Assembly: GCA_003478355.1 (NCBI GenBank)
Contig: QUFC01000009.1
Span: 42,265 to 106,264 of the forward strand
Direction of reading: 5' to 3'
From: Lachnospiraceae bacterium AM48-27BH
Lineage (GTDB): Bacteria; Bacillota; Clostridia; Lachnospirales; Lachnospiraceae
Length of the DNA stretch: 64,000 nucleotides
Position numbers and translations under genes: made by a program
Part shown: piece after piece, positions 1 through 64,000 of the stretch
Layout: each line of letters opens with the position of its first letter
How positions within the stretch are numbered: the stretch's first letter is position 1
Notes under the pieces: model-generated
The model's database searches: none
The model's input: only the letters and a program-made list of their open reading frames with translations
Told to the model about the DNA's origin: nothing

Positions 1-3000
1 TTCATTCTTAATATAAGAAACCGGAATGTACGCATCGATATCGCAGTCTACCACCGTCTGGAAATCCTCTTCCTCGTCCCGTTTTCCGCGCAGGGCTTCC
101 ACCGCCTGATTTAACAGCTTGCAGTACAGGTCATAACCGACAGCTCCATATGCCCATGCTGCTCCGCGCCCAGTACATTTCCGGCGCCACGGATCTCCAG
201 ATCACGCATGGCAATCTTGATGCCAGAGCCTAACTCCGTAAATTCACGGATAGCCTGAAGCCGCTTTTCTGCCACTTCTTTTAACACCTTATCCCGCTTA
301 TACATCAAAAACGCATAAGAAGTCCTGCTGGAACGGCCCACACGGCCCCTTAACTGGTAAAGCTGGGACAGACCCATATGGTCTGCGTCCTGAATGATCA
401 TGGTATTCGCGTTAGAAATGTCCAGTCCGGTCTCGATGATGGTAGTAGACACCAGCACATCGATGTCGCCGTTGATGAAATCCAGCATGATCTTCTCTAA
501 CTGGTGCTCATGCATCTGCCCGTGGGCGAACACCACATTGGCATCCGGCACTAATTGTGCCACATGGTTTGCCACCTCCTCAATATCCTTCACCCGGTTG
601 TATACATAATACACCTGTCCCCCTCTGGCCAGCTCCCGTTTTATACCTTCCCGGACCATCTCATCATTGTATTCCATCACATAGGTCTGGATCGGTACAC
701 GGTCCACCGGCGGTTCCTCCAGCACACTCATATCCCGGATTCCCACCAGGCTCATGTGAAGCGTTCGCGGAATCGGAGTTGCCGTCAACGTCAGAACATC
801 CACATTTTCCCTTAATTTCTTGATCTTTTCCTTATCTGATACACCAAACCGCTGCTCCTCATCGATGATCAGCAATCCCAGATCTTTAAAATGCACATCC
901 TTTGACAATACCCGATGTGTTCCAATGACCACATCCACCAGACCCTTTTTTAAGTCTTCCAGGGTCTTTTTCACCTGCGAGGGTGTGCGGAAACGGGATA
1001 ACAGGTCCACCCGCACCGGGAAATCCTTCATTCGCTGGACAAAGGTATTGTAATGCTGCTGGGCCAGAATGGTGGTCGGCACCAGATACACCACCTGCTT
1101 TCCGTCCTGCAGTGCCTTAAAAGCCGCCCGAAGCGCGATCTCCGTCTTGCCATAGCCTACGTCACCGCAGATCAGACGGTCCATGATCTTCCGGCTCTCC
1201 ATGTCTTTCTTGGTGGCGTCAATGGCCTCCAGCTGATCGTCGGTCTCATCATATGGGAACAATTCCTCAAACTCCCGCTGCCACACGGTGTCCTCGCTGT
1301 ACTGGAAACCATTAGAATCCTGTCTGGCGGCATAAAGCTCCACCAGGTCTTTCGCAATCTCCTTGACCGCCCCCTTCACCCTGGCCTTGGTTTTCTTCCA
1401 CTGTTCACCGCCTAATTTATTCAGCTTCGGCGCTTTGGCGTCGCTTCCGGCGTATTTCTGGATGCCGTCTAAACGGGTGGCTGGCAGATACAGGTTTCCG
1501 CCGTCCGCGTACTCGATCTTCAGATAATCCTTGATCACTTTATCCTGCTCGATCTTCTCGATGCCCCGGTAAATGCCCAGTCCATGGTCCTCATGGACCA
1601 CGTAATCACCAATGGAAAGCTCCGTGAAGCTCTGGATCTTCTTGCCCTCATAGGAGGTCTTTTTCTTTCTCCGCTTCTTTTTGCTGCCGCCGAACATATC
1701 GCCCTCAGTGATCACCACAAACTTGATCTGCGGATACTCAAAGCCCCGGTGCAGCACACCATAAGTCACCAGGATCTCTCCAGGCTGCACACTCCGCTCC
1801 GGATCATCCGTACAGAAAGCGCTCAGTTCATACTCTCTCAAATCCCCCGCCAGACGGCTTGCACGGGTCCTGGAGCCGGACAGCAGGACCACCCGGTATT
1901 TCTCCTTTTTCCACCGCTTTAAATCTCCGATCAGCATCTCAAAACTGTTCTGATAGGAGTTGATATTTCTCGTCTGGATGCTGTAACGGTTCTTGATCTC
2001 CTGTCCCGGAAGCTTCTGTTCCAATCCGGTGACACAGACCGTATGAGGCGTTTCCAGCTCCGCCAATGTCTCCCGTATCGAATAGAGAAGAGAGGTCTGC
2101 TCCGGCAGAAGATAACCCTTTTCCAGCCGGTTCATCATGCTTTCCCGGAATTCCGTCTCCACCGCTTCTCCCCGCTCCTTTAAGCGGATAGGTTCGTCTA
2201 AGAACACCGCTGTCTCTTCCGCAGGAAAATATTCAGCAAATGACACCGTATCCTGACAAAAATAGGTGAGATAACTGTCCAGAGACCCGGTTGCCATGCC
2301 ATCCTTCAGATTTTCCTTGAATTCTTCGATGATCGAACGAATCCTATGGGCTTCTTCTGTCTGAAACTGCTCCCGCAAGGTCTTTTCATAAGATTTTTCC
2401 GATTTCGTGATCCACTCCAGTCCCATCTCCACCTGCTCCGGTGTCAGCACAATCTCCGTGGCCGGGTACAGCACCACCTCTTCCAGCTGCTCCACCGACC
2501 GCTGGCTCTCCGGATCAAAGCTGCGGATGGAATCCACCTCATCGCCCCACAGCTCGATCCTGACTGGAAGCTCCTCCGTCAGCGGGAAAATATCCACAAT
2601 GCCACCGCGGATGGAGAACTGTCCCATACCGTCTACCTGTGCCATGCGCTCGTAGCCTAAGGCCACCAGCCGCTTTCTCCATTCCTCAATATCGATCACC
2701 TCTCCCTGGCTCACCGTCAGGATCTGGCTCTCTACCATGGAAAGTGGCAGCAAATGATCCATAAGGCCATCAATGGTAGTCACCACCACGCCGCTTTTTT
2801 TCTCGATCAGATGCCGCAGCACCTGCATCCGCTCCCTGGTGATCAGGTTGCCGTGGATATCTGCATTATAAAAAAGAAGGTCCTTGGCCGGATACAGCCA
2901 GACTGCGTCTGTAAAGCACCGGAAATCCTCATAGATTTCCTTCGCTCTGGAGTCGTCGTAAGTTACCACTAACTTCCAGGGCAGTGTCTCCCCGGCCTCC

Positions 3001-3131
3001 CACATCAGATGAACCTTCTGGGAATCCATGCACCCGCTGATCTGAACCGGCCCTTTTCCCCGGTTGAGATCCCGATTCAGTTCTTCATACTCCGCCAGTT
3101 CTGTCAGCGGATTCACAAATACCCTGCTCAT
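1..3131 (-). CDS. mfd: Transcription-repair coupling factor Mfd, partial and frameshifted
   Basis: Mfd is an ATP-driven translocase that removes RNA polymerase stalled at DNA lesions and recruits UvrA. The N-terminal UvrB-like module, the RNA-polymerase interaction domain ([13 protein letters not shown] region) and the RecG-like motor with Walker A (GDVGYGKTE) and DEEQ box are all visible, as is a lysine/arginine-rich KKKRRKKK stretch before the polymerase-binding domain. The apparent stop at 111 is an artefact of a one-base loss near 143-144. After it, the other frame continues the family sequence ([18 protein letters not shown]) to base 1, so the gene runs off the left edge and lacks its last roughly 130 residues. 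It lies 5 bp after pth, the usual Firmicutes order. Confidence 0.95.
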
Positions 3132-3136
3132 AATTT

Positions 3137-3712
3137 CTACTCGCCCTTTTTCTTCATATTATAATGATTCATGGCTGCGTCCATGCCCTTGTCTAAGATC
3201 ATCTCTGCCGCATCCGCCGCGTCCTTAAATGCCTCATCCATCTTTGCCTGGTCTTCTTTGGAGAAATGCCCCAGCACATAATCTGCTAAATCCATGCCCT
3301 TCGGCTTATCGCCAACGCCGACCTTGATCCGTGGAAATTCCTGGGTTCCCAGATGGGCAATGATATTTTTGATCCCATTGTGACCGCCTGCACTTCCTTT
3401 TCCACGGAGCCGTAACTGTCCCGGTTCTAAACTGATGTCATCATAGATCACCAGAATATCTTCCGGATCTACCTTATAAAAATCAGCCGCTGCCCGGACA
3501 CTCTCACCGCTTAAATTCATATATGTCTGCGGTTTTAACAGGATCACCTTCTGACCTGCTAATATTCCTTTCCCGCACAGTCCCTTGTGTTTTTTCTCTT
3601 CTACTTCGATCCCCATCCGGTCCGCCAGAATATCAATCGTCTCAAAACCCACGTTATGACGGGTATGCGCGTATTCCTTTCCCGGATTTCCTAAACCTAC
3701 TATAATATACAT
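3137..3712 (-). CDS. pth: Peptidyl-tRNA hydrolase
   Basis: This enzyme cleaves peptidyl-tRNA released by abortive translation and recycles the tRNA in the cytoplasm. The 191-residue length is normal for the family. It opens with the signature [18 protein letters not shown], which carries the catalytic histidine and nearby asparagine, and has the GSAGGHNGI loop and a [10 protein letters not shown] motif. It is followed 5 bp later by mfd on the same strand, so the two are probably cotranscribed. The C-terminus ends in a lysine-rich tail. Confidence 0.97.
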
Positions 3713-3858
3713 GTATCTTATCCTTTCCAGACCATCCAGACCAGTTTTTCATTCGTTTTCCTGCGCCCGTCCGGCCTCAATTCCATTTTATGTGCCAGCC
3801 TGCCACCGTCTTATGTCTCCGCAAGCATTTCCTTTAGCATAACAGTTCCAAACTTTCT

Positions 3859-3942
3859 TGTAAAGGCTCAACTTTTCCTGCAAAGATTCATATTTTTCTT
3901 GCAAATGCTCCACTTTTTCTTGCAAAGTCTCAACTTTTTCCT
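3859..3942. repeat. Four imperfect 21-bp tandem repeats
   Basis: Four consecutive units of 20-22 bp each begin TG(C/T)AAA and end in a T-rich run, just upstream of the promoter of the FAD oxidoreductase. Because 21 is a multiple of three, the complementary strand reads as heptads of the type LQEKVEx. That reading frame has no ATG: it opens after a stop near 3960 and closes near 3786, so I do not call a gene. It may be a coding relic or a bent upstream promoter element. Confidence 0.6.
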
Positions 3943-3970
3943 TGAAACCTCTTGCTATTTATGATAAAAT
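3942..3970 (+). promoter_or_regulatory. Sigma-A promoter of the FAD oxidoreductase
   Basis: TTGAAA (3942-3947) and TAAAAT (3965-3970) are separated by 17 bp. A short inverted repeat TACCAA/TTGGTA at 4001-4016 lies in the leader and could be an operator. Confidence 0.55.
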
Positions 3971-4036
3971 CATGTGTTGGCAATGATAACAAATTTCATT
4001 TACCAAGCCTTTGGTAGACATGGAGGGAGCTTCTAC

Positions 4037-5422
4037 ATGAATTCTAATAACCAGTTTGACGTCATCATCATCGGCGCCGGCCCTGGCGGTATTTTCTCCG
4101 CATATGAGCTGATGCAGAAAAAGCCGGACTTAAAGGTAGCAGTGTTTGAGAGCGGTTACTCTCTGGAGAAACGCCACTGCCCGATCGATGGCGTGAAAGT
4201 TAAATCCTGTATCAAATGTCCGACCTGTGCGATCATGAACGGTTTCGGCGGTGCAGGTGCATTCTCTGACGGAAAATATAACATCACCAATGACTTCGGC
4301 GGAACTTTATACGAATATATCGGCAAAAAAGAAGCCATCGATTTAATGAAATATGTGGATCACATCAACGTGACCCATGGCGGTGAGGAGACCCGTATGT
4401 TCTCTACCGCAGGTACCAAATTCAAAAAACTGTGCATGCAGAATAAATTAAAACTTCTGGATGCTTCTGTACGTCACTTAGGAACTGACATTAACTACGT
4501 GGTTCTGGAAAATCTTTACAATGAGATGAAAGAGAAGGTTCACTTCTTCTTCCACACTCCGGTAACCCACATTGAAGTTCTGGACGATGGCTATCGTGTA
4601 TTATATGGCAATGACCAGTACGCAGACTGCAAACAGTGTATCGTGTCTGTCGGCCGCAGCGGAAGCAAATGGATGGAAACCATCTGTAATGAACTGGACA
4701 TCCCAACCAAGTCCAACCGTGTAGACATCGGCGTCCGTGTGGAGATTCCTGCTGTGATCTTCTCCCATTTGACCGACGAGTTATACGAGAGCAAGATCGT
4801 ATACCGCACAGAGAAATTTGAGGATAATGTCCGTACCTTCTGTATGAACCCGAACGGTATCGTGGTAAACGAGAACACCAACGGTATCGTGACCGTAAAC
4901 GGCCACAGCTACGAGGATCCGAAGAAACAGACCGAGAACACCAACTTTGCTCTTCTGGTCGCAAAACATTTCTCCGAGCCATTTAAGGACAGTAACGGCT
5001 ACGGTGAGAGCATTGCCCGTCTTTCCAATATGTTAGGCGGCGGTGTCATCGTACAGCGTTTTGGCGACCTGATCCGTGGACGCCGCAGTACGGTCAACCG
5101 TATCGAAGAGAGCACTGTAACACCAACTCTGGCAGCAACTCCTGGCGACTTAAGCCTGGTTCTTCCAAAACGTATCTTAGACGGCATCATCGAGATGATC
5201 TATGCCCTGGATAAGATCGCTCCTGGTACTGCCAATGACGACACCCTGCTTTATGGCGTTGAGGTCAAATTCTACAACATGGAAGTTGACATCGATGAGA
5301 ATCTGGAGACCCGTTACAAAGGTCTTTACATCATTGGCGACGGCAGTGGCGTGACCCACTCCCTGTCCCATGCATCCGCAAGCGGCGTGTATGTGGCTCG
5401 GAAGATCGCAGAGGCAGAGTAA
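4037..5422 (+). CDS. NAD(P)/FAD-dependent oxidoreductase (COG2509-like)
   Basis: A 461-residue cytoplasmic flavoprotein whose physiological substrate I cannot name. The N-terminus has a Rossmann dinucleotide fold (IIIGAGPGGIFSAYEL). A cysteine cluster follows (CPIDG..., CIKCPTC), then FGGAGAFSDGKYN, and the C-terminus has the FAD-closing motif YIIGDGSGVTHSLSHA. This pattern matches the uncharacterised FAD-dependent dehydrogenase family. I chose the ATG at 4037 because GGAGGG lies 10 bases upstream. An upstream ATG at 3974 would add 21 residues without a ribosome site. Codon use resembles a highly expressed gene. It appears monocistronic. Confidence 0.85.
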   Translation: MNSNNQFDVIIIGAGPGGIFSAYELMQKKPDLKVAVFESGYSLEKRHCPIDGVKVKSCIKCPTCAIMNGFGGAGAFSDGKYNITNDFGGTLYEYIGKKEAIDLMKYVDHINVTHGGEETRMFSTAGTKFKKLCMQNKLKLLDASVRHLGTDINYVVLENLYNEMKEKVHFFFHTPVTHIEVLDDGYRVLYGNDQYADCKQCIVSVGRSGSKWMETICNELDIPTKSNRVDIGVRVEIPAVIFSHLTDELYESKIVYRTEKFEDNVRTFCMNPNGIVVNENTNGIVTVNGHSYEDPKKQTENTNFALLVAKHFSEPFKDSNGYGESIARLSNMLGGGVIVQRFGDLIRGRRSTVNRIEESTVTPTLAATPGDLSLVLPKRILDGIIEMIYALDKIAPGTANDDTLLYGVEVKFYNMEVDIDENLETRYKGLYIIGDGSGVTHSLSHASASGVYVARKIAEAE

Positions 5423-5462
5423 TTGACTGAATTGCTTTCAAGTCGAACGTCCGTGAGACTTG

Positions 5463-5531
5463 GCGCGTGATTCTGGTCAGCGTAGCTGACATATTCTTTA
5501 CAGAATCACTGCGCATCCTCGCGGAGCGTTT
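5463..5531 (+). repeat. GCGGAGCGTTT structured element, copy A
   Basis: A long stem, GCGC-GTGATTCTG pairing with CAGAATCAC-T-GCGC, encloses an inner hairpin GTCAGC-gta-GCTGAC, and the element ends in GCATCCTC then GCGGAGCGTTT. Copies B (7281-7393) and C (44525-44630) share this plan and the tail but use different stem sequences. An outer pairing GACTGA (near 5426) with TCAGTC (near 5535) is possible. Confidence 0.6.
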
Positions 5532-5618
5532 ATCTCAGTCGAAGATTGGACTCCCACTGATACTAATTTGTGATTTCTCACCACCTGAAGAGGTGGGAGT
5601 CTTCTCGACTGAGATAAA
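5529..5618. repeat. Long imperfect hairpin downstream of the oxidoreductase
   Basis: The left arm 5529-5557 (TTTATCTCAGTCGAAGA, then GACTCCCAC) pairs with the right arm 5593-5618 (GTGGGAGTC, then TTCTCGACTGAGATAAA). An inner hairpin CCACCT-GAAG-AGGTGG sits near the right arm. The shape resembles a subterminal hairpin of an IS200/IS605-type end, but no transposase lies beside it. It could be a solo end or simply a transcript-stabilising structure. Confidence 0.5.
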
Positions 5619-5625
5619 AATATCC

Positions 5626-5672
5626 AATACCGCCAGACTATCCGATATCCTGATAGCCCGGCGGTATTTTTT
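5626..5672 (+). terminator. Rho-independent terminator
   Basis: Stem AATACCGCC (5626-5634) pairs with GGCGGTATT (5660-5668) and is followed by a run of T. The loop is long, but the stem is perfect. It probably ends the oxidoreductase transcript. Confidence 0.7.
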
Positions 5673-5791
5673 CCTTCCATTCCTTGTGCTATTTCCACGA
5701 CCAGTTTCATTCGTGCAGAAACTGTATTATTTTACAAAGATATTGCCAGAAACAACATTCAGAGATAAATTAATAAGGTAACGATGTTTTC

Positions 5792-5834
5792 TTACGATCA
5801 GCGCAGCAAATACGCAGACCTGCTAAACCGTTAC
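5792..5834 (+). repeat. 45-bp palindromic repeat, copy 1
   Basis: This diverged copy reads TTACGATCAGCGCAG ... ACGCAGACCTGC ... CGTTAC. The family core is GGTCAGCGCA/TGCGCAGACC, a stem with two A-A mismatches, followed by a YTGAACAGTTAC-like tail. Other copies are at 26836, 30933 and 36839. Confidence 0.6.
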
Positions 5835-5868
5835 TTCATAACCATCGACAACGAAAGGATTTATCATC

Positions 5869-7239
5869 ATGAATCACCCCTCAAGCACACAAGAAACTCC
5901 CCCATCGCCTCCCATGTTCACCAACGCCCAGCTAAAAGCACTGCTTCTTCCCCTGCTCCTGGAACAGTTTTTAAGTGTTTCCATGGGACTTGCCGATACC
6001 GTTATGGTATCGGGAGTGGGGGAAGCAGCTGTGTCCAGCGTCAGTCTGGTAGACAGCCTAAATGTCCTGATCATCCAGATATTATCTGCTCTGGCTACTG
6101 GCGGTGCTGTGGTCGCCAGCCAGTATCTTGGACGGAAGGATAAGAAAAATGCCCAGCTAAGCGCAGCCCAGCTGTTTTCCGTTCTCATCATGCTGACGGT
6201 TTCCTTCGGACTGCTCTGTATTCTCTTATGCCGCCTGATCTTACGGACCGTGTTTGGCTCTATTGAAGCTCACGTTATGCACTATGCGGAGATTTATTTT
6301 TACATCAGCGCCGTTTCTTATCCCTTTATCGGTCTTTATAATGCCGGTGCCGCACTTTTCCGCGCTAAGGGAGACAGTAAGATCAGCATGAAAGCCAGCC
6401 TGGTCATGAATGTAGTCAACATCGTCGGTAACGCAGTTCTGATCTACGTTTTTCACCTGGAAGTTCTGGGCGCCGCGATCGCTACCTTGACCGGACGGAT
6501 TCTGGCAGCCATCTGGGTCACTGCCCAGCTGCAGCGCCATGACAATCCGCTGCGGATCGCTTCTCTGGCAGACTTAAAGCCCAATTTTTCCATCGCCCAC
6601 CGGATCCTGGCCATCGGAATTCCGGCCGGCATCGAAAACGGCATGTTCCAGATTGGCAAACTGCTGGTCAGCCATCTGATCAGTACCCTGGGAACTGCCT
6701 CCATCGCGGCTTCAGCTGTCTGCAACACCTTAAGTTCCATGATCAACATTCCAGGCAATGCCATCAGCCTGGCAACAATCCCGATCATCGGTCATTGCCT
6801 GGGCGCCAATGAGAAGAAGCAGGCCAATCAATACGCCCGCAAGCTGATCGCCCTGGCCTATGCTGCCGCATGGCTTACCAGCCCGATCCTGATCCTGACC
6901 GCTCCTTACATAGTCAAGATTTTCAACATCTCCGCAGAAGCACAGGTCATTGCAGTCACTGTGATCCGGACCTATTGTACCGTAGATTTATTCCTATGGC
7001 CATCCAGTTTCATGATGCCCAACATTCTCCGTTCCGGCGGCGATTCCAAGTACACGATGACGGTCAGTATGTTCAGCATGTGGACCTTCCGTATCTTTTT
7101 ATGCTATTACTTTGTTAACAGTCTTCACATGGGATTGTTAGGCGTCTGGTGCGGTATGTTCGTGGACTGGTTCTTCCGCAGCTTACTGTTCACCATCCGT
7201 TTCATCAATGGAAAATGGATGGAACACCAGGTCATTTGA
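5869..7239 (+). CDS. MATE family multidrug/cation exporter
   Basis: A 456-residue inner-membrane protein with about twelve predicted hydrophobic helices, arranged as two MATE halves. The family exports cationic compounds in exchange for Na+ or H+. Typical family sequence is visible, including a LADTVMVSGVGEAAVSSVSL motif in the first half. AAAGGA lies 9 bases before the ATG. The stretch upstream holds one copy of the 45-bp palindromic repeat. The gene converges on the symporter gene at 7476 across a bidirectional terminator. The exported substrate cannot be told from sequence. Confidence 0.9.
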   Translation: MNHPSSTQETPPSPPMFTNAQLKALLLPLLLEQFLSVSMGLADTVMVSGVGEAAVSSVSLVDSLNVLIIQILSALATGGAVVASQYLGRKDKKNAQLSAAQLFSVLIMLTVSFGLLCILLCRLILRTVFGSIEAHVMHYAEIYFYISAVSYPFIGLYNAGAALFRAKGDSKISMKASLVMNVVNIVGNAVLIYVFHLEVLGAAIATLTGRILAAIWVTAQLQRHDNPLRIASLADLKPNFSIAHRILAIGIPAGIENGMFQIGKLLVSHLISTLGTASIAASAVCNTLSSMINIPGNAISLATIPIIGHCLGANEKKQANQYARKLIALAYAAAWLTSPILILTAPYIVKIFNISAEAQVIAVTVIRTYCTVDLFLWPSSFMMPNILRSGGDSKYTMTVSMFSMWTFRIFLCYYFVNSLHMGLLGVWCGMFVDWFFRSLLFTIRFINGKWMEHQVI

Positions 7240-7280
7240 CCATCAGTCCGCTGCACCAATATTCGTTACCTGAACATTTC

Positions 7281-7393
7281 CTATGACACAAGAAAGGATA
7301 TTCCTTGGCACATTCTCGCGCCGAGCGCGGTCGCTTGCGACATATTTCTTCTTCGCGCGAGTGTGCATCCCGCGGAGCGTTTGTGTGTCATAG
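7281..7393 (+). repeat. GCGGAGCGTTT structured element, copy B
   Basis: An outer perfect pair CTATGACACA (7281-7290) / TGTGTCATAG (7384-7393) encloses a stem GCACA..CTCGCG / CGCGAG-TGTGC and an inner hairpin GTCGC-tt-GCGAC. ATCCC then GCGGAGCGTTT follow. The stem bases differ from copies A and C yet pairing is kept. It lies between convergent genes, just before their terminator. Confidence 0.65.
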
Positions 7394-7398
7394 GGCAC

Positions 7399-7442
7399 AA
7401 AAAAAGCATCGGTCACATTTTGATGAGTGACCGATGCTTTTT
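7399..7442. terminator. Bidirectional terminator
   Basis: A 14-bp perfect stem, AAAGCATCGGTCAC / GTGACCGATGCTTT, is flanked by A-runs on the left and T-runs on the right. It can therefore stop both the MATE and the symporter transcripts. Confidence 0.85.
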
Positions 7443-7475
7443 GTATTCGATGTTGGTGACCTTTTGACCCTGGTA

Positions 7476-8672
7476 TCATAAAATTCCCGATTCAATCTTC
7501 TGAGGCTTGATTCCATGTTTTTCTGCGTAACCAGTCAGAATCATGGTCAGCGCACCGTCTCCGGTTACGTTACATGCAGTTCCAAAGCTGTCCTGCAGAG
7601 CGAAAATCGTCAGCATCAAAGCGGTACCTGTCTCACCGAAGCCCACGATTCCGGTGATCAGACCTAAGGATGCCATAACTGTACCGCCTGGAACTCCAGG
7701 AGCACCGATAGCGAAAACTCCCAGAAGCAGACAGAACAACACCATAGTTCCAACCGTTGGAAGCTGTCCGTAAAGTACCTTAGAAACAGTCATAACGAAG
7801 AATACCTCTGTCAGAACAGATCCGCACAGATGAATGTTGGCAAATAACGGAATACCGAAATCTACCATATCGTCTCGTAACGTAGGCTCAGATTTCTGGG
7901 CACAGCGCAGGGCAACTGCCAGAGTAGCCGCGGAAGACATCGTTCCTACTGCAGTAATGTAAGCAGGACCGTAATTTTTCACCACATTCATCGGATTCTT
8001 TCCGGCGTAAGCGCCGCCAATACCATATAACAGAGCCATCCAGATGAAATGGCCGATCATAACGATGATCACCACTTTTAAGAATACCGGAAGCTGCTTG
8101 GTAATGGTTCCCTCGTAAGAAAGCGCACAGAACGTAAATGCGATAAATACCGGCAGAATCGGGATCACCACACGGGTAACGATCTCCAGCACGATCTTCT
8201 GAAACTCATCTAACACATTGGTAATGACTGTTGCCTTGGTCCAGGTTGCAGCCAGACCAATAAACAGTGAAAATACCAGTGCACTCATAACCGGCATGAT
8301 CTGCGGAATATCTAACTGGAACACTACGCCTGGCAGTTCCTTTAATCCATCCACCTCAGATACAATAGACAGATGTGGAATGAGCAGATAACCGGCTGCC
8401 ATGGAAAACAGCGCTGCACCAACAGAAGAAACATATGCGATCACAACTGCGACCCCAAGCATCTTGGATGCGTTATTTCCCAGTTTTGTAATGGACGGCG
8501 CGATAAATCCAATAACGATCAACGGCACACAGAAACTGATGATCTGATTCATGATGTACTTTAATGTCACCACGATATTCATCAGTCCTTCACTGGCAAA
8601 CTGTCCAACCAGAATACCGATCACAACTCCAAGCAACAACCGAAACGGTAAACTCCCCGTAAGTTTTTTCAT
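7476..8672 (-). CDS. Dicarboxylate/amino acid:cation symporter (DAACS family)
   Basis: A 398-residue inner-membrane protein of the Na+/H+-coupled family that takes up glutamate, aspartate, serine or related acids. Multiple hydrophobic helices, a serine-rich stretch TAVGTMSSAATLAVAL and the GAPGVPGG loop match the two reentrant-hairpin regions of the fold. It ends at the shared terminator and starts 7 bp after the cyuA-like gene, so the two form an operon. By context the likely substrate is cysteine or serine, but this is inference. The E. coli cyuAP pair also joins a permease to this desulfidase, although that permease is from another family. Confidence 0.88.
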   Translation of the reverse strand: MKKLTGSLPFRLLLGVVIGILVGQFASEGLMNIVVTLKYIMNQIISFCVPLIVIGFIAPSITKLGNNASKMLGVAVVIAYVSSVGAALFSMAAGYLLIPHLSIVSEVDGLKELPGVVFQLDIPQIMPVMSALVFSLFIGLAATWTKATVITNVLDEFQKIVLEIVTRVVIPILPVFIAFTFCALSYEGTITKQLPVFLKVVIIVMIGHFIWMALLYGIGGAYAGKNPMNVVKNYGPAYITAVGTMSSAATLAVALRCAQKSEPTLRDDMVDFGIPLFANIHLCGSVLTEVFFVMTVSKVLYGQLPTVGTMVLFCLLLGVFAIGAPGVPGGTVMASLGLITGIVGFGETGTALMLTIFALQDSFGTACNVTGDGALTMILTGYAEKHGIKPQKIESGIL

Positions 8673-8679
8673 ATAGTTT

Positions 8680-9957
8680 TTACCCCTCTATCATAATTTT
8701 TATAATTTCCTCGTTGGTTTCCTTCATACCCTCCTTTCCTAAACGCCCAACGTTCTTTAACGATGTCTCGATACCCTTCGCCACAATTCCATCCCCTCCG
8801 TAGAATTCCTGACCGCGGATATACATATTATAGCCAAAAATGCCTGCTTCTACTGCTGTGGCGATCTTTGCCGCACAGGAAGCCTTGGCTCCGTCACATA
8901 CAATACCGGATACAATCGCAAGTGCATTGACAACCGTATGTGCAATCACATCATAATCCCCTCCGCACAAATATGCAATACCTGCTCCTGCTCCTGCTCC
9001 TGCGCTGACTGCGCCGCAGTATGCAGACAGACGTCCGATCGGTGTTTTTTCATGAATGGTGGTCAAGTTGGAAAGAGTCAGTGCTCGCAGCATTTTCTCC
9101 TCTCCCACCTCCATAGCTCTCGCATAGACAATGACCGGAACGGAAGATGTGATTCCCTGGTTGCCGCTTCCAGAGTTAATGACAACCGGCTGCTCACAGC
9201 CATTCATACGGGCATCAGAGCCTGCTGCTGCCATGGCTTTTGCCTTTACTCTTAAATTATCCCCTTCCATATCCAGAAGAACGCTTCCGATATTCGCTCC
9301 ATAATTGCCCCGGATACCTTCCTCGGCGATCGCCATATTGTAGCGGATCTGCGGCTCTAAGATCGGGCGCACATCCTCGATGTCTACAGTATTGGCAAAA
9401 TCCCAGATGTCCTTCATGTTCAGAAGGTTCCGGTCTGTCAGACCGTCTTCCGCCTCGCCGCGGACCGGAATATTTTTCAACACTTCACCATTCTTCTCAA
9501 TATACACAATGTTGGTGTGGTAATTAGCGATCCGCACTTTTGCGCTCTTTTCACCCTTAAATACGCTAATAACAATATCAAAGGTATTGCCATTCTCCAC
9601 ATGCTCTACTGTAATCTCTGCAGTCTTGAGAAATTCTTTGATCTCTTCTGTCTGCTCCGGTGTCACCTCAGCAATCACCTCCAGCTCTTTCTCCGGCTTA
9701 CCGGCCACGATTCCTGCTGCGGCTGCTGTATTCAGTCCCTTCATGTTATCCGTATTCGGTACAATAACAGATTTTACATTCTTGATGATACTTCCGCTGG
9801 CTCCCACGATCACCTTGTCCGGCAGTTCTCCTAAAGTCTGTCTGGCAACAGCTGCCGCATAAGCTACCGCGATCGGCTCTGTACACCCCATAGCCGGGAT
9901 CAGTTCTTCCCTTAAAATCTGAATATACGCGCCATACTTCTCATTTGTCTTTTCCAT
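8680..9957 (-). CDS. CyuA/YhaM-type L-cysteine desulfidase
   Basis: A 425-residue protein of the UPF0597 family, related to the alpha chain of L-serine dehydratase. E. coli CyuA degrades cysteine to pyruvate, ammonia and sulfide using an Fe-S cluster. Visible features are the CTEP motif near the N-terminus, a NSGSGNQGITSSVPV loop, and conserved cysteines in the C-terminal half (YLCGGD, IVCDGAKASCAAK). I chose the ATG at 9957, which has GGAGG about 11 bases upstream; the frame extends upstream to 10083 without similarity. A symporter gene follows 7 bp later, and a LysR regulator is divergent, giving a compact amino-acid catabolic unit. Confidence 0.88.
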   Translation of the reverse strand: MEKTNEKYGAYIQILREELIPAMGCTEPIAVAYAAAVARQTLGELPDKVIVGASGSIIKNVKSVIVPNTDNMKGLNTAAAAGIVAGKPEKELEVIAEVTPEQTEEIKEFLKTAEITVEHVENGNTFDIVISVFKGEKSAKVRIANYHTNIVYIEKNGEVLKNIPVRGEAEDGLTDRNLLNMKDIWDFANTVDIEDVRPILEPQIRYNMAIAEEGIRGNYGANIGSVLLDMEGDNLRVKAKAMAAAGSDARMNGCEQPVVINSGSGNQGITSSVPVIVYARAMEVGEEKMLRALTLSNLTTIHEKTPIGRLSAYCGAVSAGAGAGAGIAYLCGGDYDVIAHTVVNALAIVSGIVCDGAKASCAAKIATAVEAGIFGYNMYIRGQEFYGGDGIVAKGIETSLKNVGRLGKEGMKETNEEIIKIMIEG

Positions 9958-10021
9958 ATGAATTGTACCTCCGCATCCTTTGTATTCATCGCGCTTCCTG
10001 TCCACGCCCTGCACAGACAAT

Positions 10022-10057
10022 GTTACTTGCCGGTTTGCACAACGCGTGAACAATAAC
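10022..10057 (-). repeat. Short repeat related to the 135-bp element end
   Basis: The segment TTTGCACAACGCGTGAACA plus ATAAC matches the inverse of the left end of the element at 40271 (GTTACTGTTCACGCGTTGCG). It is probably a solo end or degraded copy in the divergent promoter region. Confidence 0.4.
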
Positions 10058-10135
10058 ACTTGCCGCTCCTGTCTGGCGGCCACACTTGCTTTTCTGTTGA
10101 CTGTATTGTATCATTATGTTATCTATTTGTAAAAT

Positions 10136-10160
10136 TTAATGATTTAATACAATCATTTAA
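10136..10160. promoter_or_regulatory. Candidate LysR operator
   Basis: The near-perfect inverted repeat AATGATT-taatac-AATCATT lies in the AT-rich space between the divergent desulfidase and LysR genes, about 80 bases before the LysR start. Position and symmetry fit a LysR-type binding site. The regulator-site match is inferred. Confidence 0.5.
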
Positions 10161-10236
10161 TTTTTTTAATCGTTGCAGTTTATGCGTGGTACGGACTGGA
10201 ACCCTTCATACATGCTCTGGAAAGGATGAAAACACG

Positions 10237-11121
10237 ATGGAACTTCGAGAGATCAATGCGTTTTTACAGGTGGCACAGTTTAAGAGTTTTTCAAAAGCAG
10301 CCCGGCATCTGGGATATTCCCAGGCGGCCATCACCATTCAGATCAAACAATTGGAGCAGGAACTGGACGTTCACCTTTTTGACCGGATCGGTAAGCAGAT
10401 TTCTCTGACACGGGATGGGGAGTTGTTTTTCGAACACGCCAACACCATCATGCAGGAACTGGCCCAGGCCCGTGAAACCTTATCCAGAGACCGGAAGCTT
10501 CATGGAACCCTGCGGATCGGAACCATCGAATCTATCTGTACAGTCCTGCTTCCCCAGGTCATGAAGCAGTATCATATCCTTTACCCGGAAGTCAATGTCC
10601 GGATCACCATCGACTCACCGGAAATCTTATTAAGCAGCCTCACCAACGGTACACTTGATCTGGTCTATATCCTCGATCAGCAGATTCATGATGAACGCTT
10701 TATAAAAGTACTGGAAACACCAGAGGAAGCAGTTTTCACCGCTTCCTCCTCGAATCCTTTTACCGGCAGACAGCAGATCCCCCTGGATGAAATTTTATCC
10801 CAGCCCTTTATTCTGACTGAGCGGAATGCCAGCTACCGTCTGATGCTGGACCGCTACCTGGCTGCCAGGGAACAGGCGATCCGTCCCTATCTGTCCATCG
10901 GCAACACTGAATTCATCATCCGTCAGCTGATCGGAAGCTCCAGCCTGTCCTTCCTGCCCTCCTTTACCATTGCTCCGGAAGAAAAAAAAGGACTGCTCTG
11001 CGCCTTGGACGTGGAACAATTCCATATGCAGGTCTGGAGGCAGGTGCTCCATCATAAGGATAAATGGGTGACACGGGAGATGGAAGCCTTTTTTCAGCTA
11101 TTAAGATCACAGCACCACTGA
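10237..11121 (+). CDS. LysR family transcriptional regulator
   Basis: A 294-residue regulator with an N-terminal winged helix-turn-helix (residues 1-60, including AARHLGYSQAAITIQIKQLE) and a periplasmic-binding-like effector domain. It is divergent from the desulfidase-symporter operon and is its probable regulator. I chose the ATG at 10237, with GGAAAGG about 11 bases upstream. Earlier codons are open to 10060 but lack similarity. Its last 45 codons and the bases just after the stop recur, slightly diverged, at 13400-13573, on the other side of a small accessory island. Confidence 0.9.
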   Translation: MELREINAFLQVAQFKSFSKAARHLGYSQAAITIQIKQLEQELDVHLFDRIGKQISLTRDGELFFEHANTIMQELAQARETLSRDRKLHGTLRIGTIESICTVLLPQVMKQYHILYPEVNVRITIDSPEILLSSLTNGTLDLVYILDQQIHDERFIKVLETPEEAVFTASSSNPFTGRQQIPLDEILSQPFILTERNASYRLMLDRYLAAREQAIRPYLSIGNTEFIIRQLIGSSSLSFLPSFTIAPEEKKGLLCALDVEQFHMQVWRQVLHHKDKWVTREMEAFFQLLRSQHH

Positions 11122-11149
11122 CGCCTTGAGTACCTATGGCTCACAAACT

Positions 11150-11612
11150 TGACGAAGTTTCCTAAGACAGTCGCCGCCACCCGTACAACGGGTGGCTCGG
11201 GACGCTGGCTGTAAGCCCTTGCTACCAGACAGCGTCTCAAGGCGCCCTAGACTTTCTCTTCGTTCAAGTCACTATCGCACTTGACGCGTTGCTTATGCCC
11301 CTGAAGGGGCGTTCGTACTACTTCGACTCTGTACCCTTAAAAGGGTCTTCGTATTCTTTCACACTTAATTTGTCCTGCATGATATCATAGTTTTCTTGAT
11401 CTTGGATATATTTCTTAATTGTCGCTTCGTTTAATCCTACTGTACTGACATAATAACCTTCTGACCAGAAATGACGGTTTCCAAATTTATACTTTAGATT
11501 TGCATGTCGGTCGAATATCATTAATACGGATTTTCCTTTTAAATATCCCATAAAGCTTGATACACTCATTTTGGGCGGAATACTTACCAACATATGAATA
11601 TGATCTTTTTGA
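11150..11612 (-). mobile_element. IS200/IS605-type insertion sequence remnant
   Basis: It consists of a transposase fragment (11318-11612) and a hairpin-rich noncoding end. Hairpins include GCCACCC-gtacaac-GGGTGGC (about 11176-11196) and GCCCCT-GAAGGGGC (about 11296-11310), as expected for subterminal structures recognised by HUH transposases. The transposase 5' part and the other end are missing. No tnpB is attached. Confidence 0.65.
11318..11612 (-). pseudogene. tnpA: IS200-type HUH transposase TnpA, 5'-truncated
   Basis: The frame encodes the C-terminal two thirds of a Y1 transposase. The HUH motif is DHIHMLVSIPP, the catalytic-tyrosine region is HFWSEGYYVSTVG, and the usual end KEYEDPFKG is present. 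Family members are about 140-155 residues and have an N-terminal beta-strand block before the HUH motif. Here that block is replaced by unrelated sequence from the truncated sensor gene, so the enzyme cannot be functional. The apparent start at 11665 belongs to that foreign sequence. Confidence 0.8.
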
Positions 11613-11739
11613 TCACAAACAGGCTGACCAGAAAGGAGGCCCCGATGGACATCACAATCAGGCACAATATTTTCCGTGTGATGGACTGGTTAATCTTTCT
11701 TGCAAATTCCGAAAGCTTACCGTTCAAAATAGTCTTCAT
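11608..11739 (-). pseudogene. 5' fragment of a membrane sensor-like gene, cut by IS200
   Basis: An ATG at 11739 with AAGG upstream overlaps the last 23 bases of the serine hydrolase gene. It starts MKTILNGKLSEFARKINQSI and continues into one hydrophobic helix (ILCLIVMSIGASFLVSLFVI). Similarity-like sequence then ends at the junction with the IS200 transposase. An N-terminal basic segment followed by a transmembrane helix suggests a histidine kinase or similar sensor, but the diagnostic domains are lost. The gene was translationally coupled to the hydrolase before truncation. Confidence 0.5.
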
Positions 11740-12898
11740 ACAAACACCTTCTGAGCTCCGGGTGGATCTCTTTATCCCTCCCCGGAATCATCTGCTGCAT
11801 ATACAGAAAGCATAGCTCATGCACCGGGTCCACCAGCGCATAGCTGCCGGACATGCCGTACCAGCCAAACTCCCCGGCAGGCCCCAGCCCGTCCGCAGCA
11901 AGGCGCACCCGCACGCCGCAGCCATAGCCGTAGCCCGGGATAGGGAACTCCCGGATCTGCTCCTCACTCAACCGGTTTGTACCCATGCGTCTCACCGACT
12001 CTTCCGTCAGAATTCGCTCACCGTCCAGCGCGCCTCCCCCCGCAAGCATCCGCAAGAACCGCATGTAGTCGTCCATGGTCGACAAAACACCGCCCCCGCC
12101 CTCCTCGAAGTGGGATTCCGGCTGTAAGAAGCGGTCCCGGTCCGTGACCCGCACAAAACCATGGGAAATCTCTCCCATCCCAGCCCCTCGCTCCTGCTTT
12201 CCGTACATCCCGCACAGGTTCTCCCGGTCCCGCGCGTCCCGCAGTCGGAACATGGTGGACTTTAGCCCCAGAGGTTCCCATATATGTCCTCTCAAATACT
12301 CCCCGAACAGTTCCCCGGAAACCACCTCAATGACCGATGCCAGCACGTCATACCCCGCCCCATAAAGGAAATGGCTCCCCGGCTCAAAGGCCAGCGGAAT
12401 ATCCGCGAACAGGGACGCGTACTCCCTGGTGGAAAAATCCTCATGTTCCCTGCGAAACCGCTCCACCGCCTCCTTCGTCCGGCGCATGGTGGGCCCATCG
12501 TTGTCGTAGGCGTAGGAAATTCCGGAGGTCATGGTCAGGAGATGGCCCACCTGAAGCGGGCTCTTCGCCTCCCTCACCTCGTTCCACCCGTTGGCCGCCA
12601 CTTCATTGACCTGCAGGCTGCGGTACTCAGGCAGATACTCCGCCACCGGATCCTCCATGTGCAGCTTTCCCGCCTCCAGGAGCTGCAGAATGGCCACCGC
12701 AGTGTAGAGCTTGGTCAGGGAGTAAATCCGGTACAGGGTATCCCCATCCGGCGCCAGTCCCCGCTCCACATCCCGCAGACCGCAGTAACGCCGAAAACGC
12801 TCTGCCTCGCCCTCGTACACCAGGCATGCGCACCCGGAAATTCCCTCCCTGCACAGCTGATCCATATACCCGCCAAGGCGGGACCACCTCTCACCCAT
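11717..12898 (-). CDS. Serine hydrolase of the class C beta-lactamase family
   Basis: A 393-residue protein with the SxxK nucleophile motif S60-L-T-K63. A YGAGYD segment sits where the family has Y-x-N, and a WYGMSG loop takes the place of the KTG/HTG box. These variants fit esterases or D-aminopeptidases better than true AmpC enzymes, and there is no signal peptide, so resistance should not be assumed. GC content is clearly higher than in neighbouring genes, with many GCG/CCC codons, which points to acquisition by transfer. GGAGG precedes the ATG. It sits in the island bracketed by LysR 3' copies. Confidence 0.8.
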   Translation of the reverse strand: MGERWSRLGGYMDQLCREGISGCACLVYEGEAERFRRYCGLRDVERGLAPDGDTLYRIYSLTKLYTAVAILQLLEAGKLHMEDPVAEYLPEYRSLQVNEVAANGWNEVREAKSPLQVGHLLTMTSGISYAYDNDGPTMRRTKEAVERFRREHEDFSTREYASLFADIPLAFEPGSHFLYGAGYDVLASVIEVVSGELFGEYLRGHIWEPLGLKSTMFRLRDARDRENLCGMYGKQERGAGMGEISHGFVRVTDRDRFLQPESHFEEGGGGVLSTMDDYMRFLRMLAGGGALDGERILTEESVRRMGTNRLSEEQIREFPIPGYGYGCGVRVRLAADGLGPAGEFGWYGMSGSYALVDPVHELCFLYMQQMIPGRDKEIHPELRRCLYEDYFER

Positions 12899-12945
12899 AT
12901 ACGTTTTTCCTCCACTTTTCTCCTTGCAGTTATTTACTTTTGGCT

Positions 12946-12973
12946 ATTCTACCACAAAATATCCCGTTGTAAA
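12946..12973 (-). promoter_or_regulatory. Promoter of the serine hydrolase gene
   Basis: On the minus strand TTTACA and TAGAAT are spaced by 16 bp, about 50 bases before the ATG. This AT-rich stretch contrasts with the GC-rich gene. Confidence 0.45.
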
Positions 12974-13021
12974 ATCCTTTTGAAAATATTTTTAACGCGA
13001 GGTTCTCCCCCCTCCCATCCC

Positions 13022-13162
13022 TTCTCACGCATCAAAATCAGGCAGATCCTTGATGATCCACAGGCGATCAGACCTATCGCAGAAATGATTTATGATCTTG
13101 TTAATCAGAAAAAGCATTTGGATATCGAGGAAATTTCTGGATACGCAAATAACAAGGAGTAA
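13022..13162 (+). pseudogene. 3' fragment of an unidentified gene
   Basis: An open frame with natural-looking codon use encodes about 45 residues (RQILDDPQAIRPIAEMIYDL ... ISGYANNKE) and ends in TAA at 13160. There is no start near 13022, and sequence upstream is the serine hydrolase promoter region, so the 5' part has been lost. An AAGGAG inside its last codons serves the next small gene, showing they were once an operon. I do not recognise the family. Confidence 0.4.
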
Positions 13163-13168
13163 ACATAT

Positions 13169-13343
13169 ATGGCAGATAATATGGCTTTAATGCTTCTCGG
13201 CTTTAATGCTTCTCGGCATTAAGGACTACGATATTGAGGGCATAGAAGATGTATTCGTGGGCTTCTTAAATGACAACAAAAAGAACTTGCGTTTCAACCT
13301 GTATGATGCATATAGGGTACTCAATAATATGAATGCCCCATAA
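13169..13343 (+). pseudogene. Small gene broken by a 16-bp tandem duplication
   Basis: An ATG with AAGGAG upstream starts MADNMALMLLG, but CTTTAATGCTTCTCGG occurs twice in tandem (13185-13200 and 13201-13216) and throws the frame to an early stop. Removing one copy restores a 52-residue protein that continues IKDYDIEGIEDVFVGFLND and ends NNMNAP. The restored product is unknown to me. It lies in the same orientation and spacing as the fragment before it, suggesting debris of a mobile element. Confidence 0.55.
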
Positions 13344-13399
13344 TGACATCTATCACAATTACATAAGATACGCCCAACTATTTTCAACCACTTATTTCG

Positions 13400-13573
13400 G
13401 ATACCAAAAGAGGGGCTGCTCTGCGCCCTGGACGTGGAACAATTCCATATGCAGGTCTGGAGGCAGGTGCTTCACCATAAGGATAAATGGGTGACACGGG
13501 AAATGGAAGCCTTTTTTCAGCTGTTAAGATCATAGCGCCACTGACGCTTTGATTGCCCATCGTGCACAAACTC
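13400..13573 (+). repeat. Diverged duplicate of the LysR gene 3' end
   Basis: About 130 bases match 10990-11125 with roughly eight substitutions, encoding LLCALDVEQFHMQVWRQVL and onward. This copy stops earlier (TCA TAG). Similarity continues past the stop to CACAAACT. It is followed directly by a terminator that would suit a LysR gene, so this may be the ancestral downstream flank. Confidence 0.85.
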
Positions 13574-13603
13574 AAAAAGGCACTGGTCAAAAACCAGTGC
13601 CTT
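13574..13603. terminator. Bidirectional terminator between LysR remnant and spoVG
   Basis: Stem AAGGCACTGGT/ACCAGTGCCTT has T-runs on the minus strand. It ends spoVG and, on the plus strand, the original LysR transcript. Confidence 0.8.
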
Positions 13604-13619
13604 AGCTGTTCCGTCTATG

Positions 13620-13883
13620 TTAGTTCTCCAGTGCGGTGGTCTCATACTTATCCAGGATCACTTTCTGAATCTTATCTCTGGTCTCCGAGTTAATCGGATG
13701 TGCGATATCGCGATATTCACCATCAGTTGCCTTACGACTTGGCATGGCGATAAATAATCCCTTCTCACCCTCAATTACCTTAATATCATGAATCACAAAT
13801 TCATTATCTAAAGTAATGGAAACGATGGCTTTCATCTTTCCCTCTTTTTCGATTCGTCTCACTCTCACATCTGTAATCTGCAT
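13620..13883 (-). CDS. spoVG: Septation/sporulation regulator SpoVG
   Basis: An 87-residue protein conserved across Firmicutes. It binds nucleic acids and affects asymmetric septation, capsule and other processes in well-studied species. It begins [20 protein letters not shown] and contains the family core FIAMPSRK and a D-IAHPI segment. I chose the ATG at 13883, which has GGGGGAGG 9 bases upstream; the frame is open for 19 more codons upstream without similarity. A terminator follows directly. Confidence 0.95.
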
Positions 13884-13976
13884 GTGGCCAACCTCCCCCG
13901 TTGTACTTCTTTTGTAACCATTCACTGCCTTTTGGCCCATGAAACAGTTATTTGCCCTCTTATTTTATTCCACTAT

Positions 13977-15097
13977 TTATATCGTATACCGTTCATTCTT
14001 CTCAATAACGATCTTTACGTTATCCGGTGTACCGATATAAGTCGTATTCGCCCGGATCGTATCCCGGCTCTCTACGATGCAGTTCTCAATGACGGTATTG
14101 TCCCCGATGTAAACGTCATTGAGGATAATGGAATTTTTGATCACGCAGTTATTACCGATATAAGCCTGTCTGAACAACACAGAGTTCTCCACAACACCAT
14201 TGATAATACTTCCGCTGGCAACCAGACTGTTCTTCACACTTGCGCCCGGATTGTACTTGGCCGGAGGCATATCTCCTACCTTGGTGTAGATCTCCGGATA
14301 TTGACGGAAGAAGTAGTCTCTTACCTCCGGCTTCAGGAAATCCATATTGGTCTTATAGTAAGACTCTACAGAAGCAATATTGCTCCAGTAGCTGTCCATC
14401 TTATATGCATAGATTCGTTTCAGGTTACGGTAACGTACCAGGATATCGTTAACAAAATCATAACGGTCTTCCTGTGCACAACGCTCGATCAGCTCGATCA
14501 GCTGACGACGTCTTACCACATAAATACCACAGGAAATGGTATTGGACTCAGCCACCATCGGTTTCTCCTGGAAATCGGTAATCCGGCCATCTGCATTCGT
14601 CTTCACCACGCCAAATCTGGTGATATCCTCTTCCGGTCCCATATCCTTACATACCACTGTGATATCTGCTTTCTTCTCAATATGATACTCCAGAACCTTC
14701 GCATAATCCAGCTTGTACACACAATCACCGGAAGCGATCACCACGTATGGCTCATGGCTGTTCTTTAAGAATGTCAGGTTCTGGTACAGTGCATCTGCGG
14801 TACCCCGGTACCAGTCATTATGCTCTGCTGTAATGGTTGGAGTGAAAATATAAAGTCCACCCTGTTTTCTACCAAAATCCCACCACTTGGAGGAACTTAA
14901 ATGCTCATTCAAAGAACGGGAATTGTACTGGGTAAATACCGCCACGTTCTGTACGTGGGAATTGGACATATTACTCAGTGCAAAATCGATGCTGCGGTAG
15001 CTCCTGCGATCGGCATCGCTGAAATAGCACGCTTATTAGATAATTCCCGCATCCGCTTACTGTTGCCGCCTGCTAAAATGATACCAATTGCTCTCAT
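13977..15097 (-). CDS. glgD: GlgD, glucose-1-phosphate adenylyltransferase-like subunit (frameshifted)
   Basis: GlgD pairs with GlgC to make ADP-glucose for glycogen synthesis. It has the nucleotidyltransferase fold with [15 protein letters not shown] at the N-terminus and a left-handed beta-helix at the C-terminus, about 373 residues when restored. A single T is missing near 15000, where GC-TAC should read GCT-TAC of AYRSIDF, so the frame appears to start late at 14969. The ATG at 15097 overlaps the glgC stop as ATGA, implying translational coupling. Loss of this gene would abolish glycogen storage, but a sequence error is more likely. Confidence 0.9.
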
Positions 15098-16366
15098 CTT
15101 ACGCCACCTGCCTTTATAATGTAGTCTCCGCTTGCCAGCAGTCCATCCTGATAATCCTCTGCAACAGTCTCACCTGCGATAGCGGTATTCTTACCAATCT
15201 TCACACCATCCGGGATCACACTGTTCTCACCGATCGTTACCAGATCTGACTGATATACCTTCGGATCATATTTACTTGGTGCGTACTCGCCGACACCTAA
15301 ATGAGCATTCTCACCGATGGTAACATTCTCAGCCACAATGGCTTTTTCGACCACAGTTCCCTTACCAACGACACTTCCCTTCATAACGATGGAATCCTTC
15401 ACCACTGCGTCCTTGGCAATAGTAACGCCTGCACCGATAACAGAATTGATCACCTGTCCGTAAACTTCGGTTCCTTCTCCGATGATGCTCCGCTCTACCT
15501 TGCATCTGCAGCTATGTACTGAGGAGGTGTGATATCACTCTTGGTATAAATCTTCCAGTATTCCTCATACAGGTTGAACTCCGGAATAATATCGATCAGC
15601 TCCATGTTTGCTTCCCAGTAAGAGCTTAAGGTTCCTACATCTTTCCAGTATCCGTTATACTCATAAGCAAAGATCCGCTCATTCTGCTCGAAGCAGTATG
15701 GAATCACATGCTTACCAAAGTCACAGCCTGGAACATCTTTTAATTTGATCAAGGCTTCCTTCAGCGCTTTCCAGGAGAAGATGTAAATACCCATGGAAGC
15801 TAAGTTACTTCTTGGATTTGCCGGTTTCTCCTCGAACTCTGTGATCTTGTTGGAATCATCTGTGATCAGGATACCAAATCGGCTTGCCTCTTCGATCGGC
15901 ACCGGCATGGCAGCAATCGTGACATCTGCATTATTCGCCTTGTGATACTCCAGCATAACCTCATAATCCATCTTATAGATGTGGTCGCCAGATAAGATCA
16001 GAACATATTCTGGATTGTAAGTCTCCATATACTCCAGGTTCTGATAAATGGCATTGGCTGTTCCGGTGTACCAGTCGCTTCCCTTGCTTCTCTCATAAGG
16101 AGGGAGAATGGTAACACCGCCTACGTTGCGGTCCAGATCCCACGGAATACCAATTCCGATATGAGTATTCAGTCTAAGGGCTGATACTGAGTCAAAACAC
16201 CTACCGTATCGACACCAGAATTAATACAGTTACTTAACGGAAAATCAATGATCCGGTACTTTCCGCCAAAGGAGACTGCAGGCTTGGCTACTTTCTGAGT
16301 TAACACACCTAATCGGCTGCCTTGTCCGCCTGCTAAGAGCATGGCAATCATTTCTTTCTTAATCAC
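15094..16366 (-). CDS. glgC: GlgC, glucose-1-phosphate adenylyltransferase (two frameshifts)
   Basis: This is the catalytic subunit making ADP-glucose from ATP and glucose-1-phosphate. Restored length is about 424 residues, normal for the family. Visible motifs are [45 protein letters not shown] and [11 protein letters not shown], followed by a beta-helix of hexapeptide repeats. One base is missing near 16178 (PLRLNTHIG broken after PL) and another near 15510 ([10 protein letters not shown] broken after DA), both in short A or T runs. I favour GTG at 16366, with AGAGGTGA just upstream. It is the first gene of a glgC-glgD operon. Confidence 0.92.
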
Positions 16367-16378
16367 GCTATCACCTCT

Positions 16379-16438
16379 TGCTGTCCTTTCAGTATTTGAG
16401 GGTGACGGGTCAGTAAGAGGGTGACTCGTCACTTACAA
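16379..16438 (-). promoter_or_regulatory. Repeats in the glgC leader
   Basis: Two direct repeats GAGGGTGAC (about 16396 and 16417) and a palindrome GTGACTCGTCAC lie between the glgC promoter and start. They could be an operator or a leader hairpin. Confidence 0.35.
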
Positions 16439-16442
16439 ATAT

Positions 16443-16471
16443 AGTATATCACAAAAATTAGAAATAGTGAA
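16443..16471 (-). promoter_or_regulatory. Promoter of glgCD
   Basis: Minus-strand TTCACT and TATACT are spaced 17 bp apart, about 75 bases before the GTG start. Confidence 0.55.
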
Positions 16472-16594
16472 CAAAAAATAAAATTTCTTGTACATTTTTT
16501 TGTACATTTTCCGACAGTTTTCGTAAGATTTACCAACTTTTTACACTTTTTCCTCATTTCCTGTTTTTCCGTTAAAATATGAAGCGAAGAACCC

Positions 16595-16623
16595 TTGAAT
16601 CAGTTTGGAAAATAAAGTATAAT
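16595..16623 (+). promoter_or_regulatory. Sigma-A promoter of asnS
   Basis: TTGAAT and TATAAT have an exact 17-bp spacer and lie 60 bases before the asnS ATG. The leader is too short for a T-box. Confidence 0.75.
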
Positions 16624-16682
16624 TAGGACAGATTATGGGCTTTTTTCTATGTTCTAATAAATTATTTAAAGGAGATTTCAAC

Positions 16683-18074
16683 ATGAATCTGGTAACTGTA
16701 AGAGACATATACAAAAACCGTGAAAACTATCTGAATAAAGAGATCGAGGTTGGCGGCTGGGTAAGAAGTATCCGTGACTCCAAGGCTTTCGGTTTCCTGG
16801 TACTGGCCGACGGTTCTTATTTTGAAACCCTTCAGATTGTTTTTCATGATAACATGGACAATTTTGATGAGATCTGCAAATGTAACGTTGGCGCAGCCGT
16901 GATCGTAAAGGGTACCCTGATCCCGACTCCAGAAGCAAAACAGCCATTTGAGATCCAGGCAGTCAGCGTTGCGGTTGAAGGACCATCCGCACCGGACTAT
17001 CCTCTGCAGAAGAAACGTCACAGCTTAGAGTACCTGCGTACCATTTCCCATCTGCGTCCAAGAACCAACACCTTCCAGGCAGTATTCCGTGTCCGTTCCC
17101 TGATCGCATATGCCATTCATCAGTATTTCCAGGAGAAAGACTTTGTTTACGTCCACACTCCACTGATCACCTCCAGTGACTGTGAAGGCGCAGGCGAGAT
17201 GTTCCAGGTAACTACCATGGATTTAAACGATGTTCCGAAGACCAAAGACGGCGCTGTTGATTATACACAGGACTTCTTCGGCAAACCAACCAGCTTAACC
17301 GTAAGCGGCCAGTTAAATGGTGAGACTTATGCGATGGCATTCCGCAACATTTACACCTTCGGACCTACTTTCCGTGCGGAAAACTCCAATACCACCCGTC
17401 ACGCAGCTGAGTTCTGGATGATCGAGCCGGAGATGGCATTTGCAGATCTGGATGACAACATGGTTTTGGCTGAAGGCATGTTAAAATATGTGATCCAGTA
17501 TGTATTAGACCACGCTCCAGAGGAGATGAACTTCTTTAACCAGTTTATCGACAAGGGCTTATTAGACCGTCTCCACTCTGTTCTGAACTCCGAGTTTGGC
17601 CATGTTACCTACACTGAGGCAGTCAAGCTTCTGGAAGAGCACAATGACCAGTTTGACTACAAGGTATTCTGGGGCTGCGACCTTCAGACTGAGCATGAGC
17701 GCTACCTGACCGAGCAGATCTTCAAAAAACCGGTATTCGTGACCGATTATCCAAAGGAGATCAAAGCTTTCTATATGAAACTGAACGAGGATGGCAAGAC
17801 TGTTGCCGCTATGGACTGTCTGGTTCCTGGCATCGGCGAGATCATCGGTGGAAGCCAGCGTGAGGACAACTATGAGAAGTTACTTGCCCGCATGAACGAG
17901 CTGGGACTGAAGGAAGAGGATTACCAGTTCTACCTGGATCTGCGCAAATACGGCTCCACCCGTCACTCCGGTTTCGGTCTGGGCTTTGAGCGCTGCGTGA
18001 TGTACCTGACTGGTATGGGCAACATCCGCGATGTCATTCCGTTCCCAAGAACGGTGAATAACTGCGAGCTGTAA
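16683..18074 (+). CDS. asnS: Asparagine--tRNA ligase
   Basis: A class II aminoacyl-tRNA synthetase charging tRNA-Asn in the cytoplasm. The 463 residues comprise an N-terminal OB-fold anticodon-binding domain ([13 protein letters not shown]) and a catalytic domain with class II motif 2 ([21 protein letters not shown]) and motif 3 ([15 protein letters not shown]). The ATG at 16683 has AAAGGAG 9 bases upstream; the frame is open upstream to 16635 without similarity. Codon use is that of a highly expressed gene. A strong terminator follows. Confidence 0.97.
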
Positions 18075-18082
18075 GCATTCCA

Positions 18083-18120
18083 CCGCCGTATCGGCTCATT
18101 ACCGGTACGGCGGATTTTTT
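18083..18120 (+). terminator. Terminator of asnS
   Basis: CCGCCGTA pairs with TACGGCGG and is followed by six T. Confidence 0.88.
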
Positions 18121-18201
18121 ATATAACAATCCTTCTCCAACTCCTTTTTCCCTTTATGCGAAAACGCTGGAGATTTTCATTTTATTTTAGGAGGTATCTC
18201 C

Positions 18202-19272
18202 ATGAAATTCATCCATACCGCCGATGTCCACTGGGGCATGGAACCGGACAGCGATAAGCCCTGGAGCCGGGAACGCGCCCAGGCTATCAAGGACACGTTT
18301 ACTCAGGTGATCACCAGGGCCAGAGACTTAGAGGTTGACTTTCTCTTCATCTCCGGAGATCTGTTCCATCGCCAGCCGCTGCAGCGGGATTTGAAAGAGA
18401 TCAATTACTTATTCAGTACCATTCCTGCTGTCCATGTGGTCATGATTGCCGGGAACCACGACCGGATCCGCAGCAATTCCGCTGTTTTAAGTTTTTCCTG
18501 GTGTCCGAACGTGACCTTCCTCATGAATGAGGAAATGGATCATGTCTATTTCAGCGACTGCAACACCGACGTCCACGGTTTCAGCTATCATACTGCTGAG
18601 ATCCGGGAGAACCGCATCGACCATGTGGAAGTGCCATTTGACGGGCGTATCCACGTGCTGTTAGCCCACGGCGGTGACGCCACCCACCTGCCCTTTGACA
18701 AAAATGCCCTGGCGGTCTCTGGATTTTCCTATATTGCCCTGGGGCATATCCATAAACCGGGAATCCTGGTGGAGAACAAAGCAGCCTTCGCCGGTTCCCC
18801 GGAACCTCTGGACAAGACCGAGACCGGCATCCATGGCGCTTATTACGGCGAGATCAATCCGGTCTCCCAGAAAGTGGAAGTGTTAAAATACCTCCCCCTC
18901 TGCAGATCCCAGTATATCCCACTGGCAGTCAACATCACCGCCAGCACGACCAATGTGGAGCTGGAAGACAAGATCAGCCAGGAGATTGAAAAACGCGGAC
19001 GTCAGAATATCTACCGTTTCCGCATCCGCGGCATGCGTGACCCTGAGACCGAATTTGACTTAGAAAACCTCACCTCCAAGTTCCGGATCGTGGAAATCTT
19101 AGATGAATCGGAGCCGCAGTACGATTTCAGCGCCCTGTTTGCGGAACATCCAAGCGATATGATCGGCTTCTATATCCGCGCGCTGCAGAAACCGGATATG
19201 AGCCCTGTTGAGAAAAAAGCGTTGTATTACGGCATCCACGCCCTGCTGCAGACCACTGACGAAAGGAGTTAG
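18202..19272 (+). CDS. SbcD/YhaO-type DNA repair exonuclease (metallophosphoesterase)
   Basis: A 356-residue nuclease subunit of the Mre11/SbcD superfamily. It works with an SMC-like ATPase, here the next gene, to process DNA ends or hairpins. The phosphoesterase motifs are intact: HTADVHWG, FISGDLFHR, IAGNHDRIR, LLAHGG and ALGHIHKP. AGGAGG precedes the ATG. The stop lies 3 bp before the partner ATPase start. Its length and the shorter partner resemble the B. subtilis YhaO/YhaN pair more than classical SbcCD. Confidence 0.9.
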   Translation: MKFIHTADVHWGMEPDSDKPWSRERAQAIKDTFTQVITRARDLEVDFLFISGDLFHRQPLQRDLKEINYLFSTIPAVHVVMIAGNHDRIRSNSAVLSFSWCPNVTFLMNEEMDHVYFSDCNTDVHGFSYHTAEIRENRIDHVEVPFDGRIHVLLAHGGDATHLPFDKNALAVSGFSYIALGHIHKPGILVENKAAFAGSPEPLDKTETGIHGAYYGEINPVSQKVEVLKYLPLCRSQYIPLAVNITASTTNVELEDKISQEIEKRGRQNIYRFRIRGMRDPETEFDLENLTSKFRIVEILDESEPQYDFSALFAEHPSDMIGFYIRALQKPDMSPVEKKALYYGIHALLQTTDERS

Positions 19273-19275
19273 CTG

Positions 19276-21137
19276 ATGAAATTTCTTGAACTTCATTTAA
19301 AAGGCTTCGGCAAATTTCATGACCGCACCATCTCCTTCACAGACGGGATCAATGTGATCTATGGAAAAAACGAAGCTGGTAAATCTACCATGCACACCTT
19401 CATCCGGGGGATGCTCTTCGGTATCCAGCCTCAACGTGGCAGAGCATCGAAAAATGACCTTTACAGCAAATATGAACCCTGGGAAAATGGAGGAACCTAC
19501 GAGGGTTCTCTCCGCTTAGAACAGAACGGACATATTTACCGAATCGAACGAAGTTCCAGAAAAACAGGAAATCTCTGACAATCATTGATGAAACCGCCGG
19601 AAAAGAAATTGAACCCACACGAGCATTTATGGATCAGCTGCTGTGCGGTCTCAGTGAAACAGCCTACAACAACACCATCAGTATCGGCCAGTTAAAGAGT
19701 GCCACGGACAGCAGCATGGTCACCGAGCTGAAAAATTATATCGCCAACATGAACACCTCCGGCAATATGGCATTAAATATCACAAAAGCCACGGAATATC
19801 TGAAAAAGCAGAAAAAGGCACTGGAGGCGCAGCTGACTCCACAGGCAGCCAAGTCTTACACCACTTTACTTGGAGAAATAAAAGCGTTGGAGCGGGAAAT
19901 CGCGTCTCCGGAGTATGAGAATCAACTTCCGGCTTATCAGAAGCAACGGACCGATGCCAGGACTCTCTCCCAGCAGAAGCAGTCTGAAAAAGAACTTCTT
20001 CTGGAAAAGGCTGTGAAAGGCCGTCAGGTTCTGGATCAGAACCAGTTCAGCAACCAGCAGTCCATCGATGATTATAACGCCCAGACCCAGGATCTCTACA
20101 ATGAATATCTGGATCTGGAGCGGGCCGCCGGGAAGAAATCCCGTAAGGTTATGACCGTACTCCCGCTGATTTTATGTATCCTGGGGCTGGGTGTTTCCGG
20201 CTATCTGCTGCTGTCTGGGGCAGCGGCAGATCTCAGCGCTTCCCTTGGGGTTCCTCCTGTGCTTCTGCCCGTTGGTTCCGCTGGTCTTGGACTGGTCTTC
20301 GGACTGATTGGTGCCTTGACCGCTTTGGGCACCCGCCGTCTGAAAAAGGAATTGTCCCTGGGAAGTCAGGCTCTTCAGGAAACCTTCCGCAGACATCTGG
20401 GCGATTCTGCCATCAGTGAAGAAGCCATGAATGCCTTCACTGCCCGCATGAATGATTTCAAGCGGCTCTGCACCGCCACGGAAACCTCTGAAGCAGCGGT
20501 TCAAACCCTGACCAGGGAGATCGCAGCTTTACAGCAGACACAGACCGACTGCAACGAAATCATTGAAAAACAGCAGAAAAACCAGTGGGAACTGGAGAAA
20601 AAGCTGGAACTGCTGGCCAACTATAAGACACAGGCTGAGGGTCTGAAGAATTCTCTGGCGGAAAACGAACGGATTTCCCAGGAGATCATGGCTATCGATC
20701 TGGCCCAGGACACCATGACGGAGCTTTCCACCTCCATCCGGGATTCCTTCGGGCTTCACCTGAACAAGACGGCCTCCGATTTAATCAAAGGCATCACCGG
20801 AGGTATCTACACCAGCATGAGCATCGATGAGAACTTAAATGTATTCATGAACACGCCAACCAAGCTGGTTCCTATCGATCAGGTCAGCAGCGGGACCATG
20901 GACCAGATCTATCTGGCCCTGCGCCTTGCCGCCGCTAAATTAATCCAGGACGGCAAACAGGAGATGCCGCTGATCTTTGACGACAGCTTTGTGCTTTATG
21001 ATGACGAGCGGCTGCGGACCGCGCTTAAATGGCTGGCGGCGTCCTGCAAGGGACAGGTCCTTCTGTTTACCTGCCACCAGAGAGAAGCACAGATGCTGAC
21101 GGCAAACCAGATGGTATATAATTATATTGAATTGTAA
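19276..21137 (+). CDS. YhaN/SbcC-like AAA ATPase (frameshifted)
   Basis: This is the ATPase partner of the preceding nuclease. The N-terminus has an SMC-type head with Walker A GKNEAGKST. Coiled-coil regions follow, then two hydrophobic helices in the middle (VLPLILCILGLGVSGYLLL and a VGSAGLGLVFGLIGALTAL segment), then more coiled coil. The C-terminal head has the signature QVSSGTMDQIYLALRLA and Walker B PLIFDDSF. The internal membrane segments match YhaN rather than soluble SbcC. One T is missing near 19553, where RSS should read RSFQKNRKSL. Restored length is about 620 residues. Confidence 0.88.
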
Positions 21138-21150
21138 AAGAGGTACATTT

Positions 21151-21494
21151 ATGGCTGAAATCAAAGATTGGGAATTAAATGATGATTATTCCAGGTGGAA
21201 GACTCCGCCAAAGAATTAAAATTAGAGGATTTTATGACTGAGGAGCCATCCGAACACGATGGCTCTGATGGAACGTTCGGTTCCTTCGGAGACACTATTG
21301 ACCAGAACCTGCTCCAGAAGACGATCCAAGACGTCCATGAAGTTCTCGCACGAGCTCAGAAGGGCGATACCATTCAGGAGATTGCTGCAGAACTGGGGCT
21401 GGATGAGCAGTATGTATACAATATTCAGGTGTCGGCACAGGGATTCCGGGAGGACGATGAGATTGCTGTGGCACATCTGGTTATGATGGGGTAA
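21151..21494 (+). CDS. Small helix-turn-helix-like protein (frameshifted)
   Basis: The ATG at 21151, with AGAGGT upstream, starts MAEIKDWELNDDYS. One C is missing near 21193, after which the other frame continues VEDSAKELKLEDFM to the stop, giving about 114 residues. The C-terminal half contains a probable helix-turn-helix (IQEIAAELGLDEQYVYNIQV). The middle is acidic and glycine-rich. It follows the ATPase by 13 bp and is likely cotranscribed, so a regulatory or accessory role to the nuclease pair is possible. I do not recognise a named family. Confidence 0.65.
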
Positions 21495-21545
21495 CCAACT
21501 ATGTACATGCAATATTTTAAATTTGTATGCTAAAAGTAGTTTGCA

Positions 21546-21588
21546 CAAAAAACAGGGCAGCTGCGTACCTAAATCTGCAACTGCCCCA
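21546..21588 (-). terminator. Terminator of the trmL operon
   Basis: On the minus strand GGGCAGTTGC pairs with GCAGCTGCCC, allowing one mismatch, and is followed by TTTTTTG. Confidence 0.7.
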
Positions 21589-21626
21589 TACAAAACATTT
21601 CTAATCACAATTTTTCCAATATCCTT

Positions 21627-22118
21627 TTATTTCCACTTCAAATGATGCAATTCCCCCTGCATCTGCATCTTCTCAAACCCATTCTGTCTCAGCGCCTCAT
21701 ACAGCACGATCGAAACGGAGTTTGACAGATTCAAAGACCGGATATCTCCCCACATAGGGATCCGGACGCAGTTCTCCTGGTTATCTAACAGAATCTCTTC
21801 TGGGATTCCGGCGCTTTCTTTGCCGAACATGATGTAGCAGTCCGGCTCATATTCTGGTTCTGTGTAAACCTTATGGGCCTTTGTGGTTGCCATATAGATC
21901 TTGGCGCCTGGATTCTTGTCTAAGAAATCCTGGTAATCGCTGTAAACAGTTACATCCAGCTTATCCCAGTAGTCTAAGCCCGCACGCTTTAACATTTTCT
22001 CATTCAGCTTAAAGCCCAGAGGTTCGATCAGGTGGAGCCTGGAATTGGTAGCTACACAGGTTCTTCCGATGTTTCCGGTGTTTGCCGGCATTTCCGGCTC
22101 TAATAAGACGATATTCAT
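21627..22118 (-). CDS. trmL: tRNA (cytidine(34)-2'-O)-methyltransferase TrmL
   Basis: A 163-residue SPOUT methyltransferase that 2'-O-methylates the wobble base of leucine tRNAs using SAM. It opens with MNIVLLEPEMPANTGNIGRT, and the knot region contains MFGKESAGIPEE and RIPMWGDIRSLNLSNSVSI, which form the SAM pocket. It starts 2 bp after the aminotransferase gene and is the last gene of a tightly packed operon ending in a terminator. Confidence 0.95.
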   Translation of the reverse strand: MNIVLLEPEMPANTGNIGRTCVATNSRLHLIEPLGFKLNEKMLKRAGLDYWDKLDVTVYSDYQDFLDKNPGAKIYMATTKAHKVYTEPEYEPDCYIMFGKESAGIPEEILLDNQENCVRIPMWGDIRSLNLSNSVSIVLYEALRQNGFEKMQMQGELHHLKWK

Positions 22119-22120
22119 GC

Positions 22121-23293
22121 TTATTTTCTCTCCTCATCCAGACGTTTTACAAAATTTGCCATCCGGCCAAGGGCCTCTTTTAAGTTCTTTAAGGAGTAGG
22201 CGTAGGAAACACGTAAAAATCCCTCTCCGCTGGCTCCAAAAGCCGTTCCCGGAACGACTGCGACCTTTTCTTCTCTTAAGAAACGGGTGGCAAATTCATC
22301 CGAAGTCATGCCAAACCGCTTGATGCTTGGGAATGCGTAGAACGCACCTTCCGGCTCGAAGCAGTCTAATCCCATCTCTTTAAAAGCATGAAGAACGAAG
22401 CGGCGTCTCTGGTCATAGGCTTCTCTCATCATCTGTACGTCATTGTCTCCATCACGAAGGGCGGAAACTGCCGCATACTGGCTGGTGGTCGGTGCACACA
22501 TGATGGCAAACTGATGGATCTTCAACATCTGCTCTAAAATCCGGTGTGGCGCTGCGGCATAGCCTAAACGCCAGCCGGTCATGGCATAAGACTTGGAAAA
22601 TCCATTGATCAGGATCGTCCGGTCTTTCATTTCCGGAAATGCGGCGATCGTCACATGATCAGTTCCATAAGTCAGTTCAGAATAAATCTCATCACTGATG
22701 ACAAATAAATCTTTCTTGATAATAATATCCACGATCGGAGCCAGATCTTCCTTCGTCATGATCGCACCCGTCGGGTTGTTCGGGAACGGCATCACCAGGA
22801 TCTTGGTCTTATCGGTAATCTTTTCTAATAATTTCTCAGGAGTTAACTTAAAGTTATCTTTCTCCTCCAGTTCAATGACAACTGGCTTTCCACCTGCCAG
22901 CATGGTACATGGCACGTAAGACACATAGCTTGGCTGCGGAATCAGCACCTCGTCTCCCGGATCGCACATCGCACGAAGAGCGATATCAATCGCTTCACTG
23001 CCGCCGACCGTCACCATCACCTCGGAATCCGGGTTGTAGGACACATCAAAACGGCGGTATAAATACCGGCAGATCTCCTGCTTTAATTCCTTTAATCCGG
23101 CATTGGAGGTATAGAAGGTACGTCCTTTTTCCAAGGAATAGATACCCTCCTCGCGGATATGCCACGGAGTATCAAAATCCGGCTCGCCTACACCTAAGGA
23201 AATCGCGTCCTTCATTTCGCTTACAATATCGAAGAACTTGCGGATGCCGGACGGTTCGATCTGTACGATAGTTTCTGATAATGGGTTTCTCAT
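22121..23293 (-). CDS. PLP-dependent class I/II aminotransferase
   Basis: A 390-residue fold-type I aminotransferase of the aspartate/aromatic group. The PLP lysine lies in GFSKSYAMTGWRLGYAA, the phosphate-binding region is GGSEAIDIAL, and PFPNNPTGAIMT is the substrate-loop motif. Its start overlaps the stop of the Lrp-type regulator by 4 bases (ATGA). The constant pairing of this aminotransferase with an Lrp protein in Lachnospiraceae suggests amino-acid-responsive control. The specific amino acid is not readable from sequence. Confidence 0.92.
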   Translation of the reverse strand: MRNPLSETIVQIEPSGIRKFFDIVSEMKDAISLGVGEPDFDTPWHIREEGIYSLEKGRTFYTSNAGLKELKQEICRYLYRRFDVSYNPDSEVMVTVGGSEAIDIALRAMCDPGDEVLIPQPSYVSYVPCTMLAGGKPVVIELEEKDNFKLTPEKLLEKITDKTKILVMPFPNNPTGAIMTKEDLAPIVDIIIKKDLFVISDEIYSELTYGTDHVTIAAFPEMKDRTILINGFSKSYAMTGWRLGYAAAPHRILEQMLKIHQFAIMCAPTTSQYAAVSALRDGDNDVQMMREAYDQRRRFVLHAFKEMGLDCFEPEGAFYAFPSIKRFGMTSDEFATRFLREEKVAVVPGTAFGASGEGFLRVSYAYSLKNLKEALGRMANFVKRLDEERK

Positions 23294-23772
23294 GGTGTCA
23301 CCAGCATCCTTTCATCCTGGACCTCCTCTACCAGAACGGTTCCGTGGTCCTTATATTTTTTCAGTACAAAATGGGTAGAAGTGCTTAAAACAGAATCCAG
23401 GGTAGATAACTTGCTGGAAACGAATAATGCTACCTCTTTCATGGTCTTTCCTTCAATAAATACAGCAAAATCAAAAGCGCCGGACATCAGATACACCGCA
23501 TTGACCTCATTATACTGGTAAATACGCTCTGCGATCTTGTCAAATCCCATGCCTCTCTGTGGAGTCACCTTCACTTCGATCAGGGCAGCTACTTTCTCTT
23601 CACTGGTATTATCCCAGTTGATCAAAGTGTGATAACCGCAGATAATGTGTTCTTTCTCCATATCTGCGATCTCATTGGCGACCGCGACCTCACTTTCACC
23701 TAACAGGACCGCCAGATCTTTGATATCAATTCTGCTGTTCTTTTCCATAATCGCTAAAATTTTTTCTCTCAT
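23290..23772 (-). CDS. Lrp/AsnC family transcriptional regulator
   Basis: A 160-residue regulator with an N-terminal helix-turn-helix (residues 1-50) and a C-terminal RAM domain that binds amino acids. It overlaps the upstream gene by 4 bases and the downstream aminotransferase by 4 bases, so the three are translationally coupled. It likely senses the substrate or product of the aminotransferase. Confidence 0.92.
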   Translation of the reverse strand: MREKILAIMEKNSRIDIKDLAVLLGESEVAVANEIADMEKEHIICGYHTLINWDNTSEEKVAALIEVKVTPQRGMGFDKIAERIYQYNEVNAVYLMSGAFDFAVFIEGKTMKEVALFVSSKLSTLDSVLSTSTHFVLKKYKDHGTVLVEEVQDERMLVTP

Positions 23773-24350
23773 AAAACTGCCTCCTCATCAATGATCTCAT
23801 ATATCTCATCCTTTTTAGGCCGGTCCATGAAGCCACGCACCTGACCATAACAGATTTCTCTCTTAATTCCCTTTTGCACCACACCGATGGTTCTGGCGGG
23901 AATATCCAGTTTTTCCAGTTCTTTTACCAGATGCGCCCCGTTGTCCGCCACGAAAACCATACAGTTTCCGCATAACAGATCGTAAGGGCTCAGATCATAA
24001 AATTCGCAGACCTCGATGGTCTCCTGACGCACCGGGATCTGGTGGAGATCGATCTCAAAGCCTTTCTGGTAAGCGCCGGACAGGTTCCAGAGAGCCTGAT
24101 GAATGCCGCCTTCTCCTGCTGCCTCCCATTCGGTAGCGCCAAGGCTTTTCCACACCGGATCCTCTGGATCTAATTCCTTTTCTGGAACACATTTTACATC
24201 CTCCAAATACGATTTCGCATATCTGGTACGAAGCTCTTCTTCCTTTTTCTCTATGATCTTTCTGGTTCCTGCAAGGCCAGCATAGCCTGCCACCACCAGA
24301 TCCTGTCCCGGCCGCATCTCGCCGCGGCTTTCTCTCTCAATCCGTCTCAT
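23769..24350 (-). CDS. PurM/HypE C-terminal-domain-like protein
   Basis: A 193-residue protein resembling only the C-terminal half of AIR synthase and hydrogenase maturation factor HypE. Supporting segments are GEGGIHQALWNLSGAY, QIPVRQETIEVCEFYDLSPYD and LLCGNCMVFVAD. The N-terminal ATP-binding half is absent, so classical HypE activity is unlikely. It is the first gene of the four-gene operon leading to trmL. The start is weakly supported (AGAAG before ATG). Confidence 0.7.
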   Translation of the reverse strand: MRRIERESRGEMRPGQDLVVAGYAGLAGTRKIIEKKEEELRTRYAKSYLEDVKCVPEKELDPEDPVWKSLGATEWEAAGEGGIHQALWNLSGAYQKGFEIDLHQIPVRQETIEVCEFYDLSPYDLLCGNCMVFVADNGAHLVKELEKLDIPARTIGVVQKGIKREICYGQVRGFMDRPKKDEIYEIIDEEAVL

Positions 24351-24442
24351 ATCTTCTGACTTTCTGTAATTGTTCCCGCATTGTCACAATTACGGTTTTC
24401 TATCATTTTCCTGCTTTTTCGGTCATTTTCCATCAAATTCGA

Positions 24443-25886
24443 TCAACCAGCAGCCGGATTCTGACTGTCCGGGCCTATTTCTCCCGGTCCCTTCGGTCCC
24501 TGGTCTGGAGTCGGCTCCACCTGAGTAGTCTCCGGTGTCGTGGTTTCCGCCGGTGCTGGTACTGGAGCCGCCGGTCCCACATGATAAATAGCCTTGGACG
24601 CGTTATAAGTATCCGTATAAAGCAGAGTCTTCTCCTGCTCTACACCATCGATGTAGACACATTTCCACAGTCTGGAACGGATGCCCTTGTGACCAGCCTG
24701 AACCCGCACGCGCGCTCCTGGAGCCAGTGATGCATCCTGCACCACCGTCTCACCCGGATCCGTCACACTAAGGGTTTCCGACACATATTGGATCGTCCGA
24801 TTGGCTGGACGGGTCTCTTTTCCGTAAATGGTAAAGGTCAGCGTCTTACCAGAAGTCCCCGCTTCAATATAAATAGGGGTATCATAAGGATTGGTTACCT
24901 TAATATCTTTATAGGTTCCTGCGATCGCCGCATCCATGGACGGCTTTACATAACTGACGCTCATGGAATGATTCTGCCTCTGGGTGATCTCCAGCTCTGC
25001 ATACAGGGACGCGTCATACAATGTGGTCGCAATCTGGCAGACGCCGCCGCCAATGCTGTCCACCACCCGTCCATTTTCATAGGCTCCTGCTGAAGCGTAG
25101 CCATTTTCCAGTGTAAATGGAGCCATCGTCTCATAACCGGAGAGGGTCTCTCCCGGAAGCAGTACGGTTCCATTGATCTTGCCGCTGCCTACCTTCAGAT
25201 TCTTACTGCGGGCCGCACCGCTGCTGGAAAAACTGGTGGAACAGGTTCCAAGCACATCCTGGATGGTCCCCAGCATCTCTTCCGTACCTCGGTTCTGATA
25301 CCGTCACTGCCGCATCGATCATTACCGGTTCTTCCAGTCCCTGGGCCAGAGCTTCATTTAACGTTTTAATGGTGGCGTTCTGGTCCACAGTCAGCCCCGT
25401 CTGGGATGGGGTAATGACAAACGTTCCATTCTCCCGGTGGATCGTAGCGTCCACAGCTTCCTGTACCAGCGGTTCACACTGGTTCTGGACAAACTCTGCC
25501 ACCCGGCTGCCCTCTAATTTAATGCGGATATCGACTTTCTGCGGAGTTTTCTCCAAATCTTTCTTTTTAAAATAACGACGGATCACATTGCCAGAGGTGT
25601 ATTCTTCCAGATCTGCCTTCACCTGATCCCTGTTTGACCAGGAAAAACCCAGCTCCTGGGCCGTAGTCACTGCAGCCACACCATTCACATCCATGGTGAT
25701 CTGCTGACCGGCTAGTCCGGTCACATACTCTTCCACTGCCGTTAAAGCGTCATCCTCTTCCATTCCGCCAAGGCTTCTTTCTCCCGCGTAAATACCTTCC
25801 GGTATGACTGCCGCATCCGCCTGCAATGCCGGAGCACCGACAAGGGCGATCATACAGGCTCCTGTCAGCCACATGTTACTCTTCAT
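24443..25886 (-). CDS. VanW family exported protein (frameshifted)
   Basis: About 480 residues when restored, beginning with a signal peptide (WLTGACMIALVGAPALQADA). A peptidoglycan-binding-like domain is followed by the VanW domain with GETLSGYETMAPFT and SIGGGVCQIATTLYDAS. A G5-like segment and a proline/threonine-rich tail follow. The family acts at the cell wall; its exact chemistry is not established, and this is not evidence of vancomycin resistance. The frame breaks near 25292 through one extra base or two missing bases, the only non-minus-one event in the window. Confidence 0.85.
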
Positions 25887-25936
25887 AAGAAGTCCTCTCT
25901 ATTCCTATCACTGCCGCCCGACAGCGGCATCATTCT

Positions 25937-26047
25937 CTACATAGACAGTGCTCCCAGCACCATCGGCGCTACCATCGCCAATACCAGAAGAATAATGATC
26001 ACAGAAGATACGATCTTTCTGGTTCTTTTATTATTAAAATTCATCAT
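25937..26047 (-). CDS. 36-residue membrane peptide
   Basis: A small gene with a clear ribosome site (AGAGGTGA) before MMNFNNKRTRK. The first eleven residues are basic and polar, and the rest is one hydrophobic helix (IVSSVIIILLVLAMVAPMVL). It lies between the exonuclease and the VanW gene, same strand, with 7 bp to the former and about 50 bp to the latter. Function unknown. A basic tail plus single helix fits a small inner-membrane protein. Confidence 0.65.
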   Translation of the reverse strand: MMNFNNKRTRKIVSSVIIILLVLAMVAPMVLGALSM

Positions 26048-26054
26048 GATTCCT

Positions 26055-26777
26055 TCACCTCTTTGACATTCTTCCATACTGTAAAATAATCTTATCTGTC
26101 AGTCTGGAAATTTCATTCCTGCTCAGATGGTCAATCTGCACAGTTACACTTATTTTATGATATTTTAATAGTTCACGCAAGACTTCTTTTTGCCTTTTTG
26201 TGGCTGGTTGTTCCCGTTTGATCTTATAAATCAACGGTTTAGGAAGAAAATCTTCTTCTGCTGCCTCCCCATAAGCTGCCGTCAGCCTCTGATAAAGTTC
26301 ATGCGTGGCCAGCGCATCATGAGAAGCCCGGTGAGCCCCTGTTAAATCCACACCATAATAGGCACAGGCACTGGAAAGATTCTTCTTTTCCACCGCCGGC
26401 ATGAACTTCCGGCATAATTTTAATGTATCAATTCCCTGTTTTTCAAACTCCATCCCTTCATTGACTACCGCTTTCTTTAAAAAACTGTAATCAAATAGGA
26501 TCTTATGCCCTAACAACGGCAGATCCCCGCACAGTTCCAGGCATTTTCCGATCACCCGGCTGATTCCAGGCGCGTCCGTCAGCATCTCATCCCGGATTCC
26601 GGTCAGTTCCACCGTCTCTGGCCGAAGCTGCTGGTAAGGATTGACTAAAGTGGAATACTCCTGCTCCACCTGGCCATTTCGCACGATCACCATGCCGATC
26701 TCGATGATCTTGTCGATTTTCGGGTTTAAGCCCGTAGTTTCCAGGTCTACAGAAACATAATCCTGGGGAATACTCAT
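26055..26777 (-). CDS. DnaQ-like 3'-5' exonuclease
   Basis: A 240-residue exonuclease of the DEDDh family with ExoI motif SVDLETTGL, ExoII around LLGHKILFDYSFL and ExoIII HRASHDALATHEL. It resembles the PolC epsilon-type proofreading domain as a stand-alone protein. A lysine/arginine-rich C-terminal extension of about 70 residues (KREQPATKRQKEVLRELL) is present. GGAGG precedes the ATG. It is probably cotranscribed with the 36-residue peptide and the VanW gene. Confidence 0.88.
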   Translation of the reverse strand: MSIPQDYVSVDLETTGLNPKIDKIIEIGMVIVRNGQVEQEYSTLVNPYQQLRPETVELTGIRDEMLTDAPGISRVIGKCLELCGDLPLLGHKILFDYSFLKKAVVNEGMEFEKQGIDTLKLCRKFMPAVEKKNLSSACAYYGVDLTGAHRASHDALATHELYQRLTAAYGEAAEEDFLPKPLIYKIKREQPATKRQKEVLRELLKYHKISVTVQIDHLSRNEISRLTDKIILQYGRMSKR

Positions 26778-26835
26778 TTTCTGCCTCCATCTCTCTCAAT
26801 TCCGATCGCCCCGCCACCATTCATGCAGTGACAAA

Positions 26836-26893
26836 TTTACGGTCAGCGCAGCGTGTGCACAGACCTACCGAATAGTTGTTAACACGTTACCAC
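26836..26893 (+). repeat. 45-bp palindromic repeat, copy 2
   Basis: TTACGGTCAGCGCAG ... TGCACAGACCTACC followed by GTTAAC and GTTACC. It lies in the gap between the exonuclease and radical SAM genes. Confidence 0.6.
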
Positions 26894-26938
26894 CCATCAC
26901 ACATACATGTGCCGCCTGGCACGCTGAAAAAATGATCC

Positions 26939-28798
26939 TCATGCGGGATTCGCCGCAATCAGAAAGGCTTTGGCATTATACGTCAGCGGATCACGGTTCT
27001 TGTAGTCAAATACGACCACTCTGCCGTCTCCGAAGACCTCCAGATGTGCCATTTTCGCCATCTGTCTGGAATCGTACCCCTCATATCCCTTCAGATACTT
27101 CGGTTCTTTCTCCTCACCCTGGAAGAATTCCCGCCGCAGAGTCTTCCAAGGGCTCTCATCCCGCAGAAACGCCGGACGGCTCTTGATATTTTCCCGCAGA
27201 TACAGGTCGTAGGTCAGAAGATCCCGGTAACGTTCCGTCTTTTCTGGTTCCGTTTCCTGCAAAAATCCAAATAAAATCTCATACCGGGTCAGGCGGTTGA
27301 TGGCAATACCCGTGTATCCCAGCCTCTCATAGTAATCTGCCAGCGCCTCAAACATGGCATAGGGAGACGCCCAGTGCTGTTCCATTTCCCGCAAGGTTTC
27401 CGTATACTGACCGCTGTTATAGTGTACCTCCACCATATCTTCCACAGCTTTCAGCCGCAGCACCTGTCCATAATCCAGCCATTTGGTCGCCAGAACCTCA
27501 TATGGGGGCTCCTGGTGATACAAAAGGCCATAATCCTGCGTCTTTTCTGCCATATAAGAACCAGTCAGAACCTTCAGAAAACCAAGCTGTAACTGTTCCG
27601 GCCGCATCCAGTATACATCGTCAAAGGACTGGCAGAACCGCTCATAGTTTTCATATGGAAGCCCTACGATCAGATCCAGGTGCTGATGGATGTTGTGGAA
27701 GCCGTTGATCTTGTCCACCACTTGCTTTAACCGGTCCAGGTTCATTTTCCGGCGGATCTCCGTGATGGTGTCCGGATTGGTGGTCTGGACGCCGATCTCC
27801 AGCTGGATCAGACCCGGACGCATCTGCTCCATGACCTCCAATTCTTCCTCATCGATCAGATCCGCAGAAATTTCAAAATGGAAATTGGTCACACCGTTAT
27901 CATGCTCCAGCAGATACCGCCAGATGGCCAGGGCGTGGCTCTTTTTACAGTTAAAGGTACGATCTACGAATTTTACCTGAGGCACCTTCCGCTCCAGGAA
28001 ATAATCCAGCTCTTTCATCACCAGGTCCAGGCTGCGGAAGCGCACTGTCTTATCAATAGAGGACAGACAGTAACTGCAGGAATAAGGACAGCCTCTGCTG
28101 CTCTCGTAGTAGATGATCCGGTGCTCCATCCCTTCTAAGTTGTTATAGCTGAATGGGATCTCGTCCATGGGAAGAAGAGGACGCACAGGGGTATGCAGGA
28201 TCTCGCCGCTGGTTTTTCGAAATACGATGCCGCGAACCTGCTCCAATCGAATGTCGATGTCTTCTGCTTCTCCATACACCTCAGCCAATTCAGCCAGCGT
28301 TGCCTCGCCTTCCCCAACCATCACTCCCGTAACTGTCGGCTCTTCTTTCAAGAAGCTCTCCGCCCGGTAATACACCTCCGGACCGCCCATCCAGATCTTC
28401 ACATCTGGCAATACTTTCGGAATATCTTTTAAAAATGGCCGGATATACTGGATGTTCCAGATATAACAGGAAAATCCAATTACATCCGGTTTTCTCCGGT
28501 AGATATCCTGTAAAATCTGGTCCATCTGATGATTGATGGTGTATTCCGCGATCTCAACCTGCACCTGACCAGAGGACACGCCTGCTACACTCTGCGTTTC
28601 CGTCACGACCGCTCCATCAGCCTCCCACTCTGCGCCCTGCACGCCTGCTTCAGCCACGCCGCTCACGATTTCGCCAGTACCAGCCAGCGCTGCTTTTTTC
28701 TTTTTCCGCAGTTCCTTCTCCGCATATGCCTTCAGACTATAGATTCCAAGATTAGAATGAATATATTTGGCATTGATCGCTACCAATAAAAACTTCAT
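26939..28798 (-). CDS. B12-binding-domain radical SAM protein with DUF4080
   Basis: A 619-residue protein. The N-terminus is a cobalamin-binding-like domain (NAKYIHSNLGIYSLKAYAE ... GFSCYIWN). The radical SAM core has the CxxxCxxC cluster motif RGCPYSCSYCLSS near residue 235, and the C-terminus matches DUF4080. Members are often annotated as MiaB-like or methyltransferases, but the substrate is unknown. Residues about 36-78 form a low-complexity Ala/Gly/Val-rich insertion between the first two strands, which looks unusual. It is followed upstream by the Sua5 gene on the same strand. Confidence 0.85.
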   Translation of the reverse strand: MKFLLVAINAKYIHSNLGIYSLKAYAEKELRKKKKAALAGTGEIVSGVAEAGVQGAEWEADGAVVTETQSVAGVSSGQVQVEIAEYTINHQMDQILQDIYRRKPDVIGFSCYIWNIQYIRPFLKDIPKVLPDVKIWMGGPEVYYRAESFLKEEPTVTGVMVGEGEATLAELAEVYGEAEDIDIRLEQVRGIVFRKTSGEILHTPVRPLLPMDEIPFSYNNLEGMEHRIIYYESSRGCPYSCSYCLSSIDKTVRFRSLDLVMKELDYFLERKVPQVKFVDRTFNCKKSHALAIWRYLLEHDNGVTNFHFEISADLIDEEELEVMEQMRPGLIQLEIGVQTTNPDTITEIRRKMNLDRLKQVVDKINGFHNIHQHLDLIVGLPYENYERFCQSFDDVYWMRPEQLQLGFLKVLTGSYMAEKTQDYGLLYHQEPPYEVLATKWLDYGQVLRLKAVEDMVEVHYNSGQYTETLREMEQHWASPYAMFEALADYYERLGYTGIAINRLTRYEILFGFLQETEPEKTERYRDLLTYDLYLRENIKSRPAFLRDESPWKTLRREFFQGEEKEPKYLKGYEGYDSRQMAKMAHLEVFGDGRVVVFDYKNRDPLTYNAKAFLIAANPA

Positions 28799-28843
28799 AA
28801 AATTACTTCTCCGCTTCTTCGTAACTATTCCATACTATCATCG

Positions 28844-29931
28844 TTACACTTCTTCTTTTACGTCCAAAATATGATATCCCGCCGCTTTCGTCAGACGGTT
28901 CATGATGGCCTGCCCAGATGATCCTTCGGGAAACTCTCTGAATAGATATAATCCACTCCCAGATCATCAAACTCTCTCAAAACCGCAAACAGGTTGTGGG
29001 CGATCGTTTCCGGTCTGGAACGGAATCCCAGGCTTCTTACCATTCCCTGTGGATAGCAGTCTCTGGTCTCCTCTGTACAGATGATCCCCACCTTCTGTCC
29101 CTGATCCAGGCGGCTCTTTGCCAGAAGGTTGATCTCCTCGATCACCCGGTCACTGATCACTTCTTTCGTCTCCGGATTCTTCTCTTCCACTAAAACCAGC
29201 TCTGCCTTTGGAGCGTAATGACGATATTTCATACCTGGCGCCTTTGGTTTCACATTGGCAGCCATAGGACCCTGAATGGCCGGATCGATCTCCACCTGTC
29301 CAACCGTCTCCCGCAGCATCTCAATGGTGATCGCACCTGGTCTCAACAGCATCGGAACCGGGCCGGATACATCTACAATTGTAGATTCCACACCGATTCC
29401 CACAGCACCACCGTCTAAGATCATCTCGATTTTCCCGTTCATATCCTGATATACATGCTCCGCTGTCGTCGGACTTGGACGCCCGGAAGTATTGGCGCTT
29501 GGCGCAGCGATGGGAATTCCCGCCAGTGCGATCATCCGGTTGGCGATGGGATCACTTGGCATACGGATCGCTACTGTATCCAGTCCACCAGTCGTTCCAT
29601 ACGGCACGATATCGCTCTTCGGAAAAATCATGGTAAGCGGTCCCGGCCAATACGCTTCCATCAGCTTCTTTCCAGCCTCAGGAACCTCTTTTACTAATGG
29701 AGCCAGTTCCTCTGGCTTGGAAATATGGGCAATCAACGGGTTATCCGATGGTCTGCCCTTGGCGGCATAGATCTTCTTCGCCGCCTCTTCATTTAACGCA
29801 TTGGCCCCCAGTCCATACACCGTCTCTGTTGGAAACGCCACCAGACCGCCAGCCCTTAAAATCTCCGCTGCCTCCATTAACTTCTCATCATCAATCTGTT
29901 CTTTATCAATTTTTACAACCTTTGTATCCAT
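28844..29931 (-). CDS. Threonylcarbamoyl-AMP synthase, Sua5 type (frameshifted)
   Basis: This enzyme makes threonylcarbamoyl-AMP from threonine, bicarbonate and ATP, the first step of tRNA t6A modification. The YrdC domain is clear (GGLVAFPTETVYGLGANA, KGRPSDNPLIAHI, SANTSGRPSPT), followed by the Sua5 C-terminal domain. One C is missing near 28910: after SESFPKDHLG the alternative frame gives QAIMNRLTKAAGYHI and stops at 28844. Restored length is about 362 residues. t6A synthesis is essential in most bacteria, so a true null is unlikely. Confidence 0.92.
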
Positions 29932-30123
29932 TTTATTTCTCCTTATTTCTCAACCAACTCCATCATGACCTTTTTTCCTGCAAAGCCTCATCTTATGACA
30001 CGGTTTCCCGGAAGCATCACCGGATTTTATCATCAGAATCTGCCCCTTATCATACCACAGGGAAGTTCTTTTTTCCATGTTTTCCAATATATTTAGAATA
30101 ACATTCCCCGTCTGGAGTTTCTT

Positions 30124-30887
30124 ATGCCATCAAGCAGTCTAAAAGTACGTCTTTTCACCATAAAAACTGCCCAGCTTCTCATGACGATCCTGTTTCTATT
30201 TCTGATCTACGTCCTCTCCCGCCAGGCCGCCGCACTCGTTCTGGCATCTTCCGTCTCTGCCCAGACGCTCCTCCTACTGTAGTCATCGACAGCGGACATG
30301 GCGGCAATGATCCCGGCAAGATTGGTGTGGACGGAAGTCTGGAAAAGGATCTGAATCTCACCATTGCCCGGAAATTAAAATACTACCTGGAGACGTCCGG
30401 CGTCCAGGTAATCATGACCCGCGATTCTGACACCGGACTATATAAGGAAACGGATTCCCATAAAAAAACAGCGGACCTAAAAGCCCGCTGCCAGCTGATC
30501 AATGACACCGCTCCCGCCCTGACCATCAGCATCCACCAGAACAGTTATCACGAGGAAGCGATCAACGGCGGTCAGGTGTTCTATTATAAAACTTCAGAAA
30601 AAAGAAAACGCCTGGCAGACATTCTCCAGAAACGATTTGATTTCGTTCTTGGAGAAAATAATCGCCGCCAGGCGAAGCCCAATGATACCTATTATCTTTT
30701 ACTTCATGTCAAAAGCCCCATCGTCATCGTGGAATGTGGTTTCCTAAGCAACTGGGACGAGGCTGCCCGCCTGAATTCCTCCGACTATCAGGATCGTCTG
30801 GCCTGGACACTCCACATGGGCATTCTCAGATATTTGAATACACGTAACTGTTCAGTACCCTCACAGTTACGAGCAAAAATCCATTGA
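30124..30887 (+). CDS. N-acetylmuramoyl-L-alanine amidase, CwlD-like (frameshifted)
   Basis: A zinc amidase that cuts the peptide stem from peptidoglycan. The start MPSSSLKVRLFTIKTAQ is followed by one membrane helix (LLMTILFLFLIYVL). One base is missing between about 30250 and 30279. The catalytic domain then begins VVIDSGHGGNDPGKIG and includes SIHQNSY and IVECGFLSN, whose His/Glu residues bind zinc. Size and membrane anchor resemble CwlD, needed for spore cortex muramic lactam. The last 15 codons fall inside a 135-bp inverted-repeat element, so the natural C-terminus has probably been replaced. Confidence 0.85.
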
Positions 30888-30977
30888 AAATTACCTTCGG
30901 CAATAGGATTTTTGCCTGCAAGCCCATGTTTTCGTACGGTCAGCGCAGTGAATGCGCAGACCTACTGAACAGTTACG
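30843..30977. repeat. 135-bp nested inverted-repeat element, copy 1 (MITE-like)
   Basis: Perfect 15-bp terminal inverted repeats, CGTAACTGTTCAGTA (30843) and its complement (30963-30977), enclose a GCAAAAATCC/GGATTTTTGC hairpin and the 45-bp palindrome copy 3 (GGTCAGCGCA/TGCGCAGACC). Its left end overlaps the amidase 3' end. No coding capacity. A related element of nearly the same length is at 40271-40404. Confidence 0.75.
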
Positions 30978-31035
30978 AATACACAATAACTCCACACAAA
31001 AATTTTATGGAACTGTTCCGCATTCACCAAGAAAC

Positions 31036-32465
31036 CTACTCCTGACCTCTGGAAAATACATTATAATCGCAGACTGCATCCTCCATGATCTCCTCCAGAT
31101 ACATCGCGTAAATATCCGTCCGGTCATATTCCTGCCACAACTGATATTCTTTATTGCCTTCCACATCTGCTTTCAGATCCTGTGCATGTCCGGCTGTGGC
31201 ATATACGTTCATCAATGCATACAATTCCGCCATTTTTTCCTTTTCCTCTTGGGAAATGGAATATTGCTCAAGATCCGCCTTGGCGTGGCGGTAGAATACG
31301 TTCTGCAGGAATCGTCGGCGTACTCCTCGAAATTCTGGAGATTTGTATCCGGGTTATCCTTTTTCTCTGCCCAGGAAGATACGTCCACTTTTTCTGTATG
31401 ATATGTAAAATCACCAGGGCCTTTATAATTTAACACACCGTAGGGACACGGAGAAGTTGTTAACGCCCCCGTCACGATCTCATCAATATCGTGGTTCTCT
31501 GATGTCCGGTAATGCTGTACATGCAGATGTCCGCTTAAAAACAGCTCCACATCCCAGTCATCCAGGAAACGTTCCAGCTCATCACTATGCTCGATGGTGC
31601 AGTCTTTCTCGTAGATCCGGCTTTCATCCAGCAGATTGTGATGAGCCACTGCAATCACATTGCGCTCCTCATACCATGCCTGATCCAGGATTTCCTCCAT
31701 CCAGCTGTAGGTTTCTGTACGGATCATACCGCCCACTTTATTGCCGTTTTCATATTGGCAGCTGTCCAGCATCAACAGCCAGGTACCATCCGGTGTCTCC
31801 GCCATATAACTCAAAGAATTCGGATCACAGCTGATGGCATCCTGATAACCAAACTCTCCATAAATCTCCCGAAAATCGTCCGGTGTTGTCTGAACCGCCG
31901 GGATCGCATCACTGCCTTTATAGGCAGCCGCCTTGGGATTATTGATATCGTGGTTTCCAGGAATTACCAGAACCTGGATTCCCGCTTCTTTTACCCGCTC
32001 CAGTTTGGAAGCCAGAGCCTCATGGCTTCCTCTCTCACCTTCCAGCGTCAGATCCCCGCTTAAAATCAATGTCTGCGGTTTCCGCTCAACCACTTCATCC
32101 AGAAATGCGTCCGTGATCTCCCACACATAAAGTGCCAGCTTTCCATCGCCCTGTTCTGCCATTGTTTGATACGCCTGACCAAAATCTGTCAGTTCCTTGG
32201 CAAAATAGTGAACATCAGTAGCCAGGATGATCTCCGGATTAAATGTGTCCTCTTCCTCCACCTCCAGAGAAGGAACCGTCTCCGGTTCTCCTGGGTTCGG
32301 CGCCAGGGTCGGTCCCTCTTCCTGCTCTGTCTGGGACTCCACCACCTCGACCTTCGGTCCGCTGGTCTCCTCCTCTATCTTGTGATAAGCAGAACAACCT
32401 CCTAATGCTGCCGCACTTATGATCCATAAAGCTGCTGCAGTCAGCAGCCATACTTTCCTTTTCAT
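31036..32465 (-). CDS. Metallophosphoesterase lipoprotein (frameshifted)
   Basis: A 476-residue exported calcineurin-like phosphoesterase when restored. The lipoprotein signal ends AAALGGC, and a Pro/Glu-rich linker follows. The five metal-site motifs are present: ATDVHYF, LSGDLTLEG, IPGNHDINN, VAHHNL and SGHLHVQHY. One A is missing near 31302, where SCRT should read SCRNVFYRH. The alternative frame then gives QEEKEKMAELYALMN and ends FSRGQE at 31036. It lies 14 bp after the GH18 gene and probably acts outside the membrane on a phosphodiester of unknown nature. Confidence 0.88.
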
Positions 32466-32479
32466 GTTTCTCGCCTCGA

Positions 32480-34165
32480 TTATTTGTCACTAATTTTGCA
32501 CACATCCCACACAGATGCCGGTTCAAAGCCCAACTTCCAGAATGCCGCACCTGCCAGCTGATATTTACTGATCAGGTTCATTTTTAATCCAAGAGAAGTT
32601 TCTTCCTCCATCCAGATCTCTTTTACTGCATCATCTTTTTGGATACTTCCATAATACTGCCCCAGTTCTTCCTGCCAATACAGTTCTACATGGTTATCCT
32701 CAATCCACTGCTTCGCTCCCTGAATTCCCAGGGCGGAAGAAGAGGTCTCATTGCCAGATTCCGTCCACACTCTGGTGTAAAATGGCAGTGCGCAGACTGT
32801 CTTGGATGCCGGAACATACTTTAAAGTATCTGTAATTCCATTTTCCACATAAGAAATTGAAGAAACAGAACCAGCCTCTCCACCTGCGTAATGCTCATCA
32901 TACGCCATAATGATGTAATAATCAACCACCCGGCCCTGTTCTGCCCAGTTATAGAAAGAATTATATGGCATCGGCACATAGTTATCCACAGATAAAATAA
33001 TCCCTGCTTTCCGACATGCCACAGACAATTCCCGGATAAACTGGACATACTGCGGGCCCGCTGAGGACTTGATCCCCTCAATATCCAGATTCAAACCATC
33101 TAATCCTAAATTCTGTACCTCTTCCATGAGGCTGGCGATCAGTTTTTTTCTCACGGATGTTTTTGCAAATAACACCGCTGAATCCACATTGGTTCCCTGG
33201 TTAAAATTATCCACTACTGCCCACACCTGAAGCCCCATGTCATGGGCAAGGTTTACATAATTTTGGTTTCCATAGGACACATAACCTCCGTCATTGTCTG
33301 TCAGGGCAAACCAGGTAGGCGCTACTACATTAACCCCCTGGGTATTGGCCATTAATGTGCTGAGGGCGCTGTTGGCCTCCATGGATGTCACCTGATGCCA
33401 TACCAGGCTGACTTCTTTCCCCAGTGAGATCGAGGTGTACTCCGGCTCGATAAATAAGCTGGTCTCCTGCTTCGTCTCCACCTGGCCGATCCGTTTATTC
33501 TGAATATAACCCATATATCCACTTTCTGTCCGTACCCTGGACCAGTCGGTGCTCTGCTCCTCAATCCGGAAGGTATCTCCCTTACTTAAATTCACGATCA
33601 CATCGCTTTTGATGTCACTGTCCACACGAACGGCTGTATTTTTCGACGCAGTTCCCTGCTGCCACGGCGACCAATCTGTATCCACATAGATCCGGCTGTA
33701 TACAACCGAATCATAATAATTTCCATTATAAAGTTCTGTCCGGATGTTGGTATAATTGCTGACCAGACCCACGGAAAGATAGATCTGTCCCTCTTTTTCC
33801 ACTACCAGCGGCTGTCCATTGCTTCCCAATGTCCGTTTATCCGCATAGACAATGGAATCCGGCAGTGTATATACCAGCATTTTCTCCACATCATCCCAGT
33901 AAAACTTTTCATTGACATACTCATCAACCCAGGTAACTGGAAGATACATCTGCTCTCCATCTACCAGGCCCTTCTCTTCCTGAAGTTCACCATTAAGATA
34001 AATAGCCGCCTGGGACGCATCATCGGTAATCCCAAGAAGTTCTCCAATATCCGCCTGATTTTTAGACGGCATATATCTCTGCACGAGCTGGATTCCCACT
34101 GCTCCGCCAAAAAGCAGAAGCACGATCCCTGCTATCACGAAAACCGGAGTCCATTTTTTCTTCAA
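32480..34165 (-). CDS. GH18 glycosyl hydrolase with stalk and SH3 domains
   Basis: A 561-residue membrane-anchored protein. Residues 8-28 form one transmembrane helix. Then comes a copper-amine-oxidase-N-like stalk domain (about 45-150) and a bacterial SH3 domain (about 155-225, SKGDTFRIEEQSTDWSRV). The GH18 barrel carries the catalytic motif DGLNLDIEGI. The layout resembles spore or cell-wall hydrolases that cleave after N-acetylglucosamine. It is cotranscribed with the phosphoesterase lipoprotein downstream and possibly with the kinase cluster upstream. Confidence 0.88.
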   Translation of the reverse strand: MKKKWTPVFVIAGIVLLLFGGAVGIQLVQRYMPSKNQADIGELLGITDDASQAAIYLNGELQEEKGLVDGEQMYLPVTWVDEYVNEKFYWDDVEKMLVYTLPDSIVYADKRTLGSNGQPLVVEKEGQIYLSVGLVSNYTNIRTELYNGNYYDSVVYSRIYVDTDWSPWQQGTASKNTAVRVDSDIKSDVIVNLSKGDTFRIEEQSTDWSRVRTESGYMGYIQNKRIGQVETKQETSLFIEPEYTSISLGKEVSLVWHQVTSMEANSALSTLMANTQGVNVVAPTWFALTDNDGGYVSYGNQNYVNLAHDMGLQVWAVVDNFNQGTNVDSAVLFAKTSVRKKLIASLMEEVQNLGLDGLNLDIEGIKSSAGPQYVQFIRELSVACRKAGIILSVDNYVPMPYNSFYNWAEQGRVVDYYIIMAYDEHYAGGEAGSVSSISYVENGITDTLKYVPASKTVCALPFYTRVWTESGNETSSSALGIQGAKQWIEDNHVELYWQEELGQYYGSIQKDDAVKEIWMEEETSLGLKMNLISKYQLAGAAFWKLGFEPASVWDVCKISDK

Positions 34166-34291
34166 CTGCCCATCCTCCTGATCGATTCTTTTGTAATACC
34201 AATTATTTTTGACCCCAACATCTATTTTTTTAGTATACCACCGTTTTATTGGCGCTGCACCTTACATTTTTTTTAATACGGGCGATTTATT

Positions 34292-34355
34292 ATCCAGGCC
34301 CGGGTCTGACTGTCTTAAGCGGAAGGTAGTGCTCTGATCCGGGCCTGGATCTTTT
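34292..34355. terminator. Strong GC-rich hairpin between the 80-aa gene and GH18
   Basis: ATCCAGGCCCGG pairs perfectly with CCGGGCCTGGAT. On the plus strand a T-run follows, but the nearest genes read leftward, where the bases after the hairpin are AT-rich without a clear T-run. It may be a bidirectional or partial terminator. Confidence 0.6.
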
Positions 34356-34376
34356 TCTGTCATAAACCAAAGAAGC

Positions 34377-34619
34377 CTAATGGTTGTAAACCTTATCAAA
34401 ATGGATTTCCCGCAGTTTTCCATCTTCCAGACCAATAAAATCACTCATGTAAAATCCACCGTCCTCCTGAATCTGGAAAATCTTCTCCCAGTCCTCTTCT
34501 TCCGGCTTTTTTCCATCAATATAGACCGGAATCCCCTTTTGTTCGTAGCGTTTCAACCCTTTTATATATTCCTGTTCTTTTCTCCGGTTCTGCTTTTCCA
34601 TATCTCCCTGCATCTCCAT
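34377..34619 (-). CDS. Conserved-looking 80-residue protein
   Basis: I chose the ATG at 34619 because AAAGGAG precedes it; the frame is open further upstream but reads across the preceding gene. The product is charged (MEMQGDMEKQNRRKEQEYI) and has a C-terminal segment FYMSDFIGLEDGKLREIHF. No domain is recognised. It follows the P-loop gene by 62 bp on the same strand. Confidence 0.6.
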   Translation of the reverse strand: MEMQGDMEKQNRRKEQEYIKGLKRYEQKGIPVYIDGKKPEEEDWEKIFQIQEDGGFYMSDFIGLEDGKLREIHFDKVYNH

Positions 34620-34681
34620 ACTTTTCTCCTTTTTGCCCTCCCGCCCCAAAGAAGGCCATGACACATCCTTTCGGGAGGGCT

Positions 34682-35299
34682 CTAACGAAGCTGATCCAGC
34701 CACTGGATCTGTTCTGGAACAATTGAGAAAGCATCTGCTGAAAGCGGAATCCGATCCACTGCCGGATGCCGTACCTGGTTCCATTTATTTCTGGATTCCT
34801 CACTGCCAAAGGCTGCGAGGCAGTGCCAGCCATAGGTTACAGCCTCCTGTTCCCAGTCGTTCTGATTCCCAAACGCCCCCTCCTGCCATTCACTGAAGGA
34901 TATCACCAGATACACCTTCTGGCATCGTAAAAGTTCTGCCTTTTTCTGTTCACCCAGCGCGCCAAAATCAACCACGATCTTTTCATAATTTTTCCGGAGA
35001 CATTTTACCAGGACCACCTCATCCCCATGAGGATAAAAGCTGACATCCTGGATCTCATAACATTCTGCCTCCGTTTCTCCTGTGCATGCCCTTCCAAAAC
35101 GGTCAAAATCCCCATGACCGTTCCACTCCAGAGCTGCTGTATGTTCTCCACAGATACTGGAAAAATAATTTGCCAGAAGAACCGTCAGATGCGTGACTCC
35201 CACATGCCGTCCCGCGCCAACGATCCCAATAATCCTCGTATCCTCCTTCGTAGCTTTCCTGTTTTTCTTTCTGGTAAGCATTTGCCGGATTTTTCCCAT
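34682..35299 (-). CDS. MinD/TadZ-like P-loop protein lacking the Walker lysine
   Basis: About 205 residues from an ATG at 35299 with AGGGGA upstream; a TTG at 35320 is possible. After a basic N-terminus, the fold opens IIGIVGAGRHVGVTHLTVLL, where MinD-type ATPases have a GKGGxGKTT loop. The signature lysines are absent, while GVTH is kept. Further segments (KIVVDFGAL, KVYLVISFS) fit the Walker B and later strands. The same GVTHL motif occurs in the C-terminal domain of the kinase encoded just upstream. Nucleotide binding is uncertain. Confidence 0.6.
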   Translation of the reverse strand: MGKIRQMLTRKKNRKATKEDTRIIGIVGAGRHVGVTHLTVLLANYFSSICGEHTAALEWNGHGDFDRFGRACTGETEAECYEIQDVSFYPHGDEVVLVKCLRKNYEKIVVDFGALGEQKKAELLRCQKVYLVISFSEWQEGAFGNQNDWEQEAVTYGWHCLAAFGSEESRNKWNQVRHPAVDRIPLSADAFSIVPEQIQWLDQLR

Positions 35300-35391
35300 A
35301 ATTCCCCTGCCATTTTCCAAAGCTGCTCATAGAAATCGTCTATCTGCGCTGTCCGTACAAAGGGATCCGTAAACTCCGGGACCAGAAGAGC

Positions 35392-36711
35392 CTAGATCTC
35401 TCTCGCCTCCTGCGCTACTGCCTTGGGAACTGTATGTGTATACAATATTACCATCGATGTTCCGTTCCCATCTCGTCTGACGTTTTCCATGCGGGCCAGC
35501 GACTTTTTCACATCGCCATTGTGCCACCACTTTCCGCCTGCGGTGAGAAATAATACCGTTTCCGTCATCTCCGTCTCCTGTGTCTGCCACTCTGAACCAT
35601 AATCACGGACAATCACCGGATAATGACACGGTTCTAAGCGGGCGGCCCTGCCATACAGGGGTTTTACCGGAATTCCAAACAGCCTGCAGATGCCAGAGGA
35701 ATCCATTTCTTTATCCAGAAATTCTGCCATTTTCCGTATATCCCCGGAATGATTTTTTTCCTCATAAAGAGCCTCGTACCCTCTGGACCGTAACCAGCCA
35801 CAGAATCCAAGCGCCAGATGGGTCACTCCCATCCCTGGCCTTGTTCCGGCAAACGCACATATAAGAGAGGTTCCCTCTTCTGTCCGGAGCCCATTTGTCC
35901 GGGTATCCAGCCGTTTTAGATCTTCCTGGATCAAATGCACAGACCCATAACGCTTTTCCCTATTTTCCCTGGTACAGGTTCTTAAAATCCGTCCCAGCTC
36001 CCCTGGTACTTTCCGTATGTCTCCTCGTTCCATGGTTTCTCCCGTCAGAAGCCAGAAAAGCAGCGCCCCAATCTGATACACATCCGTGTAAACACCAAGT
36101 TCCATATCGCCCGACTGCTCCGGCGCCGCATATCCAGGTGTTCCGAAACGCACTGGTTCCCGATTGGCTCCATCCAGGAAATCCGCATGGTCAAAATCCA
36201 GTAGTTTTACCTGTTCATGGCAAACCAACAGATTCTTCGGCTGCAGATCTAAATATAAAATGGGGATTTGTTCTGCTGAATGCAGATATTGGACCAGGTC
36301 ACAGATCTGGATCCCATAACGGATCACTGTGTCCTGATTCAGATGACCTTTTTCTCGTATCAGGTCATAGAAAGAATCTCCTTCCAGAAATTCTTCAATC
36401 AGATAACTTTGAAATGCTTCTTCCTCTAAATCATATACAATGGGAATACCCGGATGCCTCAGCCGCTTTAAAATCAGCGCCTCTTTCTTAAAACGCTCAT
36501 AGTCCGTATCCAGCTTGGACACACACTTGATCGCCCGGTATTCATCCAGTTCCAGGTGTTTTGCCAGATAGACGGTACTGCACCTGCCTCGCCCCAGTGT
36601 TCTGATCAATTCGTATTTTCCAAACAAAATGGTGTCCCCAACTGGCTCACCTCCTTGTCCGGTACCTCTCTTATATGGCTTTATCTTAATATAAATCCCC
36701 TGGGAATGCAA
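35392..36711 (-). CDS. Hanks-type protein kinase fused to a P-loop domain
   Basis: Residues about 30-275 form a Ser/Thr kinase: glycine loop LGRGRCSTVYLA, lysine in AIKCV, catalytic loop YLDLQPKN (HRD replaced by YLD), magnesium loop DFD instead of DFG, and GYAAPEQ. Residues about 290-439 form a MinD/TadZ-like domain with AGTRPGMGVTHLAL. No membrane helix or PASTA repeat is seen. The start is uncertain: TTG at 36711, with a GGAGG further inside near 36650 lacking a good codon. The frame ends at TAG (35392) but continues in coding-like fashion (ALLVPEFTDPFVRTAQIDDF), so the stop may be a mutation or an error. Confidence 0.75.
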   Translation of the reverse strand: MHSQGIYIKIKPYKRGTGQGGEPVGDTILFGKYELIRTLGRGRCSTVYLAKHLELDEYRAIKCVSKLDTDYERFKKEALILKRLRHPGIPIVYDLEEEAFQSYLIEEFLEGDSFYDLIREKGHLNQDTVIRYGIQICDLVQYLHSAEQIPILYLDLQPKNLLVCHEQVKLLDFDHADFLDGANREPVRFGTPGYAAPEQSGDMELGVYTDVYQIGALLFWLLTGETMERGDIRKVPGELGRILRTCTRENREKRYGSVHLIQEDLKRLDTRTNGLRTEEGTSLICAFAGTRPGMGVTHLALGFCGWLRSRGYEALYEEKNHSGDIRKMAEFLDKEMDSSGICRLFGIPVKPLYGRAARLEPCHYPVIVRDYGSEWQTQETEMTETVLFLTAGGKWWHNGDVKKSLARMENVRRDGNGTSMVILYTHTVPKAVAQEAREI

Positions 36712-36767
36712 TGGAAATTTTCCATATCATAAATTTTTCCTAAAATAATATACATAGGAATTGCTAT

Positions 36768-36796
36768 TTGACCGTATTATATAGTATAGTTATAAT
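36768..36796 (+). promoter_or_regulatory. Sigma-A promoter of mecA
   Basis: TTGACC and TATAAT with a 17-bp spacer lie about 125 bases before the mecA start. The 45-bp palindromic repeat lies between them and would be transcribed in the leader. Confidence 0.7.
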
Positions 36797-36838
36797 GCCT
36801 ATGATTTTTTATAGTCAGGGCAGTTTTGACTTGTATTT

Positions 36839-36882
36839 CTTACGGTCAGCGCGGCATATGCGCAGACCTGCTGAACAATTAC
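36839..36882 (+). repeat. 45-bp palindromic repeat, copy 4
   Basis: TTACGGTCAGCGCGG ... TGCGCAGACCTGC and CTGAACAATTAC. It lies in the mecA 5' leader, 38 bases before the start codon. Confidence 0.65.
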
Positions 36883-36920
36883 ATAGGATTTTACAACGAA
36901 AAGTAAGGAAGTGATCTTAA

Positions 36921-37673
36921 ATGAAAATAGAACGTATCAACGAGAACCAGATCCGCTGCACCTTATCCAGCTTTGATCTCAGTTCCAGAGACTTAAATAT
37001 CCGTGAGCTTGCCTATGGCAGTGAAAAAGCAAGAAATCTGTTCCGGGAAATGGTTCAGAAAGCGTCCAGTGAAGTTGGTTTTGAGGCAGAAGACATCCCA
37101 CTGATGGTGGAAGCAATTCCGCTGTCCAACGAGAGCATCATGCTGGTCATCACCAAAATTGAAGACCCAGAAGAATTAGACACCCGTTTCTCCAAGTTTT
37201 CCCCATATACCGATGAAACTCCGGATTTTCTCTCCGACTTAGCAGGCGGTACTTTGGAAGGTGCGGATGAACTGCTGAAACTATTTAGCGGCTTTAAGAT
37301 TCCAGAAGGTGATGAAGAAGCTTCCTTAGAGAACCAGACAGAAGCCGATGACGACGGATACGAAGAATCTGCCCAGAAAACAACGTCCCGTGTCTTCTTA
37401 TTCACCAGCTTAGATCAGGTGTCTGAGGCGGCCAGGGCCTGCGACGGACTGTACGACGGGATCAATACCCTCTACAAGCGTCCGGAGACCTCCCAGTATT
37501 ATCTGGTGATCCGCTCTGACGGCAGCGACCTGCGCTCCTTCAGCCGGGTATGCAACATTTTGTCCGAGTACGGCACCAAAACCCGTAGCGAGTATGCCAG
37601 CGAGGCATTTTATGCAGAACACTACGAGATCATTACCAAGGACCGGGCATTACAGGTATTAAAAAATATCTAA
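36921..37673 (+). CDS. mecA: Adaptor protein MecA
   Basis: A 250-residue adaptor that delivers substrates to the ClpC-ClpP protease and in Bacillus restrains competence. The N-terminal domain MKIERINENQIRCTLSSFDL and the C-terminal ClpC-binding domain (SRVFLFTSLDQVSEAARAC) are both present, joined by an acidic linker rich in Glu and Asp. AAGGAAG precedes the ATG. The gene has its own promoter and terminator. Confidence 0.93.
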   Translation: MKIERINENQIRCTLSSFDLSSRDLNIRELAYGSEKARNLFREMVQKASSEVGFEAEDIPLMVEAIPLSNESIMLVITKIEDPEELDTRFSKFSPYTDETPDFLSDLAGGTLEGADELLKLFSGFKIPEGDEEASLENQTEADDDGYEESAQKTTSRVFLFTSLDQVSEAARACDGLYDGINTLYKRPETSQYYLVIRSDGSDLRSFSRVCNILSEYGTKTRSEYASEAFYAEHYEIITKDRALQVLKNI

Positions 37674-37727
37674 AAATTCCTGCCGTCAGGCAGCTGCACA
37701 AACGTACTGATCGTTTTCCAAAAACAG

Positions 37728-37765
37728 ACAGGCTGCTGATCTTAAGAAGACCAGCAGCCTGTTTC
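37728..37765 (+). terminator. Terminator of mecA
   Basis: ACAGGCTGCTG pairs with CAGCAGCCTGT and is followed by TTTC. Confidence 0.8.
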
Positions 37766-37795
37766 TCTATGCCTATATGTTATAAGCGCACAATC

Positions 37796-37996
37796 TTATC
37801 GATTTGCCAGGATCTCATTCATCTTGGATACCAGGTCATCACAATCGATACCGTGTACCATACAAGCCTCTTCCAGAGACTCCATCTGGGAAGATGGACA
37901 TCCTAAGCAATGCATGCCAGCGCCCATCAGCATCTGTGGAATCAGCTCATCCATAACAACCAGCTCTCCGATCAGCATATCTTTATTAATCTGCAT
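37796..37996 (-). CDS. DUF1858 redox-disulfide domain protein
   Basis: A 66-residue protein of the family often found near hybrid-cluster and other anaerobic redox proteins. It begins MQINKDMLIGELV and contains the paired cysteines of GMHCLGCPSSQME. AGGAGG lies before the ATG. Its divergent neighbour is a ferredoxin gene, so the two may share redox regulation. Function is not established for the family. Confidence 0.9.
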   Translation of the reverse strand: MQINKDMLIGELVVMDELIPQMLMGAGMHCLGCPSSQMESLEEACMVHGIDCDDLVSKMNEILANR

Positions 37997-38160
37997 GGGT
38001 ATTTCCTCCTTCTATATAGTATCATTATATTAATACTTTTCGTTCATCTTTGCAAGTCCGAAACGCTACTTTCCCTGGAAGCTATAACCAGTGTCGATAC
38101 GATTAGGCAAAACTAACTGACATTGCTTTGAATTTTAAACAATCGTGCAACAATTTCTAC

Positions 38161-38189
38161 TTGAATATTCTGGGGTTTTAGTATAAAAT
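38161..38189 (+). promoter_or_regulatory. Promoter of the ferredoxin gene
   Basis: TTGAAT and TAAAAT with a 17-bp spacer lie 39 bases before the ATG. Confidence 0.6.
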
Positions 38190-38222
38190 AAAATCAAATG
38201 TATAGAATATATAAGGAGGTAA

Positions 38223-38399
<177 letters not shown>

Positions 38400-38414
38400 T
38401 TATAAGATCATGCA

Positions 38415-38450
38415 TAATGCCCCTTCCGGTAATCGGAAGGGGCATTTGTT
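38415..38450 (+). terminator. Terminator of the ferredoxin gene
   Basis: AATGCCCCTTCCG pairs with CGGAAGGGGCATT, followed by TGTT. Confidence 0.85.
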
Positions 38451-38471
38451 ATAAAAGGAGGTATCTTGTCC

Positions 38472-39191
38472 ATGAAAAAACCATTGATCGGTGTTACCCC
38501 ATCCCTTGACCAGGAAACCAAAGACAGCACCTGCCGTCCCACCTATCTGGCAGCCATCCGTCATGCCGGAGGAATCCCGGTGATCCTTCCTTTAAAGGCT
38601 GAAACAGAAGATTTGAAACAGCTTGTGGAAACCTTAGATGGTTTTCTCTTTACCGGAGGTCCTGATATCCATCCATTTTATTTCGGAGAAGAAACCCACG
38701 AGAAATGTGGCAACGTTTCCCCGGAGCGGGATCAGATGGAGCTGTCCCTTCTCCCTCTGGTCATGGCAGCAAAAAAGCCGGTTCTTGGCATCTGCCGCGG
38801 AATCCAGCTTCTTAATGTCGGCCTGGGCGGAACCTTATACCAGGATATTCCCAGCCAGGTAACCCGGGAGTTTCCAATCGCCCACAAACAGCCATTTCAC
38901 TACGTTTCCTTTTCCCACCGCATAGCCATCACCCCAGGTACAAGACTCCACACCATCTGCCAGGCAGATTCCATCGGTGTCAACAGTTCCCATCACCAGG
39001 CCATCAAAGCTCTGGCAACTGGACTGGTCGCCACAGGAAAAACCTCCGACGGTCTGATCGAAGCGGTAGAAATTCCCGATTATCCGTTTTTTGTCGGCGT
39101 CCAGTGGCATCCGGAGTATCTCTGGCCGGAAGATGCAGCTGCTGAACGGCTATTTACGTTCTTCGTAACCGCTTGTAGTGAACACGCGTGA
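38472..39191 (+). CDS. Gamma-glutamyl-gamma-aminobutyrate hydrolase family protein
   Basis: A 239-residue class I glutamine amidotransferase-like hydrolase of peptidase family C26. The nucleophile elbow is GICRGIQLLNVGLGG, and the His/Glu pair lies in VQWHPEYLW. The family cleaves gamma-glutamyl amides such as gamma-glutamyl-GABA in putrescine breakdown, but no other puu gene is present, so the substrate is open. I chose the ATG at 38472, 10 bases after AAGGAGG, over a TTG at 38466. Confidence 0.9.
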   Translation: MKKPLIGVTPSLDQETKDSTCRPTYLAAIRHAGGIPVILPLKAETEDLKQLVETLDGFLFTGGPDIHPFYFGEETHEKCGNVSPERDQMELSLLPLVMAAKKPVLGICRGIQLLNVGLGGTLYQDIPSQVTREFPIAHKQPFHYVSFSHRIAITPGTRLHTICQADSIGVNSSHHQAIKALATGLVATGKTSDGLIEAVEIPDYPFFVGVQWHPEYLWPEDAAAERLFTFFVTACSEHA

Positions 39192-39218
39192 ACTTGAACC
39201 GGCTCCTGGTTCCATCAC

Positions 39219-40103
39219 TCAAAACAGTTTCTTCCCACTTTTTCCAAACCGCTTTTCGAAAAATGGCAGCTTCGTGGCCGCTGCTTCTGCATGGCTCTTG
39301 CCACTCTTCTGAGTAGAGCGGATCGCTGCATCCAGCTGGCGGTAACGTTCCTCTTCCTTCTCATCGCTGACCCGCATCAGATATTCCACCTCACGCATGA
39401 CACGATCTGTCACCCGGTCGCCTACGGTATTACTTACAACATCTCCCAGCTTGTCCGCCAGCTCGTTCTGAAGACGTTCCAGTTTCTCATCCATTGCCTG
39501 TCCAACCATATGATCAAACAGCATCTGAAGCTGCTGCAGCTTTTCCTGGCTGGTCAGGCACATTTCCCCTTGCGTCTCGTTTCCGACCGGACGCAGATTC
39601 TCATTTCCAGCGTCATCTTCCGTATTTTCTTCTACGTTATTTCCTGTATGATTTTCTGTATTTTTTCCTACTCCTGCCTCCGCAGCCTGTTCTGCAGACG
39701 GAGTTTGCATTGCTGCCTCTTCCACACTTCGCTTCCGTCCTCCATCTACCACAATCCGTTTCTCACGCTTCATCTGCTCTCCCTCCATATCCGGTGCCGG
39801 CCAGCGCTCCGCCAGCCAGGTCTTTCTCATTTCCCTCTCCATATCCTCTTCCGTGATGGTAATCTCTCCACTCACACCGTTTAAACGGTCCAGAACCCCT
39901 TTGATCGCCTTCAGCTGATACCCTTTCTCTTTCAATTCCTTCACCCGCCGGAACAGACGGATATGATAATCGGTATAATACCGATGTCCCATCTCATTTC
40001 TCGGAATATTTAATTCCAGTTCTTCCTCCCAATAGCGCAGGACATGTGATTCCACATCCACCTTCTTCGCCGCATCCGATATCAGATAACGTGCTTCTGC
40101 CAT
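39219..40103 (-). CDS. MerR family transcriptional regulator
   Basis: A 294-residue protein with an N-terminal MerR winged helix (AARYLISDAAKK region, YYTDYHIRLFRRVKELK). A long low-complexity middle is rich in Glu, Asn and Thr. The C-terminal part contains coiled coil (QEKLQQLQMLFDHMVGQ, NELADKLGDVV) and a basic tail. I chose the ATG at 40103, preceded by AGAGGTG. It lies downstream of dnaB on the same strand, separated by the 135-bp element at 40271. No metal-binding cysteines are seen, so the signal is unknown. Confidence 0.8.
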   Translation of the reverse strand: MAEARYLISDAAKKVDVESHVLRYWEEELELNIPRNEMGHRYYTDYHIRLFRRVKELKEKGYQLKAIKGVLDRLNGVSGEITITEEDMEREMRKTWLAERWPAPDMEGEQMKREKRIVVDGGRKRSVEEAAMQTPSAEQAAEAGVGKNTENHTGNNVEENTEDDAGNENLRPVGNETQGEMCLTSQEKLQQLQMLFDHMVGQAMDEKLERLQNELADKLGDVVSNTVGDRVTDRVMREVEYLMRVSDEKEEERYRQLDAAIRSTQKSGKSHAEAAATKLPFFEKRFGKSGKKLF

Positions 40104-40270
40104 ACCATTTTCACCTCTTGTCCCAGATTTCCCGCCTGATCCACAGGATCGGTTTCTACAGACATCATATGCCTTGAGAAACAGTATTATGACTAAAAAA
40201 GAAGCCCCTCGTCTCCAAGGAACTTCTTCCATCTTTTAGCTATTTTTCCAAGCACCCTCCATTGCTGCAT

Positions 40271-40404
40271 CGTTACTGTTCACGCGTTGCGCAAACAGCA
40301 ACGGATTTTGCCGATGCTTCGCATTCTAAATCGGCAAAATCTGTTACCACCACTGTATCATACGGCATTTTCAGTTCAGAAAATGCCTACCCGTGTACAG
40401 TAAC
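40271..40404. repeat. 135-bp nested inverted-repeat element, copy 2 (MITE-like)
   Basis: Terminal repeats CGTTACTGTTCACG and its complement (40391-40404, one mismatch) enclose a 12-bp hairpin GATTTTGCCGAT/ATCGGCAAAATC and a second hairpin GGCATTTTC/GAAAATGCC. Length and ends resemble copy 1 at 30843, but the interior differs. It has no open frame. Confidence 0.7.
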
Positions 40405-40417
40405 GCTGCATCCTGCC

Positions 40418-41770
40418 TCATGACTGAGGTCCCTGCCCCGGTCTTGTGGCATTGGCAAACTTGGTATACTGAGGCATCCAAACCAGATTCACGGTTCCGA
40501 TCGGGCCGTTTCGCTGTTTTGCGATGATCACCTCTGCCATATCCTTCATCTCAGAATCTTTATTATAATAATCGTCACGGTACAGGAACATAACCACGTC
40601 CGCATCCTGCTCAATGGCACCTGATTCTCGCAGGTCAGAAAGCATCGGACGGTGATCCGTTCTGGTCTCGCAGGCACGGCTCAGCTGGGACAGTGCCACC
40701 ACCGGAGCCTGCATCTCTCTTGCCAGAGCCTTTAAAGAACGGGAAATCTCTGAGATCTCCTGCTGACGGTTATCGCTGCTCTTGCCGCTGCCGGTCATCA
40801 ACTGTAAGTAGTCGATGATCACCATGCCAAGTCCGTGCTCCAGCTTCATTTTCCTGCACTTGGAACGCAGTTCAGAAATGGAAATACCCGGCGTATCGTC
40901 AATGATCAGTTTGGAACCACCGATGATTCCCACGCCTTCCACAACCGCATCCCAATCGGAATCCGTCAAAGTACCAGTACGCAGCTTCTGGGAATCCACA
41001 TTGGACTCCATGGAAAGCATACGGTTTACCAGCTGCTCCTTGGACATCTCCAGACTGAATACCATACATGGGATTCCTTTCTTTACCGCCACATGGTCAA
41101 CCACGTTTAAGACAAATGCGGTTTTACCCATAGACGGACGTGCCGCGATCAGGATAAAATCCGATGGCTGGAATCCGGATGTCTTATAATCCAGGTCAAT
41201 AAAGCCCGTAGGTACTCCAGTGACTGTTTCTTTGGTCTTTGACGCCTTTTCGATATTTTCCAGTACATTTAACGCCACCTGGCGGATCGGCACAAAATCG
41301 CCGGAGCTGCGGCTCTGAAGCAGATCGAAGATCTTCTTCTCCGTGTCTGCTAAAATCGTCTCCAGCGGATCTCTGCCCAGATAACAGTCATTGGCAATCT
41401 CCTCATTAACCCGGATCAGTCTCCGAAGCACCGCCTTTTCTTTTACAATCGTAGCATAATATTTCACATTGGCCGAGGTCGGTACTGTCGTGATGATATC
41501 CCGGACAAACTCCAGGCTTGACACCTCCGGCGGTACATCCTTTTCCTTTAAGCGGTTCTGTAAGGTAACCAGATCTACCGGCTTTCCCTCATTGAACAAC
41601 TCCACCATGGATTCGTACATGACACCATACTGGTGCTGATAAAAATCATCCGCCATCACGATCTCCGATGCCGTGATAATGGCCTCTCTGTCCATCAGCA
41701 TGGAGCCGATGACCGACTGCTCCGCCTCCAGACTGTGCGGCAGCACCCGCTTGATCAAAGCGTCGTCCAT
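40418..41770 (-). CDS. dnaB: Replicative DNA helicase DnaB
   Basis: A 450-residue hexameric helicase that unwinds DNA at the fork. The N-terminal domain (PHSLEAEQSVIGSMLMD) is followed by the RecA-like motor with Walker A ARPSMGKTAF, Walker B-like MVIIDYLQLM and the arginine-containing VIIAKQRNGPIGTV end. No intein is present. GGAGG precedes the ATG. It follows rplI in the classical gdpP-rplI-dnaB order. Confidence 0.97.
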   Translation of the reverse strand: MDDALIKRVLPHSLEAEQSVIGSMLMDREAIITASEIVMADDFYQHQYGVMYESMVELFNEGKPVDLVTLQNRLKEKDVPPEVSSLEFVRDIITTVPTSANVKYYATIVKEKAVLRRLIRVNEEIANDCYLGRDPLETILADTEKKIFDLLQSRSSGDFVPIRQVALNVLENIEKASKTKETVTGVPTGFIDLDYKTSGFQPSDFILIAARPSMGKTAFVLNVVDHVAVKKGIPCMVFSLEMSKEQLVNRMLSMESNVDSQKLRTGTLTDSDWDAVVEGVGIIGGSKLIIDDTPGISISELRSKCRKMKLEHGLGMVIIDYLQLMTGSGKSSDNRQQEISEISRSLKALAREMQAPVVALSQLSRACETRTDHRPMLSDLRESGAIEQDADVVMFLYRDDYYNKDSEMKDMAEVIIAKQRNGPIGTVNLVWMPQYTKFANATRPGQGPQS

Positions 41771-41851
41771 TTTTTCCTCCGTTTATAAAAAGAACCCTGC
41801 TCGCAGACGCTTATGGCCTGCGGCAGGTTATTTTCAGTGACATTCTTTTTC

Positions 41852-42298
41852 TTAAGCCTCGGTTACCTTCACAGCTAACTTTGCAACCACATCCTTATGC
41901 AGCTTCACCGGTACCTCGTGAGTACCAAAAGTCTTGATCGGCTCTGGCAGAACCAGTTTCTTCTTGTCAATCTCCAGACCAATCTGATCCTCGATCGCTT
42001 TACCGATCTCCTTGCTGGATACAGAACCAAAGGTCTTGCCGTTGGCACCCGCTTTGATGGACAGTGTCACAGAAGCAGCCTCTAATTTTGCCGCCAACTC
42101 TTTTGCTGCCGCTAACTGCTGTGCTGCTATCTTCTCTGCATTGGCCTTCTGCAGCTTTAAATCATTTAAATTCTTTGGAGTTGCCTCTACTCCCAGCTTT
42201 TTCGGTAAAATAAAGTTGCGGGCATAACCCTCGTTCACCTTTACAATCTGTCCCTTTTTACCCAGTGCCTTTACATCCTCTAATAATACAACTTCCAT
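41852..42298 (-). CDS. rplI: 50S ribosomal protein L9
   Basis: A 148-residue ribosomal protein with the N-terminal rRNA-binding domain ([19 protein letters not shown]), the long central helix ([20 protein letters not shown]) and the C-terminal domain. AGGAGG precedes the start. It sits between gdpP and dnaB. Confidence 0.97.
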
Positions 42299-42330
42299 GG
42301 TATTTCCTCCTGTTTTTCAGGGTTTCTGTC

Positions 42331-44379
42331 TTAGCTGACCTCTCCCTTTTCTATCATTTCCGTAATTACGGCTTTTAAGCGTTGTTTCGCCTCTTCCATC
42401 GTCACGCCACGAAGCTGGGCTCCGGCAATGGCCCGGTGACCACCGCCACCTAATTTTTCCATCATTACCTGGACATTGACCTCATCAATGGATCTTGCAC
42501 TCAGATAAATCACGCCCTGATACTCCGTCAGAACGACTGAAGCCTTAATTCCTTTAATTCCAAGCAGCTCATTCGCTGTCTGCGCTGCGATGATCGTCGG
42601 GTTCTCAATGCCCTCCCCCTGACACTCACTGATGGCAAATGCGCCCTCAAATACTTCTGCCTTATCCACAGCCTTGGCCTTCACCTTGTACTCAGCCATA
42701 TCATCACGGAATAATTTCCTTACTCTGGTAATATCCGCGCCGCTTCGCCGCAGATATGCTGCCGCCTCAAAGGTGCGGACACCCGCCTGGTTCGTGAAAT
42801 TATTGGTATCAATGACAATTCCCGCATACATGGCATCTGCCTCCTGGGATTTCATCTTAATACCATCTGCAATATACTGCAATACCTCCGCTACCATCTC
42901 ACAGGCAGAAGACGCATATGGCTCCACATAGGAAAGCACTGCATTTTCAATGATCTCACTGCTCTGACGGTGATGATCCAGGACTACGATCGTTTTTACC
43001 ATCTTCAGCAGCGCCGGAGCATCTGTGATACTTGGGCGGTTGACATCAACTACCACCAGAATGGTGTTCGCATCCACCAATTCTGCTGCCTGCTCTCCAT
43101 TTAAGAACAGATCCTCTGGATAATCCGGATTATTGACAAACCGCTCCATCATCGGACGTACAGAGCTTGTCACATCATTGATGACAATGTGTGCCTTTTT
43201 ATTTAATGCTGTGGCAATCCGGTAGATACCAACCGATGCGCCAAAGGAGTCGATATCTCCTAGTTTATGACCCATGATCAGCAGCCGGTCCTTGGTCTCC
43301 ATCAGTTCCCGTAGCGCGTGGGCTTTCACTCTCGCCTTTACTCTGGTGGTCTTTTCTGCCTGCTGGGACTTGCCGCCGAAATATTCGATCTTCTCCGCAC
43401 TCTTGATCACCGCCTGGTCGCCGCCGCGTCCCAGAGCCATATCAATGGCCATACGGGAAAATTCATAATTCTGCCCATAAGTCTCGCCACCCATACCAAG
43501 ACCGATGCTTAAGGTCACCGCCATCTCATTGCCAATATTAACAGTCTTTACCTCTTCCAGAAGAGAAAAACGGTTATCTCTCAGCTCCTGCACATACCGC
43601 TGTTTGATGGCAAAGAAATACTTATCCTTCTCAAGCTTCTTTGTGATACCATTCATGCCGGAAATGTATTTGTTGATCTTACGGTCAATCAATGCCGTTA
43701 ACAGGGATCGCCTGACCTCTTCTACGCTCTCTAACGCTTCGTCATAATTGTCCAGATAGATCAGTCCCGCAACCATCTTCTGGTCATTGATCTCCTGACG
43801 ACAACGCAGGATCTCCGTCTCATCAAACAGATACACTGCAATCATCTCATTGGCAGTTTCCTCTGCGCCAAACAGCTCCTCTGCCTCTCCGATTCCCTGG
43901 ATCCGGACTGGCTTTAAATCCACCCGGTACTTGCCATCACCCAAAGACGTATGGATGCTGCACTTTTCCTTAAGTTTTTCCAGCACATCCTTAGTAATCT
44001 CCGGAAATAGCACGCTGATGCTCCGGATCTTGCTTTTTTCCCCCTGGACCAATTCTGAAAAGCACTGGTTCATCCACAAAATATGACCCGTTTCATCCGT
44101 CATGGCATACGGAATATCCAGGTCCATCAATAACTTCTTCTGGACCCAGGCATAATCCGCTGAGAAATCCACCAGCCCAGGAAGCAGCCCTTTCCGCTTA
44201 TAAACATAAATCGCACCCGCAATTCCAAGATAGATCAGTGTAAAGAAAAACATGACCAGTCCGGCACTCAGATTAATGGCACCGACCACCACATTCATAC
44301 AGATCACCAATACCCCAAGGTACAGCGGCCACTGGAAATACGCGTACATCTGTCCTTTTCGCTTTTTCTGATTCTTCAT
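42331..44379 (-). CDS. gdpP: Cyclic-di-AMP phosphodiesterase GdpP
   Basis: A 682-residue membrane enzyme degrading c-di-AMP to pApA. Two N-terminal helices (about 15-60) are followed by a PAS-like domain, a degenerate GGDEF domain (SIGLGMGGETYG) and the DHH domain with IMGHKLGDIDSFGASVG and VVLDHHRQ, then DHHA1 with GGGGHRAIAGAQL. All metal-binding motifs are intact. It is the first gene of gdpP-rplI-dnaB, with 32 bp to rplI. c-di-AMP controls wall and potassium homeostasis. Confidence 0.96.
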   Translation of the reverse strand: MKNQKKRKGQMYAYFQWPLYLGVLVICMNVVVGAINLSAGLVMFFFTLIYLGIAGAIYVYKRKGLLPGLVDFSADYAWVQKKLLMDLDIPYAMTDETGHILWMNQCFSELVQGEKSKIRSISVLFPEITKDVLEKLKEKCSIHTSLGDGKYRVDLKPVRIQGIGEAEELFGAEETANEMIAVYLFDETEILRCRQEINDQKMVAGLIYLDNYDEALESVEEVRRSLLTALIDRKINKYISGMNGITKKLEKDKYFFAIKQRYVQELRDNRFSLLEEVKTVNIGNEMAVTLSIGLGMGGETYGQNYEFSRMAIDMALGRGGDQAVIKSAEKIEYFGGKSQQAEKTTRVKARVKAHALRELMETKDRLLIMGHKLGDIDSFGASVGIYRIATALNKKAHIVINDVTSSVRPMMERFVNNPDYPEDLFLNGEQAAELVDANTILVVVDVNRPSITDAPALLKMVKTIVVLDHHRQSSEIIENAVLSYVEPYASSACEMVAEVLQYIADGIKMKSQEADAMYAGIVIDTNNFTNQAGVRTFEAAAYLRRSGADITRVRKLFRDDMAEYKVKAKAVDKAEVFEGAFAISECQGEGIENPTIIAAQTANELLGIKGIKASVVLTEYQGVIYLSARSIDEVNVQVMMEKLGGGGHRAIAGAQLRGVTMEEAKQRLKAVITEMIEKGEVS

Positions 44380-44524
44380 TCGGCCCTCTCCTTTGCAGAC
44401 ATTTTATGATGCCTCCGTTATGACCCTGCTCCTAAATACACCTATCTATTATATCATGTTCGAGAACTTTCGTCTATACAGAGCTTACATCTGAACATGA
44501 CATGTCTGTACACAGCATAAAAAA

Positions 44525-44630
44525 GAATCCTGCTTGCAGGATTCTCCGCCTGCGGCGGGTCGCTTTAGCGACACTCTTCCACTCCGCCGCAGTGCGATCC
44601 TTAGCGGAGCGTTTTTTGTGTCATAGGGCG
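44525..44630 (+). repeat. GCGGAGCGTTT structured element, copy C
   Basis: GAATCCT/AGGATTC forms a first hairpin. CTCCGC pairs with GCGGAG of the tail, and CTGCGGCGG pairs perfectly with CCGCCGCAG around an inner hairpin GTCGC-ttta-GCGAC. The tail GCGGAGCGTTT is followed by TTTGTGTCATAGGG, as in copy B. It lies between gdpP and the DUF819 gene. The rest of the gap to 44732 contains no feature I can support beyond an A/T-rich stretch. Confidence 0.65.
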
Positions 44631-44732
44631 AAAAAAGACCCTGCATGATTTCTCATACAGAGTCTCTTCGATTTCTTTATTCAAAAAGAATCATGATTTC
44701 ATTGGTTCTGCCATTTCTGGTAATTGGTAATC

Positions 44733-44870
44733 CTAGGAAACCATGATCCTTACCTGACTCAATTTCTCCAAATCCGACCGTAGCTTTTTATGTTCGTCTT
44801 TCCACACCTTATGAACATACACCTTGGTGGCACTATTCACACCCTTTAAGAATTGTTGTTCTCTACCCAA
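44733..44870 (-). CDS. Possible 45-residue ORF after the DUF819 gene
   Basis: A TTG at 44870 overlaps the end of the DUF819 gene and opens a frame that includes VNSATKVYVHKVWKDEHKKL and ends RIMVS. The composition is protein-like and helical. No good ribosome site or known family is seen. It could instead be the 3' remnant of a deleted gene. Confidence 0.25.
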   Translation of the reverse strand: MGREQQFLKGVNSATKVYVHKVWKDEHKKLRSDLEKLSQVRIMVS

Positions 44871-46038
44871 TCAGGCTCATTAAGTATCCTACAAATGCAC
44901 CGCCCGGTGTTCCAATAATATTGCCGAGAAGAGCCATCAGGATACCGATCGGGACCAGCGCGCTGCTGTATGCACCTGCAAGTACCGGCGCTGTCGCAGT
45001 TCCTCCGACATTCGCCAGAGATGCAACCGCACAGGTAAAGATATCCAGTCGGATCAGCTTTGCAAGGATTACCATAACCGCTACATGGATCAGCAGGATC
45101 AGGAATCCGGCAGCCAGCCATACCGGTGCATTTCCCATAGCAGAAATATCTGCTCTGGAAGCGATCATCGCGATGACAATGTAAAGCATGATATTGGAAA
45201 CTTCTTCCGTTCCCTTAATCTTTCCAAAAGGAGTCATTGCTACGATCAGACCTGTAGCTGTTACAAGAAGAACTGTCCAGGTTGCCTTATCAAAAACAGG
45301 CAGAACAGAAGCAACCATAACACCGGCATCCTTGGACAGAGAGGATATAAATAAGGATACGCCGATTAAAAGAAGCATGTTTTTCCAGGTAAGAGGCCTC
45401 TTGTCCTCTCTTGCCTCTTTTTCCAGAGATGCTCCTACTTCATCGATCAGACGTACATCTGCCTTTGTCCAGGCGTTGAATTCCTTAGAGAAGTTGATCA
45501 CCCACAGAAGGAACATAACATAGAGTACTGCACAAACCGAATCCATTACCAGAGAATATGCCAGGCTTTCTTCACTTACATCCAGAATTGCCTGAATCGC
45601 CAGCATATTACTGCCGCCGCCTAACCAGCTTCCGCACAGTGCTGCAAGTGCTTTCCAGCTTTCCGGACCCAGTAATTTATGGAAAATGCCATAGCTTACT
45701 ACAAAACCAACACCGATTGAAATACTTGCTGAGAAGAAACCGATCAGCATTTTCGGTCCTAATTTAATGATCTTTTTCAGATCACAACGCAGCAGCATTA
45801 AAAACAGCATTGCGTAAAGTAACGGATTTTTGATCGCTACGTAAATGGCTGACGTATCCTGCAGATCCCATACTTTCATAGTACATAAAAGCATCATGCC
45901 TAAATAGATCAGAACGATCGGCGGTGCAAACTTAAAAAAAGTCTGTGCGCCTTTTCCCCGCAAGTGCACAGGAAGATTGACCAGAATTGCTGCCAGCAGC
46001 ATTAAAGTGGCCAGATAGATAAATCCATCATGAATCAT
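44863..46038 (-). CDS. DUF819 family membrane transporter-like protein
   Basis: A 391-residue integral membrane protein with about ten hydrophobic helices, matching the YjcL-like DUF819 family. The repeated GGTATAPVLAGAY and GSWLGGGSNMLAIQ segments indicate an inverted-repeat transporter fold. The substrate is unknown. It has a promoter 300 bases upstream and a leader carrying an intrinsic terminator, suggesting regulated read-through. It interrupts the otherwise conserved neighbourhood of rpsF-ssb-rpsR and gdpP-rplI-dnaB. Confidence 0.85.
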   Translation of the reverse strand: MIHDGFIYLATLMLLAAILVNLPVHLRGKGAQTFFKFAPPIVLIYLGMMLLCTMKVWDLQDTSAIYVAIKNPLLYAMLFLMLLRCDLKKIIKLGPKMLIGFFSASISIGVGFVVSYGIFHKLLGPESWKALAALCGSWLGGGSNMLAIQAILDVSEESLAYSLVMDSVCAVLYVMFLLWVINFSKEFNAWTKADVRLIDEVGASLEKEAREDKRPLTWKNMLLLIGVSLFISSLSKDAGVMVASVLPVFDKATWTVLLVTATGLIVAMTPFGKIKGTEEVSNIMLYIVIAMIASRADISAMGNAPVWLAAGFLILLIHVAVMVILAKLIRLDIFTCAVASLANVGGTATAPVLAGAYSSALVPIGILMALLGNIIGTPGGAFVGYLMSLIG

Positions 46039-46229
46039 TTGAAATGCTCCATTCCGCCACCAGATATCGGTGGACTTTATTTTCTTATTCAGAACAAGTC
46101 ATAACAGGCGGTTGAAATTTTTAGCTCCCCCTTCCTTCTCCATTTCGATACCTTTTCACAAACCGCAAACCAATGCGGAAACAGCACAGCAACTTGTTGC
46201 CTCTTCACAATGTTGATGCGAAAGCTTGT

Positions 46230-46260
46230 AAAAAAAAATCCAGAATAATGTTCTGGACCT
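46230..46260 (-). terminator. Intrinsic terminator inside the DUF819 leader
   Basis: On the minus strand TCCAGAA-cat-ta-TTCTGGA is followed by nine T. It lies 70-100 bases after the promoter and almost 200 bases before the gene, so it can act as an attenuator. A 47-codon frame starting MWKGSKTIQDV spans it. A shorter frame (MEKEGGAKNFNRLL) with AAAGG upstream follows near 46130. Confidence 0.65.
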
Positions 46261-46331
46261 TCGAATTACATCTTGAATGGTTTTACTGCCCTTCCACATT
46301 GCCGTTTCTTTTTTTGACTTTTCCTCTACGT

Positions 46332-46360
46332 AGTATAAAGGGTGTCAGCAAAAAAGTCAA
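46332..46360 (-). promoter_or_regulatory. Sigma-A promoter of the DUF819 gene
   Basis: Minus-strand TTGACT and TATACT with a 17-bp spacer, a near-consensus promoter. The remaining stretch 46361-46563 holds no gene I can support. Confidence 0.7.
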
Positions 46361-46563
46361 TTTTCAGACATAAATATCCTTAAAAGAAATTTTAATGCAG
46401 TTTTTTATATTTTCCCAGCTTTCAGAAAAAACAAATTTCTTTTTCTTATTTCGATTTAATGCCAATATCTATCATAGCTCCATCTGGTGAACCTGATCTT
46501 CGCGCAAGCGTGCCTCATTAGTATTTAGCGCCTTTTTGTGTAACAGGAAATTCCCTGCTACGC

Positions 46564-46602
46564 AAAAAAAGGATTCCACATGATCTCTCATATGGAATCC
46601 TT
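46564..46602 (-). terminator. Terminator of rpsF-ssb-rpsR
   Basis: AAGGATTCCA pairs with TGGAATCCTT, and on the minus strand seven T follow. Confidence 0.85.
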
Positions 46603-46668
46603 AAATGATGCTTCAAATTAATTAGATAAAACCTTACTTTATCCGTGAAAACCCTTATTTTATAAGGA

Positions 46669-46938
46669 TTACTCCATGGTGTAAGGCATCAGTGCCAGAT
46701 GACGTGCTCTCTTAACAGCAACAGTCAGAGCTCTCTGATGTTTTGCACAGTTTCCTGTGATTCTTCTTGGAAGGATTTTTCCTCTCTCAGATACATATCT
46801 CTTTAATTTGTTGGTATCCTTGTAATCGATCTCACCGTTCTTCTCGCCACAGAATACACAAACTTTTTTTCTTCTGCGAACTGCGCCGCCTCTTCTTACC
46901 TTAGCGCCGTCAGCTTTATCATTCTTATTGAATGCCAT
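46669..46938 (-). CDS. rpsR: 30S ribosomal protein S18
   Basis: An 89-residue ribosomal protein with a basic N-terminal tail, [12 protein letters not shown] and the core [23 protein letters not shown]. The Cys-x-x-Cys near the N-terminus marks the zinc-binding form. It is the last gene of the rpsF-ssb-rpsR operon, and S6 and S18 bind as a pair on the ribosome. Confidence 0.97.
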
Positions 46939-46969
46939 GGTCCCTAACCTCCTTATTATAATCGGAAAC

Positions 46970-47431
46970 TTAGTTAAACGGAAGTCCTTCGTCCTCGACT
47001 CCGTCCGGGATGTTCATGAATCCGTCTCCAATGGCACTGGAAGGTGCTGGTCTGGACTGCTGATAGCTGTTGCCATAACCGCCTTCATTGCCGCCGGATG
47101 CGTTCTTGCTGTCTGCAAACTCCTGATCATCCACAACTATATCTGTCGTATAAACTTTCTGACCGTCTCGATTGGTATAGCTGCCTGACTGAATCCGTCC
47201 GGAGACCAGAACTCTCATGCCCTGTCTGAAATACTTCTCAGCAAACTCTCCTGCTCTGTCAAAAGCGACACAGTTGATGAAATCTGCTGTCTGCTCATTA
47301 CCATCCTGGTTTCTGCGGCCTCTACGGTCTACTGCAAGGGTATATCTTGCGATTGCCATAGTACGCTCGCCCTGGGAATATCTCACTTCTGGATCACGGG
47401 TCAATCTACCCATTAAGATTACTCTATTCAT
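46970..47431 (-). CDS. ssb: Single-stranded DNA-binding protein
   Basis: A 153-residue SSB with the OB-fold ([20 protein letters not shown]), a glycine/asparagine/glutamine-rich linker and the acidic C-terminal tip ending DEGLPFN, close to the usual DDDLPF. The tip recruits repair and replication proteins. It lies between rpsF and rpsR in the standard order. Confidence 0.96.
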
Positions 47432-47453
47432 ACGATCACTCTTTCTTTGTCAG

Positions 47454-47741
47454 TTATGCTTCCTGTCTTACGCATAAGTATCTGATAACTGGCTCCATAA
47501 TACGAATGTGTGCTTCCACTTCGTTTGGACATACAGAATCAGACTCGAACTGGATGAAATAGTAGAAAGCCTCTTTCATCTTCTGAATCTCGTAAGCAAG
47601 TCTCTTCTTACCCCATTCATCAACATTTGTCACAGTACCACCGAAACGGGTAATATAACCCTGTACTTTCTCGATAGCTGCGGCTCTCTCGTCATCTTCG
47701 AGTTTTGCGCTAAGAACAACGGCTAATTCATATTTGTTCAT
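47454..47741 (-). CDS. rpsF: 30S ribosomal protein S6
   Basis: A 95-residue ribosomal protein (MNKYELAVVLSAKLEDDERA ... EWGKKRLAYEIQKMKEA). I chose the ATG at 47741, preceded by AGGAGG; the frame is open far upstream through the leader without similarity. It is the first gene of the operon. Its leader carries a CCGAAC hairpin like the known S6:S18 autoregulatory motif. Confidence 0.96.
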   Translation of the reverse strand: MNKYELAVVLSAKLEDDERAAAIEKVQGYITRFGGTVTNVDEWGKKRLAYEIQKMKEAFYYFIQFESDSVCPNEVEAHIRIMEPVIRYLCVRQEA

Positions 47742-47762
47742 AGTATTTACCTCCTTTTGGTC

Positions 47763-47800
47763 TCTGGCCCCCGCCTTCAGTTCGGGAGCAAGGAATGATG
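47763..47800 (-). promoter_or_regulatory. Candidate S6:S18 autoregulatory leader motif
   Basis: In the RNA sense the leader reads GCTCCCGAACTGAAGGCGGG then GGCC. The CCGAA bulge region beside a short GC stem matches the described rpsF-leader motif bound by the S6:S18 complex. It lies between the promoter and the ribosome site. Confidence 0.6.
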
Positions 47801-47814
47801 TGTCACGAAAAATA

Positions 47815-47843
47815 ATTATAACAGAGAGTTCCGCTAAAATCAA
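47815..47843 (-). promoter_or_regulatory. Promoter of rpsF-ssb-rpsR
   Basis: Minus-strand TTGATT and TATAAT with a 17-bp spacer lie about 75 bases before the rpsF start. Confidence 0.7.
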
Positions 47844-47896
47844 GGACTTTTTGCGGCTTTTTTCGTGTTTTTTCTTTTTACTTTTTTCTGCCTTTT

Positions 47897-48106
47897 CTAT
47901 TTTGCTGGCTGGTCTCCTGGCTTTCTCAGCCCTCTGGTATTTTTCTCCACCAGCTTCCGCTCCACCATGATCTGATGTCCGCATCCCAGACATTTCAAGC
48001 GGAAATCCGCACCTACACGCATGATCTCCCACTCCTGACTGCCGCAGGGATGTGGTTTTTTCAATTTTACAATATCTCCAACTTCATATACGATGCTTCT
48101 GTCCAT
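47897..48106 (-). CDS. DUF951 family protein
   Basis: A 69-residue protein typical of Firmicutes, with VGDIVKLKKPHPCGSQEWEI and CLGCGHQIMVER. The cysteines suggest metal or nucleic-acid binding. It is commonly placed near rpsF or mechanosensitive channel genes. The function is not known. Two overlapping prolines end the basic C-terminal tail. Confidence 0.9.
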   Translation of the reverse strand: MDRSIVYEVGDIVKLKKPHPCGSQEWEIMRVGADFRLKCLGCGHQIMVERKLVEKNTRGLRKPGDQPAK

Positions 48107-48218
48107 ATCTGTCTTTTCCTATTTTTTGTTCCTATTTTTTGTTCCTATTTCTATGTTCTGATTTCTAGGTTTCTGTGTCTTCAGCTGCAAACCTGCGTTT
48201 TCCAGATTATCCATCAGC

Positions 48219-49229
48219 TTATCGCAAAATCACCTTGGCATTCCCCAGGATTTTTTCAATCTTACCCAGTTCTTCTTCCGTAAATGGTGCGCCCTTTAAC
48301 GCACCTAAATTAGCTAACAACTGTTTACTGCTGCTTGCGCCAACTAATACTGTCGTTACTTCCGGACGTCTTAAAATCCACCACAATGCCATCTGCGCCA
48401 ACGTCTGACCACGGTTCTTTGCAATTTCATTTAATTTCCGGATCTGTTCTAAATGTTCTTCTGAAAGATAACGGCCTGCCACGGTTGTTCCTTCCCTGGA
48501 AGCTCTGGAACCCGCCGGAATTCCATTTAAGTACTTATCCGTCAATGATCCCTGTGCCAACGGGCTGTAGGCGATACACCCCACGCCTTCTTCCTGCAGC
48601 ACATCCAACAGTCCATTTTCCACCCAACGCTCAAACATATTATAACGGGGCTGATGGATCAGACACGGCGTTCCATTGTTTCTTAAAATCTCAATGGCCT
48701 TCTTCGCCTCTTCTGCCTGATAGTTGGAAATACCCACATACAACGCCTTACCCTGTCTCACAATGTCTGATAATGCACCCATCGTTTCTTCCAGTGGTGT
48801 CTCCGGATCTGGACGATGGTGGTAGAAAATATCCACATAGTCCAGATTCATGCGTTTCAGGCTCTGGTCCAGACTGGCCATCAAATACTTTCTGGACCCC
48901 CAATTGCCATAAGGTCCCGGCCACATATCATAACCAGCTTTTGTGGAAATCACCATCTCATCCCGGTACGCAGACAGCTCTTCATGAAGAATTCTTCCGA
49001 AATTCTTCTCTGCCATTCCTTCCGCCGGTCTTCCATAATTATTAGCCAGATCAAAATGCGTGATTCCATGATCGAACGCGCAGGTAATGATTTCCTTCTG
49101 CTGATCCAATGGCTTTTCAAGTCCAAAATTCTGCCACAATCCCAAAGAGATCTGTGGAAGAAGCAGTCCGCTCTTTCCACAACGGTTGTATTTCATTTCC
49201 AAATAACGATTTTCTGCTGCCTGATACAT
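48219..49229 (-). CDS. Aldo/keto reductase (YghZ/GpR-like)
   Basis: A 336-residue NADPH-dependent reductase of the TIM-barrel AKR superfamily. The start MYQAAENRYLEMKYNRCGKS and SLGLWQNFG match the YghZ subgroup, which reduces L-glyceraldehyde 3-phosphate and methylglyoxal. The catalytic Asp/Tyr lie in FDLANNYG, with Lys in ISTKAGYDMW. A C-terminal NADP-binding motif is VLVGASSSKQL. AGGA precedes the ATG. An IS607 element ends only about 17 bases upstream of the start codon, so its original promoter has been displaced and transcription may now come from the element. Confidence 0.92.
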   Translation of the reverse strand: MYQAAENRYLEMKYNRCGKSGLLLPQISLGLWQNFGLEKPLDQQKEIITCAFDHGITHFDLANNYGRPAEGMAEKNFGRILHEELSAYRDEMVISTKAGYDMWPGPYGNWGSRKYLMASLDQSLKRMNLDYVDIFYHHRPDPETPLEETMGALSDIVRQGKALYVGISNYQAEEAKKAIEILRNNGTPCLIHQPRYNMFERWVENGLLDVLQEEGVGCIAYSPLAQGSLTDKYLNGIPAGSRASREGTTVAGRYLSEEHLEQIRKLNEIAKNRGQTLAQMALWWILRRPEVTTVLVGASSSKQLLANLGALKGAPFTEEELGKIEKILGNAKVILR

Positions 49230-49245
49230 CTGTTCCTGCCACTCA

Positions 49246-49420
49246 AAATGTGTGTAAATATACTCACATTGAGATAATGTAAACTCTCACAAGTTTTACT
49301 TACTGTTTCATCGTGTATGCTTTGGATTGACCAAAATCATATCTACTCACAAGTTCTTGTACACTCCACAGTCGTTAATTCCCGTGTAAGCCCACGGTAC
49401 ATACCTACGTTTGCGTTTAT
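49246..49420 (-). ncRNA. Candidate omega RNA (right-end guide RNA) of TnpB
   Basis: TnpB proteins use an RNA transcribed from the 3' end of tnpB through the element end, with the guide supplied by the flanking DNA. This noncoding tail has the expected place and orientation, contains hairpins such as CCGTG/CACGG and ACAAGAACTTGT, and ends at the terminal repeat. The implied guide would lie just below 49246, over the reductase ribosome site. Its extent is inferred. Confidence 0.45.
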
Positions 49421-50584
49421 TTATGCAACTTCGTAAGTCGTAGCATCTCTCAGATTAAGTGCAGCATTGAAATCTCTGTCTTCAATATAACCACAGTCAC
49501 ATTGGAAGATTCTGTCTGAAAGTTTTAAGTCTTTCCTGATAGCTCCGCAGCAGTGACAAGTTTTCGATGATGGATACCATCTGTCTACTACACGAAGTTC
49601 AATTCCGTTTTCCTTGCATTTCGCTTGAAGTTTTGTTCTAAATTCATAAAACTTCTGCGAAGCAACTGCCTTTGAAAGATGTTTGTTCTTCATCATTCCT
49701 GATACATTTAAATCTTCAATCGTTATATAAGATGGTTTGGTTTTCACCATCTCTGCGATTGTTTTGTTGATATAGTCAGTACGGATATCGTCTATTTTAT
49801 GATGAACTTTCTGTACCTTAAGCTTTTGTTTCTGTATATTCGCTCTTTGAGTGGACTCTCCTTCCTTTAAATTTTCATACTTTCGAGAAAGACTTCTCTG
49901 TTCCCGAATAAGCTGTTTTTCAAGTTTCTTTAATTTTGCGGATTTGTTAATGTTCTTATAAGTTTTACCATTCGAAACAATGGCAAAATCCTTTAATCCA
50001 AGGTCAATGCCAATTCCTTCATTGGAATTATCAGCTATCTTGTTATTTGGGATCTCTATAAGAACTGAAACATAGTATCGGTCAGCTTTTATTGAGACAT
50101 GACCGCTTTTCATCACATACCCGTCTTTGGTAGTAGGAACGTATCCTTTTTCTTTCATACGAACCCAACCAAGTGATGGAATATTCATTCTGTGTCTTTC
50201 GCATCGGCAATCCTTTGGATTATTCTTTACGAAATACATCTTCACATCAGATTTTCCCTTCTTTTTAAAATTAGGAAAAGCACTTTGATGTTTGAAAAAT
50301 CTGGTAAATGCGACACAGCCATTTTCGATTGAACGCTTTACAGATTTTGAACTGACTTCCTTCATCCATAGCTTATCTGGATTTTTAGGAAGATACTCAT
50401 TGTTCAGCCAGACACTAAAACTTTTACCGCTCATAAACTTTTCTCCATTGTCATGAAGTTCTTTGTTATGAGCGAGATAGAAGTTGTAAATATATCTACA
50501 AGCTCCTATTGTTTTACGAATCTTAACTTTCTGTTCCTCTGTCGGATTGATTTCCGTCTTGAAGCTCTTTAGCAATGTCCTCAT
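49421..50584 (-). CDS. tnpB: TnpB RNA-guided nuclease of IS607 element
   Basis: A 387-residue TnpB, the presumed ancestor group of Cas12. The RuvC acidic residues are intact in GIDLGLKDFAIVSNG, ITIEDLNVSGMM and DRDFNAALNLRDA, and the zinc finger has CHCCG and CDCG. An N-terminal helix-turn-helix/WED-like region precedes them. It overlaps tnpA by 62 bases in another frame. TnpB cuts DNA next to a short element-specific motif and helps retain the element after transposition. All catalytic residues being present suggests activity. Confidence 0.93.
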   Translation of the reverse strand: MRTLLKSFKTEINPTEEQKVKIRKTIGACRYIYNFYLAHNKELHDNGEKFMSGKSFSVWLNNEYLPKNPDKLWMKEVSSKSVKRSIENGCVAFTRFFKHQSAFPNFKKKGKSDVKMYFVKNNPKDCRCERHRMNIPSLGWVRMKEKGYVPTTKDGYVMKSGHVSIKADRYYVSVLIEIPNNKIADNSNEGIGIDLGLKDFAIVSNGKTYKNINKSAKLKKLEKQLIREQRSLSRKYENLKEGESTQRANIQKQKLKVQKVHHKIDDIRTDYINKTIAEMVKTKPSYITIEDLNVSGMMKNKHLSKAVASQKFYEFRTKLQAKCKENGIELRVVDRWYPSSKTCHCCGAIRKDLKLSDRIFQCDCGYIEDRDFNAALNLRDATTYEVA

Positions 50585-51185
50585 CCTTTTCTATTTGCTT
50601 TTTATACTTACGAAGCCCGTACAATCTACAGGAAAACTCATGGAGTATTGAAACAATATCCTGCACGAGTTCTTCTTGTGGTGATAATGCTTCATTATTT
50701 ACCACCATAATGGTTGTGTTAAACTTCATACAGAATTTTTCAAACCAATCATAACCAAACCTGATAAATCGATCTTTATGGGTTACAATTATGGTTTTGA
50801 TTTTTTGCTCCATTACTCCATCTAATAACTCATTCCACTTTTTACGATTGTAATTAAGTCCACTCCCATAATCTTCAATACATTGGTCTACAATCATTCC
50901 TTTGGCATTACAAAACTGTCTTAAAAATGCAACCTGGTTTTGTAAATCATCTTTTTGGTTTCTCGTAGACACTCTCGCATAAATAACTACTTGACGTTGG
51001 TCATTTTCGGTATTTATGCCTTTAAATTGAAGATACTGGTCGTAAGTGTAATAACGCCTGTCAGTTGGAGTTCGATTGGCTTTTAGAGTTCCTTCCCTAT
51101 CCCAGCGTTGCAATGTCTTAACAGATATGCCTAACAATTCAGCAAAATCTTTTGGCTTGTAATTTGTGATATTTGGTGTGTTCAT
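50523..51185 (-). CDS. tnpA: IS607-type serine recombinase TnpA
   Basis: A 220-residue transposase. The N-terminal MerR-like helix-turn-helix (DFAELLGISVKTLQRWDREG) binds DNA, and the catalytic resolvase domain begins VVIYARVSTRNQKDDLQNQV, with the nucleophilic serine in VSTRNQ. The arrangement of DNA-binding domain before the catalytic domain is diagnostic of IS607. These enzymes insert with little target specificity. One terminal repeat lies 16-36 bases upstream of its ATG and could be its binding site and promoter. Confidence 0.93.
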   Translation of the reverse strand: MNTPNITNYKPKDFAELLGISVKTLQRWDREGTLKANRTPTDRRYYTYDQYLQFKGINTENDQRQVVIYARVSTRNQKDDLQNQVAFLRQFCNAKGMIVDQCIEDYGSGLNYNRKKWNELLDGVMEQKIKTIIVTHKDRFIRFGYDWFEKFCMKFNTTIMVVNNEALSPQEELVQDIVSILHEFSCRLYGLRKYKKQIEKDEDIAKELQDGNQSDRGTES

Positions 51186-51287
51186 AATAGCTTACTCCTT
51201 TGAGTATATTTAAACACGTTTAGTCACATTCGTCAATTGTTTTAATTTCTTAACATTTTCTCCTTTTCATTTCTCATTACCACACAC

Positions 51288-52073
51288 CTATCGTCTATCT
51301 GATGTTTGCGCGTCTTCACTGCAATTCTCACCTAATACACATCTTTGGAATACCTGTCCGATGGGTTCTGTGATCACCAGATCCGCATGAGCTTCCTTTG
51401 CTGTCACTGACTTGTTGATCAAAACCAGCTTATTTCCCTCATAATAATCCACCAGTCCAGCCGCAGGATATACAGTCAGGGAGGTTCCGCCGATGATCAG
51501 CATATCCGCATGGCGAATAGCATTGACCGCCGCCGAAAGCACCTGCTGATCCAGTCCTTCTTCATATAATACCACATCCGGTTTAATGATTCCACCGCAG
51601 CTGCACCGAGGAATGCCCGCCGCATCTGCAACAGCTTCCAATCCATAAGCCTTTCCGCATCGCATACAATAATTCCGATGAATGGAACCATGAAGCTCCA
51701 GCACATTCTTACTTCCTGCCATCTGATGCAGTCCATCAATATTCTGGGTGATGACTGCTTTTAATTTTCCTTCCTGTTCCAGCTTCGCCAATGCCAGGTG
51801 CGCTGCATTCGGCTTTGCATTCCGGAAAATCATCTTGTTTTTATAGAAACGGTAAAATTCTTCTGGGTTTCTCATAAAAAAGCTATGGCTGATGATGGTC
51901 TCTGGCGGATAGGCATATTCCTGATTATACAAGCCATCCTGACTCCGGAAATCCGGTATTCCACTTTCTGTCGATACCCCCGCACCACCAAAAAACACGA
52001 TATGACTGCTCTCCTGTATCCACTGCTTTAAAATCTCTTCCTGCTTTACGTCCCGATCCTTTATCTCCTGCAT
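51288..52073 (-). CDS. NAD-dependent protein deacylase (sirtuin)
   Basis: A 261-residue Sir2-family enzyme that removes acyl groups from lysine using NAD+. Motifs are GGAGVSTESGIPDFRSQDG, ITQNIDGLHQMAG with the catalytic His in ELHGSIHRN, and four zinc cysteines (CMRCG, CSCGG). I chose the ATG at 52073, 8 bases after AGGAGG, over a GTG at 52082. The ORF before it, 52159-52434, reads in the same direction. Confidence 0.93.
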   Translation of the reverse strand: MQEIKDRDVKQEEILKQWIQESSHIVFFGGAGVSTESGIPDFRSQDGLYNQEYAYPPETIISHSFFMRNPEEFYRFYKNKMIFRNAKPNAAHLALAKLEQEGKLKAVITQNIDGLHQMAGSKNVLELHGSIHRNYCMRCGKAYGLEAVADAAGIPRCSCGGIIKPDVVLYEEGLDQQVLSAAVNAIRHADMLIIGGTSLTVYPAAGLVDYYEGNKLVLINKSVTAKEAHADLVITEPIGQVFQRCVLGENCSEDAQTSDRR

Positions 52074-52158
52074 CTCTGCCACCTCCTGTATGTCTTATGC
52101 CAGCCTTCTGCGTATGCAATTCATACACCGCATGAGCTTCTGCGTTCACAACATCCCG

Positions 52159-52434
52159 TCAGGTTTCTATTTTCCTACCATTCTGGACCTGCTCATTTAA
52201 CCACACCTGAGCCTGCTCCAGTCCGTCTTTATCAAATGGAAAATACCTGGTGATCTTTTCTTCGTCTGGCGTTGCAGCGGAGCACAGCTTTCCAAACCAG
52301 CAGATTGCCGCCAGCCGGTCTCCCTCTTCCTCACTGCTCTGCTTCTCCAGAACAAACCTCAGTTCTCCATCACTTCCTGTAAACCGGCTTTTTTTCAACA
52401 ATGGAATTCCCATGATGCCCTTCAGGTTTATCAT
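52159..52434 (-). CDS. Conserved-looking 91-residue protein
   Basis: GGAAGAAGA precedes the ATG at 52434; an internal ATG gives MGIPLLKKSRFTGSDGEL. The product has an aromatic-rich, acidic central region (ICWFGKLCSA, TRYFPFDKDGLEQAQ) and no membrane helix. It lies 15 bases after the PAP2 gene and 85 bases before the sirtuin. I do not recognise the family. Confidence 0.6.
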   Translation of the reverse strand: MINLKGIMGIPLLKKSRFTGSDGELRFVLEKQSSEEEGDRLAAICWFGKLCSAATPDEEKITRYFPFDKDGLEQAQVWLNEQVQNGRKIET

Positions 52435-52449
52435 TCTTCTTCCTTCTTT

Positions 52450-53091
52450 CTATCGATCTATCTCACGCAATGGGCGCCAACCATTATAAAGAAGCGTCAT
52501 CACCTCTGTCAGCAGCCATCCACACACTACATCAATCACCGAATGCTGCTTAATCAACATAGTAGACAAACAGATTGCCCAGGTCACTCCCCTGGAGATC
52601 CATTTCATCTTCTTATTATCCCGAAAACTACGACTCTGACAAATAATCCGGTGCACCGATACAGTACTGGAAACATGAATGGATGGACACACATTGTAAG
52701 GTGGATCCACAGACCGTAAAAAACGGACGATCTCCGCACAAAAATTATGCGTCGTAATCTCTCTCCTAAGATCCAGCCCATTAGGCCAAATAGCATAAAT
52801 CACCAGACAGATCGTTGCACCCCCTAACATGACAAAGCACAATTTCAGATAATCATAACGGCTTTTCAGCATAAACCAAATCATAAAAACCGGAACCCAT
52901 GCATACCACAGGAAATAGGGAATCACGAACCATTCACAAAATGGGATCCAATCGTCAACCGGACAATGAATGACCACCTTCGGTTCCTTCACCACCAGCT
53001 CCAAAAGCCCAAACCCCGCCAAAAATACAAACAGATACAGTCCCGCCAACGCATATTTATGTGTTTTGATCCAATGAAGCATACTGCACAT
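52450..53091 (-). CDS. PAP2 family membrane phosphatase
   Basis: A 213-residue protein with about six hydrophobic helices. It carries the phosphatase motifs NVCPSIHVSSTV (motif 2, catalytic His) and KQHSVIDVVCGW (motif 3). The first motif (KX6RP) is not obvious. Members dephosphorylate phosphatidic acid, undecaprenyl pyrophosphate or inositol phosphoceramide-like lipids. The 91-residue gene follows 15 bp later. Confidence 0.82.
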   Translation of the reverse strand: MCSMLHWIKTHKYALAGLYLFVFLAGFGLLELVVKEPKVVIHCPVDDWIPFCEWFVIPYFLWYAWVPVFMIWFMLKSRYDYLKLCFVMLGGATICLVIYAIWPNGLDLRREITTHNFCAEIVRFLRSVDPPYNVCPSIHVSSTVSVHRIICQSRSFRDNKKMKWISRGVTWAICLSTMLIKQHSVIDVVCGWLLTEVMTLLYNGWRPLREIDR

Positions 53092-53188
53092 GATTCCTTT
53101 CCATTCCAGCTTTTAAGCCAGACAACTGTTATTTCATTATGCTCATTATAACAAACACGTGTGAAAATTCCCATAGAAAGTTATTGCT

Positions 53189-53875
53189 TTAAAGAAGAAG
53201 TTTTCCCTTCACTTCCAAACCAATAATCCATGGCTGCTTCAATTCCAGAAGCTCCGTAATGCGCTTCTGTCTGGGGACACCAAGGACGATATTCGCCTTG
53301 AGTGTTCCCTTTTCTTTTTGGGAAAATTCAAAGCTGCGAATGTGAAATCCCATCTCTGAAATGCAGTTTTTCAGTTCCAACAGCTCACCCTGGCCACCGG
53401 CAATCTCTACGGTCAGTGAAGTCAGGGCTTCCCGATGCAGTCCTACGATGGAACCACGGCCAAGAAACATCTCCGCCAGCACCACAATGATCGAAGTGGC
53501 AACACCCAGATAGATCATCCCCGAGCCGACTGCCAGACCGACACCCACTGTCGCCCAGATCCCTGCCGAAGTGGTAATACCGCTGACGTTTTTATTTCTG
53601 GCAATGATTATTCCAGAACCCAGAAAACCGATCGCTGTAACCACACCAGCCGCCACACGGGACGGATCAACTCTCACATATTCACTCACCACATCGGTAA
53701 AACCATATTTGGAAATCATGACCATCAGTGCCGATGCCACGCCCACTACGGTATGGGTACGCACTCCCGCCGGTTTCCGCCTGTTTTCCCGCTCATGTCC
53801 AATGATTCCTCCGCAGAATCCCGCAATCAGCAGTCTGCCAATCATCATCAGTTCCTTCTCCAGTGCAAATTCCAT
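53189..53875 (-). CDS. MgtC/SapB family membrane protein
   Basis: A 228-residue protein with four to five N-terminal helices and the family signature GFCGGIIGHERENRRKPAGVRTHTVVG (shortened here to its start), followed by VAAGVVTAIGFLGSGII. The C-terminal cytoplasmic domain (about 150-228) is ACT-like. The family is linked to magnesium limitation and virulence in other bacteria; its molecular role is uncertain. It is preceded by AAGGGG. Between it and 54003 I see nothing. Confidence 0.88.
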   Translation of the reverse strand: MEFALEKELMMIGRLLIAGFCGGIIGHERENRRKPAGVRTHTVVGVASALMVMISKYGFTDVVSEYVRVDPSRVAAGVVTAIGFLGSGIIIARNKNVSGITTSAGIWATVGVGLAVGSGMIYLGVATSIIVVLAEMFLGRGSIVGLHREALTSLTVEIAGGQGELLELKNCISEMGFHIRSFEFSQKEKGTLKANIVLGVPRQKRITELLELKQPWIIGLEVKGKLLL

Positions 53876-54002
53876 GTAACCCCTTCTTCCGTTCTTTTTT
53901 CATGTCGATTCATTCACACATCGCTTGTATGATTTGTAAGATATGTTCGCAAGGAAATCTGCACTGGTCAAGATTCTATTTTCAGATATTTTTGAACTAT
54001 TT

Positions 54003-54836
54003 TCAGATTATGCAGATCAAACCATCATACGCTGCGTGAATCCCATATTTGCTTCCTTCTTGTTCCAATTCCTGCTGCAGCATTCCACAATTATGTGAAA
54101 AATGGGTTGCATATACTTTCGTACTTTTAGAGTAACAGCCATGCTTTTGTAACTCCTGTAAAAATTCCCAGTTTTCCGAAAATCCCATATGCCGTCCTTC
54201 TCTTGCTTTTCTAGCACCAAAGGTACAATCCAGACTGATCAAGTCAAAAGGCTTATTTCCCAGATGCGTATAGGTCTCCTCCAGAAGCAGCCCCGTATCA
54301 TTTCCATACAAAAACCGGCTGTTTTCATCCTCAATCAGATAGATCAGGCAGTCCTCCTGCGGATCATGCTGTGCAGGAATCGCAGTAACCGTAAGTCCAC
54401 ACAGCTTCACCGTTTCATACGGCACCAATTCATGAAACACAATCGACGGATTTTCCTCCATCCCAAACTCTTCCCTCAGGCTTCTCCTTCCAAATCCACA
54501 GACCTTTCTATTTCCATATACCAGAAGTGGACGCTCCCAGGCCGGTTTACAGTAATCAGCTGCACTTCGTCTGGTCAATTCAGCCCCATCAAAATGATCC
54601 GTATGAGAATGTGTTACAAACACAGCTTCCAACTGGCTCAAATCCAGGTTCCACCGCATTTTTTGATAGTAAATATCCGGTGTAAGATCAATTAGAATCT
54701 GATCATTGATCAATACGCTGCTGCGGCATCTGGCTTCTGCACTTCCTGCTCTTGCCGTTTTCCGACACAGTTCACAGGTACAAAACATCGCCGGGATTCC
54801 TTCTGCTGCAGCCGTTCCGAGATACTGTATTTTCAT
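54003..54836 (-). CDS. PhnP-like metallo-beta-lactamase-fold hydrolase
   Basis: A 277-residue zinc hydrolase. The N-terminus has MKIQYLGTAAAEGIPAMF and the Cys-x-Cys-x-x-Cys zinc site CTCELC typical of PhnP, the phosphoribosyl cyclic phosphodiesterase. The metal motif is THSHTDHFDG, with later His residues in IPAQHDPQ and ATHFSHNCG. The ATG overlaps the stop of the phosphodiesterase gene (TGATG), so the two are translationally coupled. With no phosphonate genes nearby, it more likely acts on a cyclic or ester phosphate made during breakdown of the imported sugar. Confidence 0.85.
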   Translation of the reverse strand: MKIQYLGTAAAEGIPAMFCTCELCRKTARAGSAEARCRSSVLINDQILIDLTPDIYYQKMRWNLDLSQLEAVFVTHSHTDHFDGAELTRRSAADYCKPAWERPLLVYGNRKVCGFGRRSLREEFGMEENPSIVFHELVPYETVKLCGLTVTAIPAQHDPQEDCLIYLIEDENSRFLYGNDTGLLLEETYTHLGNKPFDLISLDCTFGARKAREGRHMGFSENWEFLQELQKHGCYSKSTKVYATHFSHNCGMLQQELEQEGSKYGIHAAYDGLICII

Positions 54837-56161
54837 CAGGCATCGGTCTCCTTCCATACACCTTTTACTGCCTTTCCGTCCATGTCTGCATCCGGGGTAA
54901 TCCCCAGCCAGGTCAGCATCGTAGGAAGAATATCCGTGATGCACATCTTGTCAATGGTTTTTGCCTGGACATCCTTTCCATAGCTGAAAAATACAGTACG
55001 ATATCCATCCTCATCCGGAAGATATCCGTGAAGTCCTTTATAGTGACTGACTACTGTATAGTGATGTTCTTTGTCTGCCTCTGCTTCATATCCTGTTTCA
55101 AAAGAATAATCATTTGCCGCTTCCAGCACATACTCTGCCTTCTGATCACAACCATAAGGAGCAAATTCTTTCCGTCCCATGACTGCTTTGACTCCAGGTA
55201 CTGTCTTAAAATATTCTGCTGCCATCCGGCACGCCTCTCTGTCATCCTCCGATTCTGCATTTCTCGGATACAGATACGCCATTCCGTCACAGCCATCCAT
55301 ATAAACCTGATACTCTTTTAAATAACCGTCCTGATAAGTGCTGTATCCCATATCCTGAAGTGCCATATTTCCGTGGATTGCATAGGTTACATCCTTTTGT
55401 CCATGATCGCCGGTCACCATAAGCGTCACATTTTCGTTCCGTTCCTGTCTCCGATCACAGTATTCCATCAAACGTCCTACAAATCGATCATATGCCCGTA
55501 AATATCCATGTATCCGGCCTCCCTCAATGCCAACCTGGTGTTTCTCGTCATCCAGGCCATAAATATGCAGCATTGCAATATCAAAATCTTCTTTTTCAAT
55601 CGCATGCTCAAAGCAATGAATCATCGCCTGATCCAGATCCGGCTGTTTTCCATAAAACCAGGCCTTTGGCAATTCTCTTCTGGAAAGCATCGTCCGGATT
55701 GCAAATCCCGGTGTTCCATATTTTCGCATCATATTTAACTGGGCAAAAAAAGTACGAGTATTCCATTCTCTCGGTTTTGCCGGAGAAAGTTCTGGCATGG
55801 AATATGCCATTTTCGCCCCACCACTGACCGGCCATGACAGCGATAATACCTTTTTTCCATTCTCAGCAGCATAATCCCATACTGCTTTCCGTTTTAACGC
55901 GTATGCGTAGGAATTCCACTTTGGATGCTTCTCAAATGGAAGAAACTGATAGTTATTCACAACCCGATGAGAATTGGGTACGCAGCCTGTCGCTATGCTG
56001 GCATGGCTTGGAAAAGTCAGAGATGGATACACGGAACATTCGTGTGGACACCATGCCCCCCGCTTCATGATCTTGGCAAAATTCGGTAATTTCTTTAAGT
56101 ATTCCAGATCGCTCTCTCCAAGAGCATCCAAAGAAACCAGAAGTATTTTCTTTCGTTCCAT
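54836..56161 (-). CDS. Alkaline phosphatase-like nucleotide pyrophosphatase/phosphodiesterase
   Basis: A 441-residue member of the NPP/alkaline phosphatase superfamily. The nucleophile is T49 in YPSLTFPSHASIATG, metal ligands include D12 in SLDALGESD and the VTGDHGQKDV and HGLHGYLPDE regions. There is no signal peptide, so it acts in the cytoplasm, unlike secreted alkaline phosphatases. It lies 12 bp after the ABC permease gene, coupling hydrolysis to uptake. Confidence 0.85.
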   Translation of the reverse strand: MERKKILLVSLDALGESDLEYLKKLPNFAKIMKRGAWCPHECSVYPSLTFPSHASIATGCVPNSHRVVNNYQFLPFEKHPKWNSYAYALKRKAVWDYAAENGKKVLSLSWPVSGGAKMAYSMPELSPAKPREWNTRTFFAQLNMMRKYGTPGFAIRTMLSRRELPKAWFYGKQPDLDQAMIHCFEHAIEKEDFDIAMLHIYGLDDEKHQVGIEGGRIHGYLRAYDRFVGRLMEYCDRRQERNENVTLMVTGDHGQKDVTYAIHGNMALQDMGYSTYQDGYLKEYQVYMDGCDGMAYLYPRNAESEDDREACRMAAEYFKTVPGVKAVMGRKEFAPYGCDQKAEYVLEAANDYSFETGYEAEADKEHHYTVVSHYKGLHGYLPDEDGYRTVFFSYGKDVQAKTIDKMCITDILPTMLTWLGITPDADMDGKAVKGVWKETDA

Positions 56162-56173
56162 GATTCTTCTCCT

Positions 56174-57006
56174 TTATCCTTTTACTGCACCCGCTGTCAA
56201 ACCACCGATGATCTTTTTCTGCATACTCAAATAGAAGATCATGATTGGTAGCATAGAAAGCAGGAATGATGCGAAGATCAAGCCAAAATCTGTATGATAT
56301 GCAGTCTTAAAATTGTATACATACAAAATCAATGTCCAGAATTTGGAAGACTTGTTTAGTACCAAAAGCGGAAGCTGGAAATCATTCCATACCCAGAGTG
56401 CATTCTGAATTGCAACAGTTGCCAGAATTGGTTTCATGAGCGGAAGAATTACCTGCCAATAAGTACGGAAAAATCCTGCACCATCGATATAAGCTGCCTC
56501 CTCCATATCCGGTGGAATGGATTGCAAATATCCCGCACACAAAAACACACCTTCACAGGTAGAACCAGCTAAGTAAAGAACAATAATTCCAGGTACATTC
56601 ATCATGCCCAGTTTACTGGTGATCATGATTAATGGAATCATTTTGGCCTGAAACGGCACAAACAGTCCAATGATCAAAAAATAATAAAAATAACGCATAA
56701 ACCGGTTCTGAGGCATTGTTCTGGAAACACCGTAAGCCGTGATCGGAAGCATCAGTGTACTGATGCTTAAAACACTGCTGCAATAATCACAGAATTTCCG
56801 AAAGCAAATCCAAGCTCCGGTTTGCCAAACAACGTCTTAAAATTGTCCAAATACAGTGGAATCGGAAGGGAAAACCAGTTATCTGCAATCTGAAGATTTG
56901 ACTTAAAAGCCGTAATCAGCACCAGGAACAGCGGCATGGCAATCAGCAGGACACCGCAAACCAGCACTGCGTATTCAATTCCTTTGATAATCCGTCTTTT
57001 GCTCAT
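56174..57006 (-). CDS. ABC sugar transporter permease, MalG type (frameshifted)
   Basis: About 277 residues when restored, with six helices and the EAA loop EEAAYIDGAGFFRTYWQVILP that docks to the ATPase. The frame breaks near 56766 where one T is missing: AAVF should read AAVFLSISTLMLP. I chose the ATG at 57006, 8 bases after AGGAGG. It follows the other permease by 12 bp. No ATP-binding gene is present in the operon, so a shared MsmK-type ATPase encoded elsewhere is probably used. Confidence 0.88.
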
Positions 57007-57018
57007 TGCTGTCACCTC

Positions 57019-57912
57019 CTAGTAAATTCTTTTTCTATTTGACCATACAATCTGAATAAACGAAACAATGCATACAATTACTGCAAGAATTAATGCCTCT
57101 GCCATTGCTACACTAAGCCGTCTCTCCACAAAACCGTGATTATAGATCAGCATTGCCATACTCTCAGTTGCGCCTGCCGGACCACCCTGAGTCATGGACA
57201 TGATCAGATCAAATACCATCAAGCCCTGTTTCAAGGTTAAAACAAATACCATGGTAATGGTCGGTACCAGAAATGGAATGGTGATGTAACGGAATTTCTG
57301 CCATGCCGTCGCACCATCTAAGGACGCCGATTCCAAAAGTTCCTCTGGAACCGTCTGGAGTCCGGCCATAAATAGCACTGTTGGAATCGCCAGTCCCTGC
57401 CACACCGCTACAAAAAGAATTGCTAAAATCGCCGTTTTCGGCCTGGAAAGAAGGCTGATCTCCCAGCTTTGAAAGCCAAGAGAGGTTCCAAGCTGCGGAA
57501 TTCCTTTTGTAATAATGCTGTTAAACACCAGCCCCATGGTAAGCAGCGGCAGCACTGCCGGGAAGAAAAAAGCACCTCTGAAAAAGGTCTTTCCTTTTAG
57601 ATTACTGTTTAAGATCAGTGCCAGGATCATACTCAATGCCAGAATGCAGATCACCAGCATCGTACTGTATTTTGCATTGAACAGCAATGCTTTGGTAAAA
57701 CGGGAATTGCTAAATACTGTTTTATAATTAGACCATCCTACGAAATTCAATTTTTTATTAATTCCGTTATAATCAGTAAAACTGTAAAAAATACCGCATA
57801 TAATCGGTGCAATAAAAAACATGATGTATAAAATCGTCTGCGGAAGTGCAAACAGACTGAATACGATTGATTGTTTCCGATAAAAATTCATGGTTCGCTT
57901 CTGTCTCTTCAT
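57019..57912 (-). CDS. ABC sugar transporter permease, MalF type
   Basis: A 297-residue inner-membrane permease with six helices and the EAA motif (EELLESASLDGATAWQKFRY). It belongs to the carbohydrate-uptake family 1. I chose the ATG at 57912, 9 bases after GGGGAG; a slightly earlier ATG lies against the ribosome site. It is the second gene of the importer operon, after the binding protein. Confidence 0.9.
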   Translation of the reverse strand: MKRQKRTMNFYRKQSIVFSLFALPQTILYIMFFIAPIICGIFYSFTDYNGINKKLNFVGWSNYKTVFSNSRFTKALLFNAKYSTMLVICILALSMILALILNSNLKGKTFFRGAFFFPAVLPLLTMGLVFNSIITKGIPQLGTSLGFQSWEISLLSRPKTAILAILFVAVWQGLAIPTVLFMAGLQTVPEELLESASLDGATAWQKFRYITIPFLVPTITMVFVLTLKQGLMVFDLIMSMTQGGPAGATESMAMLIYNHGFVERRLSVAMAEALILAVIVCIVSFIQIVWSNRKRIY

Positions 57913-57983
57913 CCGTAACATCTCCCCTTATGAAAACAGGACAGGAACCCGGCCAACGCCGCTGGCTCCCGCCCTGCTGACTT

Positions 57984-59300
57984 TTATTCTTCGTTTGCGA
58001 AATACTCTACGCTGATTGCGTCGGTATCATTCATAAACGCATCAACATCTTTGGTCATAACCAACTGCTGAAGCGGTGCTTCCCAGCTCTTACGGAAACC
58101 TGCTGGCCAGTAAACGGATGGACTGAAGAAATACTCGCCTGCGTTTAACTTATCTGCCATAGACTGTAACTGTGGTCTGTTGTAATTCACACCTTTGATG
58201 ACTGGAGGGTTCTGCTCATTGTCTGCATAGAACTGTGCAGTCTCAGTTGTGGACATAAACTCTAAGAATTTCAGTGCAGCTTCCTTATTTTCACATGCTT
58301 CTGTGATAGAAAGCGCGGTATCAATACTTGCAGGAACCATGCTCTCGCCGCCTGTTGGATTCGGAATGGCAATCATTTCAATATCGATATCTGGATTTAA
58401 GTTCAGAATGGTCTGGATTCCCCAGCTTCCGTATAATAACATCGCTGCTTTTCCGGTTGCCATATCATTTAAGGAATCCTCAGATCCAGTACCTAAGGTA
58501 TCGGCCTGACCATACTCACGGATCTGAAGCATAGCCTCTGCCAGTGTCTTCATCTCAGGTTCATCTGCCCATTTGCTCTCACCCTTGCCGACCTTCTTAA
58601 ACTGAGATGTGATATCGTTATTAATGATTCCGCTCATACGCTCTGCCTGCTGTCCCAAAGGTTCTGTAGATTTATCGCAGAATGTAAATGCCTGAATTCC
58701 TTTTTCCTGAAATGCCTTTGCTGCATCAATCAACTGATCCCATGTCTGAGGTTTTTCAATTCCATTTTCCTCAAATAATTGATTGTTTACGATCAATCCA
58801 TATGCACTCATCGCCATGGAAAGAGAATAATCTTTTCCATCATACTGTGCAATCGCTCTGGTTCCCTCTGATACCTGATCCATAAATGCCTGATCAGAAA
58901 TATCCATCAAGGCTCCATCTCTCATCAGATCCCGGTAAAATTTCTCTGCTGGCCAGATGGTTACGATATCCGGATAATCATTGGATGCAATTCTTGTTAC
59001 CAGAGCAGTCTCCGGATCTGGTACACAGGTCAGCTCAATATGGATATCTGGGTTTTTCTCTTCAAACTGGCCGATCATCTCCTGAAAAATATCCACCACA
59101 TCCGTTTTCTGCAGATAAAGTTCCAATGTTACCTTGTCACCACTTTCCGTACTCTTGGTATCTTCCGTTTTGGCTGCTTCGGTCTGTCCACCACCATTAT
59201 CCTTTGCTGCCTCTGTTGCTGCCGGCTGACTAGTTCCACATCCGACTAACATCATGCCTGCCAACGCTGCTGCTAACACTCTGCTTGTTCTTTTTCTCAT
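57984..59300 (-). CDS. ABC transporter sugar-binding lipoprotein
   Basis: A 438-residue extracellular solute-binding protein. The signal peptide (RVLAAALAGMMLVGC) has its lipobox cysteine at residue 21, followed by a Thr/Glu/Lys linker and the MalE-like fold (VTLELYLQKTDVVDIFQEMI). It is the first gene of the leftward operon and its product defines specificity. I chose the ATG at 59300, preceded by AAGGAGG. Ligand unknown; the operon's phosphodiesterase and the divergent sulfatase suggest a charged sugar or glycero-type conjugate. Confidence 0.92.
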   Translation of the reverse strand: MRKRTSRVLAAALAGMMLVGCGTSQPAATEAAKDNGGGQTEAAKTEDTKSTESGDKVTLELYLQKTDVVDIFQEMIGQFEEKNPDIHIELTCVPDPETALVTRIASNDYPDIVTIWPAEKFYRDLMRDGALMDISDQAFMDQVSEGTRAIAQYDGKDYSLSMAMSAYGLIVNNQLFEENGIEKPQTWDQLIDAAKAFQEKGIQAFTFCDKSTEPLGQQAERMSGIINNDITSQFKKVGKGESKWADEPEMKTLAEAMLQIREYGQADTLGTGSEDSLNDMATGKAAMLLYGSWGIQTILNLNPDIDIEMIAIPNPTGGESMVPASIDTALSITEACENKEAALKFLEFMSTTETAQFYADNEQNPPVIKGVNYNRPQLQSMADKLNAGEYFFSPSVYWPAGFRKSWEAPLQQLVMTKDVDAFMNDTDAISVEYFANEE

Positions 59301-59396
59301 GCTTCTTTCCTCCTTGCACTTCTGCATATATGTGTTACGTTGTTTCTTTTTGACGCTCTTTCTGTTACACGTTCTTAAGTTGTATCTTATGTCCTT

Positions 59397-59425
59397 ATAT
59401 TAGCAAGGAATACTTACTAAGTCAA
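59397..59425 (-). promoter_or_regulatory. Promoter of the ABC importer operon with overlapping operator
   Basis: Minus-strand TTGACT and TAATAT have a 17-bp spacer. The spacer contains TTAGTAAGTA, which recurs in the divergent promoter region at 59568, so it is a likely ROK repressor site. Confidence 0.75.
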
Positions 59426-59529
59426 TATCTTTTTGAAAAAAATTTGTTTATTTTTTATGTTATCAAGTTTTATTTACTAAATTCTTCGTGCATTTTGCCT
59501 GCTGTTTTTTAACATTTTCTAGTTTATCC

Positions 59530-59558
59530 TTTACTTTTTTCCAAAACAAAGCTATACT
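59530..59558 (+). promoter_or_regulatory. Promoter of the sulfatase operon
   Basis: TTTACT and TATACT have a 17-bp spacer and lie 50 bases before the sulfatase ATG. Confidence 0.65.
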
Positions 59559-59565
59559 TAATGTA

Positions 59566-59587
59566 TATTTTAGTAAGTGTACTTAAC
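59566..59587 (+). promoter_or_regulatory. Candidate ROK operator
   Basis: TTTTAGTAAGTGTACTTAAC has dyad symmetry around AAGT-gt-ACTT and shares TTAGTAAGT with the site in the opposite promoter. A weaker TTTACTAAAT lies at about 59470. Sited between the start of transcription and the sulfatase gene, it would block the plus-strand operon. Confidence 0.55.
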
Positions 59588-59607
59588 TTTATAAAAGGAG
59601 GCACACC

Positions 59608-61101
59608 ATGACTGACTTTTTATTGAAAAAACGCCCCAATATCGTTTTGATCATGTGTGACCAGATGCGTGGAGACTGTTTAGGAATCGCCGGGCATCCA
59701 GACGTCAAAACGCCATATTTGGATTCTCTCGCTGCAGAAGGCACTTATTTTCCAAATGCATACAGTGCCTGTCCTAGCTGCATTCCCGCCAGAGCTGCGC
59801 TGTTTACCGGTCTTTCCCAAGAACACCATCACCGAGTTGGTTATCAGGATGGTATTACCTGGGATTACCCGCATATGCTTCCTGCTGCCTTGTCCGATGG
59901 AGGCTATCACACGGAAATGGTTGGCAAAATGCATGTGCATCCACCATTATATCGCTGTGGTTTTCAAAACATGACCCTTCATGATGGCTATATTGGTTAT
60001 TACCGAAACCCCAATGCACCAGCCAAAGAACACCAGCTTTTTCACGATAGTTACCTTCACTGGTTAAAGTGCCGATGCGGCTATGATGCTGATGTCAATG
60101 ATGCAGGTTTAGAATGTAATTCTTTTCTCGTAAAACCATGGCCTTACGATGAAATGTCCCACCCAACCAACTGGACGGTCAGTAAAAGTATTCGTTTTCT
60201 GGAACAACGAGATCGCAGTCAGCCATTTTTCCTAATGACATCTTTTGTACGTCCTCATCCACCTCTGGATGCACCAAAGGATTATCTGGACTTCTATATG
60301 CAGATGGATCTCCACGAACCTGCCATGGGCGACTGGGCACATTTTGAAAAAGAGCGGGTACAGGCAGGCCGGATGTACGACTCCCCGTATGGAACAGACG
60401 ACCCGACTCTTCGCCGCACTGCCATGGCCGGGTATTATGCCTGCATTACGCATATGGACCACCAGATCGGACGCTTGATCCAGGCATTGTATCGAGAACG
60501 CATTTTGGAAGATACCATTATTTTATTTACTTCCGACCACGGTGAACTGCTCTTTGACCATGGACTTTTCCGCAAAGTTCAGCCATTCCAGGGAAGCATC
60601 CGAATCCCATTCCTGATCCGAGTTGGAAAAAATCTAATCGATTACCCGCAAACCGCCATTTGTGATGATTTAGTCGAATTAAGAGATATTCTTCCGACTA
60701 TTTTAAGTGCTACCAGGATACCGCTCACCTTCCCAACGGACGGTTTTGATCTAATTCCTGCTCTTTACGGAAAACCACATCAACAGCGGGATTTTCTCCA
60801 CGGCGAACACAGCGGCGGCAACTTATCCAATCAATACATCGTGACCAAAGAAGATAAATATATCTGGTACTCCCAGACCGGAAAAGAATTGTACTTTGAC
60901 TTAAAATCAGATAAGATAGAAGTAAATAACCGAATGGAAGATCCATCTGTCAGCCAACGAATCAAATACCTTCGCAATCTGTTGATCACACAACTGACAG
61001 GACGAGAAGAAGGCTACAGTGATGGTCAAAACTTAGTCATTGGATGCAAACCAGTAACTATGCTCTCATCTTCCCATTCACCAGATCGGGGGAACGTATG
61101 A
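59608..61101 (+). CDS. Sulfatase-family hydrolase
   Basis: A 497-residue alkaline-phosphatase-superfamily enzyme of the sulfatase type. The formylglycine motif is C58-I-P-A-R62 in ACPSCIPARAALFTG, metal ligands include D18 (MCDQMRGD) and FTSDHGELLFDHGLF. Cys at position 58 means maturation needs an anaerobic radical SAM maturase, which is not in this window. No signal peptide is seen, so it acts after uptake in the cytoplasm. Related enzymes also hydrolyse phosphonate or phosphate monoesters. AAGGAGG precedes the ATG. Its stop overlaps the ROK start. Confidence 0.88.
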   Translation: MTDFLLKKRPNIVLIMCDQMRGDCLGIAGHPDVKTPYLDSLAAEGTYFPNAYSACPSCIPARAALFTGLSQEHHHRVGYQDGITWDYPHMLPAALSDGGYHTEMVGKMHVHPPLYRCGFQNMTLHDGYIGYYRNPNAPAKEHQLFHDSYLHWLKCRCGYDADVNDAGLECNSFLVKPWPYDEMSHPTNWTVSKSIRFLEQRDRSQPFFLMTSFVRPHPPLDAPKDYLDFYMQMDLHEPAMGDWAHFEKERVQAGRMYDSPYGTDDPTLRRTAMAGYYACITHMDHQIGRLIQALYRERILEDTIILFTSDHGELLFDHGLFRKVQPFQGSIRIPFLIRVGKNLIDYPQTAICDDLVELRDILPTILSATRIPLTFPTDGFDLIPALYGKPHQQRDFLHGEHSGGNLSNQYIVTKEDKYIWYSQTGKELYFDLKSDKIEVNNRMEDPSVSQRIKYLRNLLITQLTGREEGYSDGQNLVIGCKPVTMLSSSHSPDRGNV

Positions 61102-62297
61102 AACAAACGATTAATACCAGACATGTCCGTGCCATTAACCAGAGAACCATTCTGGATGCGATCTATCAGCATCCAGACGGAATCTCCCGTGCAGAACTGG
61201 CCCGAAGTCTAAACATGAGTAAACCTTCCATGGCTGATAATGCCACAGCTCTTCTTGATATCGGAATCATCGAAGAAATCGGAGAAGATGCAAACACTGG
61301 AAAACTGGGGCGAAAACCGGTTCTATTAAGTTTCCGCTCAGATTTTAAATACATTGCAACCATCGATTTTTATTTATACGACACCTATTTTGCCTTGAGT
61401 AATCTTCGCAGCGAAAAACTAAATAAATTCAAGATCCAGCAAACTCCTATGACAGATTTCAAACTATGGATCCAGATGTGTGCCAATGCAATTTCTGTTC
61501 TGATGAATGCCCAAAATATCTCTTCCGATAACCTGGCTGCCATCGCTATTTCTCTTCCAGGAATTATAAATCCTGAGGAGAAGAAATACATCGTCAGTTT
61601 AAAATATGGCGAATTCGATATGGCTTATCTGGAAGATTATTTTCAGACACATTTTCACGTGCCTGTATTAATCCGCAATAGTACCAATGCTGCTGCACTT
61701 GGCGAATTCTACTATGGTGCAGGGAAAAACTGCAAAAATCTGCTGTACATCAGCTGCGGACAGGGTGTTGGCTCTGGACTTATTTTAAACGGAAAGCTTT
61801 ATGAAGGAAGTCATCTGGCTTCCGGCGAATTCGGAAATTTTCTGGTTCCACCTTCTCTTCCCGGTGAAAAGCCGCGAAAACTGGAAGATCGGATTTCTAT
61901 CGAAGGCGTATTAAGTGCCATCAATGCCAGTCTCCCTGATTCTGTCCTGCAAAAACTTCCAGATGGCGAAACAACGGTTGATTTTTCTTCTATGATAGAA
62001 CTCTGGAAAGCAAAAGATCCGTATATTCGTAGCTTTACGCATAAAACCTTCTCTGAACTTGGATGGGCCATCAGCTGTCTCCAGTCCGTTATTGATTGTG
62101 AGAAAATTATTATTGGCGGAGAATATCTTGCTTTTGCCGAAGAAATGCTCCCCACGATTACCCAGATTCTTCATGAGACTTCTTCGCTTCCGGTAGAAGT
62201 GGCAGTCTCTGATCTGTGGAATACCGGCGGAACTCTCGGCCTGATTGCCACCTGTCAAGAATACTATTTCAATAAAATATGCAGCCTTGAAGGATAA
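61098..62297 (+). CDS. ROK family transcriptional repressor
   Basis: A 399-residue regulator with an N-terminal winged helix (RAELARSLNMSKPSMADNAT) and a ROK sugar-binding domain with SLPGIINPEEK, NSTNAAALGEFYYG and GQGVGSGLI. The zinc-binding cysteines usual for glucose-binding ROK kinases are not evident, fitting a regulator rather than an enzyme. I chose the ATG at 61098, with GGGGGA before it; it overlaps the sulfatase stop by four bases. It probably represses both divergent operons until an imported sugar derivative binds. Confidence 0.9.
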   Translation: MKQTINTRHVRAINQRTILDAIYQHPDGISRAELARSLNMSKPSMADNATALLDIGIIEEIGEDANTGKLGRKPVLLSFRSDFKYIATIDFYLYDTYFALSNLRSEKLNKFKIQQTPMTDFKLWIQMCANAISVLMNAQNISSDNLAAIAISLPGIINPEEKKYIVSLKYGEFDMAYLEDYFQTHFHVPVLIRNSTNAAALGEFYYGAGKNCKNLLYISCGQGVGSGLILNGKLYEGSHLASGEFGNFLVPPSLPGEKPRKLEDRISIEGVLSAINASLPDSVLQKLPDGETTVDFSSMIELWKAKDPYIRSFTHKTFSELGWAISCLQSVIDCEKIIIGGEYLAFAEEMLPTITQILHETSSLPVEVAVSDLWNTGGTLGLIATCQEYYFNKICSLEG

Positions 62298-62310
62298 TTC
62301 AAGGCTGCAT
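62279..62310. promoter_or_regulatory. Perfect 13-bp hairpin at the ROK-MFS junction
   Basis: ATGCAGCCTTGAA pairs with TTCAAGGCTGCAT across a GGATAA loop that contains the ROK stop codon. The MFS ribosome site AAGGAG begins at the next base. No T-run follows, so it is not a standard terminator. It may set the relative output of the two genes or mark an RNA cut. Confidence 0.6.
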
Positions 62311-62324
62311 AAGGAGCATTCACT

Positions 62325-63560
62325 ATGAATACGATTCTTTTTTTACTCTGTTGGATTTCTTATTTTTCCACTTACATCGGGAGGCAGAATTATTCTGCGG
62401 TTATGGCAGAAATTATCGCTTCTGAAGGTTATTTAAATCAGGCTTGTGGAATGGTTGGAACTGGTTTCTTCATCTGTTACGGAGCCGGTCAATTAGTCAG
62501 CGGTTTTTTAGGTGATCGGATTTCTCCAAAATGGATGATTTTTACTGGATTAACTGGTTCTGCCATTGCCAATGGCATAATGTCCCTTCTCCATTCTCCT
62601 CAGTCTATGACGATAGCATGGTGTATCAATGGTTTATTCCAATCTATGACCTGGTCACCAATTCTCCGGGTCTTTGCCGAATATCTCCCTGCTAAAGAGC
62701 AAAAAAATGCCTGCGTTAACATTGCTACAACCTATCCCGCTGCAGTCTTTTTAACTTATCCACTTTCTTCGCTCATGATTTATTTATGGGGATGGCGTAG
62801 TATGTTTATCTTCACCTGTACCTTTATAGGACTTGTCGCTGTTCTCTGGCTGTGTCTGTTTTCTTTCCTCGAAAAAAAGCTAGAATTCCAGCGTCAGCAA
62901 AATCACAAAGAGTTGTTGTCCGAATCGTCAACCACTTCCGAAAAATCCAGTTCTCATTCGATTCCAGTGTGCCTGGTAATCGCAATTTTCTTTATCTGTG
63001 GCAGTTTAATTGTTCAGGGAGCGCTTCGCGACGGAGTTACCAGCTGGGTACCTTCCTATCTCTCCAACACCTACCATGTAGGAACTTCTGTGGCTATTTT
63101 TGCCACCACCCTGCTGCCCGCTATTAACCTGCTGGGTGTCTATGCTGCCAATTTCATTTTCCGGAAATGGAAGAAAAATGAGATTCAGACCAGCACGATC
63201 CTGTTTGCAGGCTCCTTAATATTTCTGGCCTGTCTGATCTTAACTGAGGGAATCCATCTGGTACTATCACTCATCTTTTTCTCCCTGGTCACTTCCTGTA
63301 TGATGGGAATCAACCTGATGCTAGTCAGCTTTATCCCCACAAACTTTTTAAAACGGGGACGGGTATCCACAGTTTCCGGAATTTTAAACTCTACTGTCTA
63401 CATCGGAAGCAGTATATCCACATTTGGTCTGGGAGTTGTAGCCGACTTATTTGGCTGGTCTATCTTAATTCGTTTCTTGTGTCTGTTTGCCGCCATGGGA
63501 CTAGTTTTCTGCCTCTGTGCCATTCCCGAATGGAAGAAATTTTCTTCCACACTAGGATAA
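62325..63560 (+). CDS. MFS transporter of the organophosphate:phosphate antiporter type
   Basis: A 411-residue protein with twelve hydrophobic helices and the early motif STYIGRQNYSAVMAE, typical of the GlpT/UhpT/UhpC group that exchanges sugar phosphates or glycerol-3-phosphate for phosphate. A central loop (about 190-215) is polar. It is the third gene of the sulfatase-ROK operon. It may import a phosphorylated substrate or export phosphate, sulfate or a product. Confidence 0.85.
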   Translation: MNTILFLLCWISYFSTYIGRQNYSAVMAEIIASEGYLNQACGMVGTGFFICYGAGQLVSGFLGDRISPKWMIFTGLTGSAIANGIMSLLHSPQSMTIAWCINGLFQSMTWSPILRVFAEYLPAKEQKNACVNIATTYPAAVFLTYPLSSLMIYLWGWRSMFIFTCTFIGLVAVLWLCLFSFLEKKLEFQRQQNHKELLSESSTTSEKSSSHSIPVCLVIAIFFICGSLIVQGALRDGVTSWVPSYLSNTYHVGTSVAIFATTLLPAINLLGVYAANFIFRKWKKNEIQTSTILFAGSLIFLACLILTEGIHLVLSLIFFSLVTSCMMGINLMLVSFIPTNFLKRGRVSTVSGILNSTVYIGSSISTFGLGVVADLFGWSILIRFLCLFAAMGLVFCLCAIPEWKKFSSTLG

Positions 63561-63606
63561 CTAATACGATTTACGCTTATAATGTCAAATTACGGTTTTT
63601 CATTTC

Positions 63607-64000
63607 CTAGAACAATTCATCCTCTTCTTCCTCGCCGCTCTTTTCCAGATCCACGATCCGGATTGCTTCTCTGGACTGCTCAATGACAGATTCCAGAGTT
63701 TCGCGGGTGATATCGCCTTCTAAAATGGTCAGGCCGATCACCAGAGCTAAGTTCACACCAGCTACCAGAGTGGTGTTTGAACGATCCAAATAGGTGTACA
63801 TGGTGCTGTTGACGCTACCGCCATACATATCAGAAATCAGGATCGCCTGATCTTTTTCTCCTACGGTCTGGAAAAATGCATCCAGAGCATCGAGAGTATG
63901 AGAAAATCTCTGTAAATAAGATTCTTCTATGATAATTAAGAGCGATAAGCTTGTGAATCGGGCTTGTCGTTCTTGTTTTATATATAACAGTTGCTTACGG
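63607..64000 (-). CDS. PTS mannose-family EIIA domain, partial
   Basis: The 3' part of an EIIA of the mannose family, which carries phosphate from HPr to EIIB during sugar uptake. Family-like segments are DAFFQTVGEKDQAILISDMY, GGSVNSTMYTYL and TLVAGVNLALVIGLTI. The acidic end is EEEEDELF. The frame stays open to the right edge, but beyond about 63910 it does not resemble the usual start with its phospho-accepting histidine, so another frameshift or an unusual N-terminus is possible. Confidence 0.75.
   Translation of the reverse strand, partial: RKQLLYIKQERQARFTSLSLLIIIEESYLQRFSHTLDALDAFFQTVGEKDQAILISDMYGGSVNSTMYTYLDRSNTTLVAGVNLALVIGLTILEGDITRETLESVIEQSREAIRIVDLEKSGEEEEDELF

What the first reader, a model, noticed from the sequence alone, without database searches (positions are those of the whole stretch)
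54003..63560. Divergent catabolic locus joining ABC uptake, cytoplasmic phosphodiesterase, PhnP-like hydrolase, sulfatase and an OPA transporter
Three hydrolases that attack phosphate or sulfate esters flank one importer and one ROK repressor. The sulfatase and the NPP-type phosphodiesterase lack signal peptides, so esters are apparently imported whole and opened inside. This differs from the usual outside-first strategy of gut sulfatase systems. The combination suggests a specific sulfated or phosphodiester-linked glycan or glycerol conjugate as substrate, not previously known to me.
Basis: partly seen in the sequence, partly recalled or inferred. Interest (0 to 1): 0.7.

Follow-up and report, generated by a model that had tools for sequence, protein, structure and literature searches.

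The report
Conserved cytoplasmic ester-removing import cassette
Bacteria from two distant phyla share the same eight-gene cassette that apparently imports a small sugar-like molecule and removes its sulfate and phosphate esters inside the cell; the gene set is real and conserved, but what it eats is still unknown.

The parts
57984..59327 (-). Substrate-binding lipoprotein of a carbohydrate ABC importer, RafE-like
57019..57921 (-). ABC permease A (MalF/UgpA type)
   Evidence: PF00528; 81% and 64% identical to orthologues in L001 and L002
56174..57006 (-). ABC permease B (MalG/UgpE type), interrupted in this window: first frame ends at stop 56769-56767, second piece 56752-56174
   Evidence: one open frame in L001 and L002
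54836..56161 (-). NPP-type (PF01663) cytoplasmic phosphodiesterase of the alkaline phosphatase superfamily
54003..54836 (-). PhnP-like metallo-beta-lactamase-fold hydrolase
   Evidence: PF12706; best PDB match PhnP 3g1p, with the metal-site motifs aligned; ATG overlaps the NPP stop
59608..61101 (+). Cys-type S1 sulfatase of the EfAS/BT1918 group, no signal peptide
   Evidence: NCBIfam PRK13759 583 bits, cut-off 481; EfAS 9koq 377.6 bits, BT1918 7oz8 290.9 bits; D18, Q19, C58, R62, K107, H109, H217, D310, H311, K323
61044..62297 (+). ROK-family transcriptional repressor; likely true start 61098
   Evidence: PF00480 4e-31 and winged HTH; orthologues at the same place
62325..63560 (+). MFS transporter related to the organophosphate:phosphate antiporters
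   Evidence: PF07690; TIGR00881 120 bits, below cut-off 408; profile matches SLC37A4 and GlpT best
59400..59420 (.). Conserved imperfect palindrome, putative ROK operator on the importer side
   Evidence: best-conserved 20-mer of the three intergenic regions: 5 mismatches in total; 60 shuffles gave at best 7, mean 10.25; aligned
59570..59590 (.). Second, weaker related half-palindrome near the sulfatase start; putative second operator
   Evidence: aligned TAGTAA...TTACTT-like segments in three loci; not tested against chance by itself

Best explanation
This is one catabolic unit controlled by a ROK repressor, probably spread by horizontal transfer. The RafE-type lipoprotein captures an oligosaccharide-sized, ester-bearing molecule, and the two permeases import it intact, powered by an ATPase encoded elsewhere. 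In the cytoplasm the formylglycine sulfatase removes a sulfate from a sugar, the NPP enzyme cleaves a phosphodiester, and the PhnP-like enzyme opens a cyclic phosphate or cleaves a second diester. The OPA-type carrier probably exchanges a released or scavenged sugar phosphate against phosphate. The inducer releases the repressor from palindromic sites between the two arms. Shown: the gene set, its conservation in three loci, catalytic residues, folds, cytoplasmic location by sequence in the window, and the conserved palindrome. Inferred: transfer, formylglycine maturation, the ATPase, the order of reactions, the role of the OPA carrier, what the repressor binds, and that one substrate carries both ester types.
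For: Same eight genes, order and orientation in the window and in both genomes whose NPP is at least 48% identical; the other 7 of 9 scanned relatives, at most 31% identical except short pieces, lack the set. Flanks differ. Linkage in the protein database: of 51 NPP clusters, 12 share an exact longest-contig length with one of 120 listed MBL clusters and 9 with one of 48 binding-protein clusters; jittered null means 0.32 and 0.06, maxima 3 and 2. Conserved palindrome in the divergent promoter region. Intact catalytic residues of sulfatase, NPP and MBL. RafE-like binding protein. A sulfatase maturase above cut-off in both genomes that carry the full locus, against 2 of 14 control genomes. Sulfatase next of kin among solved structures are EfAS, whose best tested model substrate is a sulfate (PMC12421950, parts 1-3 of 6 read), and BT1918, a 3S-GlcNAc sulfatase (PMC10154620, passage).
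Against: No glycosidase, phosphorylase or sugar kinase lies among the eight genes, so how the sugar enters metabolism is not explained by them. EfAS also hydrolyses phosphate and phosphonate esters, so the sulfatase may not see sulfate. The permease frameshift means the window copy may not import. Only three loci could be read in full. A first pattern for the palindrome gave 2 matches in the window, a count reached by 13 of 100 shuffles, so the case for the operator rests on cross-genome conservation. No ligand is known for any member.
Confidence: 0.55

Rival explanations
1. All-phosphorus version: the 'sulfatase' works as a phosphodiester or phosphonate monoester hydrolase, and the cassette takes up and cleaves purely phosphorylated molecules (phosphoglycans, glycerophospho-sugars). 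Three P-O hydrolases plus an organophosphate carrier then form one theme.
For: The sulfatase shares the fourth metal-ligand histidine with EfAS and phosphonate monoester hydrolases; EfAS clusters with phosphonoester hydrolases and has phosphatase and phosphonatase activity (PMC12421950); the other two hydrolases and the carrier are phosphate-type by family.
Against: The model sulfate substrate of EfAS is favoured about five- to sevenfold. BT1918, a carbohydrate sulfatase, has the same DQ, KxH and DHG pattern in the alignment. A sulfatase maturase is present in both full-locus genomes. One close relative sits beside a maturase-like radical SAM gene and what look by eye like NahK and GalE genes.
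Confidence: 0.22
2. Sulfated-sugar importer with passengers: the core is sulfatase plus ABC importer, as in other Lachnospiraceae; NPP, MBL and OPA act on a different phosphorylated nutrient that happens to share the regulator.
For: 9 of 15 fetched sulfatase relatives have a sugar-type ABC nearby and none of the 15 has this NPP, MBL, ROK or OPA by tblastn at E 1e-5. In 3 of these (L040, L048, L051) the binding-protein gene lies about 250 bases from the sulfatase and is divergent from it.
Against: The ABC genes beside the relatives are only 23-35% identical, so they are not the same importer.
Confidence: 0.15
3. Phosphate or sulfur scavenging rather than carbon catabolism: the cassette strips Pi and sulfate from diverse esters.
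For: Three ester hydrolases, no carbon-processing enzyme among the eight genes.
Against: ROK (sugar-type) control, RafE-type binding protein.
Confidence: 0.06
4. Chance neighbours: two unrelated operons that happen to be divergent.
For: None beyond the mixed gene families.
Against: Full synteny in two other genomes of two phyla with different flanks.
Confidence: 0.02

Closest known systems
Mn-dependent arylsulfatase EfAS of Enterococcus faecium (PDB 9KOQ)
   Same: Best PDB match, 377.6 bits over residues 6-483; the ten active-site residues named in the paper align identically
   Different: The window enzyme sits in a conserved import cassette; the NCBIfam Mn_arylsulf exception model is not reached (431 of 850 bits); metal and substrate untested
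Carbohydrate sulfatase BT1918, family S1_46, 3S-GlcNAc (PDB 7OZ8)
   Same: Second PDB match, 290.9 bits, the next being 141.6; shared DQ, KxH, DHG and RK pattern
   Different: The 7oz8 chain reads Ser where the window has the catalytic Cys. BT1918 is periplasmic in a Bacteroides heparin pathway (PMC10154612, passages); subfamily of the window enzyme not assigned here
ENPP/NPP phosphodiesterases (XacNPP, ENPP5, ENPP6, ENPP7)
   Different: About 20% identity; intracellular; own clade: full-length relatives step from 41% to 28-29% identity
PhnP cyclic phosphodiesterase
   Same: MBL metal motif, CxCxxC motif and the late histidines align
   Different: 76.6 bits against a cut-off of 272; no PhnJ found in either genome with the full locus (one is a MAG of unstated completeness)
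RafE-type oligosaccharide ABC importers
   Different: 25% identity; ligand unknown; no alpha-galactosidase among the eight genes
Sulfatase + sugar ABC loci of other Lachnospiraceae
   Same: Apparently cytoplasmic sulfatase 51-57% identical, sugar ABC nearby in 9 of 15
   Different: No NPP, MBL, ROK or OPA orthologue in those 15 stretches; the ABC genes are distant

Membership tests
S1 formylglycine sulfatase (PRK13759 / EfAS group) | Score above the curated cut-off | tested here: met
   583 vs 481 bits
S1 formylglycine sulfatase (PRK13759 / EfAS group) | C-x-P-x-R motif and metal and substrate residues | tested here: met
S1 formylglycine sulfatase (PRK13759 / EfAS group) | Cys to formylglycine conversion; sulfate ester hydrolysis | not testable with these tools
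   A maturase gene over cut-off is present in 2 of 2 full-locus genomes; no genome is held for the window itself
NPP phosphodiesterase (PF01663) | Pfam match and ENPP fold | tested here: met
NPP phosphodiesterase (PF01663) | Two-metal ligands, Thr nucleophile and Asn | tested here: met
   the roles of these residues are recalled
NPP phosphodiesterase (PF01663) | Diesterase rather than monoesterase activity | not testable with these tools
   none
PhnP (TIGR03307 equivalog) | Curated cut-off | tested here: not met
   76.6 vs 272.25 bits
PhnP (TIGR03307 equivalog) | C-P lyase pathway in the same genome (PhnJ) | tested here: not met
   0 of 2 full-locus genomes; among 14 controls only E. coli was found; the window's own genome could not be tested
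PhnP (TIGR03307 equivalog) | MBL metal motif plus CxCxxC and late His | tested here: met
   alignment; the roles of these residues are recalled
Organophosphate:Pi antiporter (PgtP/GlpT/UhpT) | Curated cut-offs of TIGR00881, glpT, UhpT | tested here: not met
   120 of 408, 53.5 of 633, 46.9 of 497 bits
Organophosphate:Pi antiporter (PgtP/GlpT/UhpT) | Relatedness to OPA structures and the early Arg | tested here: met
   SLC37A4 and GlpT are the best profile matches; R20 aligns with an Arg of SLC37A4; the role of that Arg is recalled
RafE-type carbohydrate binding protein | Fold and lipobox | tested here: met
RafE-type carbohydrate binding protein | Oligosaccharide binding | not testable with these tools
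   none
ROK repressor | ROK domain with N-terminal winged HTH | tested here: met

The most novel reading that the evidence does not exclude
The cassette is a dedicated cytoplasmic pathway for small glycans that carry both a sulfate and a glycosyl phosphodiester, for example fragments of protist or fungal phosphoglycans met in animal guts. The sulfatase uncovers a hydroxyl, the NPP enzyme cuts the diester, and the PhnP-like enzyme opens the sugar 1,2-cyclic phosphate that such diesters tend to form; the OPA carrier balances phosphate. This would be a new class of intracellular phosphoglycan catabolism shared between Clostridia and spirochaetes by horizontal transfer. The substrate chemistry in this reading is recalled and inferred, not from any call.
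Probability: 0.2. Interest if true: 0.75.

Novelty: new variant of a known kind. Interest (0 to 1): 0.5.

Why it matters
A conserved eight-gene unit with a cytoplasmic sulfatase, two phosphodiesterase-type enzymes and an oligosaccharide-type importer points to a nutrient that I did not find in the sulfated-glycan schemes looked at (passages of PMC10154612). Because the same unit occurs in Breznakiella homolactica strain RmG30, which has a complete chromosome, induction, binding and growth tests are directly possible there. If the substrate carries both ester types, it would reveal a glycan class met by bacteria of two phyla, probably in animal guts (habitat inferred from the organism names).

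Tried and rejected
Rejected: chance adjacency. No sign of phage carriage (viral-contig scan: 63 stretches matched a pattern, 0 encode a relative) or plasmid carriage (DNA search: none; protein search: 6 records, 5 listed, best listed identity 26.8%). C-P lyase phosphonate pathway not supported (0 of 2 genomes with PhnJ).

Led nowhere: NPP relatives of about 29-32% identity in other Lachnospiraceae genomes (L053-L057). In the two examined by eye (L053, L055) the neighbours look like housekeeping genes, so they say nothing on function. L004 has a 27% NPP beside a distant sugar ABC, only suggestive. Counting binding-protein residues invariant in the clade did not single out a clearly anionic-ligand pocket. 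Paper searches (20 of 593 papers listed; 4 of 4; 6 of 6; 1 of 1) listed no title or abstract start that describes this gene set; that is a statement about those four listings of the held library only.

Not done: no SulfAtlas subfamily assignment; no search for the ATPase; no sulfatase homologue search of the protein database; no look at 3 of the 18 sulfatase relatives' wider surroundings (G331, G349, G134), because one fetch takes 20 stretches and I did not fetch again; no tree to test horizontal transfer; no whole-genome view of the window's own organism, and its species and habitat are not known to me.
Full report
What is there. The region 54003-63560 holds eight genes in two divergent arms. 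Leftward from 59327: a binding lipoprotein, two permeases, an NPP-type enzyme (PF01663) and an MBL-fold hydrolase whose best sequence match among solved structures is PhnP. Rightward from 59608: a Cys-type sulfatase, a ROK repressor and an MFS carrier related to organophosphate antiporters. The MBL ATG at 54836 overlaps the NPP stop, and the ROK gene probably starts at 61098, overlapping the sulfatase stop. The second permease is interrupted in this window (stop at 56769-56767), while both orthologues are open; whether this is a mutation or an assembly error cannot be told.

Conservation. A pattern scan of the GTDB r220 contigs with the NPP alignment gave 24 stretches, of which 9 encode a relative and 2 carry the full locus: L001, a MAG labelled Enterocloster bolteae, and L002, the Breznakiella homolactica chromosome. 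In both, all eight genes occur in the window's order and orientation. Identities to the window for L001/L002 are OPA 65/42, ROK 57/42, sulfatase 75/61, binding protein 71/62, permease A 81/64, permease B (second piece) 92/79, NPP 68/48, MBL 61/49%. The flanks differ (in L001 a GH3-like and a GGDEF-like gene, in L002 ProS-like and AAA-like genes, named by eye), so the eight genes are the unit. The other 7 of the 9 relatives lack the set; one, L004, has distant permeases (tblastn at E 1e-8). The locus is rare: in 397 sampled genomes of the L001 family only the L001 genome and one distant NPP pass E 1e-100 (the distant one lacks the set), and in 194 genomes of the Breznakiella order only itself passes E 1e-80. 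All 4 genomes held for the L001 genus pass E 1e-80, but 3 only through NPPs of 31-32% identity without the set. The pattern scan needs exact short peptide matches, so it can miss members.

Linkage in metagenomes. The NPP search found 56 proteins at E 1e-20: 51 at 41-96% identity, and 5 others (one at 33% over 41% of the query, three at 28-29%, and one, P0054, at 73% over only 21%). Exact longest-contig lengths are shared with an MBL cluster (best 120 of 2266 listed) in 12 of 51 cases and with a binding-protein cluster (48 listed) in 9; lengths jittered by up to 30 bases gave means of 0.32 and 0.06 and maxima of 3 and 2. Equal lengths are indirect evidence of shared contigs.

Regulation. The three intergenic regions (280, 292 and 418 bases) share one stretch best: 20 bases at window 59401-59420, with 5 mismatches in total to the other two. 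Of 60 dinucleotide shuffles none did better than 7. It is an imperfect palindrome. A first pattern made from it gave 2 matches in the window, a count reached by 13 of 100 shuffles. A looser pattern at up to 2 mismatches matches within the intergenic regions only: 2 places in the 64 kb window, 2 in L001 and 1 in L002 (shuffles reaching the strand-counted totals: 1, 0 and 3 of 100). Since the patterns come from the site, these counts show placement, not significance. A weaker related site lies by the sulfatase start (59570-59590). That ROK binds there is inferred.

Location. In the window the sulfatase and NPP ORFs have no start upstream of the ones used and begin at the catalytic domain, so they are cytoplasmic. 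In L001 and L002 the nearest Met gives the same, but longer sulfatase ORFs exist there. A maturase above cut-off is present in both full-locus genomes and in 2 of 14 control genomes. This is not exceptional for the subfamily: 18 further genomes of 397 carry a relative at E 1e-120 (two of these matches hold one in-frame TAA), 51-57% identical in the 15 compared, with the same catalytic residues except Ala for Pro in the motif of 10 and Glu for Gln in 1. 16 of 18 have an in-frame Met close to the domain start, and the other two apparent TTG/GTG starts; start sites were not verified, and several have longer upstream frames. Of the 15 whose surroundings were fetched, 9 have a sugar-type ABC, in 3 closely divergent, and none has the NPP, MBL, ROK or OPA of this locus.

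Interpretation. The best reading is import of an ester-bearing, oligosaccharide-sized molecule followed by cytoplasmic removal of sulfate and phosphate esters. Which ester comes first, and whether one molecule carries both, is inference. The main rival makes the sulfatase a phosphoester or phosphonate hydrolase. The absence of glycosidases among the eight genes means the product must be handled by genes elsewhere, or the sugar part is a monosaccharide.

Novelty. Importer, sulfatase, NPP, MBL, ROK and OPA are each known kinds. The fixed combination, its cross-phylum conservation and its unknown substrate make it a new variant of a known kind.

Noticed in passing
window 56174-57006 (-): Second ABC permease gene is interrupted (stop at 56769-56767, open again from 56752) although one open frame in both orthologous loci; mutation or assembly error.
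   Followed up: partly
window 49421-51185 (-): A TnpB-like ORF and a MerR-HTH serine-recombinase ORF overlap, as in IS607-type elements (named by eye), about 3 kb from the cassette.
   Followed up: no
window 46001-64000: G+C falls from about 45-52% in the first 46 kb to 39-46% here, in keeping with acquired DNA.
   Followed up: no
   Followed up: partly
L004 4069-9312 (Angelakisella MAG): A 27% identical NPP lies after distant sugar ABC permeases and before a binding-protein-like and a DeoC-like gene (by eye): another NPP + sugar ABC pairing.
   Followed up: partly
L053, L055 (also L003): A separate NPP-like family (about 30% identity); in L053 and L055 directly after what looks by eye like a RarA AAA ATPase; apparently housekeeping.
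   Followed up: partly
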